A stretch of 64,000 nucleotides of DNA. Origin: an uncultured Flavobacteriales bacterium (lineage in GTDB: Bacteria > Bacteroidota > Bacteroidia > Flavobacteriales_E > Vicingaceae). This document shows, in pieces, positions 1-64,000 of the stretch. The DNA is taken from assembly GCA_905479915.1 (NCBI GenBank), contig CAJQOH010000025.1, positions 124,001 to 188,000 of the forward strand, read 5' to 3'. Numbering within the stretch: the first letter of the stretch is position 1; every line of letters begins with the position of its first letter. The notes below the pieces were generated by a model. That model saw nothing but the letters and a program-made list of their open reading frames with translations, searched no databases and had not been told where the DNA came from. The position numbers and the translations under genes were made by a program.

Positions 1-2
1 AC

Positions 3-221
3 AGGCCTGTTAGGGTAATTGTTTGTGGAGGGAAGCACCGAATTAATGTTCAATATTTAGATTTGGCCAGGCAAACCAAAGGGAGTGTTCACACTCCGTT
101 GTCAGATGTTCTTAACCTTCAAACAATTAAAGAAAATGAACATTTTTTTATTGACGAGAAAGAATATACTTTCCACAAAGGCAGGTTCCATTCGCTGTAC
201 TCTTGTCCAAAAGACCATTAA
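3..221 (+). CDS. C-terminal fragment of a hypothetical protein, possibly vWA-like
   Basis: An open frame enters from the left edge and runs for 72 codons to a TAA. The visible peptide contains YLDLARQTKGSVHT followed by a short charged tail ending SLYSCPKDH. The LARQTKGSVHT stretch resembles the last strand and helix of von Willebrand A-type folds, but too little is visible for a firm call. The start lies outside the window. The gene runs towards the lipoprotein gene on the other strand, with 18 bases between the two stop codons. Real coding is supported by the uninterrupted frame and sensible composition; function is unknown. Confidence 0.55.
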   Translation, partial: RPVRVIVCGGKHRINVQYLDLARQTKGSVHTPLSDVLNLQTIKENEHFFIDEKEYTFHKGRFHSLYSCPKDH

Positions 222-239
222 ATCAATAGGGAAACAGAC

Positions 240-653
240 TTATTTCAAAGGGGTTATTTCGTAAATTGTAATGTGTCCTTTAAGGTCTTTAGCAACCACA
301 CCTCCAATCAAAAGATCCTTTCCCTTTGCGTCTAATATTTCTCCTCTAACCTTAAGTTCTTTACCCATTTGGGCTTCCATTTCTTCCCTACTTAATCCTT
401 CTTTAGAAATTGTTATTCGGTAGTAGTCTTGTTCTGACTTAAAAAACAAGTTGGGCGAGCTATTTCCTGCAATCCCCTCAGGTGTTGAAATAGACTCTCC
501 AAAATCAGGAGTATACAATGTTATTTCTCCAAATAGCTTTCTTCCCTTTTTTACTTTCTTAACCTCTTTTTGTATTGGGCCGCTGGTTGACTCCTTGGTT
601 GTTGTGCATGAAAAAAGAAGCAAAACGAATAGTACTGTTATATATTTATGCAT
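240..653 (-). CDS. Small lipoprotein of unknown function, arsenosugar operon
   Basis: This encodes 137 residues starting MHKYITVLFVLLLFSC, a lipoprotein signal with Cys at residue 16. An upstream in-frame start would put 16 extra residues before the signal, so the ATG at 653 is preferred. The mature part is a Thr/Ser/Lys-rich linker (about 17-40), then a small domain of roughly 95 residues containing GKELKVRGEILDAKGKDLLIGG, which looks beta-rich, possibly OB-like. The start overlaps the end of the sugar transferase gene by 8 bases, so it is probably the last gene of the arsS operon. I do not recognise the family. It is presumably anchored in the envelope. Confidence 0.75.
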   Translation of the reverse strand: MHKYITVLFVLLLFSCTTTKESTSGPIQKEVKKVKKGRKLFGEITLYTPDFGESISTPEGIAGNSSPNLFFKSEQDYYRITISKEGLSREEMEAQMGKELKVRGEILDAKGKDLLIGGVVAKDLKGHITIYEITPLK

Positions 654-1239
654 CAATATAAAGTTTACTTGACTGTAAGTCTTCAAAGGTATCAATATCA
701 TTTAATGTTTTCAGCAAAGAAACTTTTACATTTTTTTTATCCAGTTCTTGCAGCGTAGTTTCCAATAAAGAAGCTTCGCTCCAGGGCTTATTTTCGAATA
801 TGTGTTTTTGGGGCTTTGTCATCCCAATCAAATAATAGCCCCCATCTTCTGCGGGGCCAAACACAACTTCAGAATCATTCAATGTACTAAAACCTTGCGT
901 TATTATTTCTGAAGAAATATCGGGCAAATCAGAACCTATTAAAATGACTTTTTCATACCCTTGCTCAAAACCATATTCAAAAGCGTTTAACATTCTTTCC
1001 CCTAAGTCTTCCCCTTTTTGAACAAACTTCAACTCGTTTGCCCACTTGCTATTTATCACAACATCAGAAAAATAAATGTGCTTATCTGCTTTTACCTCCT
1101 TTGAACATTCCTCTGTAATATCAACCAACTGCTTATAAACTTCAAAAGCTTTATTGTCTCCAACAGTTTTAGCCAAACGAGTTTTAACCTTACCTAAAAT
1201 AATATTTTTTACAAAAACAATTAATAATGTTCTACTCAT
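646..1239 (-). CDS. DUF2064 / TIGR04282-type glycosyltransferase-like protein
   Basis: This 197-residue soluble protein has the nucleotidyl/glycosyltransferase-like fold of the DUF2064 family. Markers are the N-terminal KNIILGKVKTRLA (around 11-23), VILIGSDLPD (around 98-107) and the VVFGPAEDGGYYLIG motif (around 124-138). TIGR04282 members usually lie beside the radical-SAM protein ArsS and are assigned to arsenosugar biosynthesis; the exact reaction is not settled. The gene overlaps the rhodanese gene by 8 bases and the downstream lipoprotein gene by 8 bases, so it is translationally coupled within the operon. Family assignment is strong; the arsenosugar role is inferred from family and neighbours. 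Confidence 0.88.
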   Translation of the reverse strand: MSRTLLIVFVKNIILGKVKTRLAKTVGDNKAFEVYKQLVDITEECSKEVKADKHIYFSDVVINSKWANELKFVQKGEDLGERMLNAFEYGFEQGYEKVILIGSDLPDISSEIITQGFSTLNDSEVVFGPAEDGGYYLIGMTKPQKHIFENKPWSEASLLETTLQELDKKNVKVSLLKTLNDIDTFEDLQSSKLYIDA

Positions 1240-1729
1240 AAGCTTTCTCTCCTTTTATTAACCACTTTCCCCAAGCCTCATCATATGGATGAATCTTCTT
1301 TGTTTCACCATCATCATAAACAGGAAAACCACTATTTACCCAATCAAAGATTCCCCCTTTTAGGTTCAGCACCTTTTTATAACCTGCTTTTTTAAGCTTC
1401 TCCCCTACTTTTTCACTTCTATAACCAACAGAACAATAAACAATAATTGTTGTTTCTTTTTTTATCCCCTCTAATGACGCAATACCAAAGTTATCGTACC
1501 CAACATGTTTTGCGTTTTTAAGATGGCTCACATCAAACTCCTTCTTTTCTCGTGCATCTAATAAAAAAAATGGAGTTGTTGTATTTTCTGCTTTTTTTAA
1601 CTCTTGGGCGCTAATTAGCGGAATTGTTTTAGAAATAATGTTCTCCTTCATCTCCTCAAAAGAGGAATAGTTTTGAGAAAAACATACGTTTCCAACAATT
1701 AAAAAAAATAGTATTAACCCTCTCTTCAT
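1232..1729 (-). CDS. Exported rhodanese-like domain protein
   Basis: This 165-residue protein has an N-terminal signal (MKRGLILFFLIVGNVCFSQ) and one rhodanese domain. Family features are LLDAREKKEFDVSHLKNA (around 56-73), the active-site loop CSVGYRS with Cys99, and the closing segment GYKKVLNLKGGIFDW. The signal peptide implies periplasmic or envelope location. Rhodaneses move sulfane sulfur or act as thiol-binding modules. The gene lies 5 bases after arsS and overlaps the DUF2064 gene, so it is part of the same operon. Cys6 of the mature loop is intact, so it may be catalytically active. Confidence 0.9.
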   Translation of the reverse strand: MKRGLILFFLIVGNVCFSQNYSSFEEMKENIISKTIPLISAQELKKAENTTTPFFLLDAREKKEFDVSHLKNAKHVGYDNFGIASLEGIKKETTIIVYCSVGYRSEKVGEKLKKAGYKKVLNLKGGIFDWVNSGFPVYDDGETKKIHPYDEAWGKWLIKGEKAYE

Positions 1730-1734
1730 TTTAT

Positions 1735-2763
1735 TTACGCTAAAGACCCCTGACAGCTAGACCCTGCTCCTGCGGTGCAGCCATAACAATGTTGCCCCAA
1801 AATAATGTTTCTTTTACTTAATTCCAATGCATTAAAGTCCTTTATGTTTTTTGATTGAGAAGCAACGCCAAGCTCTAACATTTGGTTAAAATCACAGTCA
1901 AAAAGCTTGCCATCCCAACCAACAGAAACAGTATTTCTACACATCACTTCCTCTGCAGCCACCGGATTAAAAGAGTCGATTAGTTTATTCATATAATCTT
2001 CATACTTCTCTTCTTTAATTAAGAAATCTAAAAATCGGCTAATTGGTAGGTTTGTAATGGTATACAAACGATTAAACGATATGTTAAAAAGCTCTTTTAA
2101 CTCCCTTTTATAATCTAACTCTAATGCCGACTGCTCTGGGGGCAAAGATGCTCCTCCTGGATTAAAAACTAGATCCAGCTCTAAACCAGAACCTTCTTTT
2201 CCGTAACCAACCTCATTTAACCTTTGTAAAGCCTGAATAGATCTTTCAAAAACCCCATTCCCTCTTTGTTTGTCTACATTATCTTTAGAGTAACATGGCA
2301 TTGAAGAAACAACAGTAACCTTATTGTCTGCATAAAACTGAGGAATGTCTAGGTACTTTTTATACGTTAAAATTGTAAGGTTACTTCTTACTATTACTTT
2401 CTTCCCTAGCTTAGACATTTCAGCAACAAACCACCTAAAGTTTGGGTTCATTTCTGGAGCCCCCCCAGTTAAGTCTACCGTATGTATTGTCGGTGCTTTT
2501 GCAGCCTCTAAACATTGTTGCAAAACCTCTTTAACCATTATTTCTTTTCGATCTGGACCAGCATCTACATGACAATGTTCACAAACCTGGTTACAGAGTT
2601 TTCCTAAGTTTATTTGAAGAATTTCTATCGATGTTGGTCTCAAAGGAAACAAATTGATCCCCTTTAATTTGTCTGAAAATTTAATTTCTTGAGTGCTTTC
2701 TAGTGTTTTAACTTGGAAAGCAGCTTCAGATAATTTGTTCTCCTCTTTTTGTAATGTTTTCAT
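1735..2763 (-). CDS. arsS: Arsenosugar biosynthesis radical SAM protein ArsS
   Basis: This 342-residue radical SAM enzyme carries the [4Fe-4S] triad C57-x3-C61-x2-C64 (CNQVCEHC) followed by HVDAGPDR. A second Cys-rich region near the C terminus (CYGCTAGAGSSCQG) is typical of the radical SAM/Cys-rich ArsS family. Members are assigned to transfer of a deoxyadenosyl group to arsenicals during arsenosugar formation. It is the first gene of a four-gene operon with rhodanese, DUF2064 and lipoprotein genes, divergent from sdhC. No arsenite methyltransferase (ArsM) is visible in the window, so the substrate is not confirmed. The start ATG is the only reasonable one. Confidence 0.9.
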   Translation of the reverse strand: MKTLQKEENKLSEAAFQVKTLESTQEIKFSDKLKGINLFPLRPTSIEILQINLGKLCNQVCEHCHVDAGPDRKEIMVKEVLQQCLEAAKAPTIHTVDLTGGAPEMNPNFRWFVAEMSKLGKKVIVRSNLTILTYKKYLDIPQFYADNKVTVVSSMPCYSKDNVDKQRGNGVFERSIQALQRLNEVGYGKEGSGLELDLVFNPGGASLPPEQSALELDYKRELKELFNISFNRLYTITNLPISRFLDFLIKEEKYEDYMNKLIDSFNPVAAEEVMCRNTVSVGWDGKLFDCDFNQMLELGVASQSKNIKDFNALELSKRNIILGQHCYGCTAGAGSSCQGSLA

Positions 2764-2892
2764 TGCTGTAATTTCTTATATGATAGCTAAGTTCAACAAT
2801 AAAAATGTTTTGACTTGTCTAAGGTTTTACAAAAGTGCTTTTTATTTTTTTAATTCTAAATAAGGTTTCTACCAAAAAAAGCACCTATAAAC

Positions 2893-2923
2893 CTTGTATC
2901 ATTCCTTACAATTTCTACATTTG
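2893..2923 (+). promoter_or_regulatory. Promoter of the sdhCAB operon
   Basis: CTTG at 2893-2896 and TACATTTG at 2916-2923 are separated by 19 bases. They match the Bacteroidota sigma-ABfr type pattern TTTG-N19-21-TAnnTTTG. The predicted start of transcription is near 2929, about 30 bases before the sdhC ATG. Confidence 0.65.
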
Positions 2924-2959
2924 TAACACTTATTTATTAAACAACAAACATTGCACGCT

Positions 2960-3628
2960 ATGAGCAAAGGATTTTCATCATCTTCAGTTGGTAGAAAGGT
3001 ATTAATGGCTCTTTCTGGGTTTTTCTTATTGGTCTTTTTACTTCAACATTTCGTTATCAATTTTTTATCTGTAATTAGTGCAGACACATTCAACGATGTT
3101 TCTCATTTTATGGGAACAAACGGATTAATACAGTTTGTAATGCAACCTGTTTTATTGTTTGGAGTTCTTTTCCATTTAGGAATGGGAATCTATTTAGACC
3201 TTAAAAACAAAGCTGCAAGGCCGATTAAGTATGCCATGAACAAGCCAAGCGAAAATGCTTCTTGGATGAGTAGAAACATGATTATTACTGGTATTATGAT
3301 CATGTTATTTTTAGGGCTACACTTTTATGATTTTTGGATTCCAGAAATCGTTGACAAATTTGTTGAGGGAAAATGGGATGAGCCAACAAAATACTTTCCT
3401 CACTTAGTACACAAAATGAGCGATCCAATTAGAGTTGGAATCTATTGTGTTTCTTTTGTGTTTTTAGCTTTACACTTACTGCATGGTTTTCAGTCTAGCT
3501 TTCAATCTGCTGGATTCAACCACAACAAATACACTCCTATCATTAAAAAGCTAGGAAACTTATACGCTATAATAATTCCATTAGGGTTTATTTTTATTGC
3601 CCTTTTCCACTTACTTACTTCACATTAA
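2960..3628 (+). CDS. sdhC: Succinate dehydrogenase cytochrome b subunit
   Basis: This encodes a 222-residue membrane anchor with about five hydrophobic helices (near 18-40, 60-80, 100-120, 155-175 and 195-215) and His residues positioned for heme b ligation (QHF near 33, FHLGMG near 71, HFYDF near 113, HLLHGF near 172). This single five-helix subunit is the B-type anchor of Bacteroidota succinate:quinone oxidoreductase. An in-frame TTG at 2951 would add three residues; the ATG at 2960 giving MSKGFSSSSVGRK is preferred. It is the first gene of sdhCAB, 19 bases upstream of sdhA. Confidence 0.93.
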   Translation: MSKGFSSSSVGRKVLMALSGFFLLVFLLQHFVINFLSVISADTFNDVSHFMGTNGLIQFVMQPVLLFGVLFHLGMGIYLDLKNKAARPIKYAMNKPSENASWMSRNMIITGIMIMLFLGLHFYDFWIPEIVDKFVEGKWDEPTKYFPHLVHKMSDPIRVGIYCVSFVFLALHLLHGFQSSFQSAGFNHNKYTPIIKKLGNLYAIIIPLGFIFIALFHLLTSH

Positions 3629-3647
3629 TCTTTTTAACAGATAGAAC

Positions 3648-5663
3648 ATGTCAAAATTAGATTCAAAAATTCCAGAAGGTCCTCTAAAGGATAAATGGAC
3701 AAAGCACAAAAACGAGATTAACGTTGTTAACCCTGCGAATAAAAGGTTAATTGATATTATTGTTGTAGGAACTGGTTTAGCTGGTGGTGCCGCTGCTGCT
3801 TCTTTAGCAGAAATGGGGTATAGCGTTAAGGCTTTTGCTTATCAAGATTCTCCAAGAAGAGCGCACTCGATTGCTGCACAAGGAGGAATTAATGCCGCAA
3901 AGAACTATCAAAATGATGGTGATTCTACTTACCGTTTGTTTTACGATACAGTTAAAGGTGGAGATTATAGGGCTAGAGAAGGGAATGTTTATCGTTTAGC
4001 AGAGGTTTCTGCCAATATTATAGATCAATGTGTTGCTCAAGGAGTTCCTTTTGCAAGAGAATACGGAGGGCTATTAGACAACCGTTCTTTCGGAGGGGTT
4101 TTGGTTTCAAGAACATTTTATGCTAAAGGTCAAACAGGTCAACAGCTTTTATTGGGTGCTTACTCTGCAATGAACCGTCAAATAGGAAAAGGAAAAATTA
4201 CCATGTATAACCGTCATGAAATGATGGACATTGTAAAGGTTGATGGAAAGGCAAGAGGAATTATTGCTCGAAACATGATTACTGGCGAGATTGAAAAACA
4301 CTCTGCTCACGCAGTAGTAATTGCTTCTGGTGGTTATGGAAACGTATTCTTTTTATCTACCAACGCTATGGGTTCTAACGTAAGTGCTGCATGGAAGATT
4401 CACAAAAAAGGAGCTTATTTTGCAAACCCTTGTTATACTCAAATTCACCCAACTTGTGTTCCTAGATCTGGAGATTTCCAGTCTAAATTGACATTAATGT
4501 CAGAGTCTTTAAGAAATGACGGAAGAATTTGGGTTCCAAAAAACATGGACGATGTAATGGCTATTCGTGAAGGAAAGAAAAAGCCAACAGACTTAAGTGA
4601 AGATGAAAGAGATTACTACTTAGAAAGAAGGTATCCTGCTTTCGGAAACTTAGTGCCAAGAGATGTTGCATCTCGTGCTGCCAAAGAAAGGTGTGATGCT
4701 GGCTATGGAGTTAATGCTACAGGCGAAGCTGTTTATTTAGATTTTAAATCTGCAATTCACAGATATGGCTCTGAAAAAGCGTTGGTTACAGGAATAAACA
4801 ACCCTAGCGAAGAAAAAATTATTGAATTAGGAGAAAAAGTTATCGAAGAAAAGTACGGTAACCTTTTCCAAATGTACGAGAAGATCGTTGCAGAAAACCC
4901 ATACAAAACTCCAATGATGATTTACCCAGCAGTACATTATACAATGGGAGGTATTTGGTGTGATTACAATTTAATGACAACCATTCCTGGATGTTATGCT
5001 GCTGGAGAAGCAAACTTCTCTGATCATGGGGCTAACAGGTTAGGTGCTTCTGCATTAATGCAAGGTTTAGCTGATGGTTATTTCGTATTGCCTTATACAA
5101 TAGGAGACTATTTAGCTGATGATATTAGAACAGGAACAATCTCAACAGATTTACCTGAGTTTAATGAGGCCGCTAAAGAGGTAACTGATCGATTAGAGAA
5201 ACTAATCAACATTAAAGGTTCTAAATCTGTTGACTCATTCCACAAAAGACTTGGAGAGGTAATGTGGAACAAAGTAGGAATGGCTCGTAATGCTAAAGGT
5301 TTAACAGAGGCAATGGATGAGATTAAGGCTATTCGTGAAGACTTCTGGAAAGACGTACGTATCCCTGGAGGAATGAATGAGCTTAACCCTGAACTAGAAA
5401 AAGCAGGAAGAGTTGCTGATTTCTTAGAGTTAGGAGAGCTTTTCGCTAAAGATGCTTTAGCAAGAGAAGAGTCTTGTGGGGGTCACTTTAGAGAAGAATC
5501 TGTAGAAGAAGACGGATTACAAAAAGGAGAAGCCAAAAGAAATGATAAAGACTTTGCTTACGTTGCTGCTTGGGAATACAAAGGAGAACCAAGAGATGCA
5601 GAAATGCACAAAGAAGAATTAGAATTTAACGATATTGAACTTAAAACACGTTCTTATAAGTAA
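3648..5663 (+). CDS. sdhA: Succinate dehydrogenase/fumarate reductase flavoprotein subunit
   Basis: This 671-residue catalytic subunit oxidises succinate to fumarate with covalent FAD. The Rossmann motif GTGLAGG is at 41-47, and the flavinylation site is His73 in [13 protein letters not shown]. Other catalytic regions include HPTCVPRSG and the [10 protein letters not shown] stretch, with [20 protein letters not shown] further on. The length is normal for the Bacteroidota B-type enzyme. It sits in the membrane-attached complex II on the cytoplasmic side. The next complex II gene, sdhB, is displaced by 427 bases because a four-helix-bundle gene with repeat-bearing flanks lies between them. Confidence 0.97.
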
Positions 5664-5665
5664 TG

Positions 5666-6082
5666 AGTTTTTAGTTGAGAGTGACTAGCCAATAGCTTTA
5701 TGGAGAAAATAAAATCATATAAAGATCTTTTGGTTTGGCAAAAAGGAATTGAAATTGTACTAATGGTTTATAAAATAACAAGTTCTTTTCCTGAAGAAGA
5801 AAAATTTGGTTTAACATCTCAACTAAGAAGGGCTGCAGTTTCAATTCCTTCAAATATAGCAGAAGGTTGGGGAAGAGGAACAAAAGCTCAATACGCACAT
5901 TTTTTAAAGATATCGAGAGGTTCTTTATTAGAGATTGAGACGCAATTGGTTATAAGTGAAAAATTAAATTATACAAACAACGAAAACAATATATTATCTT
6001 TAATAGATGAAGAAAGCAAAATGCTGAACTCATTGATTAAAAAAGTTGAGAGCTAGTTACTATAAACTAGCCACTAAAAACT
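5666..6082 (+). mobile_element. Intervening-sequence-like element between sdhA and sdhB
   Basis: The block between sdhA and sdhB is bounded by AGTTTTTAGT (5666-5675) and its exact inverse ACTAAAAACT (6073-6082). Inside it are direct repeats AGTTGAGAG (5673-5681 and 6044-6052) and ACTAGCCA (5684-5691 and 6066-6073). A 7-bp perfect hairpin GCTAGTT/AACTAGC (6052-6058 with 6065-6071) lies at the end of the gene it carries. The only gene inside encodes a 23S rRNA intervening-sequence-type four-helix protein. This suggests a small inserted element, although no transposition has been shown for this protein family. The boundaries are inferred from the repeats. Confidence 0.5.
5700..6056 (+). CDS. Four-helix-bundle protein (23S rRNA intervening-sequence protein family)
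   Basis: This 118-residue protein matches the S23/IVP family (PF05635, TIGR02436). Diagnostic segments are SYKDLLVWQKGIEI near the N terminus, FPEEEKFGLTSQLRRAAVSIPSNIAEGWGR (around 30-59) and FLKISRGSLLEIETQL (around 69-84). Homologues are encoded in intervening sequences of 23S rRNA in spirochaetes and others, and are scattered in Bacteroidota genomes; their biochemical role is unknown. The gene sits in the same direction inside the sdhCAB operon, 36 bases after sdhA and 33 before sdhB, so it is probably co-transcribed. It has no plausible link to succinate oxidation. Confidence 0.93.
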   Translation: MEKIKSYKDLLVWQKGIEIVLMVYKITSSFPEEEKFGLTSQLRRAAVSIPSNIAEGWGRGTKAQYAHFLKISRGSLLEIETQLVISEKLNYTNNENNILSLIDEESKMLNSLIKKVES

Positions 6083-6089
6083 TAAAAAT

Positions 6090-6842
6090 ATGGATTTAAC
6101 GCTAAAAGTTTGGAGACAAAAGGATAAAAACGACAAAGGTCGCATGGAAACCTATCCTGTTACGGGAATTTCTGAGCACGCTTCGTTTTTAGAAATGCTT
6201 GATGTATTAAACGAGCAATTAATTACAGAAGGAACAGAGCCTGTTGCTTTCGATCATGATTGTAGAGAAGGTATTTGTGGGATGTGTTCATTATACATTA
6301 ATGGAGAGGCTCACGGGCCAGACAGAAAAGTAACTACTTGTCAATTACACATGAGAATGTTTAAAGATGGAGAAACTGTTCACATCGAACCTTTCAGATC
6401 TAAAGCGTTCCCAGTATTAAAAGATTTGGTTGTTGACAGAACTTCTTTTGAAAGAATTCAACAAGCTGGAGGGTTTATCTCGGTAAACACTTCTGGAAAC
6501 ACTCAAGATGCCAATGCGTTACCTATTGCTAAGCCAATGGCGGATAAAGCAATGGATGCAGCAACTTGTATCGGTTGTGGGGCTTGTGTTGCCACTTGTA
6601 AAAACTCTTCTGCAATGTTGTTTGTTGCCGCAAAAGTTTCTCAATACTCTTACTTACCTCAAGGTCAAGTAGAGCGAAAAGAGCGTGTTTTAAACATGGT
6701 TGATCAAATGGATAAAGAAGGTTTCGGAAACTGTACCAACACAGGTGCTTGTGAAGTTGAATGTCCTAAAGGAATTTCTTTAGAGTTTATTGCAAGAATG
6801 AACAAAGAATATGTTACAGCTTCTGTTGCTTCTGAAAAATAA
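6090..6842 (+). CDS. sdhB: Succinate dehydrogenase/fumarate reductase iron-sulfur subunit
   Basis: This 250-residue subunit carries electrons from FAD to the membrane anchor. The plant-type [2Fe-2S] ligands are in CREGICGMC and the following TTC. The [4Fe-4S]/[3Fe-4S] ligands are in [11 protein letters not shown] and the final group [15 protein letters not shown]. Length and order of motifs are normal. It is the last gene of the operon and is followed by a clear Rho-independent terminator. The inserted element upstream leaves the start codon and coding sequence intact, so complex II should still be made. Confidence 0.97.
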
Positions 6843-6864
6843 AACAACATAAAATAAACGTTTA

Positions 6865-6893
6865 AAAGCCTCGATATTTCGGGGCTTTTTTGT
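6865..6893 (+). terminator. Rho-independent terminator after sdhB
   Basis: A stem AAGCCTCGA / TCGGGGCTT with a 4-base loop is followed by a T-rich run. It lies about 22 bases after the sdhB stop codon. Confidence 0.8.
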
Positions 6894-6942
6894 TTGTCTG
6901 CGGTTTGACATAGAAAAAAATACATTATTGCTAACTTTGAAT

Positions 6943-7308
6943 ATGAATAAACCAACTTTAATATTAGGGGCAAGTCCGAACCCCGAGCGCTATGCTTTTA
7001 AGGCTACTAAAATGTTATCAGATCATAATCATGATGTTTATCCTGTAGGATTAAGAAAGGGAGAAATAGAGGGTCACACAATCTTAACAGATACTCCTGC
7101 TTTAGAAAACATACACACAGTAACACTATATGTTGGTCCTAAAAACCAACCTGTATACGTTGATTACATTCTCAATACCATTAAACCTAAACGAATCATT
7201 TTTAATCCTGGTACAGAAAACGAAGAATTTGAAAAGCAAGCTGAAAAAAAGGGTATTCTCACCGAAAGATCGTGTACCTTGGTTTTGCTTTCTATTAACA
7301 ATTATTAA
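6943..7308 (+). CDS. CoA-binding (Rossmann) domain protein
   Basis: This 121-residue single-domain protein belongs to the CoA_binding_2 family. It has the N-terminal nucleotide-binding segment TLILGASPNPERYAFKA, VYPVGLRKG, and the closing IIFNPGTENEEFE. Its role is unknown; related proteins bind CoA derivatives. A TTG start at 6928 is possible, but the ATG at 6943 fits the family start. A TAACTTTG -7-like element at 6932-6939 ends three bases before this ATG, so the transcript may have little or no leader. Flanking genes are not functionally linked. Confidence 0.88.
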   Translation: MNKPTLILGASPNPERYAFKATKMLSDHNHDVYPVGLRKGEIEGHTILTDTPALENIHTVTLYVGPKNQPVYVDYILNTIKPKRIIFNPGTENEEFEKQAEKKGILTERSCTLVLLSINNY

Positions 7309-7408
7309 TGATTTGGTGTAACTGTTAATTATTAATTCTTCTTTCTTTAAAAATTTATTAATTACATTTATCTCTGAAAAAATTTATTACACAATCTCCT
7401 ATAACATT

Positions 7409-10000
7409 ATGAAAAGCCTAAACCCAGTTAAAATAGCAAGCCTTGCTCTTGTTTCAATATTCTTTTTAAACACTAATCCAACCTTAGCCCAAAAGAAAAA
7501 GAAAGGAAAGAAAAAGCCAGGAACAGAGACTCCTAAAAAAGACAAAGACGCCCTTAAAAAAATTAGTGAAGTCACTAAAAAATGTAAAAAAATTGACGGG
7601 CTATTTACAATATATCAAGACACCGTAACAGGTTCTATGAAAATGGTTGTAAGCAAAACCCAAATAGGAGAAGAGTATATATATTTTAGTCAAATAGCGA
7701 ATGGTGTTTTAGAAGCTGGAGCTTTTAGAGGGTCTTACAGAGGGTCTAAAGTTTTTAAAATAGAAAAGTATTTTAACAAAATTGAGTTTGTTACCCAAAA
7801 CACATCGTCTTATTTCGATTCTAAAAGTGCCTTATCAAAGTCTGCTTCTGCTAACTTAAGTGAGGGAGTAATGGCTAGTTTAAAAATAGAGGCAGAAGAT
7901 AAGGAGAAAGGCCTTTATTTAATTAATGCAGACAACCTTTTCTTAAAGGAAACCTTTTCTCAGATAAAGCCTGCACGTCATCCAAAAAAATCGCCAATGG
8001 CATTTTCTCTTGGAAACTTAAACAAAGAGAAAACAAAAATAAACTCTATTCGAAACTATCCTGAAAACACTGATTTAGCAATTGAATATGTTTATTCTAA
8101 GTCTGCGGTATTAAATGGTGGTTCAAGAGCTGTATCAGACGGAAGAAATGTTAGTATCAAAGTTTTTCACAGCTTAATAAAAATGCCTGAAAATGATTAT
8201 GAAACTTTAATTGATGACCCTCGTGTTGGTTTTTTTACCACTCAAGTAACTGATATGACCTCAACAGGTTCTGTTCCTTATAGAGATTTAGTTCACCGTT
8301 GGAATTTAAAGAAGAAAGATCCTGCTGCAGCTATTTCTGAGCCTGTTAAACCGATCACTTGGTGGATGGAAAACTCAACTCCTGTTGAATGGAGAGAAAC
8401 AATTACGAACGCTGTATTACAATGGAACATTGCTTTTGAAAAAGCAGGGTTCAAAAATGCAATGGAAGTAAAGTTACAACCAGATGATGCCGATTGGGAC
8501 GCTGGAGATATTAGATACAATGTTTTGCGATGGACTTCTTCTCCGAAGGCTCCCTTTGGTGGTTATGGACCAAGCTTTGTTAACCCAAGAACAGGTGAAA
8601 TTTTAGGTGCAGATATAATGTTAGAATATGTACACTTTACAAATAGAGTTATGTATGACAAAATTTTTGACTTAGCAACAAGCTCAAAAGAGTTCGAGGC
8701 TCCAGAATTTGAAAAAGGAATACACAAAATGACTTGTTCTTTAGGTCATGTTATGCAAGAAAACACCATGTTTGCTTCTGCTGTTTTAGCTGCCGAAGGT
8801 GCTTCTGCTGTAGAATTAGAAAAAATGCGAGAGCAAGCAATGATTGCTTTAATTATGCATGAGGTTGGGCACACTTTAGGATTAAATCACAACATGAAAG
8901 CAAGTCAATTGTTTTCTCCTGCTCAATTGGCAGACTCTTCATTTATCGAAGGAAAATGTCTTACAGGGTCTGTAATGGATTATGCTGCAATAAACTTAAC
9001 TAAAGACAGAAGCAAACAAGGTCAATATGTTGATGTTGCTGTAGGTCCTTACGATCATTGGGCCATTCAATTTGGATACACGCCCTTTAAATCAGAATCA
9101 GAAAAAAATAATTTGTTAGCCCGCTCAACAGAGCCTCAATTAATTTTTGGAAATGATGCAGACGATATGAGGGCTCCAGGAAAAGCAATTGACCCAAGAG
9201 TTATGATTGGAGATTTATCAAACGATCAAATAACTTACTCTAACAACATTTTTGAGTTAATAAACTCCATGATGAAAGACGTTAAATCAAGATTTTCTAA
9301 AGAAGGGGAATCTTATCAAGAGTTAAGGCGAGTTTATTATGTTTTAAGCAGACAAAGAGCTACTGCTTCGGGAGTTGTTTCTCGTTTTATTGGTGGTGTT
9401 TATGTTGATAGAGCAATGGTTGGTCAAAAAGGAGAAACAAAACCTTATACACCTGTTTCTTTAACAGATCAAAAAAGAGCAATGGAAACTTTAACGAAAT
9501 ACGTTTTTGCTCCTGATGCTTTTAACTCTCCAAATGATTTGTACAATTATTTAGCGTTACAACGAAGAGGTTATGACTTTTTTAGAGGTCCTGAAGATCC
9601 GAAAATTCACAATCAAGTACTAACGTATCAAAAAAATGTTTTAGCTCACATATTGCATCCTAATACTACTCAGAGAATTGTTGATTCTGAATTGTATGGC
9701 AACAAATACAGCTTATCTAGTATGATGACTGATTTAAACAACGCTATTTTTAAAGTTGACGCAGGAGGAAGTGTAAATTCTTTTAGACAAAACATCCAAG
9801 TAGAATACACTAAAACCTTAATTGCTATGGTAACTGGTCCAAAAAGTAAAAGATACGTTTCTGCCGCTCGATCAATGGCTGTATACAATTTAAAACAAAT
9901 TCAAAAAATGGCAAACAGTACTGCTGGTAATATTTCTACTAAAGCTCATCGTTCTCACTTAAAGACATTAGTCGGGAATGCTTTAAAAGAAATTAAATAG
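7409..10000 (+). CDS. Exported zinc-dependent metalloprotease (DUF5117/DUF5118 type)
   Basis: This 863-residue protein has a signal peptide ending near TLAQ (residue 28), then a Lys-rich linker (29-60). The DUF5118/DUF5117-like region follows, and the zincin motif HEVGHTLGLNH has His484, Glu485, His488 and His494. The Met-turn candidate is SVMDYAA (around 524). The long C-terminal part is DUF5117-family sequence. Members are periplasmic or secreted Zn proteases common in Bacteroidota; substrates are not known. The gene is followed with one base of overlap by a short-chain dehydrogenase gene. All catalytic residues are present. Confidence 0.92.
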   Translation: MKSLNPVKIASLALVSIFFLNTNPTLAQKKKKGKKKPGTETPKKDKDALKKISEVTKKCKKIDGLFTIYQDTVTGSMKMVVSKTQIGEEYIYFSQIANGVLEAGAFRGSYRGSKVFKIEKYFNKIEFVTQNTSSYFDSKSALSKSASANLSEGVMASLKIEAEDKEKGLYLINADNLFLKETFSQIKPARHPKKSPMAFSLGNLNKEKTKINSIRNYPENTDLAIEYVYSKSAVLNGGSRAVSDGRNVSIKVFHSLIKMPENDYETLIDDPRVGFFTTQVTDMTSTGSVPYRDLVHRWNLKKKDPAAAISEPVKPITWWMENSTPVEWRETITNAVLQWNIAFEKAGFKNAMEVKLQPDDADWDAGDIRYNVLRWTSSPKAPFGGYGPSFVNPRTGEILGADIMLEYVHFTNRVMYDKIFDLATSSKEFEAPEFEKGIHKMTCSLGHVMQENTMFASAVLAAEGASAVELEKMREQAMIALIMHEVGHTLGLNHNMKASQLFSPAQLADSSFIEGKCLTGSVMDYAAINLTKDRSKQGQYVDVAVGPYDHWAIQFGYTPFKSESEKNNLLARSTEPQLIFGNDADDMRAPGKAIDPRVMIGDLSNDQITYSNNIFELINSMMKDVKSRFSKEGESYQELRRVYYVLSRQRATASGVVSRFIGGVYVDRAMVGQKGETKPYTPVSLTDQKRAMETLTKYVFAPDAFNSPNDLYNYLALQRRGYDFFRGPEDPKIHNQVLTYQKNVLAHILHPNTTQRIVDSELYGNKYSLSSMMTDLNNAIFKVDAGGSVNSFRQNIQVEYTKTLIAMVTGPKSKRYVSAARSMAVYNLKQIQKMANSTAGNISTKAHRSHLKTLVGNALKEIK

Positions 10001-10752
10001 TGAATAAAACCGTATTTATTACCGGGGCAACTTCTGGTTTTGGAAAAGCTGCTGCAGAAATATTTGCAGAAAATAAACATAACCTTATTCTTACAGGAAG
10101 AAGACAAGAAAGGTTAGAAGCTCTAAGCAATGAACTTCAATTAAAACACAAAGTAGAAGTTACAACACTTTGTTTTGATGTAAGAGATAATGATGCTGTT
10201 GTTTCGGCTATTGATAGTTTACCTAAAATTAAAATTGATGTTCTGGTTAATAATGCAGGACTGGCAAGTGGTTTAAACAAAATTCAAGATGGTCTCTTAA
10301 GCGATTGGGAAAAAATGATAGACACCAATGTTAAAGGGTTATTGTATGTGTCTAAAGCTATTATCCCCTTAATGCTAGAACAGCAAAGTGGTCACATCAT
10401 AAATATTGGGTCTACAGCAGGAAAAGAAGCTTATGAAAAAGGAAATGTTTATTGTGCAACAAAACATGCTGTAGATGCCCTTTCCAAATCAATGCGAATA
10501 GATTTATTGGGAACAGGAATTAAAGTTAGCCAAATATGCCCTGGTGCTGCTGAAACTGAATTTTCTGAAGTACGACTGCATGGTGATAAGGAAAAAGCTA
10601 AAAGTGTTTACAACGGTTATGAACCTATGTCTGCACAAGATATAGCCTCAATAATATATTATGTTACAACCCTTCCTGATAATTTATGCATCAACGATTT
10701 AGTTGTAACCTCCGTATCTCAAGCAAATAGTTTCTATATCAATAGAACATAA
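10000..10752 (+). CDS. Short-chain dehydrogenase/reductase (YdfG-like)
   Basis: This 250-residue SDR has the NAD(P)-binding TGATSGFGKA at 9-18, NNAG near 86 and the catalytic pair in YCATKHA (YxxxK near 155-159), with Ser upstream in INIGSTAG. The sequence is close to the YdfG/serine 3-dehydrogenase group, which oxidises or reduces small hydroxy acids. The substrate cannot be named from sequence. The start is GTG, whose G is the last base of the preceding TAG, so it is coupled to the metalloprotease gene. Confidence 0.92.
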   Translation: MNKTVFITGATSGFGKAAAEIFAENKHNLILTGRRQERLEALSNELQLKHKVEVTTLCFDVRDNDAVVSAIDSLPKIKIDVLVNNAGLASGLNKIQDGLLSDWEKMIDTNVKGLLYVSKAIIPLMLEQQSGHIINIGSTAGKEAYEKGNVYCATKHAVDALSKSMRIDLLGTGIKVSQICPGAAETEFSEVRLHGDKEKAKSVYNGYEPMSAQDIASIIYYVTTLPDNLCINDLVVTSVSQANSFYINRT

Positions 10753-10762
10753 TATTTTCATT

Positions 10763-11209
10763 ATGAAAAAAACAATACTTTCTCTTTTCCTAGTCTTTAG
10801 TTTTACTCTTGGTTATTCTCAAAAAATGAATAACAATAAATTAGAAAAAATAATAACAACATTGTCTGACAGTATTGAGGGACAAACTGGTTATTGGCAA
10901 TTTAAATATCAAAAAAGATATTTCCTTTTAATAACGGATGAAAAAAACAATAGAATGCGAATTGTTTCTCCTATTGTTGAAGAAAAAGAATTGAGAGAAG
11001 AGTACTACAAAAAATGTTTAGAAGCAAATTATCACACTGCTTTAGATGTAAAATATGCTTTGTCTGATGGTGTTATGTGGTCTGTTTTTATTCACCCATT
11101 AAAAGAGCTGTCAGAAAAACAAGTAAAAGATGCTGTTAGTCAGGTTTATTCTGCCGCTGCTACTTTTGGATATTCTTATACAAGTACAGAGCTTGTTTTT
11201 GGTCAATAA
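10763..11209 (+). CDS. Small exported protein of unknown function
   Basis: This 148-residue protein has a signal peptide (MKKTILSLFLVFSFTLGYSQ, cleaved near residue 20). The mature part is a mixed alpha/beta domain with GYWQFKYQKRYFLLITDEKNNRMRI and a C-terminal helix-rich part EKQVKDAVSQVYSAAATFGYSY. The layout resembles small Bacteroidota exported proteins with a YbjN/chaperone-like fold, but I cannot assign one. It follows the SDR gene by 10 bases in the same direction and converges on the LytTR regulator gene, with stop codons adjacent. Confidence 0.75.
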   Translation: MKKTILSLFLVFSFTLGYSQKMNNNKLEKIITTLSDSIEGQTGYWQFKYQKRYFLLITDEKNNRMRIVSPIVEEKELREEYYKKCLEANYHTALDVKYALSDGVMWSVFIHPLKELSEKQVKDAVSQVYSAAATFGYSYTSTELVFGQ

Positions 11210-11962
11210 TTAAACCAAATTAATTCTACTAAAAAGTTCTTCTTTATAAGATCCTCCTATTGGTAATAGTTTTTTACCTCCTTCAATAACAATGTTTGGC
11301 TGTTCTATTGCCATTATTTTATCTAAACGAACAATATATGATCTGTGTATTCTTTGAAATTCTTTTGAAGGTAATTTCTTTTGAATTTCTTTCATTGTTG
11401 AATGGATTGTGTAACGTACATCTCCAACATTAACAACAACGTAGTCTTTTAAAGCTTCTACAAATAAAATATCATTTGTTTTAACTTTAACTAACCTAGA
11501 GTTTGATTTAACAAAAATTACTCCTTCAGATTCGTTGTTTTCAACTAAAGAATAAAGAAAATCTCTTTCTTTAATAACCTCTCTTTCCTTCGAAAACTTA
11601 TAAAGTGCCATTTCTATTGATGTGTGCAAATCAACTTCCTTAAATGGCTTAATAATATATCCGTAAGGCTCAGTTACTTTAGCTTTTGCTAATGTGTTTT
11701 CATCAGCATAAGCGGTTAAATAAATAACAGGCACATTTAATTCTTCTCTAATTTTTTCTGCAGCATCAATCCCGCTCATTTCTCCCTTAAGCATAATGTC
11801 CATTAAAACTAAATCAGGTTTAGTTTCTTTGGCCAATTCTACAGCTTTTTCACCTGTTGCAGAAGAACCAACAATACTATATCCTAATTTTTTTAAGCTT
11901 TGTTGAATATCTTTTGAAACAATTGCTTCATCTTCAACTACTAATATGTTCTTTTTTGACAT
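11210..11962 (-). CDS. LytTR-type response regulator
   Basis: This 250-residue response regulator has an N-terminal receiver domain (ILVVEDEA, acceptor Asp55 in LVLMDIML, Lys in YIIKPFKE). It ends in a LytTR DNA-binding domain (about 150-245) with IHRSYIVRLDKI and the preceding VKVKTNDILFVEALKDYV. All phosphorylation residues are present. Its start codon overlaps the stop of the kinase gene (TAATG), so they form a pair. The likely role is transcription control in response to the kinase; targets are not visible. Confidence 0.93.
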   Translation of the reverse strand: MSKKNILVVEDEAIVSKDIQQSLKKLGYSIVGSSATGEKAVELAKETKPDLVLMDIMLKGEMSGIDAAEKIREELNVPVIYLTAYADENTLAKAKVTEPYGYIIKPFKEVDLHTSIEMALYKFSKEREVIKERDFLYSLVENNESEGVIFVKSNSRLVKVKTNDILFVEALKDYVVVNVGDVRYTIHSTMKEIQKKLPSKEFQRIHRSYIVRLDKIMAIEQPNIVIEGGKKLLPIGGSYKEELFSRINLV

Positions 11963-14900
11963 TATTGTTCTTTTTTAAATACGATGGAAAACATTGCTCC
12001 TTTAGTATTATCTAGTGAGATCTTTCCATTAATTTGCTCTACTAAAGTCATTACCAACTGCAACCCTAGAGAATCTGTCTCTTTATAATTTATTTCTTTT
12101 GGCAAACCTAAGCCATTATCTTGTACTATTAAGTTTACGTTGCCACTTTTTTCAAACAATTCAATCTTAATTTCTCCTTTCTTTTTTTCTAAAAAAGCAT
12201 ATTTAAGAGCATTTGAAACCAACTCATTGATTATTAAACCACAAGGTATTGAAAGATCTAGGTCTAATGAAATTTCTCCAACTTGAAGGTTTAAATCGAC
12301 TAAGTCTTCATAAATACCGTATGAATGTACTAAATTTTTAGACAAACTAACAATATATTGGGAAAAATTTATCTTAGAAAAGTCTGTTGTTTGATAAAGT
12401 GTTTCATGAATAAAAGACATTGATTTTATTCTGTTTTGACTTTCTCTTAGTATATCTAATGTTTTATCGTCTTTTACATAAGATGTTTGCAAATTAAGAA
12501 TACTAGAAATTACTTGTAAGTTATTCTTAACTCGATGATGCACTTCTTTCAGTAATATTTCTTTTTCTTTTAATGATTCTTTTAATTTTTCTTTAGACAA
12601 TGTTTTAACAGTAATGTCATGTGCTATTCCTGATATTTCAATAACTTTTCCTTCATTATCATATATAGGATTTAAAAATACCTCCTTTACAACCTCTTTA
12701 CCTTTAACATCTTTTCTTCTAGAAACAAACTGTTGTCGTTTTCCTTTAAATACTTCTGAATATTTTTTATCCCAAAAATCAATCCCCTCCCCTTCCGAAT
12801 ATCTATTGTTCTCTTTTTTAGTATTGATTTCTACTTTTTTATTGTAAGCTGTTTTTATATACTTAACAAAGTTTTTATTGCTGGATGTTACCCCTTTTGT
12901 TTTATCATACGTCCAAAATAAATGAGAACTGTTTTCTATTACAGATTTTAATTTAGCAGATTGTTCTTCTATTATATTTTGATCTTGTTTTCGCTGAACT
13001 ATTAAAGCTATAATACCAGAAATAAAATCTAAAATATCAATTGATTTCTTCGAATATTCATCTGCATTATCATAAGATTGTACAGAAAGAACTCCTATTG
13101 TTTTATTTTTAATTTTTAAAGGAACTCCTACAAAATCTTGACATTTTTTACCTAAAAGATTATATCCTCCGCTACTAATAATTTTATCTAAATCTTTTCT
13201 CTTTAAAAGTTGAGCCTTATTTTGTTTTAAAAAATATTCATTAATACCATTTCCTTTTACCCTATCTTTTTTATCTATAATTCCTGTAGAACCAATATTA
13301 TCATAATAATATGGAAAAGATATTTTGTCTTCATTTAATGAATATGAAATAACAAATGTTTCTGTGTTCATTACCTTTCCTAACTCTCTTCTTATTCCTT
13401 CATATATTTCTTCAGGAATTACCTTTTCAACAACAATTTTTGCAATATTATTATATAAACCCTTCTTTGTATTTTCCCAAGTTTCTTCTGTTATATCTTT
13501 AAATATAGATCGTGTTGATTGAGGTTCTCCATTTTTTAATTTTAAACTAATGTTTCCTTCTAATATTAATTTTTTACCCTCTTTTGTTTTTAATTCTAAG
13601 GATACTTTAGTTAAACTGTTTTCCTTATTTTTTCCAATTTTTTGAAAAATAGCATTGCATTTTTCAAAACAATCAGGGTGAATAATTTCAAAAATATTTC
13701 TACCTATTATTTCTTCTTCAGAATAACCTGTTGCTTTTTTCCATGCATCATTTACATAAAGGATATTTCCCTCCATATCTACACTTTGTATTAAATCTGT
13801 TGAATTTTTAAACAGATCTTTATACCTTTCTTCACTTTCTATTAATTCTTGTTCGGCTTCTTTTAACTCAGAAATATCTCTAGAAACACCCATTGTTCCT
13901 ATTTTTTTTCCATTTTCATTATACAATACAGATGCCGTTAAAAATGAAGTAAAAATTTCTCCATTCTTTCTTCTATTTTTTATTTCACCTATAAAAGATC
14001 CTTTTTCTTTTAATTTTTTATTTACCGCTTTACATTCTTTTTTCGTTGCATAAACCAATTCTATACTCTTATTTTTAATCTCTTTTAGTTTATAGCCAAA
14101 AGCATCTTCAGCAGCATTATTAAATTCTATAATATTTCCATTTTTATCTGAAGCACAAATAATATCTATAGAACTATCTATTATACTTTGGGTATATTTT
14201 TGGTTTTTGATTAACTTTTTTTCAATGTTTTTTCTTTCAGTTATTTCTTTTTGAAGAATTTTATTTGACTCTTTAACAATTTTTGATTTCAGCTTCTCTT
14301 TATTTAACTCTTTTTCTAGTGTTATATCATTAAAAACAACCTGAACTGCTTTATTTCCTTCAAAAAGAAACAATGTTGGTTTAGATTCTATATAAATAGT
14401 TTTATTTGAAGTGGGTAATTTTATTTGAAATTCTTTAAAAGGAACATTTTCACCCAATAAAGCTTTATTTATTCTTTCTTCTATTTCTTTTTTATTTTCT
14501 AATAACATAAAACTTGAAAAGTTCAATCCTTTTCCTTCTTCATTTTTTAATCCTGTAATTTCATATGCTTTTTTATTACCGTAAACTATCTTCCCATTTA
14601 AATGAACAAATATTCCATAAGGAGAATTTTCTGTTAATTCTTTGTAATTATTTTCACTCTGTTTTAATTTTTTTTCAATATTAATCTGATCAGTAATCTC
14701 TACTAATGTTCCAAATATTTTATTACCATTAAGAGATACATTCGTTAATATCCATATTTCTTTTCCTTCTTTATTTTTGTGTTTAATTTTATAATTAGTT
14801 AGAAACTTTTTTTCTTCTAACTCTTTTATATATTGAATTCTATCTTCTTTTTTAAAATATAAAGATTCAACTTTTTTACCAATAAGTTCTGTTCTAGATT

Positions 14901-15114
14901 TATATCCAAATATTTTTGCAAAAGAATTATTGCAATCAGATATTTTTTCATTTTCTGTTATAAAAACACCTGCTAAATTTTTAGTAAACAGTGCTTTATA
15001 TTTTTCTTGATCTTCTTTTAAAAAAGAATCTACTCTATTTTTAACAGATATTTCATTCTTAAGAAATTCTATTTCTTCAATTAAATCTTTTTTTGATTTT
15101 TTAGAATAATCCAT
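11962..15114 (-). CDS. Multi-PAS/GAF histidine kinase (HisKA_2 family)
   Basis: This 1050-residue kinase has no transmembrane segment. It contains about four PAS domains (around 35-150, 150-270, 305-425 and 428-545), a GAF domain (around 550-710), another PAS (around 715-845), a HisKA_2 dimerisation region with EVHHRVKNNLQVISS, and a C-terminal HATPase with NELVSNALKYAF and DNGLGLP. HisKA_2 kinases commonly pair with LytTR regulators, as here. The sensor is cytoplasmic, so the signal is internal or passed from the exported MORN protein by unknown means. It starts 9 bases after the MORN gene. Coding sequence is notably AT-rich. Confidence 0.93.
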   Translation of the reverse strand: MDYSKKSKKDLIEEIEFLKNEISVKNRVDSFLKEDQEKYKALFTKNLAGVFITENEKISDCNNSFAKIFGYKSRTELIGKKVESLYFKKEDRIQYIKELEEKKFLTNYKIKHKNKEGKEIWILTNVSLNGNKIFGTLVEITDQINIEKKLKQSENNYKELTENSPYGIFVHLNGKIVYGNKKAYEITGLKNEEGKGLNFSSFMLLENKKEIEERINKALLGENVPFKEFQIKLPTSNKTIYIESKPTLFLFEGNKAVQVVFNDITLEKELNKEKLKSKIVKESNKILQKEITERKNIEKKLIKNQKYTQSIIDSSIDIICASDKNGNIIEFNNAAEDAFGYKLKEIKNKSIELVYATKKECKAVNKKLKEKGSFIGEIKNRRKNGEIFTSFLTASVLYNENGKKIGTMGVSRDISELKEAEQELIESEERYKDLFKNSTDLIQSVDMEGNILYVNDAWKKATGYSEEEIIGRNIFEIIHPDCFEKCNAIFQKIGKNKENSLTKVSLELKTKEGKKLILEGNISLKLKNGEPQSTRSIFKDITEETWENTKKGLYNNIAKIVVEKVIPEEIYEGIRRELGKVMNTETFVISYSLNEDKISFPYYYDNIGSTGIIDKKDRVKGNGINEYFLKQNKAQLLKRKDLDKIISSGGYNLLGKKCQDFVGVPLKIKNKTIGVLSVQSYDNADEYSKKSIDILDFISGIIALIVQRKQDQNIIEEQSAKLKSVIENSSHLFWTYDKTKGVTSSNKNFVKYIKTAYNKKVEINTKKENNRYSEGEGIDFWDKKYSEVFKGKRQQFVSRRKDVKGKEVVKEVFLNPIYDNEGKVIEISGIAHDITVKTLSKEKLKESLKEKEILLKEVHHRVKNNLQVISSILNLQTSYVKDDKTLDILRESQNRIKSMSFIHETLYQTTDFSKINFSQYIVSLSKNLVHSYGIYEDLVDLNLQVGEISLDLDLSIPCGLIINELVSNALKYAFLEKKKGEIKIELFEKSGNVNLIVQDNGLGLPKEINYKETDSLGLQLVMTLVEQINGKISLDNTKGAMFSIVFKKEQ

Positions 15115-15123
15115 TAATTGTTT

Positions 15124-16641
15124 CTAGTCTTTTAATTTTAAACCATCTATTTTATATTCTTTACCATCTTTATAAACAGTAGTTAAAATTAATTCTCCAA
15201 GCTCATCATATGATTTCCAATTATTAGACTTTATACCCATCACATAAAACTCTTCTTTTTTTATTTTACCATTTTCATAATAAAATAAATGTTTACCATC
15301 AGGGACACCATCTCTAAAATTACCCTCAAAATTTACTTTACCACTGGTATAATGATAAATCCATAAACCTGTTTTAACGTCATCTAAATAACTTCCTTCT
15401 TCAATATGATCTCCTACTTCATAAAACCAAGGACCGTCTTTTAAACCATCTATATACTCTCCTTCTGTTATTACTTTTCCTTGTTGAGTATATTCATACA
15501 TCATTCCATCTTCTTTTCCTTTTCTAAAATTTTCTTTTCTTAAAATATTTCCATCATCATAATACCATATCCATAAACCCGTAGGTTTTTCACCATCTAA
15601 ATACGTTCCTTTTTGTTGCAATTGTTTATTAGCAAAAAAATATTCCCACTCTCCTATTCTCTTACCATCTTTATATTTTCCTTTAGATTTTAAAACGCCA
15701 TCTTTATAATATTCTTCCCAATAACCTTGTCTTTTTCCTTCTTCATCTATTAATCCTTTAGCCAATAATACTCCATGTAAATAAATTTCTGATTTTATTA
15801 TTTTACCTGTTTCATCAAAATATTTAAATAAACCGTTTTCTTTTCCTGTTATATCATATATACCTTCTTTTTTAACCTCTCCATTAGGAAAATATTCTTT
15901 TCTGATGTCTAAAGCAGCTAATTCTTGAGTAAAACTTTGAGGTACCCCATCAATGTATAAAGTAGCTTTTATTAATTTACCTTGTTTATCATATTCTTTA
16001 TAATACCCATTTAAAAGATCATTTTTATAACGCATTTCTTCTTTTAGTTTTCCATTTTCATAAAAAACTTTCCAGGTATCTTTTTTCTTATTTAATTTAT
16101 CATATCTATTAATTTTTTCTTTCCCCATTAAGGTGCCTTTCTTATAAAAAAGAATAGAAATTAATCTTCCATCTATAGCATATTCATAGGATTTACCTTC
16201 TTTTACATTGTCAATAAAATTGATTTTTTTCCACTTTTTATGTCCTTTAACATCATAAAAAAAAGTGCTATACTTTTGTTTAATATCATTCTCAAAATAT
16301 TCTTCTAAAATGATATTACAGCTATCACTATACGATAATTTTAAACCATTCTTTTTTCCAGAAGTATAATTTATTTTAGATTTTATATTGCCTATTTCAC
16401 TATAAAAAATCCAAGTACTATCCAATAAATTTTTCTTTCTATTTCCTTCTGATTTAATTAATCCTGTAGGATAGTAAGAAATCCAATAGCCTTCGGGTAA
16501 TCCATTTTTAATATAACCTTTGCTAGATTTCTGTCCATTTTCAAAATAAAAAGATTGAATTCCGTCTTTTAATCTTTCTTGACCAAAAGAACAAAAAGGA
16601 ATGAGAATTAAAATGAAAAAGGATTTAAACTTATTAGACAC
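15124..16641 (-). CDS. Exported MORN-repeat / YwqK-like protein
   Basis: This 505-residue protein has a signal peptide (MSNKFKSFFILILIPFCSFGQ) and nearly the whole mature chain is repeats of the type YYxxGxLKxEGxYxDGxKxGxW, about 20 units. This is the MORN/YwqK-antitoxin-like repeat common in Bacteroidota exported proteins. The repeat forms an elongated beta-hairpin stack; function is unknown. It is the first gene of an operon with the multi-PAS kinase and LytTR regulator. The envelope location and operon suggest a role upstream of the kinase, but this is inference because the kinase has no membrane part. A second, shorter MORN protein is at 24061-24525. Confidence 0.88.
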   Translation of the reverse strand: MSNKFKSFFILILIPFCSFGQERLKDGIQSFYFENGQKSSKGYIKNGLPEGYWISYYPTGLIKSEGNRKKNLLDSTWIFYSEIGNIKSKINYTSGKKNGLKLSYSDSCNIILEEYFENDIKQKYSTFFYDVKGHKKWKKINFIDNVKEGKSYEYAIDGRLISILFYKKGTLMGKEKINRYDKLNKKKDTWKVFYENGKLKEEMRYKNDLLNGYYKEYDKQGKLIKATLYIDGVPQSFTQELAALDIRKEYFPNGEVKKEGIYDITGKENGLFKYFDETGKIIKSEIYLHGVLLAKGLIDEEGKRQGYWEEYYKDGVLKSKGKYKDGKRIGEWEYFFANKQLQQKGTYLDGEKPTGLWIWYYDDGNILRKENFRKGKEDGMMYEYTQQGKVITEGEYIDGLKDGPWFYEVGDHIEEGSYLDDVKTGLWIYHYTSGKVNFEGNFRDGVPDGKHLFYYENGKIKKEEFYVMGIKSNNWKSYDELGELILTTVYKDGKEYKIDGLKLKD

Positions 16642-17112
16642 GTTTATATATATTATATAGTTTATTTGAAATTTAAAAAAAAGAGGTTATTACTATTATA
16701 CTGTTAAAACAGTTTAAAATTAATAATTTGTTTTATTGGATTATTGATTTATTAAAAGATATAACAGATAATCAACAGTTTTTACAGTTTTAAGTAGTTG
16801 AAGAACTATATATTAAGTAGTTTATTAACGAGTTGTTAATTATCTATTTTTTAATAAAAACTTTCTTTTTTATAGTTAAAAAACGTTGGTTTGGGTGTTA
16901 ATAAATGCGCTTAAAAAAAGCATGTTTTAATTTGTATTATTGATTTATAATAGTGTTGGGTTTTTTATTTGGATAATCCTAATAATAGATTTTATTTTTT
17001 ACAACAAGTTATTATTTTTTTGAACAGGTTTATGGTTAATTTTATACCATTAATATTCAACACTTTAATCTTTTTTATAAATAGTGATGTTTATAACTCT
17101 AAATATTTGAAA
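16642..17112. other. Long AT-rich divergent intergenic region
   Basis: This 471-base region lies between the MORN gene (minus) and rpiB (plus). It is very AT-rich with many TTTAAT-like runs. It must hold promoters for both directions, but I found no convincing TTTG-N19-21-TAnnTTTG pair. An in-frame TTG-started extension of rpiB from 16969 (48 residues, hydrophobic) crosses it, but it is not conserved-looking. No RNA gene or repeat was recognised. Confidence 0.5.
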
Positions 17113-17550
17113 ATGGAAGTAAATAAAATAGCAATAGGAAGCGATCATGCTGGATTTGAACTAAAAGAAGCAGTAAAAAAACATTTAGAAAAGAACAATA
17201 TTGAATTTAAAGATTTCGGTCCATTTTCTGATGATAGAGCAGATTACCCTGATTTTGCACATCCTGTTGCAAATGCTGTTACTGAAAAAAGTGTTGATTT
17301 AGGAATATTAATATGTGGTAGTGGTAATGGTATTAATATGACTGCGAATAAACATCAAGCAATAAGATCTGCTTTATGTTGGCAAGAAGATATAGCTGAA
17401 ATGGCACGTTTACATAATGATGCAAATATAATTGCATTGCCAGCAAGATACATGAGTGAAGCATCTGCTTTAAACTGTATAGATATTTTCTTAAAAACTG
17501 ATTTTGAAGGAGGCAGACATTCCGATAGGGTTAAAAAAATTAACTGCTAG
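17113..17550 (+). CDS. rpiB: Ribose-5-phosphate isomerase B
   Basis: This 145-residue isomerase of the RpiB/LacAB family interconverts ribose 5-phosphate and ribulose 5-phosphate. Family features are IAIGSDHAGFELKE at the N terminus, DYPDFAHPVANAV, and ICGSGNGINMTANKH with the catalytic Cys region. The ATG at 17113 gives the usual length and start; a longer TTG-started frame adds a 48-residue hydrophobic stretch that is not part of the family. It is a single gene, followed by the phosphate-type porin promoter region. It acts in the cytoplasmic pentose phosphate pathway. Confidence 0.95.
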   Translation: MEVNKIAIGSDHAGFELKEAVKKHLEKNNIEFKDFGPFSDDRADYPDFAHPVANAVTEKSVDLGILICGSGNGINMTANKHQAIRSALCWQEDIAEMARLHNDANIIALPARYMSEASALNCIDIFLKTDFEGGRHSDRVKKINC

Positions 17551-17591
17551 TCCATTCTTTTTTTAGTTTTTTAAAACCTAACAACTTTAAG

Positions 17592-17659
17592 CTTAACATA
17601 AACTTAACATAGCAATAACCATCTCGTAACGCTTTGTTTTTATGTACACGATATTTTTG
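17592..17659 (+). promoter_or_regulatory. Candidate Pho box and promoter of the porin gene
   Basis: Direct repeats CTTAACA at 17592-17598 and 17603-17609 have an 11-base period. Two weaker units continue in phase (AATAACC 17614-17620, CGTAACG 17625-17631). A -7 element TATTTTTG is at 17652-17659. The gap from the last weak unit is 20 bases, and from the second strong unit 42. The geometry matches PhoB-type boxes (7-base half-sites, 4-base spacer). The assignment to phosphate control is inferred from the genes carrying it. Confidence 0.7.
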
Positions 17660-17697
17660 CGGTGTATTAATAAAACAGATAATATTAAATTAAAGAG

Positions 17698-18909
17698 ATG
17701 AAAAAGATTAAATTATTGTTAGCATTAGTTGCTCTTTCAACAGCAGTATTTGCGCAAGATGTAACAAATAATAAATTTGGAAAAGGTCTTTACAATGTAA
17801 TTGCCAAAGATAGTTCTTACAGTATGAAATTTGCTATAAGAATGCAATCACTATATGTAGGAGATTGGACAATAAATGATTCTACAGGGGTAAGCGCAGG
17901 TAATTCGCAGTTTTTAATAAGAAGAGCAAGATTAAAGTTTGGAGGTTTTGCATTTAGTCCAAAAGTTAAATATAAGGTAGAATTAGGATTAACAAATAGA
18001 GATATTTCTGGAGCAAGTTCTCACACAAAGGGTGCTCCAAGGGTAATACTAGACGCGGTAGTAAAGTGGAATTTTTATAAAAACTTCACTTTATGGGCTG
18101 GACAAACAAAACTACCAGGAAATAGAGAACGTGTTGTTTCTTCTGCCAACTTACAGTTTGTTGACCGATCTAAATTGAATTCTAATTTTAATATTGACCG
18201 TGATATGGGTGCTCAGTTAAGGCATTATTTTAAACTTGGAAAAAACTTTACTGTTAGAGAAATTGTTTCTGTATCTCAAGGAGAAGGAAGAAATGTTACA
18301 GATCCTAATTTAGGAGGATACCAGTATACAAGTAGAATAGAAATTTTACCTTTTGGAAAGTTTGAAAGTAAAGGAGATTATGTTGGTTCTTCTGTAAAAA
18401 GAGAAGAGAAGCCAAAGTTAGCTTTAGGAGGTACTTATGATTTACATGATAGAGCTGTAAAAAATAAAAGTAACCAAGGTAGTTATATGACTAATGATAG
18501 TCCTTCAGGATATTTTGAAACTGATATAACTACTATTTTTGGAGACATGATGTTTAAGTATGGAGGTTTTTCTGTGATGGCTGAATATGCAATGAGAACC
18601 GCAGCAAAAGATAGTGTTGCAAACGTTGATGGAACTAAAACAGGACAAGTTGTTGGTGTTGGAACAGGAATGAATTTCCAGATGGGCTACATGTTTAAAA
18701 ACAATTGGGAAGTAGCAGGAAGATATACTTTAACTGATTGGGATACTGATGTTACAGGAAATGAGGCACAGACTCAATATACTTTTGGAATAGGAAAATT
18801 CTTTAAAGGGCATAAGCTTAAAGTACAATCTGATGTTACTTACAGCACAACAGAAGAAAGTGCAGATAGTGATTTGATATACAGATTACAGTTTGATTTA
18901 CACTTCTAA
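17698..18909 (+). CDS. Phosphate-selective-type porin (OprO/OprP family)
   Basis: This 403-residue outer-membrane beta-barrel has a signal peptide (MKKIKLLLALVALSTAVFAQ). The porin_O_P family is indicated by the early FAIRMQSLYVGDW strand, FLIRRARLKFGGFAF, KYKVELGLTNRD, and AGQTKLPGNRERVVSSANLQFVDRS-type loop. The last strand ends YRLQFDLHF with a terminal Phe, as in outer-membrane barrels. Pseudomonas homologues are anion/phosphate channels induced by phosphate starvation. The upstream 11-base-period repeats support phosphate control here. It is a single gene followed by a strong terminator. Confidence 0.9.
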   Translation: MKKIKLLLALVALSTAVFAQDVTNNKFGKGLYNVIAKDSSYSMKFAIRMQSLYVGDWTINDSTGVSAGNSQFLIRRARLKFGGFAFSPKVKYKVELGLTNRDISGASSHTKGAPRVILDAVVKWNFYKNFTLWAGQTKLPGNRERVVSSANLQFVDRSKLNSNFNIDRDMGAQLRHYFKLGKNFTVREIVSVSQGEGRNVTDPNLGGYQYTSRIEILPFGKFESKGDYVGSSVKREEKPKLALGGTYDLHDRAVKNKSNQGSYMTNDSPSGYFETDITTIFGDMMFKYGGFSVMAEYAMRTAAKDSVANVDGTKTGQVVGVGTGMNFQMGYMFKNNWEVAGRYTLTDWDTDVTGNEAQTQYTFGIGKFFKGHKLKVQSDVTYSTTEESADSDLIYRLQFDLHF

Positions 18910-18962
18910 CTCGAAAAATTAGAGTGTTAATTAATGAGTCTTTTACTTTATTATTTTCACAT

Positions 18963-18997
18963 AAAAAAGCCCAGCTAATTTAGCTGGGCTTTTTTGT
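18963..18997. terminator. Strong terminator after the porin gene, probably bidirectional
   Basis: A stem AGCCCAGCTA / TAGCTGGGCT with a 3-base loop is flanked by an A-run before and a T-run after. It ends the porin transcript and could also stop the leftward carbonic anhydrase transcript. Confidence 0.85.
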
Positions 18998-19008
18998 TTT
19001 TAAGAATT

Positions 19009-19116
19009 CGTCTTTGCGATGAGTGAAGAGTAACGAAATGAAGAAGCTATCTCATAAAGAAAGAGGGATTGCTTCAATGCACTACGCCAATACTTGTGCT
19101 TTTCGCAATGATGTCT
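19009..19116. repeat. Degenerate REP-like palindromic repeat
   Basis: The left arm begins CGTCTTTGCGATGAGTGAAG and the right arm ends TTCGCAATGATG, with inner arms GAAGAAGCTATCTC and GGGATTGCTTC that pair imperfectly. This looks like a worn copy of the intergenic palindrome with ends like GTCATTGCGA that is scattered in many Bacteroidota genomes. It fills the space between the porin terminator and the carbonic anhydrase stop codon. Only one copy was recognised here. Confidence 0.6.
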
Positions 19117-19117
19117 T

Positions 19118-19720
19118 TTATAAGAATGTTACCTCACCTGTTTCTACAGAATAAGAAGCTCCAACAATTTTTATTTCTCCATTTTGTTCCATGTCATTTA
19201 GAATAGAACTTTCTTTTCTTATTCTTTCAATTGTAAGTGCCACATTTTTAATTGCAACAGTTTCAATATTATCTGGAGTCATTTCTCCACCAATAGCATT
19301 AACTGCGGGTTTAATTTTTTCTAATAAAGGTGTAATATTTCCTAATTCAACACCTTGACAAGCAGCGGTAACAGCACCACATTTTGTATGACCCATAACC
19401 ACCACAAGTTTAGATCCTGCTACTTTACAAGAATATTCCATTGAACCCAATACATCTTCGTTAACAATATTTCCAGCAACACGAGCACCAAAAATATCAC
19501 CAACTCCTTGGTCAAAAACCAACTCTAAAGGAGCTCTTGAATCTATACAACCCAAAACAACAGCAAATGGAGCCTGTCCTGCAGATGTAATTTTAACTTG
19601 TTCGCCAAGGTTTCTGTTTAACATTGATTGAGAAACGTATCTTTTGTTTCCATCTTTTAATCTTTCTATCGCCTCTGAAGGGCTTATTTTTTCTTGAATT
19701 TCTTTTGTTAATGTTTCCAT
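19118..19720 (-). CDS. Beta-class carbonic anhydrase
   Basis: This 200-residue enzyme interconverts CO2 and bicarbonate. Zinc ligands Cys58, His111 and Cys114 are present, with the catalytic Asp60-Arg62 pair (GCIDSRAP, GHTKCGAV). Length is normal for beta-carbonic anhydrases. The gene lies 5 bases after the SulP transporter gene, so the two are co-transcribed. Such pairs supply and interconvert bicarbonate for carboxylation reactions. There is no signal peptide, so it is cytoplasmic. Confidence 0.95.
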   Translation of the reverse strand: METLTKEIQEKISPSEAIERLKDGNKRYVSQSMLNRNLGEQVKITSAGQAPFAVVLGCIDSRAPLELVFDQGVGDIFGARVAGNIVNEDVLGSMEYSCKVAGSKLVVVMGHTKCGAVTAACQGVELGNITPLLEKIKPAVNAIGGEMTPDNIETVAIKNVALTIERIRKESSILNDMEQNGEIKIVGASYSVETGEVTFL

Positions 19721-19725
19721 TTTAT

Positions 19726-21276
19726 TTATTTTTTTATTGAACCAATAATATTTACCTCTATATTTCTTGTCGCTGCATTGATCTTAAAATCTTCAAAAAT
19801 CTCAGTAACATCCGGATGAATTAATTCAGATTTACTTGCGTCAATTTCCACAACAGCACCATCTTGAATAGCCAAAAGAGAGTTTTGTATCGCTGCCTTT
19901 TTCAAAAAGGTAACATCTTTAGGTAGGGTGATCTTAAGCTTATCTTTGCTTCCATCTTGCTCTTTTTCAATTTTATAAGGAATTTTAAAGTTGTTTCTAA
20001 ACAGAATCATGAAAATCGCAATTACCATACCTAAGGCAATACCCCATAACAAGTCAATAAAAACAATTCCTGCTATTGTAATTACAAAAGGAAGAAACTG
20101 CTCCTTACCCTCTCCATACATCTTTTTGAATAGAGCTGGTTTGGCAAGCTTATAACCAACAACTAATAGTATAGCAGCAAGAGTTCCTAAAGGAATATAG
20201 TTAAGCACTTTAGGAATGGCAACAACACTTATTAGAAGTAAAATACCATGCATTATTGTTGAGGCTTTTGTTTTTCCACCCGACTGTTGATTTGCAGAAC
20301 TTCTAACGATTACCTGAGTAACAGGAAGACCACCAATAAACCCGGCAATAATATTTCCAACACCTTGAGCTTTAAGCTCCCTGTTCGTTGGGGTATTTCT
20401 TTTAAGCGTATCTTGTTTGTCTGATGCTTCAACACATAACAGCGTTTCTAAACTTGCTACAACAGCTATAACAATTGCAGTTGTATAAACTTTAGGATTG
20501 CTTAATGCATTAAAATCAGGAAAAGAGAAGTTCCCAATAAAACTATTTAAACTTTCGCTAATAGGCACTTTTACTAAATGATCTGCAGCAATAGCAAAAG
20601 ATTCATTACCAGCAAAAATAATGTTAAGAACAATTCCCATTACCACAGCAACCAATGGTCCCTGCACAATTTTTGTGAACTTTTGTTTTTTCATAAACGA
20701 AGTTTCCCAAGCAATAAGAATAACCAAAGAAACTACAGAAACAACAAGAACCCCAGGGCTGATGAAGTCTAACATATTCCATAATTCAGAAATAGTATTT
20801 TGACCATCAGGCTGAATAAAACCAAAATCACCTTCAGGGTCTTTATCATAACCAAAAGCATGAGGAATTTGTTTCATAAATATTAGGATACCAATTCCTG
20901 CTAGCATTCCATGGATAACAGACGAAGGGAAAAAGTAGGCTATAATTCCTGCTTTAGCAAACCCCATTAATAACTGAATTACTCCAGCAATTATGACTGC
21001 AACAAGAAATATTTCAAAACCTCCTAAATCTGTAATTGCATTTAAAACAATTACAGCAAGACCAGCAGCAGGACCACTAACCCCTAGCGGAGAACCACTT
21101 AAAGCCCCAACAATTATTCCTCCTATGATACCACTAATAAGCCCAGCAAAAAGAGGAGCTCCTGAGGCAAGGGCTATTCCTAAACAAAGAGGCATAGCAA
21201 CTAAAAAGACAACAATACTTGCTGGGATATCGTCTTTAAAGTTTTTAAACGGGTTTAATTTATTATTTGAATTCAT
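19726..21276 (-). CDS. SulP-family anion (probably bicarbonate) transporter
   Basis: This 516-residue protein has 10 or more transmembrane helices with SulP signatures (DIPASIVVFLVAMPLCLGIALASGAP near 15-40, then GPAAGLAVIV) and a C-terminal STAS-like cytoplasmic domain (around 430-516). SulP members exchange sulfate, bicarbonate or other anions. Co-transcription with a carbonic anhydrase makes bicarbonate uptake the best guess; sequence alone does not fix the substrate. No 11-base Pho-type repeat was seen upstream, unlike most other genes in this region. Confidence 0.92.
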   Translation of the reverse strand: MNSNNKLNPFKNFKDDIPASIVVFLVAMPLCLGIALASGAPLFAGLISGIIGGIIVGALSGSPLGVSGPAAGLAVIVLNAITDLGGFEIFLVAVIIAGVIQLLMGFAKAGIIAYFFPSSVIHGMLAGIGILIFMKQIPHAFGYDKDPEGDFGFIQPDGQNTISELWNMLDFISPGVLVVSVVSLVILIAWETSFMKKQKFTKIVQGPLVAVVMGIVLNIIFAGNESFAIAADHLVKVPISESLNSFIGNFSFPDFNALSNPKVYTTAIVIAVVASLETLLCVEASDKQDTLKRNTPTNRELKAQGVGNIIAGFIGGLPVTQVIVRSSANQQSGGKTKASTIMHGILLLISVVAIPKVLNYIPLGTLAAILLVVGYKLAKPALFKKMYGEGKEQFLPFVITIAGIVFIDLLWGIALGMVIAIFMILFRNNFKIPYKIEKEQDGSKDKLKITLPKDVTFLKKAAIQNSLLAIQDGAVVEIDASKSELIHPDVTEIFEDFKINAATRNIEVNIIGSIKK

Positions 21277-21395
21277 TTTTTTTATTTTAGCTTATACCCC
21301 AAGCTGTTATATTAAAAGGGGCATTGTTAATGTAGAGAAAATCCCTACTTAAATTATTTTTTGAAATAGTTTGCTTTTATAAAAGCAAGGAAGCT

Positions 21396-21695
21396 TTAAG
21401 CTTCTGGAGGGGGGTTAACAATATCTGTTACGATATCTATAAAATGCTTGCCTCTAAAAGAATAGAGGAAGTTTTCGTTATTAAGTTCAGAAAGCTCTTT
21501 ATCTTTAGATAAAAGATACTCTTCTAAATCATCAAAATCTTTTTCTGATTTGTTTTCTTTTTGTTCTTCTTCTGTTGGTTTTTCACAACACAACAGCTCG
21601 CAATCAAATGTATAAAATGAGGATATGGCAGAAACAACACTTGGCGCAGCGATAACAAGCATTAATGTAATTGCAACTATTTTGATAATTCTCAT
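21396..21695 (-). CDS. Small acidic exported or membrane protein, unknown function
   Basis: This encodes 99 residues beginning MRIIKIVAITLMLVIAAPSVVSA, a signal peptide or anchor. After a Cys-bearing segment FDCELLCCEK, the rest is a very acidic stretch (TEEEQKENKSEKDFDDLEEYLLSKDKELSEL) ending NPPPEA. No family was recognised. GTG and ATG alternatives lie just upstream. A TATATTTG -7 element on this strand (21708-21701) sits within a few bases of the start, so the transcript may be leaderless. It is divergent from the Na/Pi cotransporter and shares its control region, so a link to phosphate or metal stress is possible. Confidence 0.6.
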   Translation of the reverse strand: MRIIKIVAITLMLVIAAPSVVSAISSFYTFDCELLCCEKPTEEEQKENKSEKDFDDLEEYLLSKDKELSELNNENFLYSFRGKHFIDIVTDIVNPPPEA

Positions 21696-21786
21696 CATCA
21701 CAAATATACAAAGTCTTGTAAAACAGAAGTGTTAAAACAATATAAAATTGTAAAAACAAAGACCTGGGCACTTTAAAAAGAGAAGA

Positions 21787-21843
21787 CTTAACAATTACTT
21801 AACATTGTTTTTATTTAGGAATAACAATGCTGCAATATTTTTG
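21787..21843 (+). promoter_or_regulatory. Candidate Pho box and promoter of the Na/Pi cotransporter gene
   Basis: CTTAACA at 21787-21793 and 21798-21804 form an exact 11-base-period pair. A -7 element TATTTTTG is at 21836-21843, 31 bases after the second unit. The phosphate link is direct in function: the controlled gene encodes a Na/phosphate cotransporter. Confidence 0.72.
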
Positions 21844-21865
21844 CTACAAATTAAAATTGATAAAA

Positions 21866-23563
21866 ATGGAATTTGGATTTATTGAGGTATTAAAATTAAT
21901 AGGAGCTCTTGGCTTTTTCATTTATGGAATGAAAATAATGAGTGAGGGTATTCAAAAAGCTGCAGGAAGCAGCATGAGAAGAATACTTTCGACCATGACT
22001 AAGAATAGGTATTTAGGTGTTTTAACAGGGTTTATTGTAACTTGCCTGGTTCAGTCTTCTTCTGCTAGTACTGTAATGGCAGTTAGTTTTGTAAATGCGG
22101 GACTACTTTCTTTAGTTGAGTCTGCAGGTATTATGTTGGGAGCAAATATTGGAACAACTATTACAGGTTGGTTAGTGGCTGTTTTAGGATTTAAAGTGAA
22201 AATAGCCGCTATGGCACTTCCGTTATTGGCTATTGGTGTGCCAATGCTGTTTATGAGAAAAAACAAAGTAAAGCACATCGGTCAATTTATTGTTGGTTTT
22301 GCTATTTTATTCTGGGGGCTTTCTGAGTTAAAGCATGCTGTTCCTGATGTAAAACACAACCCAGAAGTATTGAATTTTTTAGGAGCTTACGCTGACAGTG
22401 GGTTTTTTAGTAACCTTTTCTTTATTCTTGTTGGAACGATTTTAACAATTGTTGTTCAGTCATCTAGTGCATCAATGGCGTTAACACAAACGCTTTGTTT
22501 TAGTGGTGTAATTCCTTTTGAAGTTGCTGCGGCAATGATTTTGGGTGAAAACATTGGTACAACAATTACTGCCGAGTTAGCATCCTTGCCTGCAAATGTT
22601 CACGCAAAAAGGTCTGCGAGAATTCACTCGATGTTTAATATTGTTGGGGTTTCCTGGGCCGTTTTATTAATATCATTTACACCAGCTTTAGACGGAGTAA
22701 GAGGTGTTGCTATGAATTGGTTTGGGTCTGCTGATCCAATGACAGCAGAGGGAGCACCTATGGGGTTAGCAATTTTTCATACAGCCTTTAATTTTGTGAA
22801 TGTTTTAATTATGATTTGGTTTGTTCCATTGCTTGTTAAGCTGGCTATTAAATCGGTTAAATCTAAAGGAGATGTTGACGAAGAGTATAGTTTAGATTAT
22901 ATTAACTCTGGAATGATGGCAACACCAGAAATGTCCTTGATGGAAGCTCAAAAAGAGGTTTCTAAGTTTGGAGAAGTTGTTAAGAGGATGAATGCAATGG
23001 TTAAGAGTTTAGTTGCTGAAAACTTAGAAAACAAAGAGGTAAGTAAGGTTTTAGCTAGGGTTAAAAAATATGAAGACATAACAGACAACATAGAAAAAGA
23101 TGTTGCAGATTATTTAACTAAAGTTTCTCAAAATGAAATGACCGAAAGTTCTTCATTGAAAGTAAGAGGTATGTTAAGTATTGTTGGAGACTTAGAACGA
23201 ATAGGAGACATATATTATCAAATGTCTAAAGGAATTGAAAGAAAGATAGAGGGGAAGGTATATTTTACTCCTGAACAGCGCAAAAACATTTTAGACATGT
23301 TTGATTTAGTTGAAGCAAACCTAACTACAATGTGTCAAAACCTTTCAGGTAGCTATAGTGATGTTACAATGCTTAAGGCTCAAGAACAAGAGACCACATT
23401 AAATAAGTATAGAAAGACATTAAGAAAAGAACATTATGCAAGTGTAGAGAAAGGAGATTACAATTTCCAAAGTGCTGCTGTTTATTCTGATTTGTTTAAC
23501 TCTTTAGAGAAAGTGGGAGATCATACAATTAATGTGACAGAAGGAATTACTGGGGAACATTAG
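21866..23563 (+). CDS. Na/Pi cotransporter family protein with PhoU-like domain
   Basis: This 565-residue protein has two Na/Pi cotransporter repeats in about 8 membrane helices. The paired signature QSSSAST (around 64) and QSSSASM (around 205) marks the duplicated core, with GANIGTTITGW and GENIGTTITAE. The C-terminal third (around 345-565) is a helical PhoU-like domain. YjbB/NptA-type proteins move phosphate with sodium; bacterial members can import or export it. The ATG at 21866 is preferred over an ATG 13 codons upstream, because the -7 element at 21836-21843 would leave that start without a leader. A perfect hairpin terminator follows. Confidence 0.94.
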   Translation: MEFGFIEVLKLIGALGFFIYGMKIMSEGIQKAAGSSMRRILSTMTKNRYLGVLTGFIVTCLVQSSSASTVMAVSFVNAGLLSLVESAGIMLGANIGTTITGWLVAVLGFKVKIAAMALPLLAIGVPMLFMRKNKVKHIGQFIVGFAILFWGLSELKHAVPDVKHNPEVLNFLGAYADSGFFSNLFFILVGTILTIVVQSSSASMALTQTLCFSGVIPFEVAAAMILGENIGTTITAELASLPANVHAKRSARIHSMFNIVGVSWAVLLISFTPALDGVRGVAMNWFGSADPMTAEGAPMGLAIFHTAFNFVNVLIMIWFVPLLVKLAIKSVKSKGDVDEEYSLDYINSGMMATPEMSLMEAQKEVSKFGEVVKRMNAMVKSLVAENLENKEVSKVLARVKKYEDITDNIEKDVADYLTKVSQNEMTESSSLKVRGMLSIVGDLERIGDIYYQMSKGIERKIEGKVYFTPEQRKNILDMFDLVEANLTTMCQNLSGSYSDVTMLKAQEQETTLNKYRKTLRKEHYASVEKGDYNFQSAAVYSDLFNSLEKVGDHTINVTEGITGEH

Positions 23564-23586
23564 CAGATAACCTTAACTTAATATTG

Positions 23587-23654
23587 CTTAACAATAGCAT
23601 AACAGAAGCGTAAAATTTATTTTACGCTTCTGTTGTTTTTAACTACTTACTTTG
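23587..23654 (+). promoter_or_regulatory. Candidate Pho box and promoter of the small carboxypeptidase-like gene
   Basis: CTTAACA (23587-23593) and CATAACA (23598-23604) have an 11-base period. An additional CTTAATA lies 10 bases upstream. A -7-like TTACTTTG is at 23647-23654, 42 bases after the second unit, the same gap as at the porin promoter. The terminator hairpin of the preceding gene sits between box and -7 element. Confidence 0.6.
23603..23640 (+). terminator. Terminator after the Na/Pi cotransporter gene
   Basis: A perfect 14-base stem (23603-23616 with 23619-23632; arms CAGAAGCGTAAAAT and ATTTTACGCTTCTG) is followed by TTGTTTTT. The left arm overlaps the end of the upstream Pho-type repeat. 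Confidence 0.85.
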
Positions 23655-23678
23655 CATCATAAATTAAAACATTTAAAG

Positions 23679-23996
23679 ATGAAAACAATTGTAACAATTA
23701 TTGCGCTATTTACTTTTACAATGTCGTTTGGAAACAACAACAACGAAAAGAATGTAAAAATGTTTTCTATTAGTGGAAAAGTAGTAGATGCTAAAGAAAG
23801 CTTAACAGGAGTTAAGGTTTGGTTAGATGGAAAAGAAACAACTGTTTATACTGATTTTGATGGAAACTTTACAATTAACAATGTTGTTGAAGGAGAACAT
23901 AAAGTTGCATTCAGTTTAATTACATATAAAAACAAAGAAGTTGTTTTAAACACTAAGGGTGATGAAAAGATTACTGTAGAGTTAAACGAAAAATAA
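23679..23996 (+). CDS. Small exported carboxypeptidase-regulatory-like domain protein
   Basis: This 105-residue protein has a signal peptide (MKTIVTIIALFTFTMSFG) and a single CarboxypepD_reg-like beta-sandwich (around 30-105), with SGKVVDAKESLTGVKVWLDG and TDFDGNFTINNVVEG. The same fold begins many TonB-dependent receptors, including the one in this region, but here it stands alone. The ATG at 23679 begins the signal peptide; a nine-codon extension is less likely. The preceding 11-base repeats place it among the phosphate-type genes. Stand-alone role unknown. Confidence 0.85.
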   Translation: MKTIVTIIALFTFTMSFGNNNNEKNVKMFSISGKVVDAKESLTGVKVWLDGKETTVYTDFDGNFTINNVVEGEHKVAFSLITYKNKEVVLNTKGDEKITVELNEK

Positions 23997-24014
23997 TTAA
24001 GATCTTAAATATTG

Positions 24015-24045
24015 AAATCCCCTGTAACCGCAGGGGATTTTTTTT
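24015..24045 (+). terminator. Terminator after the carboxypeptidase-like gene
   Basis: Stem AAATCCCCTG / CAGGGGATTT with a 6-base loop is followed by eight T in total. Confidence 0.88.
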
Positions 24046-24060
24046 GAATTAAATATTATT

Positions 24061-24525
24061 ATGAGAGCAAGAATAACAATTTTAGCAGCGCTTTTATTTG
24101 TTGCTGTTTTAGGGTTTGGGCAAAAAATAATTAAACAAGAAGGTGTTTATGTTAATGCAGAATCATTAAAAAAATATACGGGTGTGTATATTTCTTATTA
24201 TGATAATGGCGAAAAAGAGGCTGTTTATTCTGTAAAAAAAGGCGTAGAAGATGGAAAGGTAGAGTTCTATTATTTTTCTGGAGAAATTATGGAGCAAGGA
24301 GCTTTTGAAGATGGTGAAAAAAGCGGAAAATGGGTGCGCTGGTCTCAATCAGGAATTAAGTTGGCAGAAGCTTTTTATAACAAAGGAGAGAAAGATGGGG
24401 AGTGGCAAATTTGGGATGAAAGAGGGGTTAAGCGATATTTAATGAATTATGCCCAAGGAAAGAAAACAGGAACTTGGATTATGTGGGACGAGAAAGGGCA
24501 AATATCTAATATGAAAGATTATTAA
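24061..24525 (+). CDS. Exported MORN-repeat / YwqK-like protein
   Basis: This 154-residue protein has a signal peptide (MRARITILAALLFVAVLGFGQ) and about five MORN-like repeats (SYYDNGEKEAVYSVKKGVEDG, EFYYFSGEIMEQGAFEDGEKSGKW and so on). Function is unknown. It lies after a strong terminator without its own Pho-type repeat, so it may have a separate promoter in the 15 bases before it or be read by leak-through. The three-unit repeat that precedes the next gene begins at its stop codon. Confidence 0.85.
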   Translation: MRARITILAALLFVAVLGFGQKIIKQEGVYVNAESLKKYTGVYISYYDNGEKEAVYSVKKGVEDGKVEFYYFSGEIMEQGAFEDGEKSGKWVRWSQSGIKLAEAFYNKGEKDGEWQIWDERGVKRYLMNYAQGKKTGTWIMWDEKGQISNMKDY

Positions 24526-24577
24526 ACTTAGCTTAACTTTAACTTAACCCTTTCTGACGTTGCTTCTACTAACTTTA
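24521..24577 (+). promoter_or_regulatory. Candidate Pho box and promoter of the atypical response regulator gene
   Basis: Three units ATTAAAC (24521-24527), CTTAACT (24532-24538) and CTTAACC (24543-24549) follow at 11-base steps. A -7-like TAACTTTA is at 24570-24577, exactly 20 bases after the last unit. The first unit overlaps the stop codon of the MORN gene. Confidence 0.65.
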
Positions 24578-24586
24578 TAGATAGAA

Positions 24587-25264
24587 ATGACACCAACAAT
24601 AAACATATTTAGCGCAAACGAATCAGAGCTGAAATTAACCACTATTCTTTTTGAAAAAGAAGGGTTTAAGGTTTTAGCTCACTCTCATGTAAATGAGGAG
24701 ACAATTAATGCGGTTTATAAGAATAACCCAGATGTTGTTTTATTGGATTTAGAGATTTTTAACTCTGATGGGATTGAGTTTTGTTATCAGCTTAAAAAAG
24801 AGAATAACCTAAATACCTTTGTTGTCCTTTTTTCTGAGCAATATGATGATTATATTCAAATAGAGGCGTTTAAGGCCGGGGCTGATGACTATGTTGTTAG
24901 ACCGGTTAATTCAAGGGTTTTTGTAAAAAAGATAAAAGCGTTACTTTCTAGAAAGCCAACAAAAACCAAATCAACAAAAGCAAAATTACTTTCTTATAAC
25001 AATCTAAAAATAGATAGAGAGAGCTATGTTGTTATTTTAGATAATAAGAATTACTCATTACCAAGGAAAGAGTTTGAAATGCTTTTTTTATTGATTAACG
25101 AGCCTCAAAAGGTCTTTTCTAGAGATGAAATTTACAAAGCTGTTTGGGATAAGGCGGCCTCAAAAAACGATAGAATAATTGATGTTCATATTAGAAAGAT
25201 AAGAGAAAAAATAGGGCAGAATATTATTAAGACCATAAAAGGCGTAGGCTACCAGTTGGCATAA
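24587..25264 (+). CDS. OmpR/PhoB-type response regulator with atypical receiver
   Basis: This 225-residue protein has an N-terminal receiver-like domain and a C-terminal winged-helix domain (around 130-225: LPRKEFEMLFLLINEPQKVFSRDEIYKAVW, IDVHIRKIREKIG, TIKGVGYQL). The acceptor Asp54 is present, but the usual acidic pair is Ala10-Asn11 and the conserved Lys is Arg105. It may therefore be poorly phosphorylated or work without phosphate. No kinase gene is adjacent. It resembles the PhoB-like protein at 30007 in the DNA-binding half. Its own promoter carries the repeat, so it may be a second layer in the same regulon. Confidence 0.9.
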   Translation: MTPTINIFSANESELKLTTILFEKEGFKVLAHSHVNEETINAVYKNNPDVVLLDLEIFNSDGIEFCYQLKKENNLNTFVVLFSEQYDDYIQIEAFKAGADDYVVRPVNSRVFVKKIKALLSRKPTKTKSTKAKLLSYNNLKIDRESYVVILDNKNYSLPRKEFEMLFLLINEPQKVFSRDEIYKAVWDKAASKNDRIIDVHIRKIREKIGQNIIKTIKGVGYQLA

Positions 25265-25390
25265 CTTATTTTGAGCAAAACAGCACAATTCTTTTTTGTA
25301 CCTTATTGCATAAAACGGATGCCAGGATGGTTATAAAGCATAGGCATAACCAACCATATTATTTTTAAGCTTAATAGCAGGGTTGTTGTC

Positions 25391-28195
25391 CTACCCTATC
25401 AAATACTTAACTCCAAAACTGAAGGTTGCCCCATTTTTATAAGAGTTAAAGATGTATTCTTCACCTTTATAATTGTATGTTTTCTTTATTGTTGGGTTTA
25501 GAATGTTTTGTGCTTTAAAACGTAGGCTAAACTTCTTTCCAATTCTTTTGTTGATGTTAAAATCTAATTGGTTTACTGGTTGTTGGTAAACGTTTGGTGT
25601 TGCTCCAAGAATAACCACAGCAATTTTTTCTCCTGATACATTATAGCTTAGATTCGCAGAAAACCCTAAAGAGTCATTATTGTACCCTAAAAATATATTA
25701 ACAATATATGGGGACTGACCAAATAATGCCCTTGTATCATCAGCATTTGGATCGTTTGCTCTAATCAACTCAAGCTCTTGATCATCAATACCAACTTCAG
25801 AATAAACATAAGTAAAGTTACCTCCAAAGCTAAACGTGTTAATGCTGTCCGAAATAAAACCAAGGGTCTTTTTAATTTCGAACTCAGCACCATAGACAGT
25901 CGCTTTGTCAATGTTTCTCCAAGTAAGCTCAGCATTTTGTGCTTGAGTATTAAAAACTAGCTCTATAGGGTTTGTAAATGACTTATAGAAACCCCCAATA
26001 GAAATTATTTCTCCAAAACCAGGGAATGTTTCTAGCCGAAGGTCAAAATTATCAACTAACGTTCTTTCTAAATTTGGGTTTCCAATAATGGTCCAGTTGG
26101 TAGAGAAATCATATGTTGCAAAAGGAGCAATTTCTCTAAAAGTTGGCCTAGCCAATGTTTTAGAGTAAGAGGCTCTAATGTTGGTGTTTTCTTTAAGTGC
26201 ATAAGAGGTGTTTAATGCGGGTAAAATATCTAGCTCATTGAGCTCTCCTAATTCCTGTTCTTGATCGAAACTTCTTACTAATATGTTTGTTGTTTCTAAT
26301 CTAGCACCACCAACCGCTCTAAATTTACTGGTTGCCCAGATGTCTGCCATTAAGTATCCTGCAAAAATTTGCTGATCAGCTCCATAACTATTTCTTCTTT
26401 CGGTAGCCTCTTCAATATATAAGTAGTCTGAAACAGGGTTTCCTGCAGTTGGAAGTGTCATGTTATTACTGCTTAAATATTCTGCAACATTTCCATCATA
26501 ATTTAAGTTTCCTTGTGATCTGTAGTTGTAACGACTTTCTGTTAAAACTCTCTCTTGTACTAAAAAAGCACTACCGAATTTAATTTTAGATGTTTTTCCA
26601 TCTTTTTCTGCGATATCAAATTCAAAATTCAGTTTTCCATCTCCAGTTGTTTGAGATAAATCTCTATAATATCTTGTGGGCACAGGATAAATGGATGCCT
26701 GGATGCTATAATTGTTTGTGTCAGCCTCTACAATGTAATCATTAGAAAAGTACCTTAAATCTGGTTGTTTTTGTGAAGATTCTGACCATGCCCAAATCCA
26801 GTCAACTTTTAGTTTTTTTAGGCTTTCAAATTTATGCTCTCCTGTTGTTTGGTAACTGGCTAAAGCATTTTGTTCATACTCTAAAGCTCTTGTTTGGAAG
26901 AATAAACCTGTTTGTTCTGCAGGTATTTCACCTTCTTGAAATGTTGTTGTACTAATTCCGTTTTGGTTACGGATGTAATTAAACCCCAATTTATGGTTTT
27001 CAGAAAGTCTGTAAGAAACCGTTGCAAAAGCTCCCCATAAAATGTTTTCTTGAGACCTCGTATCTGTTAATGTTCTTGATGCGTTTAGTTCATTAACGTC
27101 ATCCACAGACCCTGTTAATTCATACCTGTTTGTAAAAGCATCGCTTTTTCTGTGATTAAATTTTTTAGAGTAAGAAAGGCCTGTTACAAAACCTATTTCT
27201 TTTCCAAACAGCCTTTTTTGATTTCCCACAGATAGAGAATAGCTTTGGTTAAGAGATGAGTTTTTTTCGTCTACATCCATTTCTTTATTGAATGACTTAC
27301 CTATAGCAGAAAGCCTTGTATTGTCTACAAAAAGAGCTGGTATTCTTTGAACAGAACTTGGTGCATCTCTAGTTCCATTATCAAAACCAAGAGCATCCAT
27401 ACCTCCACCCTGATAAGTTAAAAAGTCGCTTTTAAAACTAGACTCTGTATTGTAACCTAGAGAGGTGGAAAACTGAAAAGTAAATGCTTCAGGAAAATCC
27501 TTTGTTTCAATATCAACTAGTCCGCCAGTAAAACTTCCTGGGAGATCAGGGCTAAAAGACTTGACCACTTTCATGTTTTCAATCATGTTGGTAGGAAATA
27601 GATCTAATTGAACTGCGTTTCTATTGGGGTCTAACCCTGGAATTTCAGCTTTATTTAATGTGGTTTTACTATAACGATCACTTAAGCCCCTTACATAAAC
27701 ATATTTTCCCCCTTCAATTGTAAGCCCTGTAACTCTTTTGGCTGCGGAAGCAGCATCGCTATCACCTCTTTTTGCAATTTCTTTAGCGCCAATTGCCTCC
27801 ATTACAGTTGAACTCTTTTTCTTTACATTAAGTAAGTAAGCTTCATTGTTTCTTTCTACTTTAGCTGAAACCGTAAAAGTTTCAATTTCCATAGAAGAAG
27901 TTCCTAAAGTAAAGTTGTGAGTGCTTGTTTCTCCATCAACAACAGTAATGGTTGCAGAATCAGAAGAGAACGAAATGTATGAAGAGACCACTGTATAGGT
28001 TCCTGCAGCAACATTTTCTATTTTATATTCCCCAAAAATATCAACCATAGAACCTGTAGTTGTTCCCTTTAGCAATACGGTTGCTCCGATTAGCTCTTCT
28101 CCTTCTGAACTTGCTACTTTTCCTTTAATGGTTCCTTGGGCAAAAACTGTTCCTGTTAAACAGGCTGTTATTATTATTGATAATACTTTTTTCAT
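25391..28195 (-). CDS. TonB-dependent outer-membrane receptor
   Basis: This 934-residue receptor has a signal peptide (MKKVLSIIITACLTGTVFAQ), a carboxypeptidase-regulatory-like domain (around 22-110), a plug domain (around 120-240, with MEAIGAKEIAKRGDSDAASA and VYVRGLSDRYS) and a beta-barrel to the C terminus. It has no SusD-type partner beside it. Instead, a beta-helix lipoprotein with the same promoter type lies upstream in the same direction. The Pho-type repeat suggests import of a phosphorus source, such as an organophosphate or a phosphorylated polymer; the substrate is inferred, not shown. The ATG at 28195 gives the signal peptide; an earlier start is 7 codons upstream. Confidence 0.92.
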   Translation of the reverse strand: MKKVLSIIITACLTGTVFAQGTIKGKVASSEGEELIGATVLLKGTTTGSMVDIFGEYKIENVAAGTYTVVSSYISFSSDSATITVVDGETSTHNFTLGTSSMEIETFTVSAKVERNNEAYLLNVKKKSSTVMEAIGAKEIAKRGDSDAASAAKRVTGLTIEGGKYVYVRGLSDRYSKTTLNKAEIPGLDPNRNAVQLDLFPTNMIENMKVVKSFSPDLPGSFTGGLVDIETKDFPEAFTFQFSTSLGYNTESSFKSDFLTYQGGGMDALGFDNGTRDAPSSVQRIPALFVDNTRLSAIGKSFNKEMDVDEKNSSLNQSYSLSVGNQKRLFGKEIGFVTGLSYSKKFNHRKSDAFTNRYELTGSVDDVNELNASRTLTDTRSQENILWGAFATVSYRLSENHKLGFNYIRNQNGISTTTFQEGEIPAEQTGLFFQTRALEYEQNALASYQTTGEHKFESLKKLKVDWIWAWSESSQKQPDLRYFSNDYIVEADTNNYSIQASIYPVPTRYYRDLSQTTGDGKLNFEFDIAEKDGKTSKIKFGSAFLVQERVLTESRYNYRSQGNLNYDGNVAEYLSSNNMTLPTAGNPVSDYLYIEEATERRNSYGADQQIFAGYLMADIWATSKFRAVGGARLETTNILVRSFDQEQELGELNELDILPALNTSYALKENTNIRASYSKTLARPTFREIAPFATYDFSTNWTIIGNPNLERTLVDNFDLRLETFPGFGEIISIGGFYKSFTNPIELVFNTQAQNAELTWRNIDKATVYGAEFEIKKTLGFISDSINTFSFGGNFTYVYSEVGIDDQELELIRANDPNADDTRALFGQSPYIVNIFLGYNNDSLGFSANLSYNVSGEKIAVVILGATPNVYQQPVNQLDFNINKRIGKKFSLRFKAQNILNPTIKKTYNYKGEEYIFNSYKNGATFSFGVKYLIG

Positions 28196-28213
28196 TGTGT
28201 TATTTTTATGCTG

Positions 28214-28270
28214 CAAAGAAAATTAGAGTTCATAAATCTTCAGTTAATCAAATGTTAAGTCTCTGTTATA
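28214..28270 (-). promoter_or_regulatory. Candidate Pho box and promoter of the TonB receptor gene
   Basis: On the minus strand three units TATAACA (28270-28264), CTTAACA (28259-28253) and ATTAACT (28248-28242) follow at 11-base steps. A -7-like TTTCTTTG is at 28221-28214, exactly 20 bases after the last unit. Confidence 0.68.
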
Positions 28271-28360
28271 AGTGCCGGTATGTAATAAAATTATTGCCTC
28301 TTGGGCTTAGGCATATAAATTCTCCTAACTGTATGATTACTATAGGCTTTAAGTAATAAA

Positions 28361-28388
28361 AAAAGCCCCTGCGGCTACAGGGGCTTTT
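28361..28388 (-). terminator. Terminator after the beta-helix lipoprotein gene
   Basis: Stem AAAAGCCCCTG / CAGGGGCTTTT with a 6-base loop is followed on the minus strand by a T-rich run. It separates the lipoprotein transcript from the TonB receptor promoter. Confidence 0.85.
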
Positions 28389-28407
28389 AGTTTTGTTTAA
28401 TTTAATA

Positions 28408-29763
28408 TTAAGGGAATGTTAAAGTCCACCCTTGTGCCCAGTTAGTTCCGTCAAATGCACCAACATAAGTTACATTATCATACCACGCATCTGCAGATGC
28501 TGTTCCTGTGCCTAATGCTGCCCCAGGAACTGGGTTTGCACTTGTAATAGATGCTGCAGTAGTGCTCACATTTGAAATGCTTGCGTGTCCTGATAAATCA
28601 ACACCATTATTGTCTACAATGTTATCTTGTCCTATTGCTGAAAGAACAATTCCAGCAAACTTTAACTGCCCAGCATCTAAACGAGCTTTAGAGTCTTCAC
28701 CAGAAGCAAGGTCTTCAATATCAATTCCTTTTCCAAAGTTGTGGAATACTGAGTTGTGGTATTCTCCACCCGCATTGTCTCTAAATGTTAGGGCTCTACT
28801 TGTTCCATTTCCAATGTATGTTGCGTTGTAGATTACTGGTGTAGCATATGGTGTTCCATCTTCAGGAGAAGTTCCTCCATCGTGCTCTCCACCTCTGTCA
28901 GAGTTAGCATTTTCAATTGCAAGCCAGAACTGACCTTTTCCTCTATAACCTTGGTCGTAATCGAAAGAGTCATCTAAAACATTTGATACTAAAATGTGCT
29001 TTAAGTTTGGCGCTCCACCAAAAAATTCAACACCATCATCAGCATTAGCAACAACCTCTATGTGGTGAATTGTTGTTCCAGAACCTACTCCACCAAGAGT
29101 TAAACCGTTTATTTCATTTCCTGCACCAATATCAGTTCCACCATGTCTAATAGAAACATAGCACAAAGTACCTGAATTATCGGCATCATTAGCCCCACCA
29201 TACGAACCTCTTGTTTCTGAAGTTGGAATTCCCTCAATGTTTTGGCTAGAAGGAACAGTGTTTAATACTGCATCTCCTAATAACATTAATCCTCCCCACT
29301 GACCTGTTGTTGTCATAGGAACAGAACCATCTAAAGGGTCTGCTTCAAATGTGAAAATAATTGGTTGAGTAACTGTTCCACAAGCGTTAATTACACCACC
29401 TTTAGCAACGATTAGTGCGGATGCATTTGCTCCAGTTCCTGGTTTTCCTTTTATAACTGTTCCAGGCTGTATTGTTAATGTTTGCCCAGAGTTTACAAAA
29501 ACGAACCCATCTAATAAATAAATGTTATCGTTGGTCCAAGTTGTTGTTCCTGTTCCGCTACCGTTGTCTGCAACTGTTATTGTGTTACTTGCTGGAAGAA
29601 CAGGTGTTACAGCATACGTACAAGACCCGTCATCTTTTTCTGCATCAGCACTATAGTTCTCTGCTGTAAGGTCTGTACAACCTTCCTTTTTTGAACATGA
29701 AGTTAATAGACTTCCTAATCCAATTGTAATCACTGCTACAAGTAATAAGTTTTTTGTTTTCAT
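28408..29763 (-). CDS. Lipoprotein with Cys-bracketed acidic repeat and beta-helix domain
   Basis: This 451-residue protein has a lipoprotein signal (LLTSC, Cys near 23). A short acidic module follows, CTDLTAENYSADAEKDDGSC, a motif seen in many Bacteroidota surface proteins. The rest is a right-handed beta-helix (around 60-440) with recurring G-x-x-I/V strands and a VEFFGGAPNLKHILVSN segment. Homologues are often labelled as multidrug transporters, which the sequence does not support. The protein has its own Pho-type promoter and precedes the TonB receptor, so it may be the surface partner that binds its substrate. The function is inferred from position. Confidence 0.82.
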   Translation of the reverse strand: MKTKNLLLVAVITIGLGSLLTSCSKKEGCTDLTAENYSADAEKDDGSCTYAVTPVLPASNTITVADNGSGTGTTTWTNDNIYLLDGFVFVNSGQTLTIQPGTVIKGKPGTGANASALIVAKGGVINACGTVTQPIIFTFEADPLDGSVPMTTTGQWGGLMLLGDAVLNTVPSSQNIEGIPTSETRGSYGGANDADNSGTLCYVSIRHGGTDIGAGNEINGLTLGGVGSGTTIHHIEVVANADDGVEFFGGAPNLKHILVSNVLDDSFDYDQGYRGKGQFWLAIENANSDRGGEHDGGTSPEDGTPYATPVIYNATYIGNGTSRALTFRDNAGGEYHNSVFHNFGKGIDIEDLASGEDSKARLDAGQLKFAGIVLSAIGQDNIVDNNGVDLSGHASISNVSTTAASITSANPVPGAALGTGTASADAWYDNVTYVGAFDGTNWAQGWTLTFP

Positions 29764-29798
29764 TTTTTCAATATTTAGTTTTATAATTTTTTACTCTG

Positions 29799-29866
29799 CA
29801 AAGAAAGGTGCCAATTGTTATTTGATGATGAATGGAATCTTATACTTGCCTTAACTTCGTGTTAAG
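29799..29866 (-). promoter_or_regulatory. Candidate Pho box and promoter of the beta-helix lipoprotein gene
   Basis: On the minus strand CTTAACA (29866-29860) and GTTAAGG (29855-29849) have an 11-base period, with a weak third unit at 29844-29838. A -7-like TTTCTTTG at 29806-29799 lies 42 bases after the second unit (31 after the third). The same -7 octamer is used by the TonB receptor. Confidence 0.6.
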
Positions 29867-29942
29867 AATAAGTGTTTTGAAAAGCGGTTTTAAAGATGTT
29901 TTTGTTTTATAACCTCTAACAATAACAAGGATTAAACAATTA

Positions 29943-29988
29943 ATTAATATTAAATTAACACGTGAGAAAAACAGACGTTGTATCTTCG
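29943..29988 (+). promoter_or_regulatory. Candidate Pho box and promoter of phoB
   Basis: ATTAATA (29943-29949) and ATTAACA (29954-29960) have an 11-base period, with another ATTAAAC just upstream. A -7-like TATCTTCG is at 29981-29988, exactly 20 bases after the last unit. This predicts autoregulation of the phoB-phoR pair. Confidence 0.6.
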
Positions 29989-30006
29989 TACTAAAATTAG
30001 ATTGAT

Positions 30007-30684
30007 ATGAGCAAAGAAAAAATATTGTTAGTTGATGATGAGCCAGACATCATTGAGTTTTTAAGCTATAATTTAACCAAGGAAGGCTACGATGTTTTTA
30101 CTGCTAGTAGCGGTACTGAAGCCATAGAAGTTGCAAAGGCCAAAAATCCAGACTTAATTGTTTTAGATGTGATGATGCCTGAAATGGACGGAATAGAAAC
30201 ATGTCATGAATTAAGAAACACTGAAGGGCTCAAAGATGTTTTGATTGCCTTTTTAAGTGCAAGAGGAGAAGATTATTCACAAGTTGCCGGATTTGATGCT
30301 GGTGCAGATGACTATATTGCTAAGCCGATAAAACCAAGACTATTAATAAGCCGTGTAAAAGCGATTTTAAGAAGGGCTTCTGACGGAGGAAAAGAAGCCG
30401 TTTCTGAAACAGAAGCCGGAATTAAAATAGATAGAGAAAAGTATCTGGTTTATAAAGATGGGGAAGAATTTTCTTTTCCTAAAAAAGAGTTTGAATTATT
30501 GTCTTTATTGTTATCTAAACCAGGGAAAGTATTTACTAGAGATGTAATTTTGAGCAGTGTTTGGGGGGGTGAAGTTGTTGTTGGAGATAGAACAATTGAC
30601 GTACACATAAGAAAGCTTCGAGAAAAATTGGGAGATAATTACATTACAACAGTAAAAGGAGTTGGTTATAAGTTTGATGCATAA
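30007..30684 (+). CDS. PhoB-like response regulator
   Basis: This 225-residue OmpR-family regulator has an intact receiver (ILLVDDEPD with the acidic pair, acceptor Asp54 in LIVLDVMMPEMDG, Lys in DDYIAKPIKP) and a winged-helix domain (around 130-225) with FPKKEFELLSLLLSKPGKVFTRD and TVKGVGYKF. It is followed by a PhoR-type kinase gene. The pair resembles PhoB-PhoR, and its promoter carries the same repeat as the phosphate-type genes, so it is the best candidate for the factor that binds them. OmpR-family pairs can have other signals, so phosphate sensing is an inference. Confidence 0.92.
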   Translation: MSKEKILLVDDEPDIIEFLSYNLTKEGYDVFTASSGTEAIEVAKAKNPDLIVLDVMMPEMDGIETCHELRNTEGLKDVLIAFLSARGEDYSQVAGFDAGADDYIAKPIKPRLLISRVKAILRRASDGGKEAVSETEAGIKIDREKYLVYKDGEEFSFPKKEFELLSLLLSKPGKVFTRDVILSSVWGGEVVVGDRTIDVHIRKLREKLGDNYITTVKGVGYKFDA

Positions 30685-30789
30685 ATGAGTTAAAAATCTA
30701 AAGCTCATAAAAGTTTATTTTTGTAGTAGAAAACAACAGTGATTAAAACTTTTAACTTTACAAACTTTCTAACCTGATAAACTAAACAA

Positions 30790-31818
30790 TTGAAAGACTT
30801 AACCCCAAATGGAATAGCCCTAAGAATTTCTGTTCTTGTTTCAGTAGCAATTACCTTGTTGGTTTTTATTTTGGAGTATTTAGTTTCTTCGGTTAATTAT
30901 ACGTTGATTTCTTTGGTTTTTCCAGTAACTTTTTTGGCCTCTTATGTAGGTTTTAGAATCGCGGTAGAAAAATTCATTTATAAAAAAATAAAGGTTATTT
31001 ATCGAACCATTCACAAGTTAAAACTTAAAAAAGGAGAGGAAGAAAAGGAGTTCAGTTTAACTCAAATTCAAACAGAAGTAGAAGACTGGGACAAATTAAA
31101 TAAGGAGGAAATAGAACGATTAAAGGGGTTAGAAAACTATAGGAGAGAGTTTGTTGGAAATGTTTCTCACGAGTTAAAAACACCAATTTTTAATATTCAA
31201 GGATATTTATTAACCCTTTTAGAGGGCGGGTTAGAGGATCCCAACATTAACGTTAAATACTTAGAAAAAGCAAACAAAGGTGTTGACAGGATGATTTCGT
31301 TAATAGAAAACCTAGATGAAATATCAAAGTTAGAGTCTGGGGCAATTGAAATAAAAATGGAAAAGCTGGATATTGCTTCAGTTATAAAAGAGGTTTCAGC
31401 ATCTCTTGAAATGAGCGCTAAAAAGAATAATATTTCTATTGTTTTTGTTGACGAGCCTAATAAACCAATATGGGTAAAAGCTGACGCTCAAGGAATAAAT
31501 CAGGTTTTAGTTAATTTAATTGTAAACTCGCTAAAATATGGGGTTGAGGATGGGGAAACATTAATTAAGCTTTTTGATATGCATGACAACATCCTGATTG
31601 AGGTTGCTGACAATGGTCAAGGAATAGCTCCAGAGCATTTGCCTCGTTTGTTTGAGCGGTTTTATAGAACAGACAAGGGAAGAGCTAGAGAAACTGGAGG
31701 GACAGGATTAGGTCTGTCTATAGTAAAGCACATTATTGAGGCGCACAATCAAACAATTAATGTTAGGAGTACAGAAGGAGTTGGATCTACCTTCTCTTTT
31801 ACCTTAAAGAAAGCATAA
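30790..31818 (+). CDS. PhoR-like sensor histidine kinase
   Basis: This 342-residue kinase has two N-terminal membrane helices (around 13-33 and 37-57) with almost no periplasmic loop. A short linker follows, then HisKA with phosphoacceptor His127 (VSHELKTP) and a HATPase domain with NLIVNSLKYG, DNGQG and GGTGLGLS. The tiny extracytoplasmic loop is typical of PhoR, which senses through transport partners and PhoU-like proteins. The start is TTG, with no better ATG nearby. It lies 105 bases after phoB; a TATTTTTG at 30716-30723 could give a second promoter. It converges on cysQ. Confidence 0.92.
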   Translation: MKDLTPNGIALRISVLVSVAITLLVFILEYLVSSVNYTLISLVFPVTFLASYVGFRIAVEKFIYKKIKVIYRTIHKLKLKKGEEEKEFSLTQIQTEVEDWDKLNKEEIERLKGLENYRREFVGNVSHELKTPIFNIQGYLLTLLEGGLEDPNINVKYLEKANKGVDRMISLIENLDEISKLESGAIEIKMEKLDIASVIKEVSASLEMSAKKNNISIVFVDEPNKPIWVKADAQGINQVLVNLIVNSLKYGVEDGETLIKLFDMHDNILIEVADNGQGIAPEHLPRLFERFYRTDKGRARETGGTGLGLSIVKHIIEAHNQTINVRSTEGVGSTFSFTLKKA

Positions 31819-31823
31819 CAAGC

Positions 31824-32618
31824 TTATCGTCTTACCAAGAAAGAACTATTTAATAAGTTTTCTTTGTTGTATTTGACTTCCCTGTTTGTTTCTGGGTGAA
31901 CCACTTCTCCTCCGGAAGCTTTAACAATAGCATGTCCAGCAGCAATGTCCCACTCCATGGTTGGGCCAAACCGAGGGTAAATATCAGCACAACCTTCAGC
32001 AACCATACAAAGTTTTAATGAGCTTCCTTTAAAAAGGAGTTGAACATTTTTGTGAAGTGTTTTTTGTTCAGCGATAAACATTTCTGTTTTGGCACTCATG
32101 TGAGAACGGCTACCAAGAATTACGAAACTGGTTCTCGTTTGCTTTAAAGGTAGCTGCTCTGCTTTTCCTAATAAATTATTAATAGAAGGTATTGGATCAT
32201 CTACCTGTTCAATTTTATAGGCAATTTTATCTGCAAAATATAACACCTTTGTAACAGGAACATAAATAACCCCCATTGTTGGTGTTCCGTTTTCAATTAA
32301 GGCAATGTTAACAGTAAATTCACCATTACGTTTCACAAACTCTTTTGTTCCGTCTAAAGGGTCTACTAGCCAAAATTGTTTCCAGTTTTGTCTTGTTGAA
32401 TAGTCAGCCTGGCGTCCCTCTTCGCTTAAAATAGGAAGACCTGTTTTTTTTAGTTCCGCGAGAATAGCTAAATGAGCTCTTTTGTCAGCCTTGGTTAAAG
32501 GAGAGTTGTCTTCTTTATTTTCTACAGAAAAATCTGAATTGTAAACGGTTAATATTTCTTTTCCGGCAGTTATGCTGGCATTTATAATTTGTATTAACCA
32601 AGCCTCTCTGTTTATCAT
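31824..32618 (-). CDS. cysQ: 3'(2'),5'-bisphosphate nucleotidase
   Basis: This 264-residue inositol monophosphatase-superfamily enzyme has the metal-binding motifs LSEEGRQ and WLVDPLDGTKEF, plus the later WDIAAGHAIVKASGG. CysQ removes the 3'-phosphate from PAP/PAPS, recycling a toxic by-product of sulfate assimilation and coenzyme A use. It is upstream of nothing obvious and 27 bases after deoC, so both may be co-transcribed. It converges on phoR with five bases between stop codons. Confidence 0.92.
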   Translation of the reverse strand: MINREAWLIQIINASITAGKEILTVYNSDFSVENKEDNSPLTKADKRAHLAILAELKKTGLPILSEEGRQADYSTRQNWKQFWLVDPLDGTKEFVKRNGEFTVNIALIENGTPTMGVIYVPVTKVLYFADKIAYKIEQVDDPIPSINNLLGKAEQLPLKQTRTSFVILGSRSHMSAKTEMFIAEQKTLHKNVQLLFKGSSLKLCMVAEGCADIYPRFGPTMEWDIAAGHAIVKASGGEVVHPETNREVKYNKENLLNSSFLVRR

Positions 32619-32645
32619 GACTGTGTGTTTTAGAATTAAAGGGAT

Positions 32646-33542
32646 TTAAAAAATGGTTTTTAAATCAGGGAAACTTTTTTCTAAACGACTAGCAACAACT
32701 GTTGCCAAGCTACTTGCGCCAAACCTAAATAATTTATTACTTAACCACACCTCACCAAGGGTCTTTTCTGTTAGCCTTAGGTAGTTGCTAGCTGTTTCTA
32801 TGTCGCTTATTCCTCCAGATGGTTTAAACCCTACTTTAATGCCTTTAGAAGAGTGGAAGTCTTTAATGGCATTGAGCATTATATAAGCAGCATTATAAGT
32901 TGCCCCCTCAGAAATTTTACCGGTAGAAGTTTTTATAAAGTCAGCGCCAGCATACATCGCTAAATCACTAGCAATTCGAATATTTTTATTTGTTTTCAGT
33001 TCCCCACTTTCAATAATTACTTTAAGATGAACGGAGCCACAACACTTTTTAATTGCTGCAATTTCATCAAATACCTCCTGATAATAACCGTCAATAAGTT
33101 TTCCTCTTGAAATAACCATGTCTATTTCTGTCGCCCCCTCTTTGATGGCCCACTCAACTTCTTTTAATTTTATTTCAAGAGAAGATTGTCCAGAAGGAAA
33201 GGCCCCCGCAACACAAGCTGTATTTACAGAAGTTTCTTTTATTTTTTGATTTACAAGCTTTGCAAAGGTTGGGTAAACACAAATGGCAGCAACATTTGGA
33301 AGGTCAGCAATTGCTTCAATCTGCAAAACCTTGTTGCACATCCCTTCAATTTTCTCAGGAGTGTCTGCACCCTCTAAAGAAGTTAAGTCGATTAAGCTAA
33401 AAATAAGTTTTAATAGGTTTTCCTCATTGGTTTCACCCAAAGGGCTTTGAAAAATAGCCTCTATTTTAGCGGGAATGTTTTCACCGAAACAGAAATCAGG
33501 ATTCAAGCTAGGAATATCGGTAGTGTTTATTGCGTGAATCAT
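32646..33542 (-). CDS. deoC: Deoxyribose-phosphate aldolase
   Basis: This 298-residue class I aldolase splits 2-deoxyribose 5-phosphate to glyceraldehyde 3-phosphate and acetaldehyde. Schiff-base Lys204 is in DFIKTSTGK; other family stretches are LIDLTSLEG, TEIDMVISRGKL, LKVIIESGELK and KPSGGIS. It is longer than the E. coli type (about 259 residues), which is usual for this branch. It is divergent from the TM2 protein gene and is followed by cysQ. Confidence 0.95.
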   Translation of the reverse strand: MIHAINTTDIPSLNPDFCFGENIPAKIEAIFQSPLGETNEENLLKLIFSLIDLTSLEGADTPEKIEGMCNKVLQIEAIADLPNVAAICVYPTFAKLVNQKIKETSVNTACVAGAFPSGQSSLEIKLKEVEWAIKEGATEIDMVISRGKLIDGYYQEVFDEIAAIKKCCGSVHLKVIIESGELKTNKNIRIASDLAMYAGADFIKTSTGKISEGATYNAAYIMLNAIKDFHSSKGIKVGFKPSGGISDIETASNYLRLTEKTLGEVWLSNKLFRFGASSLATVVASRLEKSFPDLKTIF

Positions 33543-33564
33543 AATTGCACGTTAATTAAATTAT

Positions 33565-33572
33565 TAATTTTG
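33565..33572 (+). promoter_or_regulatory. -7 element upstream of the TM2 protein gene
   Basis: TAATTTTG matches TAnnTTTG. An ATTG at 33544-33547 gives a rather short 17-base spacing, so the -33 part is weak. Transcription would start near 33579. Confidence 0.4.
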
Positions 33573-33672
33573 AAAATTATGCAATTAAACTCAAAAATGA
33601 ATTCTACGCAGGCTGGCTTAACTTGCAAAAGGGCTACCAACAGGGGTTTAAATACTTTACCTTTTTAATTAG

Positions 33673-34098
33673 ATGAAAATGAGGTACTATATTGCAGTTT
33701 TTCTTTTGTTTATTTTAATAGGTAATGGTGTTAAGGCGAATAACGACTCTTTAACACAGAGGGTAGATCAATCAATTGAAAAAGCGTTAGCTGAATTACA
33801 CCAAGAAGACATGGGGGAAGCTTTTTATGTGCAGGTAGAAAAAGATTCGGTTACTGTTGGTGCCCAAGGAAGACAGGTGAAGTTTAAACGAGGAAAGGCA
33901 ATTTTATTTACGCTTTTTACCGGATTGTTTGGTGGTCATAGAGTGTATTTTGGGACTCACCAAAGAACCCCAATTATTTATTCATTAACCTTTGGAGGGC
34001 TTGGAATACTACCTTTAATTGATTTAGTGAACATAATATTTACGAAAGACTTATCTAAATTTGAACACAAAACCCAGGTTATTATGTGGGGCAAATAA
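33673..34098 (+). CDS. Exported/membrane TM2-domain protein
   Basis: This 141-residue protein has an N-terminal signal (MKMRYYIAVFLLFILIGNGVKA), a short helical region, and a TM2-type pair of membrane helices (around 78-130) with FTGLFGGHRVYFGTHQRTPIIYSL and GILPLIDLVNIIF. TM2 proteins are small membrane proteins of unknown role, often duplicated in Bacteroidota. A second start two codons later is possible. The next small exported protein gene begins 8 bases after its stop. Confidence 0.85.
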   Translation: MKMRYYIAVFLLFILIGNGVKANNDSLTQRVDQSIEKALAELHQEDMGEAFYVQVEKDSVTVGAQGRQVKFKRGKAILFTLFTGLFGGHRVYFGTHQRTPIIYSLTFGGLGILPLIDLVNIIFTKDLSKFEHKTQVIMWGK

Positions 34099-34106
34099 CA
34101 AGAAAA

Positions 34107-34583
34107 ATGAAGAGGTTTATTTTATTTCTAGCAATTTTAAGTAGCACCGTATTGAATGCTCAAGAGCTTTCTAAAGAAAAGGTGCTAGAAGAGATAATTC
34201 AGCTTATAAAGAAATCACACTCTTCACTAGGAGACTCAGCCTTTTATGAAGTAGCAAACATTAATGCTGCAGCGTTAACATTTGGGTTGGTAAGTAAAGA
34301 AAAAACGGAGGTCTATGAGGAGGAAGAATCTTTAGAGTTTGATTTGAAAAGTGTTTCGGACTTTTATGTAGTACCTCCTATGAACTCTGGATTTACTTTA
34401 ATAGTGAGCTTAAAAGAAAAACTGCTTATTTCAAAAAAGAAAATAGATTATAAAAACCTCTTTCACGAAGAAGTGGTTACTGAAGACCTTAGAGAGGAGT
34501 CAGATTTTTGGTTTATTTTTAGTCAAGAAAGTGATGCCAACAAGCTCGAAAAAGCATTGTTAGACCTTAAAAAGTTGAAGTAG
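34107..34583 (+). CDS. Exported protein of unknown function
   Basis: This 158-residue protein has a signal peptide beginning MKRFILFLAILSSTVLNAQ, which favours the ATG at 34107 over a start 7 codons earlier that would overlap the TM2 gene. The mature domain is mixed, with FDLKSVSDFYVVPPMNSGFTLIVSLKEKLLISKKKI and a C-terminal FWFIFSQESDANKLEKALLDLKKL, similar in layout to small lipid-binding or chaperone-like domains. No family was recognised. It follows the TM2 gene in the same direction and converges on glmS. Confidence 0.78.
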   Translation: MKRFILFLAILSSTVLNAQELSKEKVLEEIIQLIKKSHSSLGDSAFYEVANINAAALTFGLVSKEKTEVYEEEESLEFDLKSVSDFYVVPPMNSGFTLIVSLKEKLLISKKKIDYKNLFHEEVVTEDLREESDFWFIFSQESDANKLEKALLDLKKLK

Positions 34584-36428
34584 TTATTCTACTGTAACGC
34601 TTTTTGCTAAGTTTCTAGGTTGATCCACATTACATCCTCTCATTACAGCAATATGATAAGAAAGAAGTTGCAGTGGAATTGAAGTTAACAATGGGCTTAA
34701 AGCATCTGCTGTTTCAGGAACTTCTATTACATGATCGGCTATCGATTTAACCTCAGTGTCTCCCTCGGTTACAATAGCGATAATTTTACCACTTCTTGCC
34801 TTAACCTCTTCTATATTACTTACTACTTTCTCATAGTTTCCATGCTTAGTAGCAATTACAACGATTGGCATCTCTTCATCGATTAAGGCTATCGGACCGT
34901 GTTTCATTTCTGCCGCAGGGTAACCTTCTGCATGGATGTATGATATTTCCTTTAATTTTAAAGCACCCTCTAGTGCAACAGGGAAATTATACCCCCTACC
35001 TAAATATAGGAAGTTAGTAGAGTCCTTAAACAATTCTGAAATGAACTTAACCTGTTCATCAGACTTTAGCATTTGCTCTACTTTATTAGGAATAGCATCT
35101 AATTCTACCAATAGTTGGCGGTATTCCGAATCTGAAATACTTCCTTTTTTCTGCGCAATTGATAAAGCCATCAACGAAAGTACAGTTACTTGAGCTGTAA
35201 ATGCTTTTGTAGAGGCAACACCGATTTCCGGACCAGCATGAGTATATGAACCTGCATGTGTTTCTCTAGAAATAGTAGACCCAACAACATTACAAATACC
35301 AATGATTGTTGCTCCTCTATCTTTGGCTATTTTAATTGCAGCTAAAGTATCAGCAGTCTCTCCTGATTGAGAAATTGCAATAACAACATCGTTTTCGTTT
35401 ATAATAGGGTTTCTGTATCTAAACTCTGAAGCATATTCTACCTCAACTGGAATCCTCGTTAAATCTTCGAACAAATATTCTCCAACCAAACCTGCATGCC
35501 ACGAAGTACCGCAAGCAACAATGATAATGCGGTTCGCATTCATTATTTTTTGCTCATAATCATGAATACCACCTAAAGAAACAATTCCTTTGTTGGCGTC
35601 AATTCTTCCCCTTAAACTATTCTTAATAGACTGCGGTTGTTCATATATTTCCTTTAACATGAAATGCTCATAACCTCCTTTTTCTATGGCTTCTAATTGT
35701 ACTTCAAGCTCTTGAATGTATGGAGTAATTTCTTGATTTTTTATATCTATCAGCCTTAACTTTTCTCCTTTTTTAATCACCCCTATTTGTTCATCATCTA
35801 AATAAACAACATCTTTAGTATACTCAACAATTGGAGTAGCATCAGAGGCAACAAAATATTCTCCATCTTTCCCTAAACCAATAACTAATGGGCTACTTTT
35901 TTTAGCAACGATCATTAAGTCGGGATCTTCTTTTGAAATGATTACTATGGCATAGGCCCCAATAACCTCGTTTAATGCAATTCTTACGGCCTCAACAAGG
36001 TCTACTTTGGCAACATACTGTATATCTTCGATTAAGTGAATTAAAACCTCGGTATCTGTATCACTATAAAACTCATGTCCACGTAATATTAACTCCTTTT
36101 TTAAACTGGCGTAGTTTTCAATTATTCCATTGTGAATAATTGCTAAGTTTTTAGATTTTGAAAAGTGTGGGTGTGCATTGGTATCATTTGGCGCTCCGTG
36201 AGTTGCCCATCTGGTATGTCCAATTCCTATATTGCTAACAAGGTCTTTTCCTTTTGCAAAGTTTTCTAACTCAACAACTTTACCTTGTTTTTTGTAAAGG
36301 TTTAACGACCCATCATTAATAAGAGCAACACCAGAACTATCATAGCCTCTATACTCTAAACGTTTAAGCCCTTTTACTAAAATAGGGTAAGCTTGTTTAT
36401 CACCAAGGTAAGCAACAATTCCACACAT
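34584..36428 (-). CDS. glmS: Glutamine-fructose-6-phosphate aminotransferase (isomerising)
   Basis: This 614-residue enzyme makes glucosamine 6-phosphate for cell-wall and lipopolysaccharide precursors. The N-terminal glutaminase has the Cys2 nucleophile (MCGIVAYLG), with RWATHGAPN and HNGIIENY. Two SIS isomerase domains follow, with CGTSWHAG, SQSGETADTLAA and the C-terminal LAKSVTVE. It is complete. It lies 3 bases after the DUF4270 lipoprotein gene and 1.3 kb after the lone GT5 gene, an order I associate with Bacteroidota. Confidence 0.97.
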   Translation of the reverse strand: MCGIVAYLGDKQAYPILVKGLKRLEYRGYDSSGVALINDGSLNLYKKQGKVVELENFAKGKDLVSNIGIGHTRWATHGAPNDTNAHPHFSKSKNLAIIHNGIIENYASLKKELILRGHEFYSDTDTEVLIHLIEDIQYVAKVDLVEAVRIALNEVIGAYAIVIISKEDPDLMIVAKKSSPLVIGLGKDGEYFVASDATPIVEYTKDVVYLDDEQIGVIKKGEKLRLIDIKNQEITPYIQELEVQLEAIEKGGYEHFMLKEIYEQPQSIKNSLRGRIDANKGIVSLGGIHDYEQKIMNANRIIIVACGTSWHAGLVGEYLFEDLTRIPVEVEYASEFRYRNPIINENDVVIAISQSGETADTLAAIKIAKDRGATIIGICNVVGSTISRETHAGSYTHAGPEIGVASTKAFTAQVTVLSLMALSIAQKKGSISDSEYRQLLVELDAIPNKVEQMLKSDEQVKFISELFKDSTNFLYLGRGYNFPVALEGALKLKEISYIHAEGYPAAEMKHGPIALIDEEMPIVVIATKHGNYEKVVSNIEEVKARSGKIIAIVTEGDTEVKSIADHVIEVPETADALSPLLTSIPLQLLSYHIAVMRGCNVDQPRNLAKSVTVE

Positions 36429-36431
36429 AAA

Positions 36432-37751
36432 TTAAATTTTTGAGTAAGTTATTTCTAGTCTGATATTATTTGTAGGACTACTTTCTGATCCAATTACAGC
36501 TCTGTTCGCAGATGTAGAAGAGCTATTCCCAATTAAGTACAAGCCGTAATCGGTTGTTGTGTTGTAAATAAGTTGATGAATATGACGAGAAATGTTAAAT
36601 GTATATGACTTTGTTGTTTCGTCATAAGTTCCGCCATAATGATCTGGTCCTTCAAAAAAGTCAGTAAGGAATACCGCATCACCATTAGCGTCAATTCCTG
36701 CTAAGGATATTGTTGATAAAGCATTGTCAAACGTTCCTTCAGAAAGGTCTTCAATTGTAAAAATTAATTCAGCTTTATTAATAGTAACAGCACCATCGTT
36801 TGTTAAATCTTTAATGGTTGGTAATTCTATTTTAGACCTTACCCTACCCATTGTTGCAACGTATATTCTATTGGTGTCTTTGTTAGGGTCGTTGTTCAAG
36901 TGTTTTTCTACATCTGTTCCTGAATAGTTTTGATCAAACCTTGAATATTTTGCCGCATCTGAACTAATGGTAAAATCATAGGTTGAGGTATCGTTATAAT
37001 AAAGTGTTAAAGTTGACATGGTAGAGTTCATGTCAAAATAAGCAATAGCACCTTGTTCTGCCAATAGTGAAGAATTTGTTACAGAGTCTGTGGTTGTAAT
37101 GTGTAATCCATTCATAAAGGCTGTAAAGCCTGCGTTGTCATTAAGCTGAGTTAATGTATCAGCATCAAGTATTTTTTGACCAAAAGTGTTGTTTAGCTTA
37201 ATTCTTAAATGTGGTTTGTAAGTGATTGTATCAAAATCTAAATCAATGCTATCTGTTAAGTTCGGAGTAAAGCTTAGTGAAGCTAGTGCTGTTGGGTCGT
37301 GAGCAGTATAGTTGTTTGAATAATAGTCTGTGCTTTCGTCCAATGGGCTGGTTAACTCATATACGTTAATTGACATTGGACTTGTAGCATCACCGTATAA
37401 ACCTGCGTAATCTAAAGTAAGCACAACAGAATCTATGGTGTGTATGGTACCAAAGTTTAAATCCGCACCTGTTAGTAACACTTGAGAATATATAGATGAA
37501 GAAACAAATCCGAAAATAGGATCATTATAGATTCCTAACAAGTTGGATGTTGAAAGGTCTGTTCTTAAAGAATCTTCCTGAAGAACACTTGTCGTAATTG
37601 AAAACGTGTCTACAAAATTTATAGAAAGATTACCGTTATCAAAATCAGGCGTAAGCTTCCCATCCTTTTTACATGAAAATAATACAGTTAACAATAATAT
37701 TGCGGAAAAAAGAAATGCTTTCCGCATTAAAAAATAAGATGTTATTTTCAT
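36432..37751 (-). CDS. DUF4270 family lipoprotein
   Basis: This 439-residue protein has a lipoprotein signal ending LTVLFSC with Cys near 27. An internal Met at residue 9 (MRKAFLFS) would also give a proper signal, so the exact start is uncertain. The domain matches DUF4270, a Bacteroidota beta-rich exported family of unknown function: FSITTSVLQEDSLRTDLSTSNLLGIYNDPIFG is typical of its first strands. It lies between the GT5 gene and glmS and is probably in one operon with both. Confidence 0.88.
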   Translation of the reverse strand: MKITSYFLMRKAFLFSAILLLTVLFSCKKDGKLTPDFDNGNLSINFVDTFSITTSVLQEDSLRTDLSTSNLLGIYNDPIFGFVSSSIYSQVLLTGADLNFGTIHTIDSVVLTLDYAGLYGDATSPMSINVYELTSPLDESTDYYSNNYTAHDPTALASLSFTPNLTDSIDLDFDTITYKPHLRIKLNNTFGQKILDADTLTQLNDNAGFTAFMNGLHITTTDSVTNSSLLAEQGAIAYFDMNSTMSTLTLYYNDTSTYDFTISSDAAKYSRFDQNYSGTDVEKHLNNDPNKDTNRIYVATMGRVRSKIELPTIKDLTNDGAVTINKAELIFTIEDLSEGTFDNALSTISLAGIDANGDAVFLTDFFEGPDHYGGTYDETTKSYTFNISRHIHQLIYNTTTDYGLYLIGNSSSTSANRAVIGSESSPTNNIRLEITYSKI

Positions 37752-37767
37752 CAGGTTTATAGTTGTT

Positions 37768-38598
37768 TTAATCTTGTAATACTTCAGCAGACTCTAACAT
37801 TTCATCATAGAATTTAGAATAAGCTTCAATATAGTTTTCAGGGGATTGATACCCTAGTTTTGGTTTGTCTGTATTGTTAAAATATTCTTCCAATTCTGGA
37901 TTTAATGTTTCACTTGCCATAATAACAGCATCAGATGCATCTATTGCTGCCTTGTTTAAACCGACAAAAGAGGTATCATTGTAAGCAGCTATGGCTTCTT
38001 CAGAAATCCCTTCCATCATTGCTTTCTTAGCAAAATCTTTATCTAACGGCTTATCAAACTCATTATTGTATAAAGAAAACACCACTTTTGAATTTTCAAA
38101 AATTGGCTCTTTTTTAAATGATGTTTTAATGTAGAGAGGGACTAAGCTAGTCATCCAACCATGACAGTGAATGATATCTGGAACCCACCCTAGTTTTTTT
38201 ACAGTTTCTAGAACACCTCTAACAAAGAAAATAGATCTTTCATCATTGTCTTTGAAGAACGTGCCTTTATCTTTATCATGGAATATTGCTTTTCTTTGAA
38301 AGTAATCTTCACTATCAATAAAATAAACCTGCATTCTTGCAGCCTGAATAGATCCAACCTTAATAATTAAAGGGTGGTCGTTTTCATTAATAATTAAGTT
38401 CATCCCGGATAAACGGATAACCTCATGCAATTGATTTCTTCTTTCGTTTATACAGCCAAACTTGGGCATAAATGTTCTAATCTCTTTTCCATCTTCTTGA
38501 ATGCCTTGTGGGAGATACCTACCGAAATGGCCTAACTCATTTTCTTCTAGGTACGGTGTAATTTCTTGGGAAATAAATAAAATCTTCTTCTTTTTCAT
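37768..38598 (-). CDS. Glycogen/starch synthase N-terminal (GT5) domain protein
   Basis: This 276-residue protein corresponds to the N-terminal Rossmann domain of glycogen synthase, with ILFISQEITPYLEENELGHFGRYLPQGI and PDIIHCHGWMTSLVPLYIK. The usual C-terminal nucleotide-binding half is absent, so it is unlikely to be a full ADP-glucose transferase. Stand-alone proteins of this form recur in Bacteroidota next to panC, DUF4270 and glmS, so this is not a fresh truncation. Its role is unknown. A good promoter lies directly upstream, and it leads the operon. Confidence 0.88.
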   Translation of the reverse strand: MKKKKILFISQEITPYLEENELGHFGRYLPQGIQEDGKEIRTFMPKFGCINERRNQLHEVIRLSGMNLIINENDHPLIIKVGSIQAARMQVYFIDSEDYFQRKAIFHDKDKGTFFKDNDERSIFFVRGVLETVKKLGWVPDIIHCHGWMTSLVPLYIKTSFKKEPIFENSKVVFSLYNNEFDKPLDKDFAKKAMMEGISEEAIAAYNDTSFVGLNKAAIDASDAVIMASETLNPELEEYFNNTDKPKLGYQSPENYIEAYSKFYDEMLESAEVLQD

Positions 38599-38620
38599 AA
38601 TCTGCCTGTAAATTTTGTTG

Positions 38621-38652
38621 CAAAGGTACTCTATTTTTAGCGGTTTGTCAAG
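38621..38652 (-). promoter_or_regulatory. Promoter of the GT5-DUF4270-glmS operon
   Basis: On the minus strand CTTG (38652-38649) is followed after 20 bases by TACCTTTG (38628-38621), a full Bacteroidota-type -33/-7 pair. Transcription would start near 38614, about 16 bases before the start codon. Confidence 0.65.
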
Positions 38653-38739
38653 TTTTGTTGGTGTGATTCATTCTAAGAATTAATGTCTATCTCTAAATAA
38701 ATTATTTATTTTGCTAAAAATTGAATCAGAAGAAACAAA

Positions 38740-39579
38740 ATGCAAATATTCAAAACAGTAAAAGAAGTTCAGGAATATTTAACAAAGTTTAACACAAAAA
38801 GCATTGGTTTTGTTGCAACTATGGGTGCTTTACATGAGGCCCACTTCTCTTTAATAGAGCGGTCAAAAGAAGAAAATGACATTACCGTTTGTAGCATTTT
38901 TGTAAACCCAAAACAATTTAATAAAAAAGAAGATTTAATTAAATACCCCAGAAATGTTGATGCCGATTTGGACGGGTTAAGAAAGGTAGGTTGTGACATT
39001 GCCTTTGTTCCTTCGGTTGAAGAAATGTACCCAGCAAAAGTGCAAAAAGAGTTTGATTTTGGCCTTTTATCAGAGGTAATGGAGGGTGAACACAGGCCTG
39101 GCCATTTTAATGGGGTAGCTATAGTAATAGAACGATTTTTTGAAATATTGAACCCAACAAGAGCTTATTTTGGAGAAAAAGACTACCAACAACTTGCCGT
39201 AATCAAGTCTTTAGTTGAAAAACTAAACTCTTCTGTAAAAATTGTAGGCTGCCCTATATTCAGAGAGAAAAACGGTTTGGCAATGAGTTCAAGAAATGAA
39301 AGGTTATCTACAGAGGAAAAAGAACTTGCAGGAGAAATAAGCAAGGCACTTAAATTTGTATCCACAAACAGAGACACACATACCATTTCTGAATTAAAAA
39401 ACTGGTTTTCTAATAAAATGAACGAACACGAATTGTTTGATCTCGAATATTTTGAAATAGCGGATGAAGCCTCTTTAAAACCTATTAACAATTGGCTTGG
39501 TTCGGAAAAGCAAATTGCTTTTACTGCGGTTAATCTCAATGGAGTTCGGCTAATCGATAATATGACAATTATTAACTAA
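38740..39579 (+). CDS. panC: Pantoate-beta-alanine ligase
   Basis: This 279-residue enzyme joins pantoate and beta-alanine using ATP, the last step of pantothenate synthesis. It has the nucleotidyltransferase signature TMGALHEAHFSLIERS, SIFVNPKQFN, EGEHRPGHFNGVAIVIERFF, GEKDYQQL and SSRNERLS. The panD gene that often follows is absent here; a flippase-like membrane protein gene follows instead. It is divergent from the GT5 gene. Confidence 0.96.
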   Translation: MQIFKTVKEVQEYLTKFNTKSIGFVATMGALHEAHFSLIERSKEENDITVCSIFVNPKQFNKKEDLIKYPRNVDADLDGLRKVGCDIAFVPSVEEMYPAKVQKEFDFGLLSEVMEGEHRPGHFNGVAIVIERFFEILNPTRAYFGEKDYQQLAVIKSLVEKLNSSVKIVGCPIFREKNGLAMSSRNERLSTEEKELAGEISKALKFVSTNRDTHTISELKNWFSNKMNEHELFDLEYFEIADEASLKPINNWLGSEKQIAFTAVNLNGVRLIDNMTIIN

Positions 39580-39604
39580 TTTAGTCGCTGATTAAAACAG
39601 GCTT

Positions 39605-40579
39605 TTGAAAAAGATATTACTTACAATATTAAAGATTGCTATTCCTTTAGGAATAGGTGTTTATCTTACTTGGTTTTTTATTTCTAGGCTTTCTGATGTT
39701 GAGTTGGAAAACTTAAAAGAGGCTTTTGTAAAAGCGGATTATATCTACATTGTTTATGGTATAATCATCATGCTATTAAGTCACATGAGTAGAGCTTATA
39801 GATGGAGGTATATGCTTCAGCCCTTAGGGCATACACCCAGTTTCTGGAAAATGTACCACAGTGTTATGATAGGGTATTTGATTAATTTAACAATACCAAG
39901 GTCAGGAGAGGTTGCTAGAGCTGGATATTATGCGAAGTATGAGAAAAAAGCTGCTTTTGAAAAAGTATTAGGAACCATTCTTGTTGAGCGAGTTATAGAT
40001 GTATTGATGTTAGGGATAGTTTTTCTAATCACCATGTATTTACAAAAGGATGTGGAGGCTTTTAACACCATTAAAGAGACTGGAAAAACAACTGTTCCTT
40101 TTTGGGTTTATGCAACCGTTGCAGGGGTCTTTTTCCTTATCTTAGGAGGGGTTTTATTTTCTAATAAGTTAAAAGAAAAAGTAATAGGTCTTTTTAAAGG
40201 AATATTAGAAGGTGTTAAAACCATTTTTAAATTAAAACAGCGTACTGCTTATGTTGGCCATACTTTATTTATTTGGGCATGTTATGTTATAATGATTTGG
40301 GTATGTTCTTTCGCACTTCCAGAGACTTCAGGACTAAGTGTAAATGCGGTTTTTGCTGTTTTTCTTATTGGTGGCGTAGCAATTTCTGCTACTCCAGGAG
40401 GAATTGGCCTATATCCTTTGTTGGTTGCAGCTGTACTAACTGATTTATATGCTGTTGAGAATGCTGGTTCATTTAGTATGCTAGCTTGGTCGGCCCTTAC
40501 GGTATTTACTATTTTATTTGGCCTAGTTTCACTTTTTGTTTTACCTCTTGTAAGTAAAGACGAACCAGAAAGTGAGTAA
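39605..40579 (+). CDS. Flippase-like integral membrane protein (LPG_synthase_TM / UPF0104 family)
   Basis: This 324-residue protein has about eight membrane helices and family stretches YIVYGIIIMLLSHMSRAYRWRYML, NLTIPRSGEVARAGYYAKYE and SATPGGIGLYPLLVAAVL. The family includes the membrane part of lysylphosphatidylglycerol synthase and presumed lipid flippases; no transferase domain is attached. The start is TTG, 25 bases after panC, and its end overlaps rfaE2. The envelope genes that follow suggest a role in lipid or glycolipid handling. Confidence 0.88.
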   Translation: MKKILLTILKIAIPLGIGVYLTWFFISRLSDVELENLKEAFVKADYIYIVYGIIIMLLSHMSRAYRWRYMLQPLGHTPSFWKMYHSVMIGYLINLTIPRSGEVARAGYYAKYEKKAAFEKVLGTILVERVIDVLMLGIVFLITMYLQKDVEAFNTIKETGKTTVPFWVYATVAGVFFLILGGVLFSNKLKEKVIGLFKGILEGVKTIFKLKQRTAYVGHTLFIWACYVIMIWVCSFALPETSGLSVNAVFAVFLIGGVAISATPGGIGLYPLLVAAVLTDLYAVENAGSFSMLAWSALTVFTILFGLVSLFVLPLVSKDEPESE

Positions 40580-41093
40580 CCATCTCTTAAATATTTCAGA
40601 AAAAATAATGTTAAAAGGTGCTCTTTTAACAACACTTAATGGTTGGAAACAAACGGACAAAAAAGTTGTTTTCACCAATGGTGTTTTTGACATAATTCAT
40701 AGAGGGCATATTGAGTACTTAGCGGAAGCTGCGAGTTGTGGAGACAAGTTTGTTGTAGCTGTAAATGCTGATAAATCTGTAAAAAGATTAGGAAAAGGTG
40801 ATAGCAGACCACTTCAAGATGAAAACTCTAGGGCACTAATTATTGCTGCCTTAGCTTTTGTTGATGCTGTTATTGTTTTTAATGACGACACCCCTTTTAA
40901 CCTTATTTCTGAGATAACTCCTGATGTTCTTATTAAAGGAGGCGATTATGACGCTGATTGTACAGACCCGGACAATAAAAAATACATTGTTGGTTCTGAT
41001 GTGGTAAAAAGAAACGGTGGGAATGTTGAAGTAATACAATTTGTTGAGGGTTATTCTACTACCAAAATAGAGGAAAAGATAAAGAATAGTTAG
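40572..41093 (+). CDS. rfaE2: Heptose 1-phosphate adenylyltransferase (RfaE domain 2 type)
   Basis: This 173-residue nucleotidyltransferase carries TNGVFDIIHRGH and the loop NSVKRLGKGDSRPLQ-like region VNADKSVKRLGKG, with a C-terminal GGNVEVIQFVEGYSTTKIEEKI. It activates D-glycero-D-manno-heptose 1-phosphate for lipopolysaccharide core synthesis. The separate domain is usual when the kinase half is encoded elsewhere. The GTG start at 40572 overlaps the previous gene by 8 bases and keeps the family's N-terminal helix (SEKIMLKGALLTTLNGW), so it is preferred over an ATG 12 codons later. Confidence 0.93.
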   Translation: MSNHLLNISEKIMLKGALLTTLNGWKQTDKKVVFTNGVFDIIHRGHIEYLAEAASCGDKFVVAVNADKSVKRLGKGDSRPLQDENSRALIIAALAFVDAVIVFNDDTPFNLISEITPDVLIKGGDYDADCTDPDNKKYIVGSDVVKRNGGNVEVIQFVEGYSTTKIEEKIKNS

Positions 41094-41157
41094 TCTTCTT
41101 TTCTCTTAACATTAAACAAGCTTTAATCTTACGGCCTATTTTTCGTTATTTTGTACG

Positions 41158-41913
41158 ATGCAAGTCAAACTATCAGTTGTTGTTATTACCTTTAATGAAG
41201 AGCAAAATATTGAGCGCTGTTTAAATTCTGTTGCTTCTATTGCTGATGATATTGTAGTGGTAGATTCTTTTTCTACCGATAAAACCAAGCAAATTTGTTT
41301 GGATAATAATGCTCGATTTGTTGAGCATAAGTTTGATGGGCATATAGAGCAAAAAAACTGGGCGTTAACTCAGGCAAAACATCAGTATGTTCTTTCTTTG
41401 GATGCAGATGAGGCGCTTACAAAAGAGTTACAAGTCAAAATAACTGAAATAAAAAACAACTGGGAGTCTGACGCTTACAGCTTTAATCGATTGACCAATT
41501 ATTGCGGACAATGGATCAACCATTGTGGTTGGTACCCAGATAAAAAACTAAGGCTTTGGGACATAACAAAGGGTAGTTGGGGGGGAGAAAACCCTCATGA
41601 TAAAGTAATAATGCAAGCGGGACTTGAGCCTAAGCATATTCCTTTAGATATTTTACACTACAGTTATTATACACTTGACCAGCACGAAAAGCAATTGCAA
41701 AAATTTGCAGAAATTAGTGCTCAAGCAGCATTTAAGAAAGGGAAAAAAAGTAGCTCCTTTAAAGTTTTTTACAAGTCTTGGGCAAAGTTTTTAAGGAATT
41801 ATATTTTAAAGTTAGGCTTTTTGGATGGTCGTAATGGCTATATCATTTGTAAAAACACAGCAAAAGAAACAGCAATTAAATATAGAAGATTAAAAGAGTT
41901 GCAAGGCCAATAA
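41158..41913 (+). CDS. Family 2 glycosyltransferase (WaaE/KdtX-like)
   Basis: This 251-residue protein has a GT-A domain with VVITFNEEQNIERCLNSV, DDIVVVDSFSTDKT and LSLDADEALT (DxD motif). The mid-section NRLTNYCGQWINHCGWYPDKKLRLWD is typical of WaaE-type lipopolysaccharide core glucosyltransferases. It follows rfaE2 in the same direction, supporting a lipopolysaccharide role. The donor and acceptor are not known. About 120 bases separate it from the next, broken, gene. Confidence 0.92.
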   Translation: MQVKLSVVVITFNEEQNIERCLNSVASIADDIVVVDSFSTDKTKQICLDNNARFVEHKFDGHIEQKNWALTQAKHQYVLSLDADEALTKELQVKITEIKNNWESDAYSFNRLTNYCGQWINHCGWYPDKKLRLWDITKGSWGGENPHDKVIMQAGLEPKHIPLDILHYSYYTLDQHEKQLQKFAEISAQAAFKKGKKSSSFKVFYKSWAKFLRNYILKLGFLDGRNGYIICKNTAKETAIKYRRLKELQGQ

Positions 41914-42031
41914 AACCATTAGCCTTTTTTGTCAGAATAGCATGTTTTATCGCTGTAAAAGTGAAGAAGTTAAAAGTTTCCCAAAAAAAACGAACTTTAT
42001 AAGCTAAAAGCGTTTGAATTAAAATAAAGGA

Positions 42032-42481
42032 ATGATAAACAAGTTTAAAGAGGAGCAACGATTTACTCAGTGGTGGGTATGGTCCATTATGCTTGGTTTG
42101 TTGATTGTTCCGGTTTACGCTTTTCTTTCTGCAGGGGCTGCTGAGGGGTTTAAAACTATACCGGTTGTTTTGGTTATAGTCTTGTTTTATTTTTTGAAGC
42201 TAACAACATCAATTGATGAATCTGGTATTCGGATGTTTTTTTTCCCATTCGTTCGCAAAACAGTAAGCTGGTCTGAAATAAAATCAACAAAAGTGTTTGA
42301 CTATGGTTTTGTTGGAGGATGGTGAATTCGAATGTGGACTGATTATGGTACGGTTTATAATATTAGAGGGAGTAAGGGTCTTTTGGTGGAATTAAACGAT
42401 GGTAAAACTTTTGTTATTGGAACACAAAAAGAAAAAGATTTACGAAATATATTAAATGAATTAGGAGAGCTGGGTGAATAA
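42032..42481 (+). pseudogene. PH-domain-like membrane protein gene broken by an in-frame TGA
   Basis: The reading frame from ATG 42032 encodes two membrane helices (around 16-34 and 43-61) and a beta-rich domain. At 42323-42325 a TGA falls where Gly is expected in GGW-G-IR. After it the same frame continues without a break for 51 codons (IRMWTDYGTVYNIRGSKGLL, then FVIGTQKEKDLRNIL) to TAA 42479-42481. The continuation keeps clear family-like sequence, so one G-to-T change (GGA to TGA) explains the break. It overlaps the next gene's GTG start. Either the truncated 97-residue product is made, the gene is dead, or there is read-through. A sequencing error is also possible. Confidence 0.75.
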
Positions 42482-45400
42482 TAATTATCAGATATTAATA
42501 AGAAAGTTAGATGCTTTTATCAGGAAGTACTATAAGAACATGCTTTTAAAAGGCGGGATTTATAGTGTTGGACTGTTGTTAATCTCTTTTATCATATTTA
42601 CATCTATTGAATATTTTGGTGAGTTTAATATTGTTGGGCGAACAGTCTTGTTTTATTCGTTTATTACAATCACATCATATTTATTGATTAATTATATTGT
42701 TTTACCGCTTTCCAAACTTTATAGGTTTGGTAAAGTAATTAACCACAATCAAGCAGCAGAGATTATTGGGAACCATTTTGATGAGGTAAAAGACAAGCTA
42801 ATTAATGTGTTGCAATTAGAGCATAAGACACATGAAAACAGGAATAGCTTATTGTTAGCAAGTATTGATCAAAAATCACTAGAACTTAATCCCGTTCCAT
42901 TTACTAGTGCCGTAAGTTTCGCGGAAAACAAGCAATACCTGAAGTATTTGTTTATTCCATTGTTGTTATTGATAGGCGTGTCTGTTGTATCTCCAAAAAT
43001 ATTTACGGTTGGTGCAGAGAGGCTCGTAAATTATAGCACCTACATTGCTCCGGTAGCTCCATTTAAAATGGAAATAGGGAATAAAGATCTTTCGGTTTTA
43101 AAAAATAAAGACTTTACTCTTGAAGTAACTGTTTCTGGAAACGAACTGCCAAACAAGCTTTATATAGAAGAGGGCGGGAACAAATACGCTTTGAGTAGAA
43201 CGGATAAAAAAACATATGCTTATTTGTTTAAGAATGTTCAAGAACAAAAAGATTTTAAGCTTTACGCTGCCGGGTTTTATTCTGACGAGCATAATTTAGA
43301 AGTTATTCCAAATCCAGTTTTAACAAACTTTTCGGTGAATATAAACTACCCGAAGTATCTTAATAAGCCAGACGAAGTATTGCAAAATACAGGGGACCTT
43401 ATTCTTCCAGAAGGAACAGAAATGCAGTGGAATATTGATGCAGAAGATGCTGACTATCTATATTTTGTAATGGCAGGCAGCTCTGAACAACTGAAAACAT
43501 CAGGCTCTAGGTTTTCTTACACTAAGGTTGCAAAACAAAATGCAGGCTATGCAATTATCCCCTCCAATAGCTTTGTTGAGTTTGGCGACACGGTTCAATA
43601 TTCTTTACAGGTTATTGCAGATAAATTTCCGTCTGTTCAGATGACGGAAAAAAGAGATTCCACGAATGATAACCGATTTTATTTTAAAGGAGAGATTTCT
43701 GATGATTATGGTTTTTCGGGATTAACGTTTAATTATCGAATTACCAACCAAATAGATTCGTTGCCAGGAAGAAATAAAGTACAATCAGTTGACATTCCAT
43801 TTAACACATCAGTTACGATTGATGAGTTTTTTCATTTCTGGAACCTAGAAGAGCTGGACATGCTTCCGGGTGATGAAATAGCCTATTATTTTGAAGTTTG
43901 GGACAATGATGGGGTAAACGGAAGAAAGTCTGCTAAAACGGCTTTAAAAACCTTTAAATCTAAAACGATTAAAGAACGAAATAGCGAAGCATCAAAAAGC
44001 AATCAAAATATTAAGAAAGATTTGGCAGAAAGTATTACTGATGCAAAACAAATTCAGAAGGATTTAGAAGAGTTAAAGAAAAAGTTATCTGAAAAGAAAA
44101 AAGTTGGTTGGGAAGAAAAAGAGAAGATGAAGGAGCTTTTGGAGAAGCAAAAAGAATTGGAAAAAAAGGTGAATGAAATCCAAAAAGAGAATGAAAAGAA
44201 TAACAATCAACAGAATCAGTTTAAGCAACGAAGTGAAGAAATATTGCAAAAGCAAGAGCAGTTGCAAAAGTTATTTGACGAGTTGATGACTGATGAGATG
44301 AAGGAAATGATGGAGAAGCTTCAAGAAATGATGGAGAAAATGGACAAGAACATGATGGAGGGTGAAATGGAAAAAATGGACATGTCTAATAAGGATTTAG
44401 AAAAGGAGCTGGATCGCTCTCTTGAGCTTTTTAAACAAATGGAATTCGAGGAAAAGCTAGATGAAGTTAAAAACAAATTGAATGAGCTAGCAGACAAACA
44501 GAATGATCTAGCTGAGGATACTAAAAACAAGAAGGGAGATAACGAAGAGTTGAAGAAAGAGCAGGAGCATATATCTAAAGAGTTTGAAGATGTAAAAAAA
44601 GAGTTAGACGAGCTAGAAAAGATGGACAAGGAATTGGAGAAGCCTAACGGAATGGAAGAGACTAAGAAGGATCAAGAGCAGGTTTCTGAGGACATGAAAA
44701 AGAGTTCAGAACAATTAGAGAACAAGAAGAATAAAAAGTCATCAGAATCTCAAAAGGATGCGGCAAAGAAAATGAGTGAAATGGCTCAAAAAATGGATGC
44801 GATGCAAAAGGAAGCCCAAAATTCTGGTGAAGATATGGATGCCTTAAGACAGCTTTTAGACAACCTATTACACCTTTCATTTGAGCAAGAAGAGTTGATG
44901 ACAAAATATAAGAAGATGGACAGGAAGAACCCTGAATATGTTGCCGTTACTCAACAGCAAAAAAAGTTAAAAGATGACGCAAAGATGATTGAGGATTCTT
45001 TATTTGCATTAAGCAAAAGGGTTGTTCAGCTAGCAACATCGATTAATAAAGAAATTAGTTCGATAAATAATAATATGGCTAAAACGATTGAGTTTATGGC
45101 TGAAAGGCAAACTCCAATGGCTGCCGCAAGACAACAATACATTATGACGTCAATAAACAATTTGGCATTACTCTTTGATGAGGCATTGCAACAGATGCAG
45201 AAACAAGCTCAGCAGAAACCGGGAGAGGGAAGTTGTGATAAGCCTGGAGGGAAAGGAAAACCAAAAGCAGGAATGGGATCTATTAAGAAAATGCAAAAGG
45301 CACTTCAGAAGCAGCTAGAAGCAATGAAAAAGCAAATGGAGAAAGGAAACAAGCCCGGAGGAAAGAAGCCAGGAAAACAAAAAGGTGAAGGAACCGGAAT

Positions 45401-45821
45401 GCCTGGAGGTAAGGGAGGAACGAGTGAATCTTTAGCAAAAATGGCTGCACAACAGGCTAAAATTAGACAGGAACTTAACAGGCTTAAAAGGGGCGGGGCC
45501 GGAGTAAACGGTCTTTCTAAGCTGATGGAAGAAACGGAAACTGACATTGTAAATAAAAGAATAACACAGCGTACAATTAATAGGCAAAAAGAGATTTTAA
45601 CGCGCTTATTGGAATCAGAAAAGGCGGATAGGGAAAGAGAATGGGACGATAAAAGAGAATCAAAAGAAGGGAAAATAAAAGAAAAAGGTAACCCTGAACT
45701 CTTTTTTGAGTATAACAAGCAAAAAGAACAGGAGGTGGACCTAATCAAAACAACGCCACCAACACTTAGTAATTTTTATAAGAAAAAAGTAACACAATAT
45801 TTTCAAAACATTAACCAATGA
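42474..45821 (+). CDS. DUF4175 family large membrane protein with coiled coil
   Basis: This 1115-residue protein has two N-terminal membrane helices (around 22-42 and 55-75) and another near 158-178. An extracytoplasmic beta-rich region (around 190-480) follows, then a very long charged coiled coil (around 500-790) rich in Glu/Lys/Met/Gln, a Gly/Pro/Lys-rich linker (around 915-985) and a C-terminal helical segment. This matches the Bacteroidota family DUF4175, of unknown function. The GTG start overlaps the end of the broken PH-like gene by 8 bases. It is followed with a 4-base overlap by the RsbW-like gene, then ybeY and mnmG, an order often seen in this phylum. Confidence 0.9.
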   Translation: MNNNYQILIRKLDAFIRKYYKNMLLKGGIYSVGLLLISFIIFTSIEYFGEFNIVGRTVLFYSFITITSYLLINYIVLPLSKLYRFGKVINHNQAAEIIGNHFDEVKDKLINVLQLEHKTHENRNSLLLASIDQKSLELNPVPFTSAVSFAENKQYLKYLFIPLLLLIGVSVVSPKIFTVGAERLVNYSTYIAPVAPFKMEIGNKDLSVLKNKDFTLEVTVSGNELPNKLYIEEGGNKYALSRTDKKTYAYLFKNVQEQKDFKLYAAGFYSDEHNLEVIPNPVLTNFSVNINYPKYLNKPDEVLQNTGDLILPEGTEMQWNIDAEDADYLYFVMAGSSEQLKTSGSRFSYTKVAKQNAGYAIIPSNSFVEFGDTVQYSLQVIADKFPSVQMTEKRDSTNDNRFYFKGEISDDYGFSGLTFNYRITNQIDSLPGRNKVQSVDIPFNTSVTIDEFFHFWNLEELDMLPGDEIAYYFEVWDNDGVNGRKSAKTALKTFKSKTIKERNSEASKSNQNIKKDLAESITDAKQIQKDLEELKKKLSEKKKVGWEEKEKMKELLEKQKELEKKVNEIQKENEKNNNQQNQFKQRSEEILQKQEQLQKLFDELMTDEMKEMMEKLQEMMEKMDKNMMEGEMEKMDMSNKDLEKELDRSLELFKQMEFEEKLDEVKNKLNELADKQNDLAEDTKNKKGDNEELKKEQEHISKEFEDVKKELDELEKMDKELEKPNGMEETKKDQEQVSEDMKKSSEQLENKKNKKSSESQKDAAKKMSEMAQKMDAMQKEAQNSGEDMDALRQLLDNLLHLSFEQEELMTKYKKMDRKNPEYVAVTQQQKKLKDDAKMIEDSLFALSKRVVQLATSINKEISSINNNMAKTIEFMAERQTPMAAARQQYIMTSINNLALLFDEALQQMQKQAQQKPGEGSCDKPGGKGKPKAGMGSIKKMQKALQKQLEAMKKQMEKGNKPGGKKPGKQKGEGTGMPGGKGGTSESLAKMAAQQAKIRQELNRLKRGGAGVNGLSKLMEETETDIVNKRITQRTINRQKEILTRLLESEKADREREWDDKRESKEGKIKEKGNPELFFEYNKQKEQEVDLIKTTPPTLSNFYKKKVTQYFQNINQ

Positions 45822-46237
45822 TTGAAGGCGGAATTATTCAACAACTAGAACTTCCCTCAAAACTAGAAAGCATACTAGAAATAGAGAGCTTTATAGATGT
45901 AGTTTGCGAACAAAACAAGTTTGGCAAAGATTATTACGGAAACATACTTATTGCGTTAACAGAGGCTGTTAATAATGCTATTACCCACGGAAATAAATTA
46001 GACCCTGAAAAAAAGGTTTATTTAAATATGGAAGCTACAAATGATGAAGTAGAATTCATAATTAAAGACGAGGGTTTTGGTTTTGATTATGAGAATGTAC
46101 CTGACCCAACCCTACCAGAAAATCTAGAGAGTTTAAATGGGAGAGGTATCTTTTTAATGCATAGCTTAGCAGACGATGTTGCTTTTGAAGAGAACGGAGC
46201 AATTATAAGGCTAAAATTTTCTATATCAAATAGTTAA
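45818..46237 (+). CDS. Anti-sigma-factor-type ATP-binding protein (RsbW/SpoIIAB-like)
   Basis: This 139-residue protein is a single HATPase_c_2 domain with ALTEAVNNAITHGN, IKDEGFGFDYENVPDP and LNGRGIFLMHSLADD. Relatives are serine kinases of the RsbW group that bind anti-anti-sigma factors; no partner gene is next to it here. It overlaps the DUF4175 gene by 4 bases and its stop overlaps the ybeY ATG (TAATG), so translation is coupled. The specific role is not known. Confidence 0.9.
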   Translation: MIEGGIIQQLELPSKLESILEIESFIDVVCEQNKFGKDYYGNILIALTEAVNNAITHGNKLDPEKKVYLNMEATNDEVEFIIKDEGFGFDYENVPDPTLPENLESLNGRGIFLMHSLADDVAFEENGAIIRLKFSISNS

Positions 46238-46668
46238 TGGAAGAGTTAAGTCTTGTTTCCTTTTTTTCTGAAGACATTGAATTTGAGCTTTCTAAAGAGG
46301 AAGTTGCAGTTCGTTGGGTGCAAAATACGATTGAGAATGAAGGGAAAAAAACTGGAGAAATCAATTATATTTTTTGTTCTGATGAATATCTTCATAAGAT
46401 TAATTTGGAGCACTTGCAACACGATACATATACGGATATAATTACGTTTAATTATTGCGAAGAGAAGCTAGTGAGTGCCGATATATTTATTAGTATAGAT
46501 AGGGTTAAAGAAAACGCTAAAACATTTCAAACGTCATTTCAGAACGAACTAAACCGGGTAATTATACATGGTGTTTTGCACCTTGTTGGTTATGACGACA
46601 AGAGTACTTCGGATAAAGAGCTTATGAGAACTAAAGAAGATTTTTATTTATCTTTGCAAGCGGAATAA
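46237..46668 (+). CDS. ybeY: Endoribonuclease YbeY
   Basis: This 143-residue metal-dependent RNase acts in 16S rRNA maturation and ribosome quality control. The signature is HGVLHLVGYDDKS, with two of the three usual zinc His residues; the third position is Asp instead of His, as I recall for other Bacteroidota members. The preceding DIITFNY stretch is also typical. It is coupled to the RsbW-like gene and followed by mnmG across a parS-like site. Confidence 0.93.
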   Translation: MEELSLVSFFSEDIEFELSKEEVAVRWVQNTIENEGKKTGEINYIFCSDEYLHKINLEHLQHDTYTDIITFNYCEEKLVSADIFISIDRVKENAKTFQTSFQNELNRVIIHGVLHLVGYDDKSTSDKELMRTKEDFYLSLQAE

Positions 46669-46673
46669 ATTTT

Positions 46674-46689
46674 CGTTCCACGTGAAACA
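46674..46689. promoter_or_regulatory. parS-like site upstream of mnmG
   Basis: CGTTCCACGTGAAACA matches the ParB-binding consensus TGTTNCACGTGAAACA at 15 of 16 positions (first base differs). It lies in the 33-base gap between ybeY and mnmG. A second, perfect match is directly after mnmG. Confidence 0.8.
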
Positions 46690-46701
46690 ATTTAATTTTT
46701 G

Positions 46702-48564
46702 ATGAAAAAAGAATACGATGTAATCGTTGTTGGAGGGGGTCATGCAGGATGTGAGGCTGCTGCCGCTGCCGCAAATTTAGGGTCTGAAACATTGTTGATT
46801 ACAATGAATATGGACACTATTGCCCAAATGTCTTGTAATCCAGCCATGGGTGGAGTTGCAAAAGGACAAATTGTTAGGGAAATAGATGCTTTGGGTGGCT
46901 ACTCTGGAATTATTAGTGACAAGAGTGCTATTCAATTCAAAATGTTAAACCGCTCTAAGGGCCCTGCAATGTGGAGTCCAAGAACTCAGAATGATAGAAT
47001 GCTTTTTTCTAAGGAATGGCGCTTAATGCTGGAGCAAACAGAAAATCTTGATTTTTGGCAAGATATGGTGGTGGGTTTGCTTGTTGAAAAAGATGTGTGT
47101 GTTGGCGTAAAAACTCAAATTGGAGTGGAGTTTAAAGCGAAGTCTGTAATACTTACAAATGGTACTTTTTTAAACGGTTTAATCCATATTGGAGAAAAAC
47201 AATTTGGAGGAGGAAGAGCTGGCGCTCGTCCTTCGGTTGGTTTAACGGAGCAATTAATTTCTTTAGGGTTTGAATCGGGCAGAATGAAAACGGGAACTCC
47301 ACCAAGAGTTGATGGCCGATCTATAAATTACGATGTTTTAGAGGAGCAACCTGGTGATGAAAACCCGGGAACATTTTCTTATAAAGCAGATCATAAACTC
47401 GAAAAACAAAGAAGTTGTTTCATAGGCTATACCAATCAAAATGTTCATGATGTTTTGCAAACAGGGTTTGAAAAATCACCGATGTTTGCAGGAAGAATTC
47501 AAGGCTTAGGGCCAAGATATTGTCCTTCAATTGAGGATAAAATTGTTCGTTTTTCAGAAAGAGAAAGACACCAACTTTTTGTTGAGCCAGAGGGGTGGAA
47601 TACATGTGAGATTTATCTTAATGGTTTCTCTACCTCTTTGCCAGAAGATGTTCAAATGAAGGCTATGAATTTAATTCCTGGGTTTGAAAACGCTAAAATG
47701 TTTAGACCGGGTTATGCGATAGAATACGACTTTTTTCAGCCCACACAATTGCACAATACATTAGAGACAAAGGGCGTTTCTAATTTGTATTTTGCTGGTC
47801 AGATTAATGGAACAACTGGCTATGAAGAGGCAGGTGGACAAGGCCTAATGGCAGGAATTAATGCGCACTTAAAAAACAACAATAAAGAACCTTTTGTATT
47901 AAAAAGAGACCAGGCTTATATAGGAGTTTTAATTGATGACCTGGTTACCAAGGGCACATCAGAGCCTTATAGAATGTTTACGTCAAGAGCAGAATATAGA
48001 ATACTTTTAAGACAGGATAATGCGGATATTCGACTAACTGAAATTTCACATAAACTAGGATTGGCTGATCAATCTCGTTTAAACGAAGTTGAGAAAAAGG
48101 CAAAGAATATTGAATCTATTATTGCTAATTTTTCTAAAACAAGTTTGATTCCTGATGAAGTTAACCCTTATTTAGAAAAGCAAAACTCTTCTCCTTTAAA
48201 GCAAAAAGTTAAGGCAGCTTCTGTTGTTACCCGTCCAAATATTACAGTTTTAGGGTTGAAGGATAACAATGATAAACTGGCCGAATCTTTAATAGATTAC
48301 TCTGAAATTGAAATTGAAAATGCTGAAATTTTAATGAAGTATGAGGGCTATATTAAAAGAGAAAAAGAGGTGGCTGATAAATTAATGCGGCTAGAAGATA
48401 TTAAGATCTATGATGATATTGATTATTCTAAATTGAGTTCTTTGTCGGGAGAGGCAGTAGATAAATTAACTAAAGTTAAACCAACTACAATTGGGCAAGC
48501 TTCTCGAATAAGTGGAATCTCGCCATCAGATATTTCGGTTTTGATGGTTTTTCACGGTAGGTAA
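46702..48564 (+). CDS. mnmG: tRNA uridine-5-carboxymethylaminomethyl modification enzyme MnmG
   Basis: This 620-residue FAD-dependent enzyme (GidA) works with MnmE to modify the wobble uridine of certain tRNAs. It has the dinucleotide-binding GGGHAGCEAA at 10-19, CNPAMGGVAKGQIVREIDALGG, LTNGTFLNGLIHIG, GLGPRYCPSIEDKI and PYRMFTSRAEYRLLLR-like RAEYRILLRQDNAD. The ATG at 46702 is preferred over a TTG one codon before. A parS-like site sits on each side of the gene, and mnmG is near the replication origin in many bacteria. Confidence 0.97.
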   Translation: MKKEYDVIVVGGGHAGCEAAAAAANLGSETLLITMNMDTIAQMSCNPAMGGVAKGQIVREIDALGGYSGIISDKSAIQFKMLNRSKGPAMWSPRTQNDRMLFSKEWRLMLEQTENLDFWQDMVVGLLVEKDVCVGVKTQIGVEFKAKSVILTNGTFLNGLIHIGEKQFGGGRAGARPSVGLTEQLISLGFESGRMKTGTPPRVDGRSINYDVLEEQPGDENPGTFSYKADHKLEKQRSCFIGYTNQNVHDVLQTGFEKSPMFAGRIQGLGPRYCPSIEDKIVRFSERERHQLFVEPEGWNTCEIYLNGFSTSLPEDVQMKAMNLIPGFENAKMFRPGYAIEYDFFQPTQLHNTLETKGVSNLYFAGQINGTTGYEEAGGQGLMAGINAHLKNNNKEPFVLKRDQAYIGVLIDDLVTKGTSEPYRMFTSRAEYRILLRQDNADIRLTEISHKLGLADQSRLNEVEKKAKNIESIIANFSKTSLIPDEVNPYLEKQNSSPLKQKVKAASVVTRPNITVLGLKDNNDKLAESLIDYSEIEIENAEILMKYEGYIKREKEVADKLMRLEDIKIYDDIDYSKLSSLSGEAVDKLTKVKPTTIGQASRISGISPSDISVLMVFHGR

Positions 48565-48568
48565 ACTT

Positions 48569-48584
48569 TGTTCCACGTGAAACA
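48569..48584. promoter_or_regulatory. parS site downstream of mnmG
   Basis: TGTTCCACGTGAAACA matches all defined positions of the parS consensus TGTTNCACGTGAAACA. It starts 4 bases after the mnmG stop codon. ParB spreading from such sites marks the origin-proximal chromosome region. Confidence 0.85.
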
Positions 48585-48797
48585 CCCGCTCCTTTTTAGA
48601 AAACATCATTTTAAGCCGATTTAAAGCCCTTATACCCTTGGCTAGTCCTTGTGTATGAAAATGTAGAGAAACCTCCTCTTTCAAAAATTAGCTGTAAATT
48701 GCTGAAAAACAGATGGTTGTGGTGTTTTTGTTGTGAATCTTTTAAAAAATAAATTAAAATAGGTGATTTACGTATAGGTTGGGCTATTTTTATCATA

Positions 48798-50183
48798 ATG
48801 CAAAAAGTAAAAAAAGAACAACTGTTTTTGTTTGGATTGTTTTTGGCAATTCTTCCATATTTGTATTTATGTGTTTTTTCGAACCCAAGTGCTGATGATT
48901 TCGTTTTTGCATATTATTTTCAAACAAGAGACTATTTTGAGATTTTAAAGGACACCTTTTTAGGGTGGAACGGAAGATATGCCTCTAATGTTTTTGCTTA
49001 TTTAAACCCTATAGGGTTTGATAGTTTTTTAGGATATAAGATCGTCCCTTTATTAATGATTCTCTTGTTTTTGATTTCATCGTTTTATTTTGTGAAACAA
49101 CTGTTTTTTAATCAAAAAAGCATAGTTAAAATAAGTATATCTCTTGTGTTGGGTTTATTGTTTTTTCATAATATGCCAATCATTTCTGAAGGAGTATATT
49201 GGTATACTGGGGCGGTAATATACTCTTTGGGGATTATTGTTTTTCAATTTTATATAGGCTTTTTAATACATGTAATTAGAAATAAAAAAAGGAAAATAAG
49301 TTATGTCACTTTAACGGTTCTTCTTTTTTTAGCGTGTGGGTTTAATGAGGTGCTTACTCTTTTAATAGTATTTCTTTTAGGTGTGGTTGCGCTTCTTTTT
49401 GTTAAGAATAGATTAGCTTTTAAAGAACTAATAATTGGTCAATTGGTTTTGGCAATTGTATTTAGTTCTGTTTTAATTTTTGCCCCAGGAAATAGTCTTA
49501 GGGGGGAGGCTTATGTGGAGGCACATCATTTTTCTAGTTCATTTTTAGCTTCTATTTTGCAGGTTGCTAGGTTTTCTTTTTTATGGGTAGCTTCTATTCC
49601 TTTATTAATTGCCTCGTTCTTTTATTATGAAATTAATAAAAGTTTAAAAAAAGAATTGAAGCTATTCCAAGAGTCGTTTTATTTAAACCGATGGATTTCT
49701 TTATTGAGCTTATTTACTGTAATTTTTATTTGTGTCTTTCCACCTTATTGGGCTACTGGTATTTTGGGGCAGCATAGAACTCTTAATGTTGGGTATGCAT
49801 TTTTTTTACCAATATGGTTTATCAACCTCACTGTTTGGATGAATTATTATCAAGATAAATTACAGCTTAATGTTTCTAGTAAAAACAAGTTGATATTGGG
49901 CTTTGTTTTTCTATTAGGCGTAATGTTTACCGGGAATGGTTTTAACGCTTTAAATGACGTCTTTTCTGGTAACGCAACTCAATATAATATAGAGTTAACG
50001 AGGCGCTTTAAATCAATTCAAAACAATAGTGAGGTCAATTCAAAAGCAATAAAGCTTGAACCATTAACTCAAAAACCAAGGTGTTTATTTGTCTCTGAAA
50101 TTTCTAGTAACCCCAAAGACTGGAGGAACGAAGCATATAATTTGTATTTTCGCAAGGATTCAACAGAAATATATTTAGAATGA
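48798..50183 (+). CDS. DUF6056-like polytopic membrane protein
   Basis: This 461-residue protein has about 10 to 11 membrane helices. After the first helix the loop NPSADDFVFAYYFQTRDYF and then GWNGRYASNVFAYLNP resembles the D-D-and-GRY loop of DUF6056 and of GT-C glycosyltransferases. The C-terminal soluble tail (around 405-461) is short. The function is probably transfer or handling of lipid-linked sugars, inferred from fold type and the glycan genes downstream. A 233-base gap with no Bacteroidota-type -33/-7 pair precedes it, apart from a TATTTTTA-like element near the start. Confidence 0.8.
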   Translation: MQKVKKEQLFLFGLFLAILPYLYLCVFSNPSADDFVFAYYFQTRDYFEILKDTFLGWNGRYASNVFAYLNPIGFDSFLGYKIVPLLMILLFLISSFYFVKQLFFNQKSIVKISISLVLGLLFFHNMPIISEGVYWYTGAVIYSLGIIVFQFYIGFLIHVIRNKKRKISYVTLTVLLFLACGFNEVLTLLIVFLLGVVALLFVKNRLAFKELIIGQLVLAIVFSSVLIFAPGNSLRGEAYVEAHHFSSSFLASILQVARFSFLWVASIPLLIASFFYYEINKSLKKELKLFQESFYLNRWISLLSLFTVIFICVFPPYWATGILGQHRTLNVGYAFFLPIWFINLTVWMNYYQDKLQLNVSSKNKLILGFVFLLGVMFTGNGFNALNDVFSGNATQYNIELTRRFKSIQNNSEVNSKAIKLEPLTQKPRCLFVSEISSNPKDWRNEAYNLYFRKDSTEIYLE

Positions 50184-50205
50184 GCTTTTTCTAAAAAGAG
50201 TTTTT

Positions 50206-53148
50206 ATGATTAAGAAGTATATATTACAGTTTTTAGTTTTCTTTTCTTTTTTGTTAGCATTAACTCAGTGCACTAATAAAGAGGAGGTACTTGGTGAAGG
50301 CGTTTATTTTTGTGATGCAGAAAAAACAAGCATTAATGGGAATAAGTTTGTTTCATACGGAGGTGAGTTTGAAGGAGGAAAAAGTAGGAGTTCTGAAGAA
50401 GCATTTGAAGGCGAGTTTTCTTGTTTATTGGATAGTCAGAATCTTTACGGGATGACTTATGAGTTTACTGATCTAAAACCAGGAGAGGTTTTTGAAGTTT
50501 CAGTTTATAGAAAAAGCAAAAACAATAAAGGAAAAATTGTAGCACAGTCTGTAGGTGGAACTTGTTATCAAGCGGAGAGTATTAGCTTTAATAAAAAAGA
50601 CGAAAATGGCTGGGATGTTCTAGCGTTAACAATTCAATTGCCACAAAATATTGATAGTTTAAAAGGGCTAAAGGTATATACATACTATGGGGCAAAAGAG
50701 GGAGGAAAGGCATACTTCGATAATTTAAAAATTCGCAGATACATCAGAAACCCTTCAGGGGTTTTACCTGTACAAAATGAATTTAATATTGAGATTACAG
50801 ATTATGATTATGCTACTTTAAAAGATTACAGGGATAGAGCAATCTCTCAAGCAACCATTTCAAAAGATTTAAAAAAGGAAATAAAAGGATTCCTTAAATA
50901 TCAAGGGAAAACATATAGAATCGGAATTCGATTAAAAGGTGATTGGACAGATCATTTAGAGGGAGATAAATGGTCATATAGGATTACAGTTAAAGACGGA
51001 AAATCGATAATGGGAATGAAGGTTTTCTCTATTCAAAATCCAAGAATTAGAGATTACTTACAGGAGTGGGTGTTCCATAAGGCATGCGATAGCGAAGGCC
51101 TTTTAACAACAAGGTTTGATTATGTTCCTGTTGCTATTAATGGAGTAAAGTTTGGGCTGTATAATATTGAGGAACATTTCGCTAAACAGTTGGTTGAATC
51201 AAGAAGTAGAAGAGAAGGAGTTCTATTAAAGTTTGATGAGGAAGGCTTTTGGGAAAACAACTTGTTTTATATGGAACATGGAAAATATCCATCAACACCA
51301 TTTTTTGAAGCCTCTACAATTTTGCCTTTTAACAAAAAAAAGGTTTCAAAATCCGAGACGCTTTACGGGCAGTTTTTAATCGCACAAAACTTAATGTTAA
51401 AATACAAACAAGGGAGTAATGATCTTGATAGCTATATGGATCTTGAAAGCCTTGCAAAGGCCTATGCTTTAATGGATTTAGGAAATATTGACCATGCCTA
51501 TACTTGGCACAATCAGCGATTTTATTACAACCCAGTAACATCTAAGTTAGAGTTTATTATTTATGATTGCTATTCTAAACCTGGAGATGCATTGTTGAGA
51601 AAAGATCCAATTAAAGGAAATGTGGAGACAGGGAAACATTTTTCTGCCCCTAAGGACTATTGTTTAAATAGTGTTTTTGATGATGCTTTATTTCAAAGGG
51701 ATTATTTAAAGTGGTTAAAAACGTTTTCTAATGAAGATTATGTACAGCGTCTTTTATCCACATTAGAGCCTCAAATAGACTCTTTAACTCAACTAATTAA
51801 AGAGGAAGATGCTTTTTACGATTATGACTATCAATTCTTGGCAGAGAATGCTAAAAGAATTAGAGGCGCTTTATCGGAATATGAAGAAAAGGTAAATAGT
51901 AAAACCATTGCGTATGAATTGGCAAAGGAAACGGAAAAGAAAGCTGATTTAGAATACCCTTTTAAGAGTATCTCTTTAAAAGCTCATGTAGAATCACTCA
52001 ATTCAGAAGGTTCTGTTCTATTGAGTTTGCAGAACTATCATGATAAACCGATAGTTGTTGTTGGATATGGATTAAAACAATTTCCAGATTCTATAATGCA
52101 CTTGCCTAAAAAGGTAACATTAGAAGAGTATTCTAGAGAAAGAAGAGCCTATAACTTAACACTGAAAAAAAAGCCTAAAAAACTTTATTATACTACACTT
52201 GTTGCTGGTGCAGAAGCAACTTATAGCTCTAAATTGATACCATGGCCACGCCCTCAAAATAAGAGCCTTCATACAGAAAATAGTTTTTTAGATGCTAACC
52301 CAAGGGTTTATAGATTAACAGAAGACTCTTTAATTTTTAAAAAAGGAAAGCATGTCTTAAAAAAAGGAATTGTTGTTCCGAAGGGTTTAGTCGTGGTGTT
52401 TGAGCCAGGAACAGAGCTTGTGTTGAATAACAATACTTATTTTATGAGTTACTCAGCGGTTAACATGATAGGAAGTCAATCATCACCAATAAAGATAAGT
52501 TCTACCGATGGTACAGGAAATGGCTTTTCTGTTTTGCAAGCTAAAAAAGAATCTAAATTAGAGTATGTTGTATTTGATGGATTAAATACATTTAGTAATC
52601 AAGGGTGGCTTTTAACAGGAGCGATTACATTTTATGAATCTTCTGTTGATATTGATAACTGTACATTTACAAACAACCATTGTGAAGATGGGCTAAATAT
52701 TATTCGTTCAACATTTAAGCTTGCCAATAGTGAAATAAGCAATACTTTTTCTGACGGGTTAGATGCTGATTTTTGTGAAGGAGAGGTTGTCAATTCAAAC
52801 TTTAAAAATACCGGTAATGATGCATTAGATTTTTCTGGGAGTACTATTGAAATAAAAAATACCCAAATAAGTTCAGTTGGAGATAAAGGAGTTTCTTGTG
52901 GAGAAGAATCAACTGTAACTATACAAAACTGTAGTATTGAAACAGCAATTATTGGTGTAGCTGCAAAAGATAACTCGAAAGTAGAAATTAAGGAGATTGG
53001 GTTAAAAAGCTGCGAAACAGGTTTTACTGCTTTTCAAAAAAAGCAAGAATATGGACCTGGAAATATATCAGTTCAGGGATATAAAGTTGATTCCGTCAAC
53101 CTTCTTTTAGAGGCTGAAAAAGGTTCAGCAATTAACTTAAAAGATTGA
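50206..53148 (+). CDS. CotH-kinase-family lipoprotein with C-terminal beta-helix
   Basis: This 980-residue protein has a lipoprotein signal ending LALTQC (Cys near 22), a carbohydrate-binding-like beta-sandwich (around 30-175) and a CotH kinase domain (around 190-560) with GIRLKGDWTDHL, GMKVFSIQNPRIRDYLQEW, DYVPVAINGVKFGLYNIEEHF, ALMDLGNIDHAYTW and LEFIIYDCY. A linker follows, then a right-handed beta-helix (around 700-950). CotH proteins are secreted atypical kinases; here the location would be the cell surface. It follows the DUF6056-like gene by 22 bases. Substrate unknown. Confidence 0.9.
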   Translation: MIKKYILQFLVFFSFLLALTQCTNKEEVLGEGVYFCDAEKTSINGNKFVSYGGEFEGGKSRSSEEAFEGEFSCLLDSQNLYGMTYEFTDLKPGEVFEVSVYRKSKNNKGKIVAQSVGGTCYQAESISFNKKDENGWDVLALTIQLPQNIDSLKGLKVYTYYGAKEGGKAYFDNLKIRRYIRNPSGVLPVQNEFNIEITDYDYATLKDYRDRAISQATISKDLKKEIKGFLKYQGKTYRIGIRLKGDWTDHLEGDKWSYRITVKDGKSIMGMKVFSIQNPRIRDYLQEWVFHKACDSEGLLTTRFDYVPVAINGVKFGLYNIEEHFAKQLVESRSRREGVLLKFDEEGFWENNLFYMEHGKYPSTPFFEASTILPFNKKKVSKSETLYGQFLIAQNLMLKYKQGSNDLDSYMDLESLAKAYALMDLGNIDHAYTWHNQRFYYNPVTSKLEFIIYDCYSKPGDALLRKDPIKGNVETGKHFSAPKDYCLNSVFDDALFQRDYLKWLKTFSNEDYVQRLLSTLEPQIDSLTQLIKEEDAFYDYDYQFLAENAKRIRGALSEYEEKVNSKTIAYELAKETEKKADLEYPFKSISLKAHVESLNSEGSVLLSLQNYHDKPIVVVGYGLKQFPDSIMHLPKKVTLEEYSRERRAYNLTLKKKPKKLYYTTLVAGAEATYSSKLIPWPRPQNKSLHTENSFLDANPRVYRLTEDSLIFKKGKHVLKKGIVVPKGLVVVFEPGTELVLNNNTYFMSYSAVNMIGSQSSPIKISSTDGTGNGFSVLQAKKESKLEYVVFDGLNTFSNQGWLLTGAITFYESSVDIDNCTFTNNHCEDGLNIIRSTFKLANSEISNTFSDGLDADFCEGEVVNSNFKNTGNDALDFSGSTIEIKNTQISSVGDKGVSCGEESTVTIQNCSIETAIIGVAAKDNSKVEIKEIGLKSCETGFTAFQKKQEYGPGNISVQGYKVDSVNLLLEAEKGSAINLKD

Positions 53149-53187
53149 AAGAACCTTATCCCACTAGCTAAGAAAAAGCCTGAGGTT

Positions 53188-54792
53188 TTATTTATTTACG
53201 TAGTAAGGTTCGTAAGTCGTCTGGCTAAACCTAAAAGGTTTTGTTATATAAATTTTAACATCGTTTGAGTCTAAAACATGCAAAGGATCACCAAGTAATT
53301 TCTTAAAGTGTTTTTGGTGTTTCTCATCTTTTATTATCACAAAATTATAAGTTACAGAGTCTTGTGTTGATGAATTGTAATAGAACCAATTTTGATTAGA
53401 AGTGGCATACCAGGGGTTCATTTCAGAGTAACACTGGTATGTTCTTAATTTTCTTTTTGAAAGTAGCATGGTGTAGTTTGCATCCCAGTAAGTTGCTATA
53501 CCATATTCTACGTTATAGGGCTGTATTAATTCTTCAATCGTTTTTACTCTGTCTGGATAAAAGTTAATTGTTTTTGATAGGCCTGAATAAAATTTTGAGG
53601 ATAAACCAATTGTTATTGCAGATAGGAAAAGCCCTGAAAAACTAACCACCAAGAGTATGGGCAGGTATTTTTTAACCCATGTATTGGAATAATTAATTGT
53701 TAGCCCAAAAAATAGAACACCAATGATAATAGCAGGGTATGAATACCTCAATGTATCCCATCCAGAATAAATTCCTAAGGCTATAGGAGCAAAGGTTGTA
53801 ATAATTATGAAAGAAAATAGAAAAGTATAAAGCGCATAATTGTCAGAAATAGTTTTTGAAAACAGGTTGTGTTTTATGTTTTTTATAAGAAAGAAGAGCA
53901 TTAGTAAAAAGAAGGAAACCGTAAAAAGTAAAGCAAGACTTCTTGAATCAAATGCAAAAAAATAATGATTCATTTGCTCAAAGAAAATACGGTAAGATGT
54001 TTCAAATAATTCATAAGATGTTTCAACCTCTTTTTTTATGGTATACAGATGCTTATTAGCAATAAGGCTGCCAATGAGTAGTAATGAAAAGTATGCAGAA
54101 AGGGGCAGCGTGATTAGAAGGGTTAATTTATATTTCCAATCTCTTTTTATAGCAACAAAAATCATAACTACAGCGGGAACAATAAAGTATGCCATAAAAA
54201 GGCGATCAGAAATTGTTGCAATAAAAATTATGAAAAGTAGAAGAAAGAAGTTGAGGAATGAAAAGCGTTTAATTAGGCGGACTAAGAAATTAAGTCCGAT
54301 TAGTGTGTTTAAAAAAGCTCCATTATGAAAAGCATTGCTTATTAGGTGAAAGCTAAACTGAAAGTCATTACCAAAGTACGTGCTTAAGGGCAAGAGTGAG
54401 AGAAGAATGTTCCCACAAATTAATATCTGTAGGCGCTCCTTTTTAGGGAAAACAGCTTTGAGAATTCCATTTGTTAAGCCAATAAAAAGTACAACTTGAA
54501 TGATTGAAAATAATATTGTAGATGCAACAAGGTTTTTGGTAATGTAAGAAGCGATAAAAAATAAGGGAACATCAGGAAAAAAATTGGGCGCTGCACCATA
54601 GCACCAGTCTTTAAATGAGCCCCCATAAGAAGTAATGTCGTGAAATAAAGAAGGAAGATATAATGTGTCCGAGTTTATGAGAACATTAAACCCCTCTTTG
54701 TCAAGAAAGGAGAAAGAAAAGAGAATAAAAACAATGTTTGAAAAAACACTTAAAAAATAAATTAACTGATACTGTTTTAGACTAACCTTCAA
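53188..54792 (-). CDS. Polytopic membrane protein, GT-C-like
   Basis: This 534-residue protein has about 11 membrane helices, a first-loop pair of acidic residues in VLINSDTLYLPSLFHDI, and a C-terminal soluble domain (around 410-534) with IATYWDANYTMLLSKRKLR. The topology is that of GT-C lipid-linked-sugar transferases, but no family could be named. Its gene starts 1 base after the methyltransferase gene, so the two form an operon converging on the CotH gene. Confidence 0.75.
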   Translation of the reverse strand: MKVSLKQYQLIYFLSVFSNIVFILFSFSFLDKEGFNVLINSDTLYLPSLFHDITSYGGSFKDWCYGAAPNFFPDVPLFFIASYITKNLVASTILFSIIQVVLFIGLTNGILKAVFPKKERLQILICGNILLSLLPLSTYFGNDFQFSFHLISNAFHNGAFLNTLIGLNFLVRLIKRFSFLNFFLLLFIIFIATISDRLFMAYFIVPAVVMIFVAIKRDWKYKLTLLITLPLSAYFSLLLIGSLIANKHLYTIKKEVETSYELFETSYRIFFEQMNHYFFAFDSRSLALLFTVSFFLLMLFFLIKNIKHNLFSKTISDNYALYTFLFSFIIITTFAPIALGIYSGWDTLRYSYPAIIIGVLFFGLTINYSNTWVKKYLPILLVVSFSGLFLSAITIGLSSKFYSGLSKTINFYPDRVKTIEELIQPYNVEYGIATYWDANYTMLLSKRKLRTYQCYSEMNPWYATSNQNWFYYNSSTQDSVTYNFVIIKDEKHQKHFKKLLGDPLHVLDSNDVKIYITKPFRFSQTTYEPYYVNK

Positions 54793-54793
54793 C

Positions 54794-55516
54794 CTAACTT
54801 ATTTTTAAATACTCTTTAGCTCGTTCAATATTTGGTTTAGTGCTTTCATAAAATCGATAAAGGGCTACACTTTTTCCTAAGCCAAAACAAGAACACTTGT
54901 TTTCACCATAAAAATAGTTTAATACTTCCTCTATTTCTTTTGCAGTATTAACATGTTCATGTTTCATTAAAATACCGTAGTCAAGCTTGTGTTTTAGCTT
55001 GAACTCTAAGCCTGTTGTCATTTTCCATCCAAGAGTCCACAGAAAAGTTCCTTCATTAGGGATGCTCGTTCGTAAACTTCCTTTTTCGTTTAACAACAGG
55101 CATGTTTTAGCAACAACCTTTGGTAGGTCTGTAATGTGTTCGAAAACAGCAATAGAAGTAATTCTATCATATTCAGAAGATAAGTCTATCTCATCAATAT
55201 CTTTATAAACAGAATCAACTCTTTTTAGCAATGGAGAGTTTTCAAAAAGAGATGTAAAAGGCTCTATAATATCATATTGTTTACTGTTCGGTTCGTGAGG
55301 CAACTGATTTAATGTTCCAGCTCCTATTTCTAATGTTTTTGGGTTGCTACCTGGAGTAATATCATTGGCAACTTTTTTGTGCAACCAAGATTCCATTTTT
55401 TGTGCTAAACCTGAAGCTGTAGAATCACCATCCCTATTCTCCTTGTATTGTTCTGCGTAAATTTCTTGAAATTTTTTAGGAAGAGGAGTTCTCTCTTTTG
55501 GGAAATCTTTAAACAT
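54794..55516 (-). CDS. SAM-dependent methyltransferase
   Basis: This 240-residue class I methyltransferase has KTLEIGAGTLNQLPHE (motif I), YDIIEP, and the post-motif IAVFEHITDLPKVVA with CLLLNEKGSLRTSIPNEG. The ATG at 55516 is chosen because a TATATTTG -7 element on this strand (55545-55538) puts transcription start near 55531, before it; an earlier frame start would lie upstream of that. Neighbours suggest a sugar or lipid substrate. It is transcribed with the membrane protein gene after it and divergent from a GT2 gene. Confidence 0.87.
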   Translation of the reverse strand: MFKDFPKERTPLPKKFQEIYAEQYKENRDGDSTASGLAQKMESWLHKKVANDITPGSNPKTLEIGAGTLNQLPHEPNSKQYDIIEPFTSLFENSPLLKRVDSVYKDIDEIDLSSEYDRITSIAVFEHITDLPKVVAKTCLLLNEKGSLRTSIPNEGTFLWTLGWKMTTGLEFKLKHKLDYGILMKHEHVNTAKEIEEVLNYFYGENKCSCFGLGKSVALYRFYESTKPNIERAKEYLKIS

Positions 55517-55537
55517 AAAAAAGCATTTTATACACGA

Positions 55538-55545
55538 CAAATATA
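55538..55545 (-). promoter_or_regulatory. -7 element of the methyltransferase gene, with palindrome upstream
   Basis: TATATTTG on the minus strand fits TAnnTTTG. Just upstream CCTCTTT / AAAGAGG (55549-55555 with 55564-55570) is a 7-base inverted repeat with an 8-base spacer that could be an operator. Confidence 0.45.
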
Positions 55546-55650
55546 CAACCTCTTTAATCATTAAAAGAGGTTTAAATTGAAATAGAAGAAATAAATTAGG
55601 GGCAACAGGGTTTAGAATAATATAATTACTTTTGAAACAATCAAAAAAAC

Positions 55651-56364
55651 ATGAAGTTAAGCGTAATCATCCCACTTTACAATGAAGAATCTTTAGTTCT
55701 TAAAACGCTCCAAAAGTTAATAGAAATTGAATACCCTTCTTTTGTTGAAAAGGTTGACATTATTGTTGTAGATGATGCCTCTAGTGATAATTCTTATCAA
55801 ACAGTAAGTGATTGGATTAGAGATAAAGATCAGGTTACAATACTTAAACATTCTAAAAATCAAGGAAAAGGAGCTGCCGTAAAAACAGGAGTTAAGAGTT
55901 CTGTTGGTGATTATGTGTTGATTCAAGATGCAGATTTAGAGCTAAACCCAAAGGATATACCATCTTTATTGCAGGCCGCACATGATTTAGAGGTTCCATT
56001 TGTAAATGGATCTAGATACTTGCCTGGTGTAATACGAACACAAGCAGGCTTTAAACGTTACTTTGCAAATAAATTATTTACACTGATAACTTCAGTTCTG
56101 GTAGATATTCATTTAACAGATGTTGCATGTGGTTACAAGTTAATAAAGAGAAGTTTATTTGATCAACTACATTTAAAAGAAAATAGATTTGGCTTTGAAG
56201 CTGAAATAATCATTAAGTGTGCTAGAATAAGAAAAAATTGGATTGCAGAAGTTCCTGTAAACTATACTCCAAGAAACTCTGGAGAAGGAAAAAAACTGAA
56301 TAATTTTGATGGGATCAAAATTTTAAAAACAATTTTAAAATATGGTCTATTTAGGTTTAAATAA
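55651..56364 (+). CDS. Family 2 glycosyltransferase (dolichyl-phosphate sugar synthase-like)
   Basis: This 237-residue GT2 enzyme has LSVIIPLYNEESLVLKTLQKL, IIVVDDASSDNS, GKGAAVKTGVKSSVGDYVLIQDADLELNP (DxD near 93) and FVNGSRYLPG with a C-terminal GFEAEIIIKCARI. It resembles DPM1/UDP-glucose:lipid phosphate transferases that supply lipid-linked sugars to GT-C enzymes, such as the following gene. It has no membrane anchor. A TACTTTTG -7 element is at 55627-55634. Confidence 0.93.
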   Translation: MKLSVIIPLYNEESLVLKTLQKLIEIEYPSFVEKVDIIVVDDASSDNSYQTVSDWIRDKDQVTILKHSKNQGKGAAVKTGVKSSVGDYVLIQDADLELNPKDIPSLLQAAHDLEVPFVNGSRYLPGVIRTQAGFKRYFANKLFTLITSVLVDIHLTDVACGYKLIKRSLFDQLHLKENRFGFEAEIIIKCARIRKNWIAEVPVNYTPRNSGEGKKLNNFDGIKILKTILKYGLFRFK

Positions 56365-56386
56365 GTTGTTTTTCTTTAAAAGGAAA

Positions 56387-58309
56387 ATGAACTTTATTTT
56401 ACTCTTAGTTGTTGTAATTTTTTCTTCTTGCCAAAATGATGACACCCGTTTTTTACCAAAAACCAACGAGGTTTGTTTTCAACTCATAAGTGGAGAACAC
56501 CTGTCTGTTAGTGAAACTCAAAGCAATCTTTTAACAATAAGAAGAGGCCGTCTTGGACCTCTTGAAACTTTTTATATTGAAGATAAAAAGGGCGCTTTAG
56601 TGAAAATAAAAACACAAAAAGGGCATTATTTAAACTACATGGATGATGTTTTAACGGTGTCTCCAGAGCGAAGTTCCACACATGAGGTTTTTCGACTTGT
56701 ACCCCACAAAGAGTATTTTAAAATACAGACTTTAAAAGGCAAAAATTTAACATTAAACAAAGAGAATATTTTAACTATATCTAATACTGGTGGTGTTCTT
56801 TTAAGGGTTGGTGAGGTAGACATTTATCCTGCCTCTTGGTATTCTATTAAAGAAATAAGAGTGCTTCCTTTTGTATGTCAAACGGGCCTTTTTATATTAG
56901 TTACCTACCTTTTCTTTAGGGTTTTTAAAAACCGGGTAAAAACAAATAGAACGTCTTTTTGTACCGTTTTGGTATTGGGCTTTATTTTAATTTTTGCCAT
57001 TATTAATACTAAGCATTGGGAAACCAATTCTATAATAGAAAATGATACAATTTCTTATTATGAATACCTTCCTGCAGCAGTTATTTTTAAGGACTTATCC
57101 TTTGAGTTCAAAAATAATTTACCCGAAGATTTTAATGGGACCATTTGGGTAAATAGGCATGAAGAAACAGGCAGGCACTTTCCAATAACAAGCATGGGCT
57201 TAGCCTATATGTATTTGCCTTCATTTTTAGTTGGACATGCTGCTGCAAATGTTTTAGGCTATACAACTTATGGATATTCAAACCCTTATAAATTGGCTTT
57301 ATTAATAGGCTGTTGGCTTTATGTTTTTATGGCTCTTTTTTATTTAAGAAAAATTTTGTTGACTTACTTCAGCGAAAGGGTAACGATACTAACACTGGTT
57401 TCAATCACCTTAGCAACAAACTTGTTTTTTTATACAACTATAGAAAACACGATGTCTCATGCTTATAGTTTTTTTCTTTTTGCATTGTTTCTTTGGCAAA
57501 TGATAAAGTGGCACAAGGCTCCAAAAATCTTAACAACAATAGCTTTGGGGTTAATTATAGGTTTAATTTCTTTGGTAAGACCTACAAATGCTTTAATAGC
57601 GCTTGTTTTTATATTTTTTAAAGTTGAGAGTTTTGCAACATTAACAGAAAAAGTAATGTTTTTTTGGAAGTTTAAATGGCACATTTTAGTGCTCATTTTC
57701 TTTGGCTTGGTTGCTTGGTTTCCGCAATTGGCTTTTTGGAAATATGCAACAGATCAATGGTTCTTTTTCTCTTATGGAGATGATAATAATTTTTACTTCA
57801 ACAATCCACATATTTTAGACGGCTTATTTAGTTATAGAAAAGGGTGGTTGCTGTATACACCGATAATGGTTTTTGCTTTAGCTGGGGTGTTATTTATCTT
57901 TAAAAAGGAAAGGAAGTGGTTTTTGCCACTTTTAATATTTATAACGTTAAACACATACATTATGTACAGCTGGTGGTGCTGGTGGTATGGCGGAAGTTTT
58001 GGTAGTAGACCAATGGTAGATTCTTACGCGTTAATGGCAATACCTTTAGCTGCATTTTATACTTATTTTGATAAGAAGGCTATTTATTTGAGAATATTCC
58101 CAATACTTTTAATTGTATTAGCAACCGGTCTAAATTTATTTCAAACACAGCAATCTAAAACATGTTTGCATTGGGATGGAATGACAAAAGAAGCTTACTG
58201 GAGTAATTTTACCACCTTAGGTTACCCTAAAGGGATAGACGACATGCTAGATGTTCCTGATTATAAAAAAGCACGTCAAGGTATAGATGAGTATGAAGGA
58301 AGTTTTTAA
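56387..58309 (+). CDS. GT-C-like membrane protein with N-terminal beta-trefoil (fascin-like) domain
   Basis: This 640-residue protein begins with a lipoprotein-like signal (MNFILLLVVVIFSSC, Cys near 15). Residues about 25-140 form three repeats resembling a fascin-type beta-trefoil (VKIKTQKGHYLNYMDD, FKIQTLKGKNLTLNKENI). About 11 membrane helices follow (around 155-600) with the loop ENDTISYYEYLPAAVIFKD, where acidic residues sit after the first helix as in GT39/ArnT-like enzymes. The combination of lipoprotein signal, trefoil and GT-C fold is unusual. The ATG at 56387 is preferred; an earlier start overlaps the GT2 gene. It shares its stop region with the converging O-antigen ligase gene. 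Confidence 0.82.
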   Translation: MNFILLLVVVIFSSCQNDDTRFLPKTNEVCFQLISGEHLSVSETQSNLLTIRRGRLGPLETFYIEDKKGALVKIKTQKGHYLNYMDDVLTVSPERSSTHEVFRLVPHKEYFKIQTLKGKNLTLNKENILTISNTGGVLLRVGEVDIYPASWYSIKEIRVLPFVCQTGLFILVTYLFFRVFKNRVKTNRTSFCTVLVLGFILIFAIINTKHWETNSIIENDTISYYEYLPAAVIFKDLSFEFKNNLPEDFNGTIWVNRHEETGRHFPITSMGLAYMYLPSFLVGHAAANVLGYTTYGYSNPYKLALLIGCWLYVFMALFYLRKILLTYFSERVTILTLVSITLATNLFFYTTIENTMSHAYSFFLFALFLWQMIKWHKAPKILTTIALGLIIGLISLVRPTNALIALVFIFFKVESFATLTEKVMFFWKFKWHILVLIFFGLVAWFPQLAFWKYATDQWFFFSYGDDNNFYFNNPHILDGLFSYRKGWLLYTPIMVFALAGVLFIFKKERKWFLPLLIFITLNTYIMYSWWCWWYGGSFGSRPMVDSYALMAIPLAAFYTYFDKKAIYLRIFPILLIVLATGLNLFQTQQSKTCLHWDGMTKEAYWSNFTTLGYPKGIDDMLDVPDYKKARQGIDEYEGSF

Positions 58310-59895
58310 GCTTTATCTTTATTAATTTGAAGAACAAAGAGCGTGTTAAAAAAGGCAAAGAAGCTAATTCCTGCTTGTACTTCTAAAGTATCTTCAGATA
58401 ACATTGATAGAAAAGCGATACTAAAGAAAGCGAGGTATAAATAGTTTTTGTATCCCGTTTTTTTCAAGAAAGGAAAAAGAAAACACCCTAAAAACCAACA
58501 AAAACCAAATAAGCCTAAAGAAACGGCATAAGTGAGATATTGGTTATGCGTTCGGAGCCTGTATTGTTCTGTGAGTATTGAATTGTCTTTTTTGTACTGT
58601 TCATTAAAAGCATCCTGAATATCACCTGTTCCAACACCAATAAAAAGGTTGTTTTTAACGATTTTAAGAGCTGTTTCCCAATACATCCAGCGCATTAGTA
58701 CTGAGTGCCCATTTACATCATGTTTGTTTGCGTAAGCATTGTATTCCCATAATATTTGATGGATGCGTTTATTTATAGAATTCATTTCTAAATATTTATA
58801 ATTAGAAATACCGTTTTCTATTGCTTCAACCTCTTTTTGTGACAACTGTTCAATAGCTTCTTTATCTTTCCTTTGCCCTTTAGATGTTACAAATCGAATA
58901 AGTGTATGCTTTAATTGTTGCCCTTTTAAATCAAGAGTATTGAAATTGATGCTGCTTCTTTGGTTCCATGCTCCTTCAATTTCCACCCATGAAATGTGTT
59001 TATCAATGAAGTAGCCATTTTCTTGCAAAGCGCTTTCTTTAAAATCTTTATTTTGTTGATATGGATTCCCCTCTTTTGTATAAGGAATATCTTCAAGTGT
59101 TTTAGTAGAAATACTGTTTTTAAATTCTTTTATGGAAGAGCTGATATATAAGGTGCCACTAATTATTCCAACGAAGGTGATGGTAATGGCAGAAAACCTA
59201 ATTGTATGGGATTTGTTATTAACACTAATAACAACAAGTAAGAATAAAGCGGTAATAACAAAAACAACTAACCCTGTAAATAAGCTAAATATAAATAAGG
59301 TGGCAATTAACCAGCATAAAACGGTAAGCCATAAAAATTTTGTTTTGATGCTTTGGTATTGAATTAAAAGATAAAAGCAAAAAAAGATAGCTAGAGCGAT
59401 TGACAACCCAAGGCGAATATGAGAGTAAAATCGAGACAGTTCACGCTTGTCGATTATTGTTATGTTTAACCCTCCTAGATAAACAAAAAAGCTCCAAAGT
59501 GTTGAAATGAGCACTCCAAGAATAAAAATTTTTAATAAGAAGTGTAGCTCTTTTTTTGTGATTGTACTAAATCCAGCAATACAAAAAGGGATAAAAAAGA
59601 GCGGAAGTTTTCTTCTTAAATCGGCAAAAGCAAAATCAAAATTACTGGTGTGAATTAATCCTAAAACAGAAATTAAATAAATTGAACTAATTATTAATGC
59701 TGGTTTATTGTTCCAAAAAGCACTTAATTTCGTTTTGATATTTCCGTCAATTAGCCACACAACTAAAAGACCAAAAAGGCCTAAAGACATTAATGGTTTG
59801 GATACAGAAAGACCCAAGGCGATACTAGATAGGCAAAGGATAAACCATCCTCTGGTATCAGAAAAAGTATTTTTAATGTTTAGAGTGAAACTCAA
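58306..59895 (-). CDS. O-antigen ligase-like membrane protein
   Basis: This 529-residue protein has about 12 membrane helices and the Wzy_C/O-antigen ligase features RFYSHIRLGLSIALA and, after a long periplasmic loop (around 250-430), RTHNQYLTYAVSLGLFG. Members join lipid-linked glycans to lipid A core or to proteins. Its end overlaps the beta-trefoil GT-C gene by 4 bases, tail to tail. It is followed upstream on the same strand by pdxA, 16 bases away, so transcription from pdxA may continue into it. Confidence 0.9.
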   Translation of the reverse strand: MSFTLNIKNTFSDTRGWFILCLSSIALGLSVSKPLMSLGLFGLLVVWLIDGNIKTKLSAFWNNKPALIISSIYLISVLGLIHTSNFDFAFADLRRKLPLFFIPFCIAGFSTITKKELHFLLKIFILGVLISTLWSFFVYLGGLNITIIDKRELSRFYSHIRLGLSIALAIFFCFYLLIQYQSIKTKFLWLTVLCWLIATLFIFSLFTGLVVFVITALFLLVVISVNNKSHTIRFSAITITFVGIISGTLYISSSIKEFKNSISTKTLEDIPYTKEGNPYQQNKDFKESALQENGYFIDKHISWVEIEGAWNQRSSINFNTLDLKGQQLKHTLIRFVTSKGQRKDKEAIEQLSQKEVEAIENGISNYKYLEMNSINKRIHQILWEYNAYANKHDVNGHSVLMRWMYWETALKIVKNNLFIGVGTGDIQDAFNEQYKKDNSILTEQYRLRTHNQYLTYAVSLGLFGFCWFLGCFLFPFLKKTGYKNYLYLAFFSIAFLSMLSEDTLEVQAGISFFAFFNTLFVLQINKDKA

Positions 59896-59911
59896 TTAAA
59901 TATTGGTGTTG

Positions 59912-60946
59912 TTACTTTTTTGTAGCTAACGGGTTTTGATTTATTTCTTCAGTAAGCTTTCTACTTTTATAAATATCACAAGCGTTATAAATTGCTTGTC
60001 TAAACGAGCTTTCTTCTGCTTTATTTTGTCCAGCTATTTCGTATGCAACGCCATGGTCTGGAGATGTTCTAATAGCACTTAGCCCTGCTGTAAAGTTTGT
60101 TCCAGCCCCAAAAGAAAGAGATTTGAAAGGAATCAATCCTTGATCATGATACATTGCTAAAATAGCGTCAAATTTTTTGTAGTTGCCAGAACCGAAAAAA
60201 CCATCAGCAGGATAAGGTCCAAAAGTGTTTATTCCAATACTTTTAGCATTATCAATAGCAGGGATTATAATGTTTTCTTCTTCACTACCAATTAAACCAT
60301 TGTCACCAGCATGAGGGTTCAATCCTAAAACTGCAATTCGGGGAGTGGTGTGACAAAAATCATTAATTAAAGATTTGTTTAAAATCTTAAGCTTTCCAAA
60401 AATGTTATCAGCAGTTAAGGTATTGGCAACTTTACTAATAGGAATGTGGTTGGTTGCAACACCTATTTTAATGTTTTCTCCTACCATAAGCATTAATGAC
60501 TCTCCTTCAAACTTTTCGTTTAAGTACTCGGTATGCCCAGGAAAATTGAATGTTTCAGATTGAATGTTGTCTTTGTTGATAGGTGCAGTAACTAAAGCAT
60601 CTATACTTCCTGCCGCTAAATCTGCTGTTGCTGCCTCTAAGGATGCAAGAGCATATTTCCCTCCATTTTCTGTAGATTGTCCTAAAGTTATTTCAACATC
60701 ATCTTGCCAACACTCTATTAGGTTTGCTTTTTTTGCGTTAGCTTCTTTTGGGTTTTTAATCTTATTAAAACTAAAGTCGTTTATATTTAGCGCCTTTCTA
60801 TGAAAAGACGATGTTTTTAGTGAACCATAAACTATTGGCGTACAGATCTCGAGCATTCTTGCATCTCTGAAAGTTTTGATAATAACTTCCATTCCAATAC
60901 CATTAATGTCTCCTACGCTTATTCCTACTTTTATTTTCTCAGGCAT
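59912..60946 (-). CDS. pdxA: 4-hydroxythreonine-4-phosphate dehydrogenase
   Basis: This 344-residue NAD-dependent enzyme of pyridoxal phosphate synthesis has GISVGDINGIGMEVI, LVTAPINKDNI, FPGHTEYLNEKF, LNPHAGDNGLIG and MYHDQGLIPFKSL. It is complete. The gene lies 1 base after the aminopeptidase gene and is probably co-transcribed with it and with the O-antigen ligase gene. It acts in the cytoplasm. Confidence 0.95.
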   Translation of the reverse strand: MPEKIKVGISVGDINGIGMEVIIKTFRDARMLEICTPIVYGSLKTSSFHRKALNINDFSFNKIKNPKEANAKKANLIECWQDDVEITLGQSTENGGKYALASLEAATADLAAGSIDALVTAPINKDNIQSETFNFPGHTEYLNEKFEGESLMLMVGENIKIGVATNHIPISKVANTLTADNIFGKLKILNKSLINDFCHTTPRIAVLGLNPHAGDNGLIGSEEENIIIPAIDNAKSIGINTFGPYPADGFFGSGNYKKFDAILAMYHDQGLIPFKSLSFGAGTNFTAGLSAIRTSPDHGVAYEIAGQNKAEESSFRQAIYNACDIYKSRKLTEEINQNPLATKK

Positions 60947-60947
60947 T

Positions 60948-62354
60948 TTAATAGTTTTTTATAAAATCGTAAAACAAACGGACTCCAACTCCTGTGCCTC
61001 CTTGAGATAAGTAATTAATAGGTTTGTGTAAAAATGCAGGACCAGCAATATCTAAGTGAATGTATGGGTAATTGGTAAAATTCTCTAAGAATTTACCCGC
61101 TGTAATTGATCCTCCAGAACCATTTCCAAGGTTTGTTATATCTGCTATTGAGGATTTCAATTGTTCGTTGTATTCATCCCAGAAAGGGAATTCCACAATT
61201 CTTTCAAAGGTATTGTTACCACTAACTTTTAATTTGTTCATGGTTTTTTCTTCTGCATTTCCCATTCCAACAACACCGTAATGACCTATTGCCGCAGCTG
61301 CAGCACCAGTTAAGGTTGCAATATCTAAAACCAATTCAGGCTTGTATTTTTGAGCATAGCTCAATGCATCAGCCATAATTAAACGACCTTCAGCATCTGT
61401 ATTTAAAACTTCAACTGTTTTTTTATTGTGCATGGTAATTACATCTCCAGGAGCATAAGCATCACCGCTTGGTCTATTATCTGTTGCCGGAACCAACCCA
61501 ATAACATGATATGGAAGTTTGTTTTTAGAAATAGCATATAAGCCACCGATAACGGCAGCTGCACCACCCATATCACACTTCATAAAATCCATAGAGTTGG
61601 CTGTTGGTTTTAAACTTAAACCTCCAGTATCATAAACAACACCTTTACCAACAAGAACAATTGGTTTTTTGTTTTTAGCATTTTTTGGTTTCCATTCTAA
61701 AATAGAAAACGTTGGAGGTTCAACACTTCCTCTGTTAACGGCTAAAAGCCCACCCATTTTTAAGGCTGTAATTTTTGTTTTATTAAAGACTTCAATTTTA
61801 AATCCGGCTTCTTTACCTAGCTTTTTTATCTCTTTAGAAATTTGAGTTGCCGTTAAGAAAGATTGAGGTTCATTAACTAAATCTTTAGCATAATTGGTAG
61901 CATCAGCAGTATTCTGAACCTCTTCTATTGCCGCAGGTTTAATTGATCCAATTACTTTAATGGAATTTAAACTGTTTGTTTTTTTATCAGAAAAATATTT
62001 TAAGAATTGATAGTTAAACAATGCGATTCCTTCAAGAAAAGCACTTGTTAGTTCTAAATCTGAGACTATAGAAACAGATTTAATTTTAGCTTTATTTAAA
62101 GTTGAGGTTAATTCACCACCAGAAATTCTAGCTTTTTCAGAAGCTTTATAATCTGTTTCTGAACTTAATAAAACAATGTAAACAATAGTCATTAAACGAT
62201 TAATTGCTATTTGTTTTTGTTCAGCTTTAAGTTCTTTCTTGATGTATGTAATTTCTTCTTTAGAAAAATCTTTTGATGAAATGTCTTTGTCTGAAGTGAT
62301 TAAAAAAACTGCGTTGTCTTTAGCACCTAATTTGCTTCCCTTTTTTATTTCCAT
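60948..62354 (-). CDS. Leucyl aminopeptidase (M17)
   Basis: This 468-residue metallopeptidase has the two-metal site segments LVGKGVVYDTGGLSLKP, DFMKCDMGGAA and NTDAEGRLIMADALS, with GSGGSITAGKFLENF near the C terminus. It removes N-terminal residues from peptides in the cytoplasm. The ATG at 62354 gives MEIKKGSKLG and avoids overlap with the mqnC promoter; a longer frame from 62429 would overlap the divergent mqnC start. It is the first gene of a run with pdxA. Confidence 0.95.
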   Translation of the reverse strand: MEIKKGSKLGAKDNAVFLITSDKDISSKDFSKEEITYIKKELKAEQKQIAINRLMTIVYIVLLSSETDYKASEKARISGGELTSTLNKAKIKSVSIVSDLELTSAFLEGIALFNYQFLKYFSDKKTNSLNSIKVIGSIKPAAIEEVQNTADATNYAKDLVNEPQSFLTATQISKEIKKLGKEAGFKIEVFNKTKITALKMGGLLAVNRGSVEPPTFSILEWKPKNAKNKKPIVLVGKGVVYDTGGLSLKPTANSMDFMKCDMGGAAAVIGGLYAISKNKLPYHVIGLVPATDNRPSGDAYAPGDVITMHNKKTVEVLNTDAEGRLIMADALSYAQKYKPELVLDIATLTGAAAAAIGHYGVVGMGNAEEKTMNKLKVSGNNTFERIVEFPFWDEYNEQLKSSIADITNLGNGSGGSITAGKFLENFTNYPYIHLDIAGPAFLHKPINYLSQGGTGVGVRLFYDFIKNY

Positions 62355-62369
62355 GCTTGTTTTTTGTAG

Positions 62370-62377
62370 TATTTTTG
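62370..62377 (+). promoter_or_regulatory. -7 element of mqnC
   Basis: TATTTTTG matches TAnnTTTG within the 69-base gap shared with the divergent aminopeptidase gene. A TAAATTCG on the minus strand (62391-62384) may serve the latter. Confidence 0.45.
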
Positions 62378-62423
62378 AAAAAGCGAATTTAAGAATAATA
62401 AAGGATAATCTAAATACTGAATA

Positions 62424-63548
62424 ATGCAAGTAGAATCATTATTAAAAAGAGCTTTAAAACTAGACTTTTTAAGTGCCGAAGAAGGAGAGTTTTTATTTCA
62501 CAACGCATCAACAGCAGAATTAATGTTTGTTGGAAATGAGCTGAAAAAACTAAAAAAGAAAAGCAATAAAGTAACCTGGATTATTGATAGAAATTTAAAC
62601 ACAACCAATGTTTGTATTGCAAATTGTAAGTTTTGTAATTTCTTTAGAGTTCCTGGTCATGGAGAAGCTTACGTAACCACAATGGAAGAGTATAAAGTAA
62701 AAATTGAAGAAACCATAAAGTATGGAGGAAATCAATTGTTACTGCAGGGAGGCCATCACCCAGACTTAGGGTTGAAATTTTATGAAGATACCTTTAGGGG
62801 AATAAAATCTATGTTCCCAAGCATCAAACTACATTGTTTAGGACCACCTGAAATTGCTCATGTTGCTAAATTGGAAGGCTTAACACATACAGAAGTTTTA
62901 GTTGCACTTAAAGCGGCAGGATTGGATTCTTTACCTGGTGCCGGAGCAGAAATTTTGAATGATAGAGTGAGGAGATTAATTTCTAAAGGAAAATGTTCAG
63001 GAAGAGAATGGTTAGATGTAATGAGAGCTGCTCATCAATTGGACATTACTACATCTGCAACAATGATGTTTGGACATATAGAAACTATTGGAGAAAGGTT
63101 TGAGCATTTAGTAGATATTAGACAAGTTCAAAGTGAAAAGCCTGAATCAGCAAATGGATTTTTAGCATTTATTCCTTGGCCTTTTATGGACGATGGAACG
63201 TTGCTTAAAAGAGTAAAAGGCATTTCTAACAATGTTACTGATGATGAGTATATTAGAATGATTGCTTTGAGTAGAATCATGTTGCCTAATGTGGAAAATA
63301 TTCAAGCATCATGGCTAACTGTTGGAGAAAAAACAGCGCAGACTTGTTTGCATGCGGGGGCCAATGATTTTGGTTCAATTATGATTGAAGAAAATGTTGT
63401 TTCAGCAGCAGGAGCTCCACATCGTTTTACTGCAGATGGTATTCAAGAATCTATTCGAAAAGCTGGGTTTGAGCCACAGTTGAGAACACAGAAATATGAA
63501 GATAGAGAGCTACCAAAGGATATGGTACAGCAAGTAATTAACTATTAG
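62424..63548 (+). CDS. mqnC: Cyclic dehypoxanthinyl futalosine synthase
   Basis: This 374-residue radical SAM enzyme of the futalosine pathway to menaquinone has the iron-sulfur ligands C64-x3-C68-x2-C71 (CIANCKFC), then FRVPGHGEAYV and GGNQLLLQGGHHPDLGL, with LDSLPGAGAEIL. It converts dehypoxanthine futalosine to its cyclic form. Other mqn genes are not in the window. Its presence says the organism makes menaquinone by this route, which supplies the quinone for the sdhCAB enzyme. Confidence 0.95.
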   Translation: MQVESLLKRALKLDFLSAEEGEFLFHNASTAELMFVGNELKKLKKKSNKVTWIIDRNLNTTNVCIANCKFCNFFRVPGHGEAYVTTMEEYKVKIEETIKYGGNQLLLQGGHHPDLGLKFYEDTFRGIKSMFPSIKLHCLGPPEIAHVAKLEGLTHTEVLVALKAAGLDSLPGAGAEILNDRVRRLISKGKCSGREWLDVMRAAHQLDITTSATMMFGHIETIGERFEHLVDIRQVQSEKPESANGFLAFIPWPFMDDGTLLKRVKGISNNVTDDEYIRMIALSRIMLPNVENIQASWLTVGEKTAQTCLHAGANDFGSIMIEENVVSAAGAPHRFTADGIQESIRKAGFEPQLRTQKYEDRELPKDMVQQVINY

Positions 63549-63659
63549 AATACTTTTTGTTTTTAGCAGGCACGTTTTGTCTAAACATGTAAAAACCATG
63601 TTGTTTTATTAACGGTATTAAGGTAGTCCTCAAAAATTCTTAATTTTATAGGTTCTACA

Positions 63660-64000
63660 ATGGTTAAGAAAATCCTATATATTATATTCTTTTTGATTGC
63701 AGCTAATGCTTTCGCAACTCATAATAGAGCTGGAGAAATTACATTCAGACACATTTCGGGACTAACCTATGAGATTACAGTAGAAACATATGTTAAAGGA
63801 TCTGTTCCTACACCTAATGGAGAGGTAGATAGACCTAAATTAGAAATTAACTGGGGAGATGGGTCTCCTTTGGATTCAATACCTAGGATTAATGGAGATG
63901 GTACGGCAATTACTTTTACGCTGAAAAAGTGTACGTATGTTGCTCAACACACTTATCCTGCCCCGGCACCATTTCCTTATGTGATAAGTGTAGAAGACCC
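63660..64000 (+). CDS. Large exported protein, N-terminal fragment (gliding-motility/PKD type)
   Basis: An open frame from ATG 63660 runs off the right edge (113 codons visible). It begins with a signal peptide (MVKKILYIIFFLIAANAFA) and continues THNRAGEITFRHISGLTYEITVETY, then EINWGDGSPLDSIPRING. This beginning is common in very large Bacteroidota exported proteins with PKD-like repeats and a C-terminal sorting domain for type IX secretion. Only the first part is visible, so the C terminus is unknown. It lies 111 bases after mqnC. A TAATTTTA-like -7 element precedes the start. Confidence 0.8.
   Translation, partial: MVKKILYIIFFLIAANAFATHNRAGEITFRHISGLTYEITVETYVKGSVPTPNGEVDRPKLEINWGDGSPLDSIPRINGDGTAITFTLKKCTYVAQHTYPAPAPFPYVISVED

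Follow-up and report, generated by a model that had tools for sequence, protein, structure and literature searches.

The window, which is the whole stretch of 64,000 nucleotides analysed here from a marine genome of the Vicingaceae (Flavobacteriales), contains on its (-) strand two genes in tandem: the first codes for an ElpS/FII-like beta-helix lipoprotein of 451 aa (28408..29763), recognized from its ORF and its structure model, and the second for a TonB-dependent receptor of 934 aa (25391..28195). A preliminary description of the locus had reported both genes and a terminator between them; both ORFs were confirmed, and the gap is indeed occupied by an intrinsic terminator with 12 pairs, six of them G-C, and a T tail (28361..28388, (-) strand, read from 28388 to 28361; hairpin energy -19.5 kcal/mol, z -4.2). 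The lipoprotein bears the lipobox LTSC, with Cys23, and the receptor comprises an N-terminal CarboxypepD_reg_2 (carboxypeptidase-regulatory-like) domain (PF13715), a plug (PF07715) and a 22-strand-type barrel (PF00593). Plug and barrel, both above the Pfam cut-off, identify it as a TonB-dependent receptor, whereas its score of 33.5 bits with the SusC/RagA model TIGR04056 is far under the cut-off of 368. The absence of a SusD-like gene, noticed earlier at the locus, holds for the whole genome, a search of which gave zero matches to the SusD families PF14322 and PF07980; moreover, the neighbours of the pair within the window include no gene for a phosphatase or phosphodiesterase. The lipoprotein family has a single member in the host genome, and candidate paralogues were rejected, as their matches were short, N-terminal and confined to a module that other secreted proteins share. 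The suggestion that such lipoproteins are often misnamed as transporters was not borne out, the names found for homologues being 'hypothetical protein', 'Ig-like domain-containing protein' and, once, 'MreB'.

The pair lies in what appears to be a phosphate-starvation island, and its neighbours described here are all on the (+) strand. Divergent from the lipoprotein gene lie a PhoB-type response regulator (30007..30684; best NCBIfam model TIGR02154 PhoB, 219/296 bits) and a PhoR/PnpS-type histidine kinase (30790..31818; profile matches). On the other side, convergent with the receptor gene, profile matches identified a second PhoB-type regulator (24587..25264), which has lost the acidic pair of the receiver and kept the phospho-acceptor Asp. 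Further along are a small secreted carboxypeptidase-regulatory-like protein and a MORN-repeat protein (Pfam; 23652..24525, with ORFs at 23652-23996 and 24061-24525, respectively), which recur next to the pair in other genomes; a Na/Pi cotransporter with a C-terminal PhoU-like domain (21827..23563; PF02690, PF01895 and TIGR00704), whose true start is probably an internal ATG near 21866; and a protein of the OprO/OprP-type phosphate-selective porin family (17698..18909; PF07396, 43.1 bits over a cut-off of 20.9). In the host genome no PstC, looked for as an anchor of the Pho regulon, scored over the cut-off (best 52.6/196 bits); since the genome appears to lack both SusD and a PstC over cut-off, its response to phosphate may run mainly through this island.

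Each gene of the pair has its own operator and promoter element, as had been proposed, with TTAAC-type direct repeats placed before TTTCTTTG at both. Upstream of the receptor gene, three 11-nt repeats, ATAACAGAGAC TTAACATTTGA TTAACTGAAGA (28237..28269, (-) strand; exact D=26 and D=37 match), precede the -7 element TTTCTTTG (28214..28221, (-)); upstream of the lipoprotein gene, TTAACACGAAG TTAAGGCAAGT (29844..29865, (-); D=48, one mismatch), followed by a third, weaker repeat, ATAAG, precede the same octamer TTTCTTTG (29799..29806, (-)). Repeats and octamers of both genes are conserved in nine Vicingaceae loci, and the resulting pattern consists of 11-nt [T/A]TAAC repeats located 26, 37 or 48 nt upstream of the -7 element. 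Pattern searches found the same arrangement, on the (+) strand, before phoB (TTAATATTAAATTAAC-21-TATCTTCG, 29944..29988), the second regulator (24533..24577, with a -7-like element), the Na/Pi cotransporter (21788..21843, D=37), the small carboxypeptidase-like-domain and MORN genes (23588..23654, D=48) and the porin (17593..17659, three repeats).

Genome-wide operator searches were based on sequence patterns, and only exact or one-mismatch matches were used, since a loose D=26 pattern with two mismatches performed at chance level (145 matches vs 156 in the reversed control); a first version of the operator pattern, with an extra base between the repeats, was dropped because its match count was at control level. 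Seven of the nine exact matches in the 3.57-Mb genome fall inside a single 12.7-kb stretch, which includes the operators of the OprO/OprP porin and the Na/Pi cotransporter. In-phase repeats were also seen upstream of the pair across Bacteroidota: in front of homologues, 65 of 75 distances between a repeat and the -7 element fell on 15, 26, 37, 48 or 59 nt, compared with about 0.02 per spacing in shuffles, so that the phasing is not due to chance. Pho boxes are defined as 11-nt direct repeats (PMC4415409), and direct repeats of this length, in fixed phase to the promoter, are what is found here; on sequence grounds, the TTAAC repeats look like a Pho box. An independent determination in the flavobacterium Riemerella gave TTTAACA as the PhoP motif (PMC9603813), the experimental result that comes closest to showing PhoB binding; the text of a flavobacterial transcriptome paper offered no usable promoter motif and the published B. 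fragilis PhoB work no operator consensus. The earlier proposal of Pho-type control for both genes is supported by TTTCTTTG and by phased TTAAC-type repeats, an operator that phosphate-transport genes share.

Co-occurrence of the two genes across Bacteroidota had been set as a test of their pairing. Both were found in 241 of 395 Bacteroidota genomes and one alone in 24; among the 92 loci for which both flanks were available, the receptor lies within 1.5 kb of the lipoprotein gene in 89, always on the same strand, with one other receptor match in 1926 kb. The ElpS/FII-type pair is present in well over half of the sampled Bacteroidota, as well as in several other phyla. Adjacency was kept through at least five switches of gene order, and the anchor of the homologues, either a lipobox or a T9SS C-terminal domain, switched at least six times; receptor and lipoprotein form an old and closely linked pair. 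Dedicated ExbD genes occur near 13 pair loci and, in Pseudoalteromonas, ExbB-ExbD-TonB adjoin the pair. The neighbour clusters contain no recurrent phosphatase gene, and no single type of enzyme from which the substrate could be read recurs with the receptor.

The lipoprotein was modelled with high confidence as a right-handed beta-helix (model mbe1274fb63a3, pLDDT 92.2, pTM 0.86). Its sequence has no match in Pfam, NCBIfam or PDB sequences; a 77-sequence profile found no PDB sequence match, and the helix domain is without a Pfam match. PL6, PL9 and AlgE enzymes are among the solved structures closest in fold: the best Foldseek match was the pectate lyase Pel9A (E 6.5e-4), and VIA gave Z of 20-23 to PL6, AlgE, AlgG and GH28 chains, at 10-14% identity. 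The Foldseek ranking was rejected as a pointer to the substrate, the VIA Z values being alike (20-23) for lyases, hydrolases, epimerases, NosD and phage tailspikes. Across 77 homologues, down to 32% identity, eleven acidic residues are invariant (E177, E217, D242, D243, E246, D264, D265, D268, D270, E293 and D295); they include a DDxxD motif, a type of acidic site that binds calcium in Pel9A. No Lys or His is invariant, and R328 is conserved in 91%. The acidic ladder could be structural. As to the acidic export signal of surface-exposed Bacteroidota lipoproteins, an acidic run follows the Cys in 24 of 42 lipobox homologues, the window protein having only CSKKEG at this position.

We consider it likely that the two genes are the Vicingaceae version of a known, Pho-controlled outer-membrane pair for phosphorus scavenging, in which the lipoprotein binds the substrate and the receptor imports it. 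A role of this kind had been proposed in the preliminary description, and it gains support from the Pho-type control, the pairing and the phosphate response of Flavobacterium johnsoniae, where the corresponding genes, Fjoh_0545 and Fjoh_0546, are induced solely by phosphate depletion and do not respond to iron or nitrogen depletion (PMC8115612). The phosphorus sources suggested earlier, such as phytate, nucleic acid or another organophosphate, are candidates without a preference among them. When phosphate is scarce, PhoR-PhoB would bind the 11-nt TTAAC repeats, which share the helical phase of the Bacteroidota -7 element, and would turn on both genes of the pair together with phoB, the OprO/OprP-type porin, the Na/Pi cotransporter and the second PhoB-like regulator. 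At the surface, the beta-helix lipoprotein may bind, and possibly cut, a phosphorus-bearing anionic substrate, contacting it through the acidic cleft, which is probably loaded with Ca2+; the receptor, presumably in a physical complex with it, would then import the substrate or its product. The most plausible substrate, at a guess, is a polymer, phosphorylated or anionic, that would be bound via metal ions before TonB-driven import. Going by published results for homologous loci, the Vicingaceae pair is also likely to be induced when phosphate is depleted, to be located at the surface and to be abundant. For the surface position speak the lipobox or T9SS C-terminal domain of the homologues and the accessibility of ElpS to proteinase K (PMC2996285). 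A bolder and only tentative reading is that such pairs represent a SusD-independent class of importers, in which the TonB channel for phosphorylated polymers has a metal-loaded beta-helix as its lid or as its catalytic partner, under a phase-locked TTAAC Pho box in Bacteroidota; if true, the novelty would lie in the metal-site mechanism and in a general Pho-box code.

As proposed for ElpS, the Caulobacter crescentus relative, the lipoprotein might instead be an accessory or stabiliser of extracellular phosphatases, the receptor taking up something else or sensing, so that the two would share a regulon and not form one transporter. The Caulobacter observations agree with a stimulation of phosphatases: supernatants gain phosphatase activity when ElpS is overproduced, ElpS is released into the medium, elpS and cc0171 are regulated differently, cc0171 being constitutive, and no change of intracellular phosphate was observed (PMC2996285). 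However, the adjacency retained through gene-order switches and the matching Pho operators on both window genes point to a joint function, and the neighbour clusters hold no recurrent phosphatase gene; we regard this explanation as unlikely. Similarly improbable, in our judgement, is that the lipoprotein is a polysaccharide-active beta-helix enzyme, a lyase or hydrolase freeing the phosphorus bound in polymers of cell walls or algae, a role that Lidbury and colleagues put forward for FI/FII. The structural matches to Pel9A and the PL6, AlgE, AlgG and GH28 chains and the invariant acidic cluster with its DDxxD motif would agree with such an enzyme, but a shared beta-helix shows no function, the identity is low, even the 77-sequence profile retrieved no Pfam or PDB sequence match, and an invariant Lys or His for base catalysis is missing, with R328 falling short of invariance.

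It is very unlikely that a different OmpR-family regulator, responding to a signal other than phosphate, occupies the TTAAC operators; a candidate would be the degenerate PhoB paralogue at 24587, which sits inside the island and has the same DNA-binding domain (PF00486). The Riemerella PhoP was interpreted as a redox regulator (PMC9603813), but the boxes precede phoB itself, the porin and the Na/Pi cotransporter; they also stand before the pair in loci of the Flavobacterium type, and the published counterpart of these loci answers phosphate depletion only (PMC8115612). An accidental tandem, or uptake of iron or another metal, is extremely improbable: TonB receptors commonly carry iron complexes, but the co-occurrence and adjacency of the pair, the operator common to phosphate-transport genes and the silence of the homologous F. 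johnsoniae genes to iron depletion (PMC8115612) argue against it, and the 'iron receptor' reading was rejected on operator and published expression grounds.

The passage of phosphorus compounds across the outer membrane of Bacteroidota is largely unsettled, and the F. johnsoniae lipoproteins FI, FII and FIII, though they rank with the most abundant of the starvation proteins, are still without an assigned function. The operator code makes Bacteroidota Pho regulons readable from sequence, and the eleven residues are named as mutation targets, so that a vague annotation is turned into simple tests.

The pair, a beta-helix lipoprotein adjoining a TonB receptor, is of a known but little understood kind rather than of a new one; published precedents are ElpS/CC0171 of Caulobacter (2010, PMC2996285) and PUSIV of Flavobacterium (2020, PMC8115612). 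Its identity with the Fjoh_0546 and CC0170 kind appears probable from gene order and from aligned homologues in the same gene settings. With the pairing already published, the new parts are its spread, with the switches of anchor and gene order, the Bacteroidota Pho-box geometry and, as far as the predicted model goes, the conserved acidic site on the beta-helix. PUSIV comprises Fjoh_0543 (PhoR), 0544 (PhoB), 0545 (TBDT) and 0546 (FII, assigned to the pectin-lyase-fold superfamily IPR011050), and lacks SusD (PMC8115612). The same four genes lie side by side in the window and in four Flavobacterium-like loci (L190, L197, L201 and L205), which have phoR-phoB divergent from receptor-lipoprotein and the same operator spacing. 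Unlike PUSIV, the window has the lipoprotein gene first, a separate promoter for each gene and a terminator between them, and its genome has one such lipoprotein, whereas Flavobacterium has several (FI, FII and FIII). In Caulobacter, the phosphate-starvation surface lipoprotein ElpS (CC0170) is likewise followed by the receptor CC0171 (PMC2996285), and relatives in Sphingomonas and Indioceanicola retain the order published for it, lipoprotein-receptor-T2SS genes; by contrast, the window locus is without T2SS genes, Bacteroidota members carry a lipid anchor or a T9SS domain, and CC0171 is reported as constitutive. PL9 and other beta-helix polysaccharide lyases share the right-handed parallel beta-helix, a fold common to many unrelated functions, but the lipoprotein has no sequence-profile match to the family. 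E. coli-type Pho boxes also consist of two or more 11-nt direct repeats (PMC4415409); their core is of the CTGTCAT type, whereas the TTAAC core described here is phased to the Bacteroidota -7 element. SusCD and PusCD also combine a TonB-driven outer-membrane channel with a surface lipoprotein, and PusCD is likewise phosphate-controlled, but here the partner is a beta-helix in place of SusD, and the receptor is far below the SusC/RagA cut-off. BtuG of Bacteroides is a beta-propeller and not a beta-helix. BtuB-BtuG, in which a TonB transporter and a surface lipoprotein other than SusD form a stable pair for a small nutrient, vitamin B12 (PMC10404256), is a functional analogy and not a relative.

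The lipoprotein gene (29763..28408, minus strand; 451 aa, lipobox ending at Cys23) and the TonB-dependent receptor gene located 3' of it (28195..25391, minus strand; 934 aa, with a CarboxypepD_reg_2 domain, plug and barrel) are open reading frames on one strand, separated by a strong intrinsic terminator (28388..28361, minus strand), in agreement with the tandem layout of the preliminary description. Divergent from the lipoprotein gene, at 30007-31818 on the plus strand, are genes for a regulator of the PhoB type and a kinase of the PhoR/PnpS type. The same gene order is found around the closest lipoprotein homologues (78-89% identical), in Vicingus and other Flavobacteriales metagenome genomes, which places the organism in or near Vicingaceae. 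The receptor scored 33.5 bits against the SusC/RagA model, far under its cut-off of 368. The SusD families PF14322 and PF07980 gave no match in the whole genome (97.5% complete), both matching in a Bacteroides control; thus, the earlier proposal of a lipoprotein instead of SusD, with no SusD-like gene, is valid genome-wide and not only at the locus.

The two genes also co-occur across Bacteroidota, as had been supposed. Of 395 genomes, 249 have a lipoprotein homologue (E<=1e-20) and 257 a receptor homologue (E<=1e-45); matching of the two lists by hand gave 241 genomes with both, 8 with the lipoprotein only, 16 with the receptor only (at least 2 of them at contig ends) and 130 with neither. 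Among the 92 loci having more than 3.5 kb of flank on each side of the lipoprotein gene, 89 contain a receptor within 1.5 kb, always on the same strand, with one other receptor match in 1926 kb; these loci are related by common ancestry and hence non-independent, and they were picked for the lipoprotein, not the receptor, so that the receptor count is unbiased by selection. Each gene comes first in about half of the loci (49 vs 48) and the lipoprotein tree requires at least five changes of order, indicating that adjacency survived repeated rearrangement. Outside Bacteroidota, the pair occurs in Pseudomonadota and, going by record titles, in Verrucomicrobiota, one acidobacterium, Ignavibacteria and Rhodothermota.

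Judging from the upstream regions, the pair is very likely under Pho control in this organism. In nine Vicingaceae loci, three 11-nt repeats (aTAACnGAnnc TTAACATTTGn TTAACnnnnnn) and TTTCTTTG are conserved upstream of the receptor, TTAACatGAA-nATAAA-nn-AAGtATAAG upstream of the lipoprotein, and TTAAT-N6-TTAAC upstream of phoB. In the upstream regions of 283 homologous genes drawn from every locus, 65 of the 75 distances between the second repeat and a T[AT]NNTTTG element are 15, 26, 37, 48 or 59 nt (4 plus a multiple of 11), a count inflated by kinship among loci, compared with about 0.02 cases per spacing in shuffled sequence; the rule is seen in Vicingaceae, Flavobacteriaceae-like, Sphingobacteria-like, Saprospiraceae and further groups. 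These operators agree with the TTTAACA motif determined by DAP-seq for PhoP of the flavobacterium Riemerella (PMC9603813) and with the definition of the Pho box as 11-nt direct repeats (PMC4415409).

Scanning the whole window with the same code returned nine in-phase matches (shuffles: mean 0.4, maximum 3) before seven genes. Besides phoB, the lipoprotein gene and the receptor gene, these are a porin of the OprO/OprP family (17698), a second PhoB-like regulator (24587), a Na/Pi cotransporter carrying a PhoU-like domain (21827) and, at 23652, a small carboxypeptidase-like/MORN pair. The 3.57-Mb genome holds two, three and four exact matches at repeat-to-element spacings (D) of 26, 37 and 48 nt, seven of the nine inside one 12.7-kb stretch of the window; the D=26 pattern was derived from two of these sites, which are therefore not independent evidence, unlike those of the porin, the cotransporter and the carboxypeptidase-like gene. 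One-mismatch matches elsewhere are at control level. The pair, the regulators, the porin and cotransporter genes and those for small secreted proteins form a compact Pho island (17593-31818) with a common operator code, nearly missing from the remaining genome; two exact operator-like matches (D=48) lie outside it, at C18:44756-44822 and C44:5370-5436, both on the minus strand.

The second PhoB-like regulator (24587-25264, plus strand) has its own Pho-type box and a receiver that lacks the conserved acidic pair (NIFSANES vs LLVDDEP) and keeps the phospho-acceptor Asp, a loss common to most or all Vicingaceae copies. On the opposite strand of the island, a carbonic-anhydrase-like gene adjoins a SulP-family transporter (19118-21276, minus strand), possibly a bicarbonate uptake pair. 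A 505-aa protein of MORN repeats (PF07661; 15124-16641, minus strand) adjoins a large histidine kinase with multiple PAS domains (11962-15114); the region they occupy is low in G+C and strongly skewed.

PhoB-PhoR is present, yet no PstC in the 97.5%-complete genome passes the curated cut-off (the top match, at C38:9485-10078, reaches 52.6 of 196 bits), so inner-membrane import may rest on the Na/Pi cotransporter, which has a PhoU-like domain and may replace Pst/PhoU.

The lipoprotein was modelled as a right-handed beta-helix (AlphaFold2, 77 homologues; pLDDT 92.2, pTM 0.86). Foldseek gave pectate lyase Pel9A as the sole match below 1e-3, and VIA-align gave Z of 20-23 with many beta-helix proteins, mostly phage tailspikes and enzymes whose substrates are anionic polysaccharides; these matches speak to fold, not function. 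Eleven acidic residues are invariant in 77 proteins with identity down to 32% (E177, E217, D242, D243, E246, D264, D265, D268, D270, E293 and D295), and D242/D264, D243/D265 and E246/D268 are spaced by 22 residues, one turn of the modelled helix, so they should stack on a single face. Pel9A binds calcium through an Asp set that may be similar. The simplest reading would be a divalent-metal cleft gripping phosphate or uronate groups; we put such metal-dependent gripping slightly below an even chance. By pattern, a lipobox is present in 42 of 77 members and a T9SS-type C-terminus in 20 (Pfam assigns Por_Secre_tail to 25 family members), with at least six changes of anchor on the tree; a protein can reach the cell surface by either route. 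Two to four tandem helices occur in some members. Residues 28-50 form an N-terminal module, GCTDLTAENYSADAEKDDGSCTY, which is shared with several unrelated secreted proteins encoded on contigs C6, C19 and C24 of the genome. A Hymenobacter plasmid homologue (NZ_CP110137.1, 35639-36850) is labelled 'cell shape-determining protein MreB', a name that appears to be wrong.

Clustering of adjoining genes revealed a PhoB-type regulator beside the pair at 14 loci outside Vicingaceae and a MORN-repeat protein at 10. ExbD (PF02472) is close by at 13 (L073, L082, L084, L092, L102, L109, L112, L114, L115, L153, L154, L177 and L178), which suggests a dedicated energising module; in Pseudoalteromonas, ExbB-ExbB-ExbD-TonB is followed by the pair. 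Recurrence of energy-coupling genes supports active import. No recurring phosphatase cluster was found among these neighbours. The stand-alone carboxypeptidase-regulatory-like and MORN-repeat proteins (23652-24525, plus strand) recur together, as a module, with the pair in distant Bacteroidota (L141, L142, L145 and L148). Lipoprotein and receptor probably act jointly as a phosphorus importer; a phosphorylated or anionic polymer is the favoured candidate substrate, with phosphate itself a further candidate.

In Caulobacter crescentus, ElpS is a phosphate-starvation surface lipoprotein adjoining the TonB receptor CC0171 and T2SS genes, and the co-occurrence of ElpS and CC0171 was already remarked (Le Blastier et al. 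2010, PMC2996285); the Sphingomonas and Indioceanicola homologues have exactly this gene order. PUSIV of Flavobacterium johnsoniae comprises PhoR, PhoB, a receptor and the lipoprotein FII, which is related to ElpS, and is strongly induced by depletion of phosphate, not of nitrogen or iron (Lidbury et al. 2020, PMC8115612). Flavobacterium-like genomes among those searched have the PUSIV arrangement, with operators in the phase described above. From gene order and relatives in the same settings, we are highly confident that the window genes are an ElpS/FII-type pair, likened to Fjoh_0546 and CC0170; given these earlier descriptions, the kind of system is already known and the pair represents one more case.
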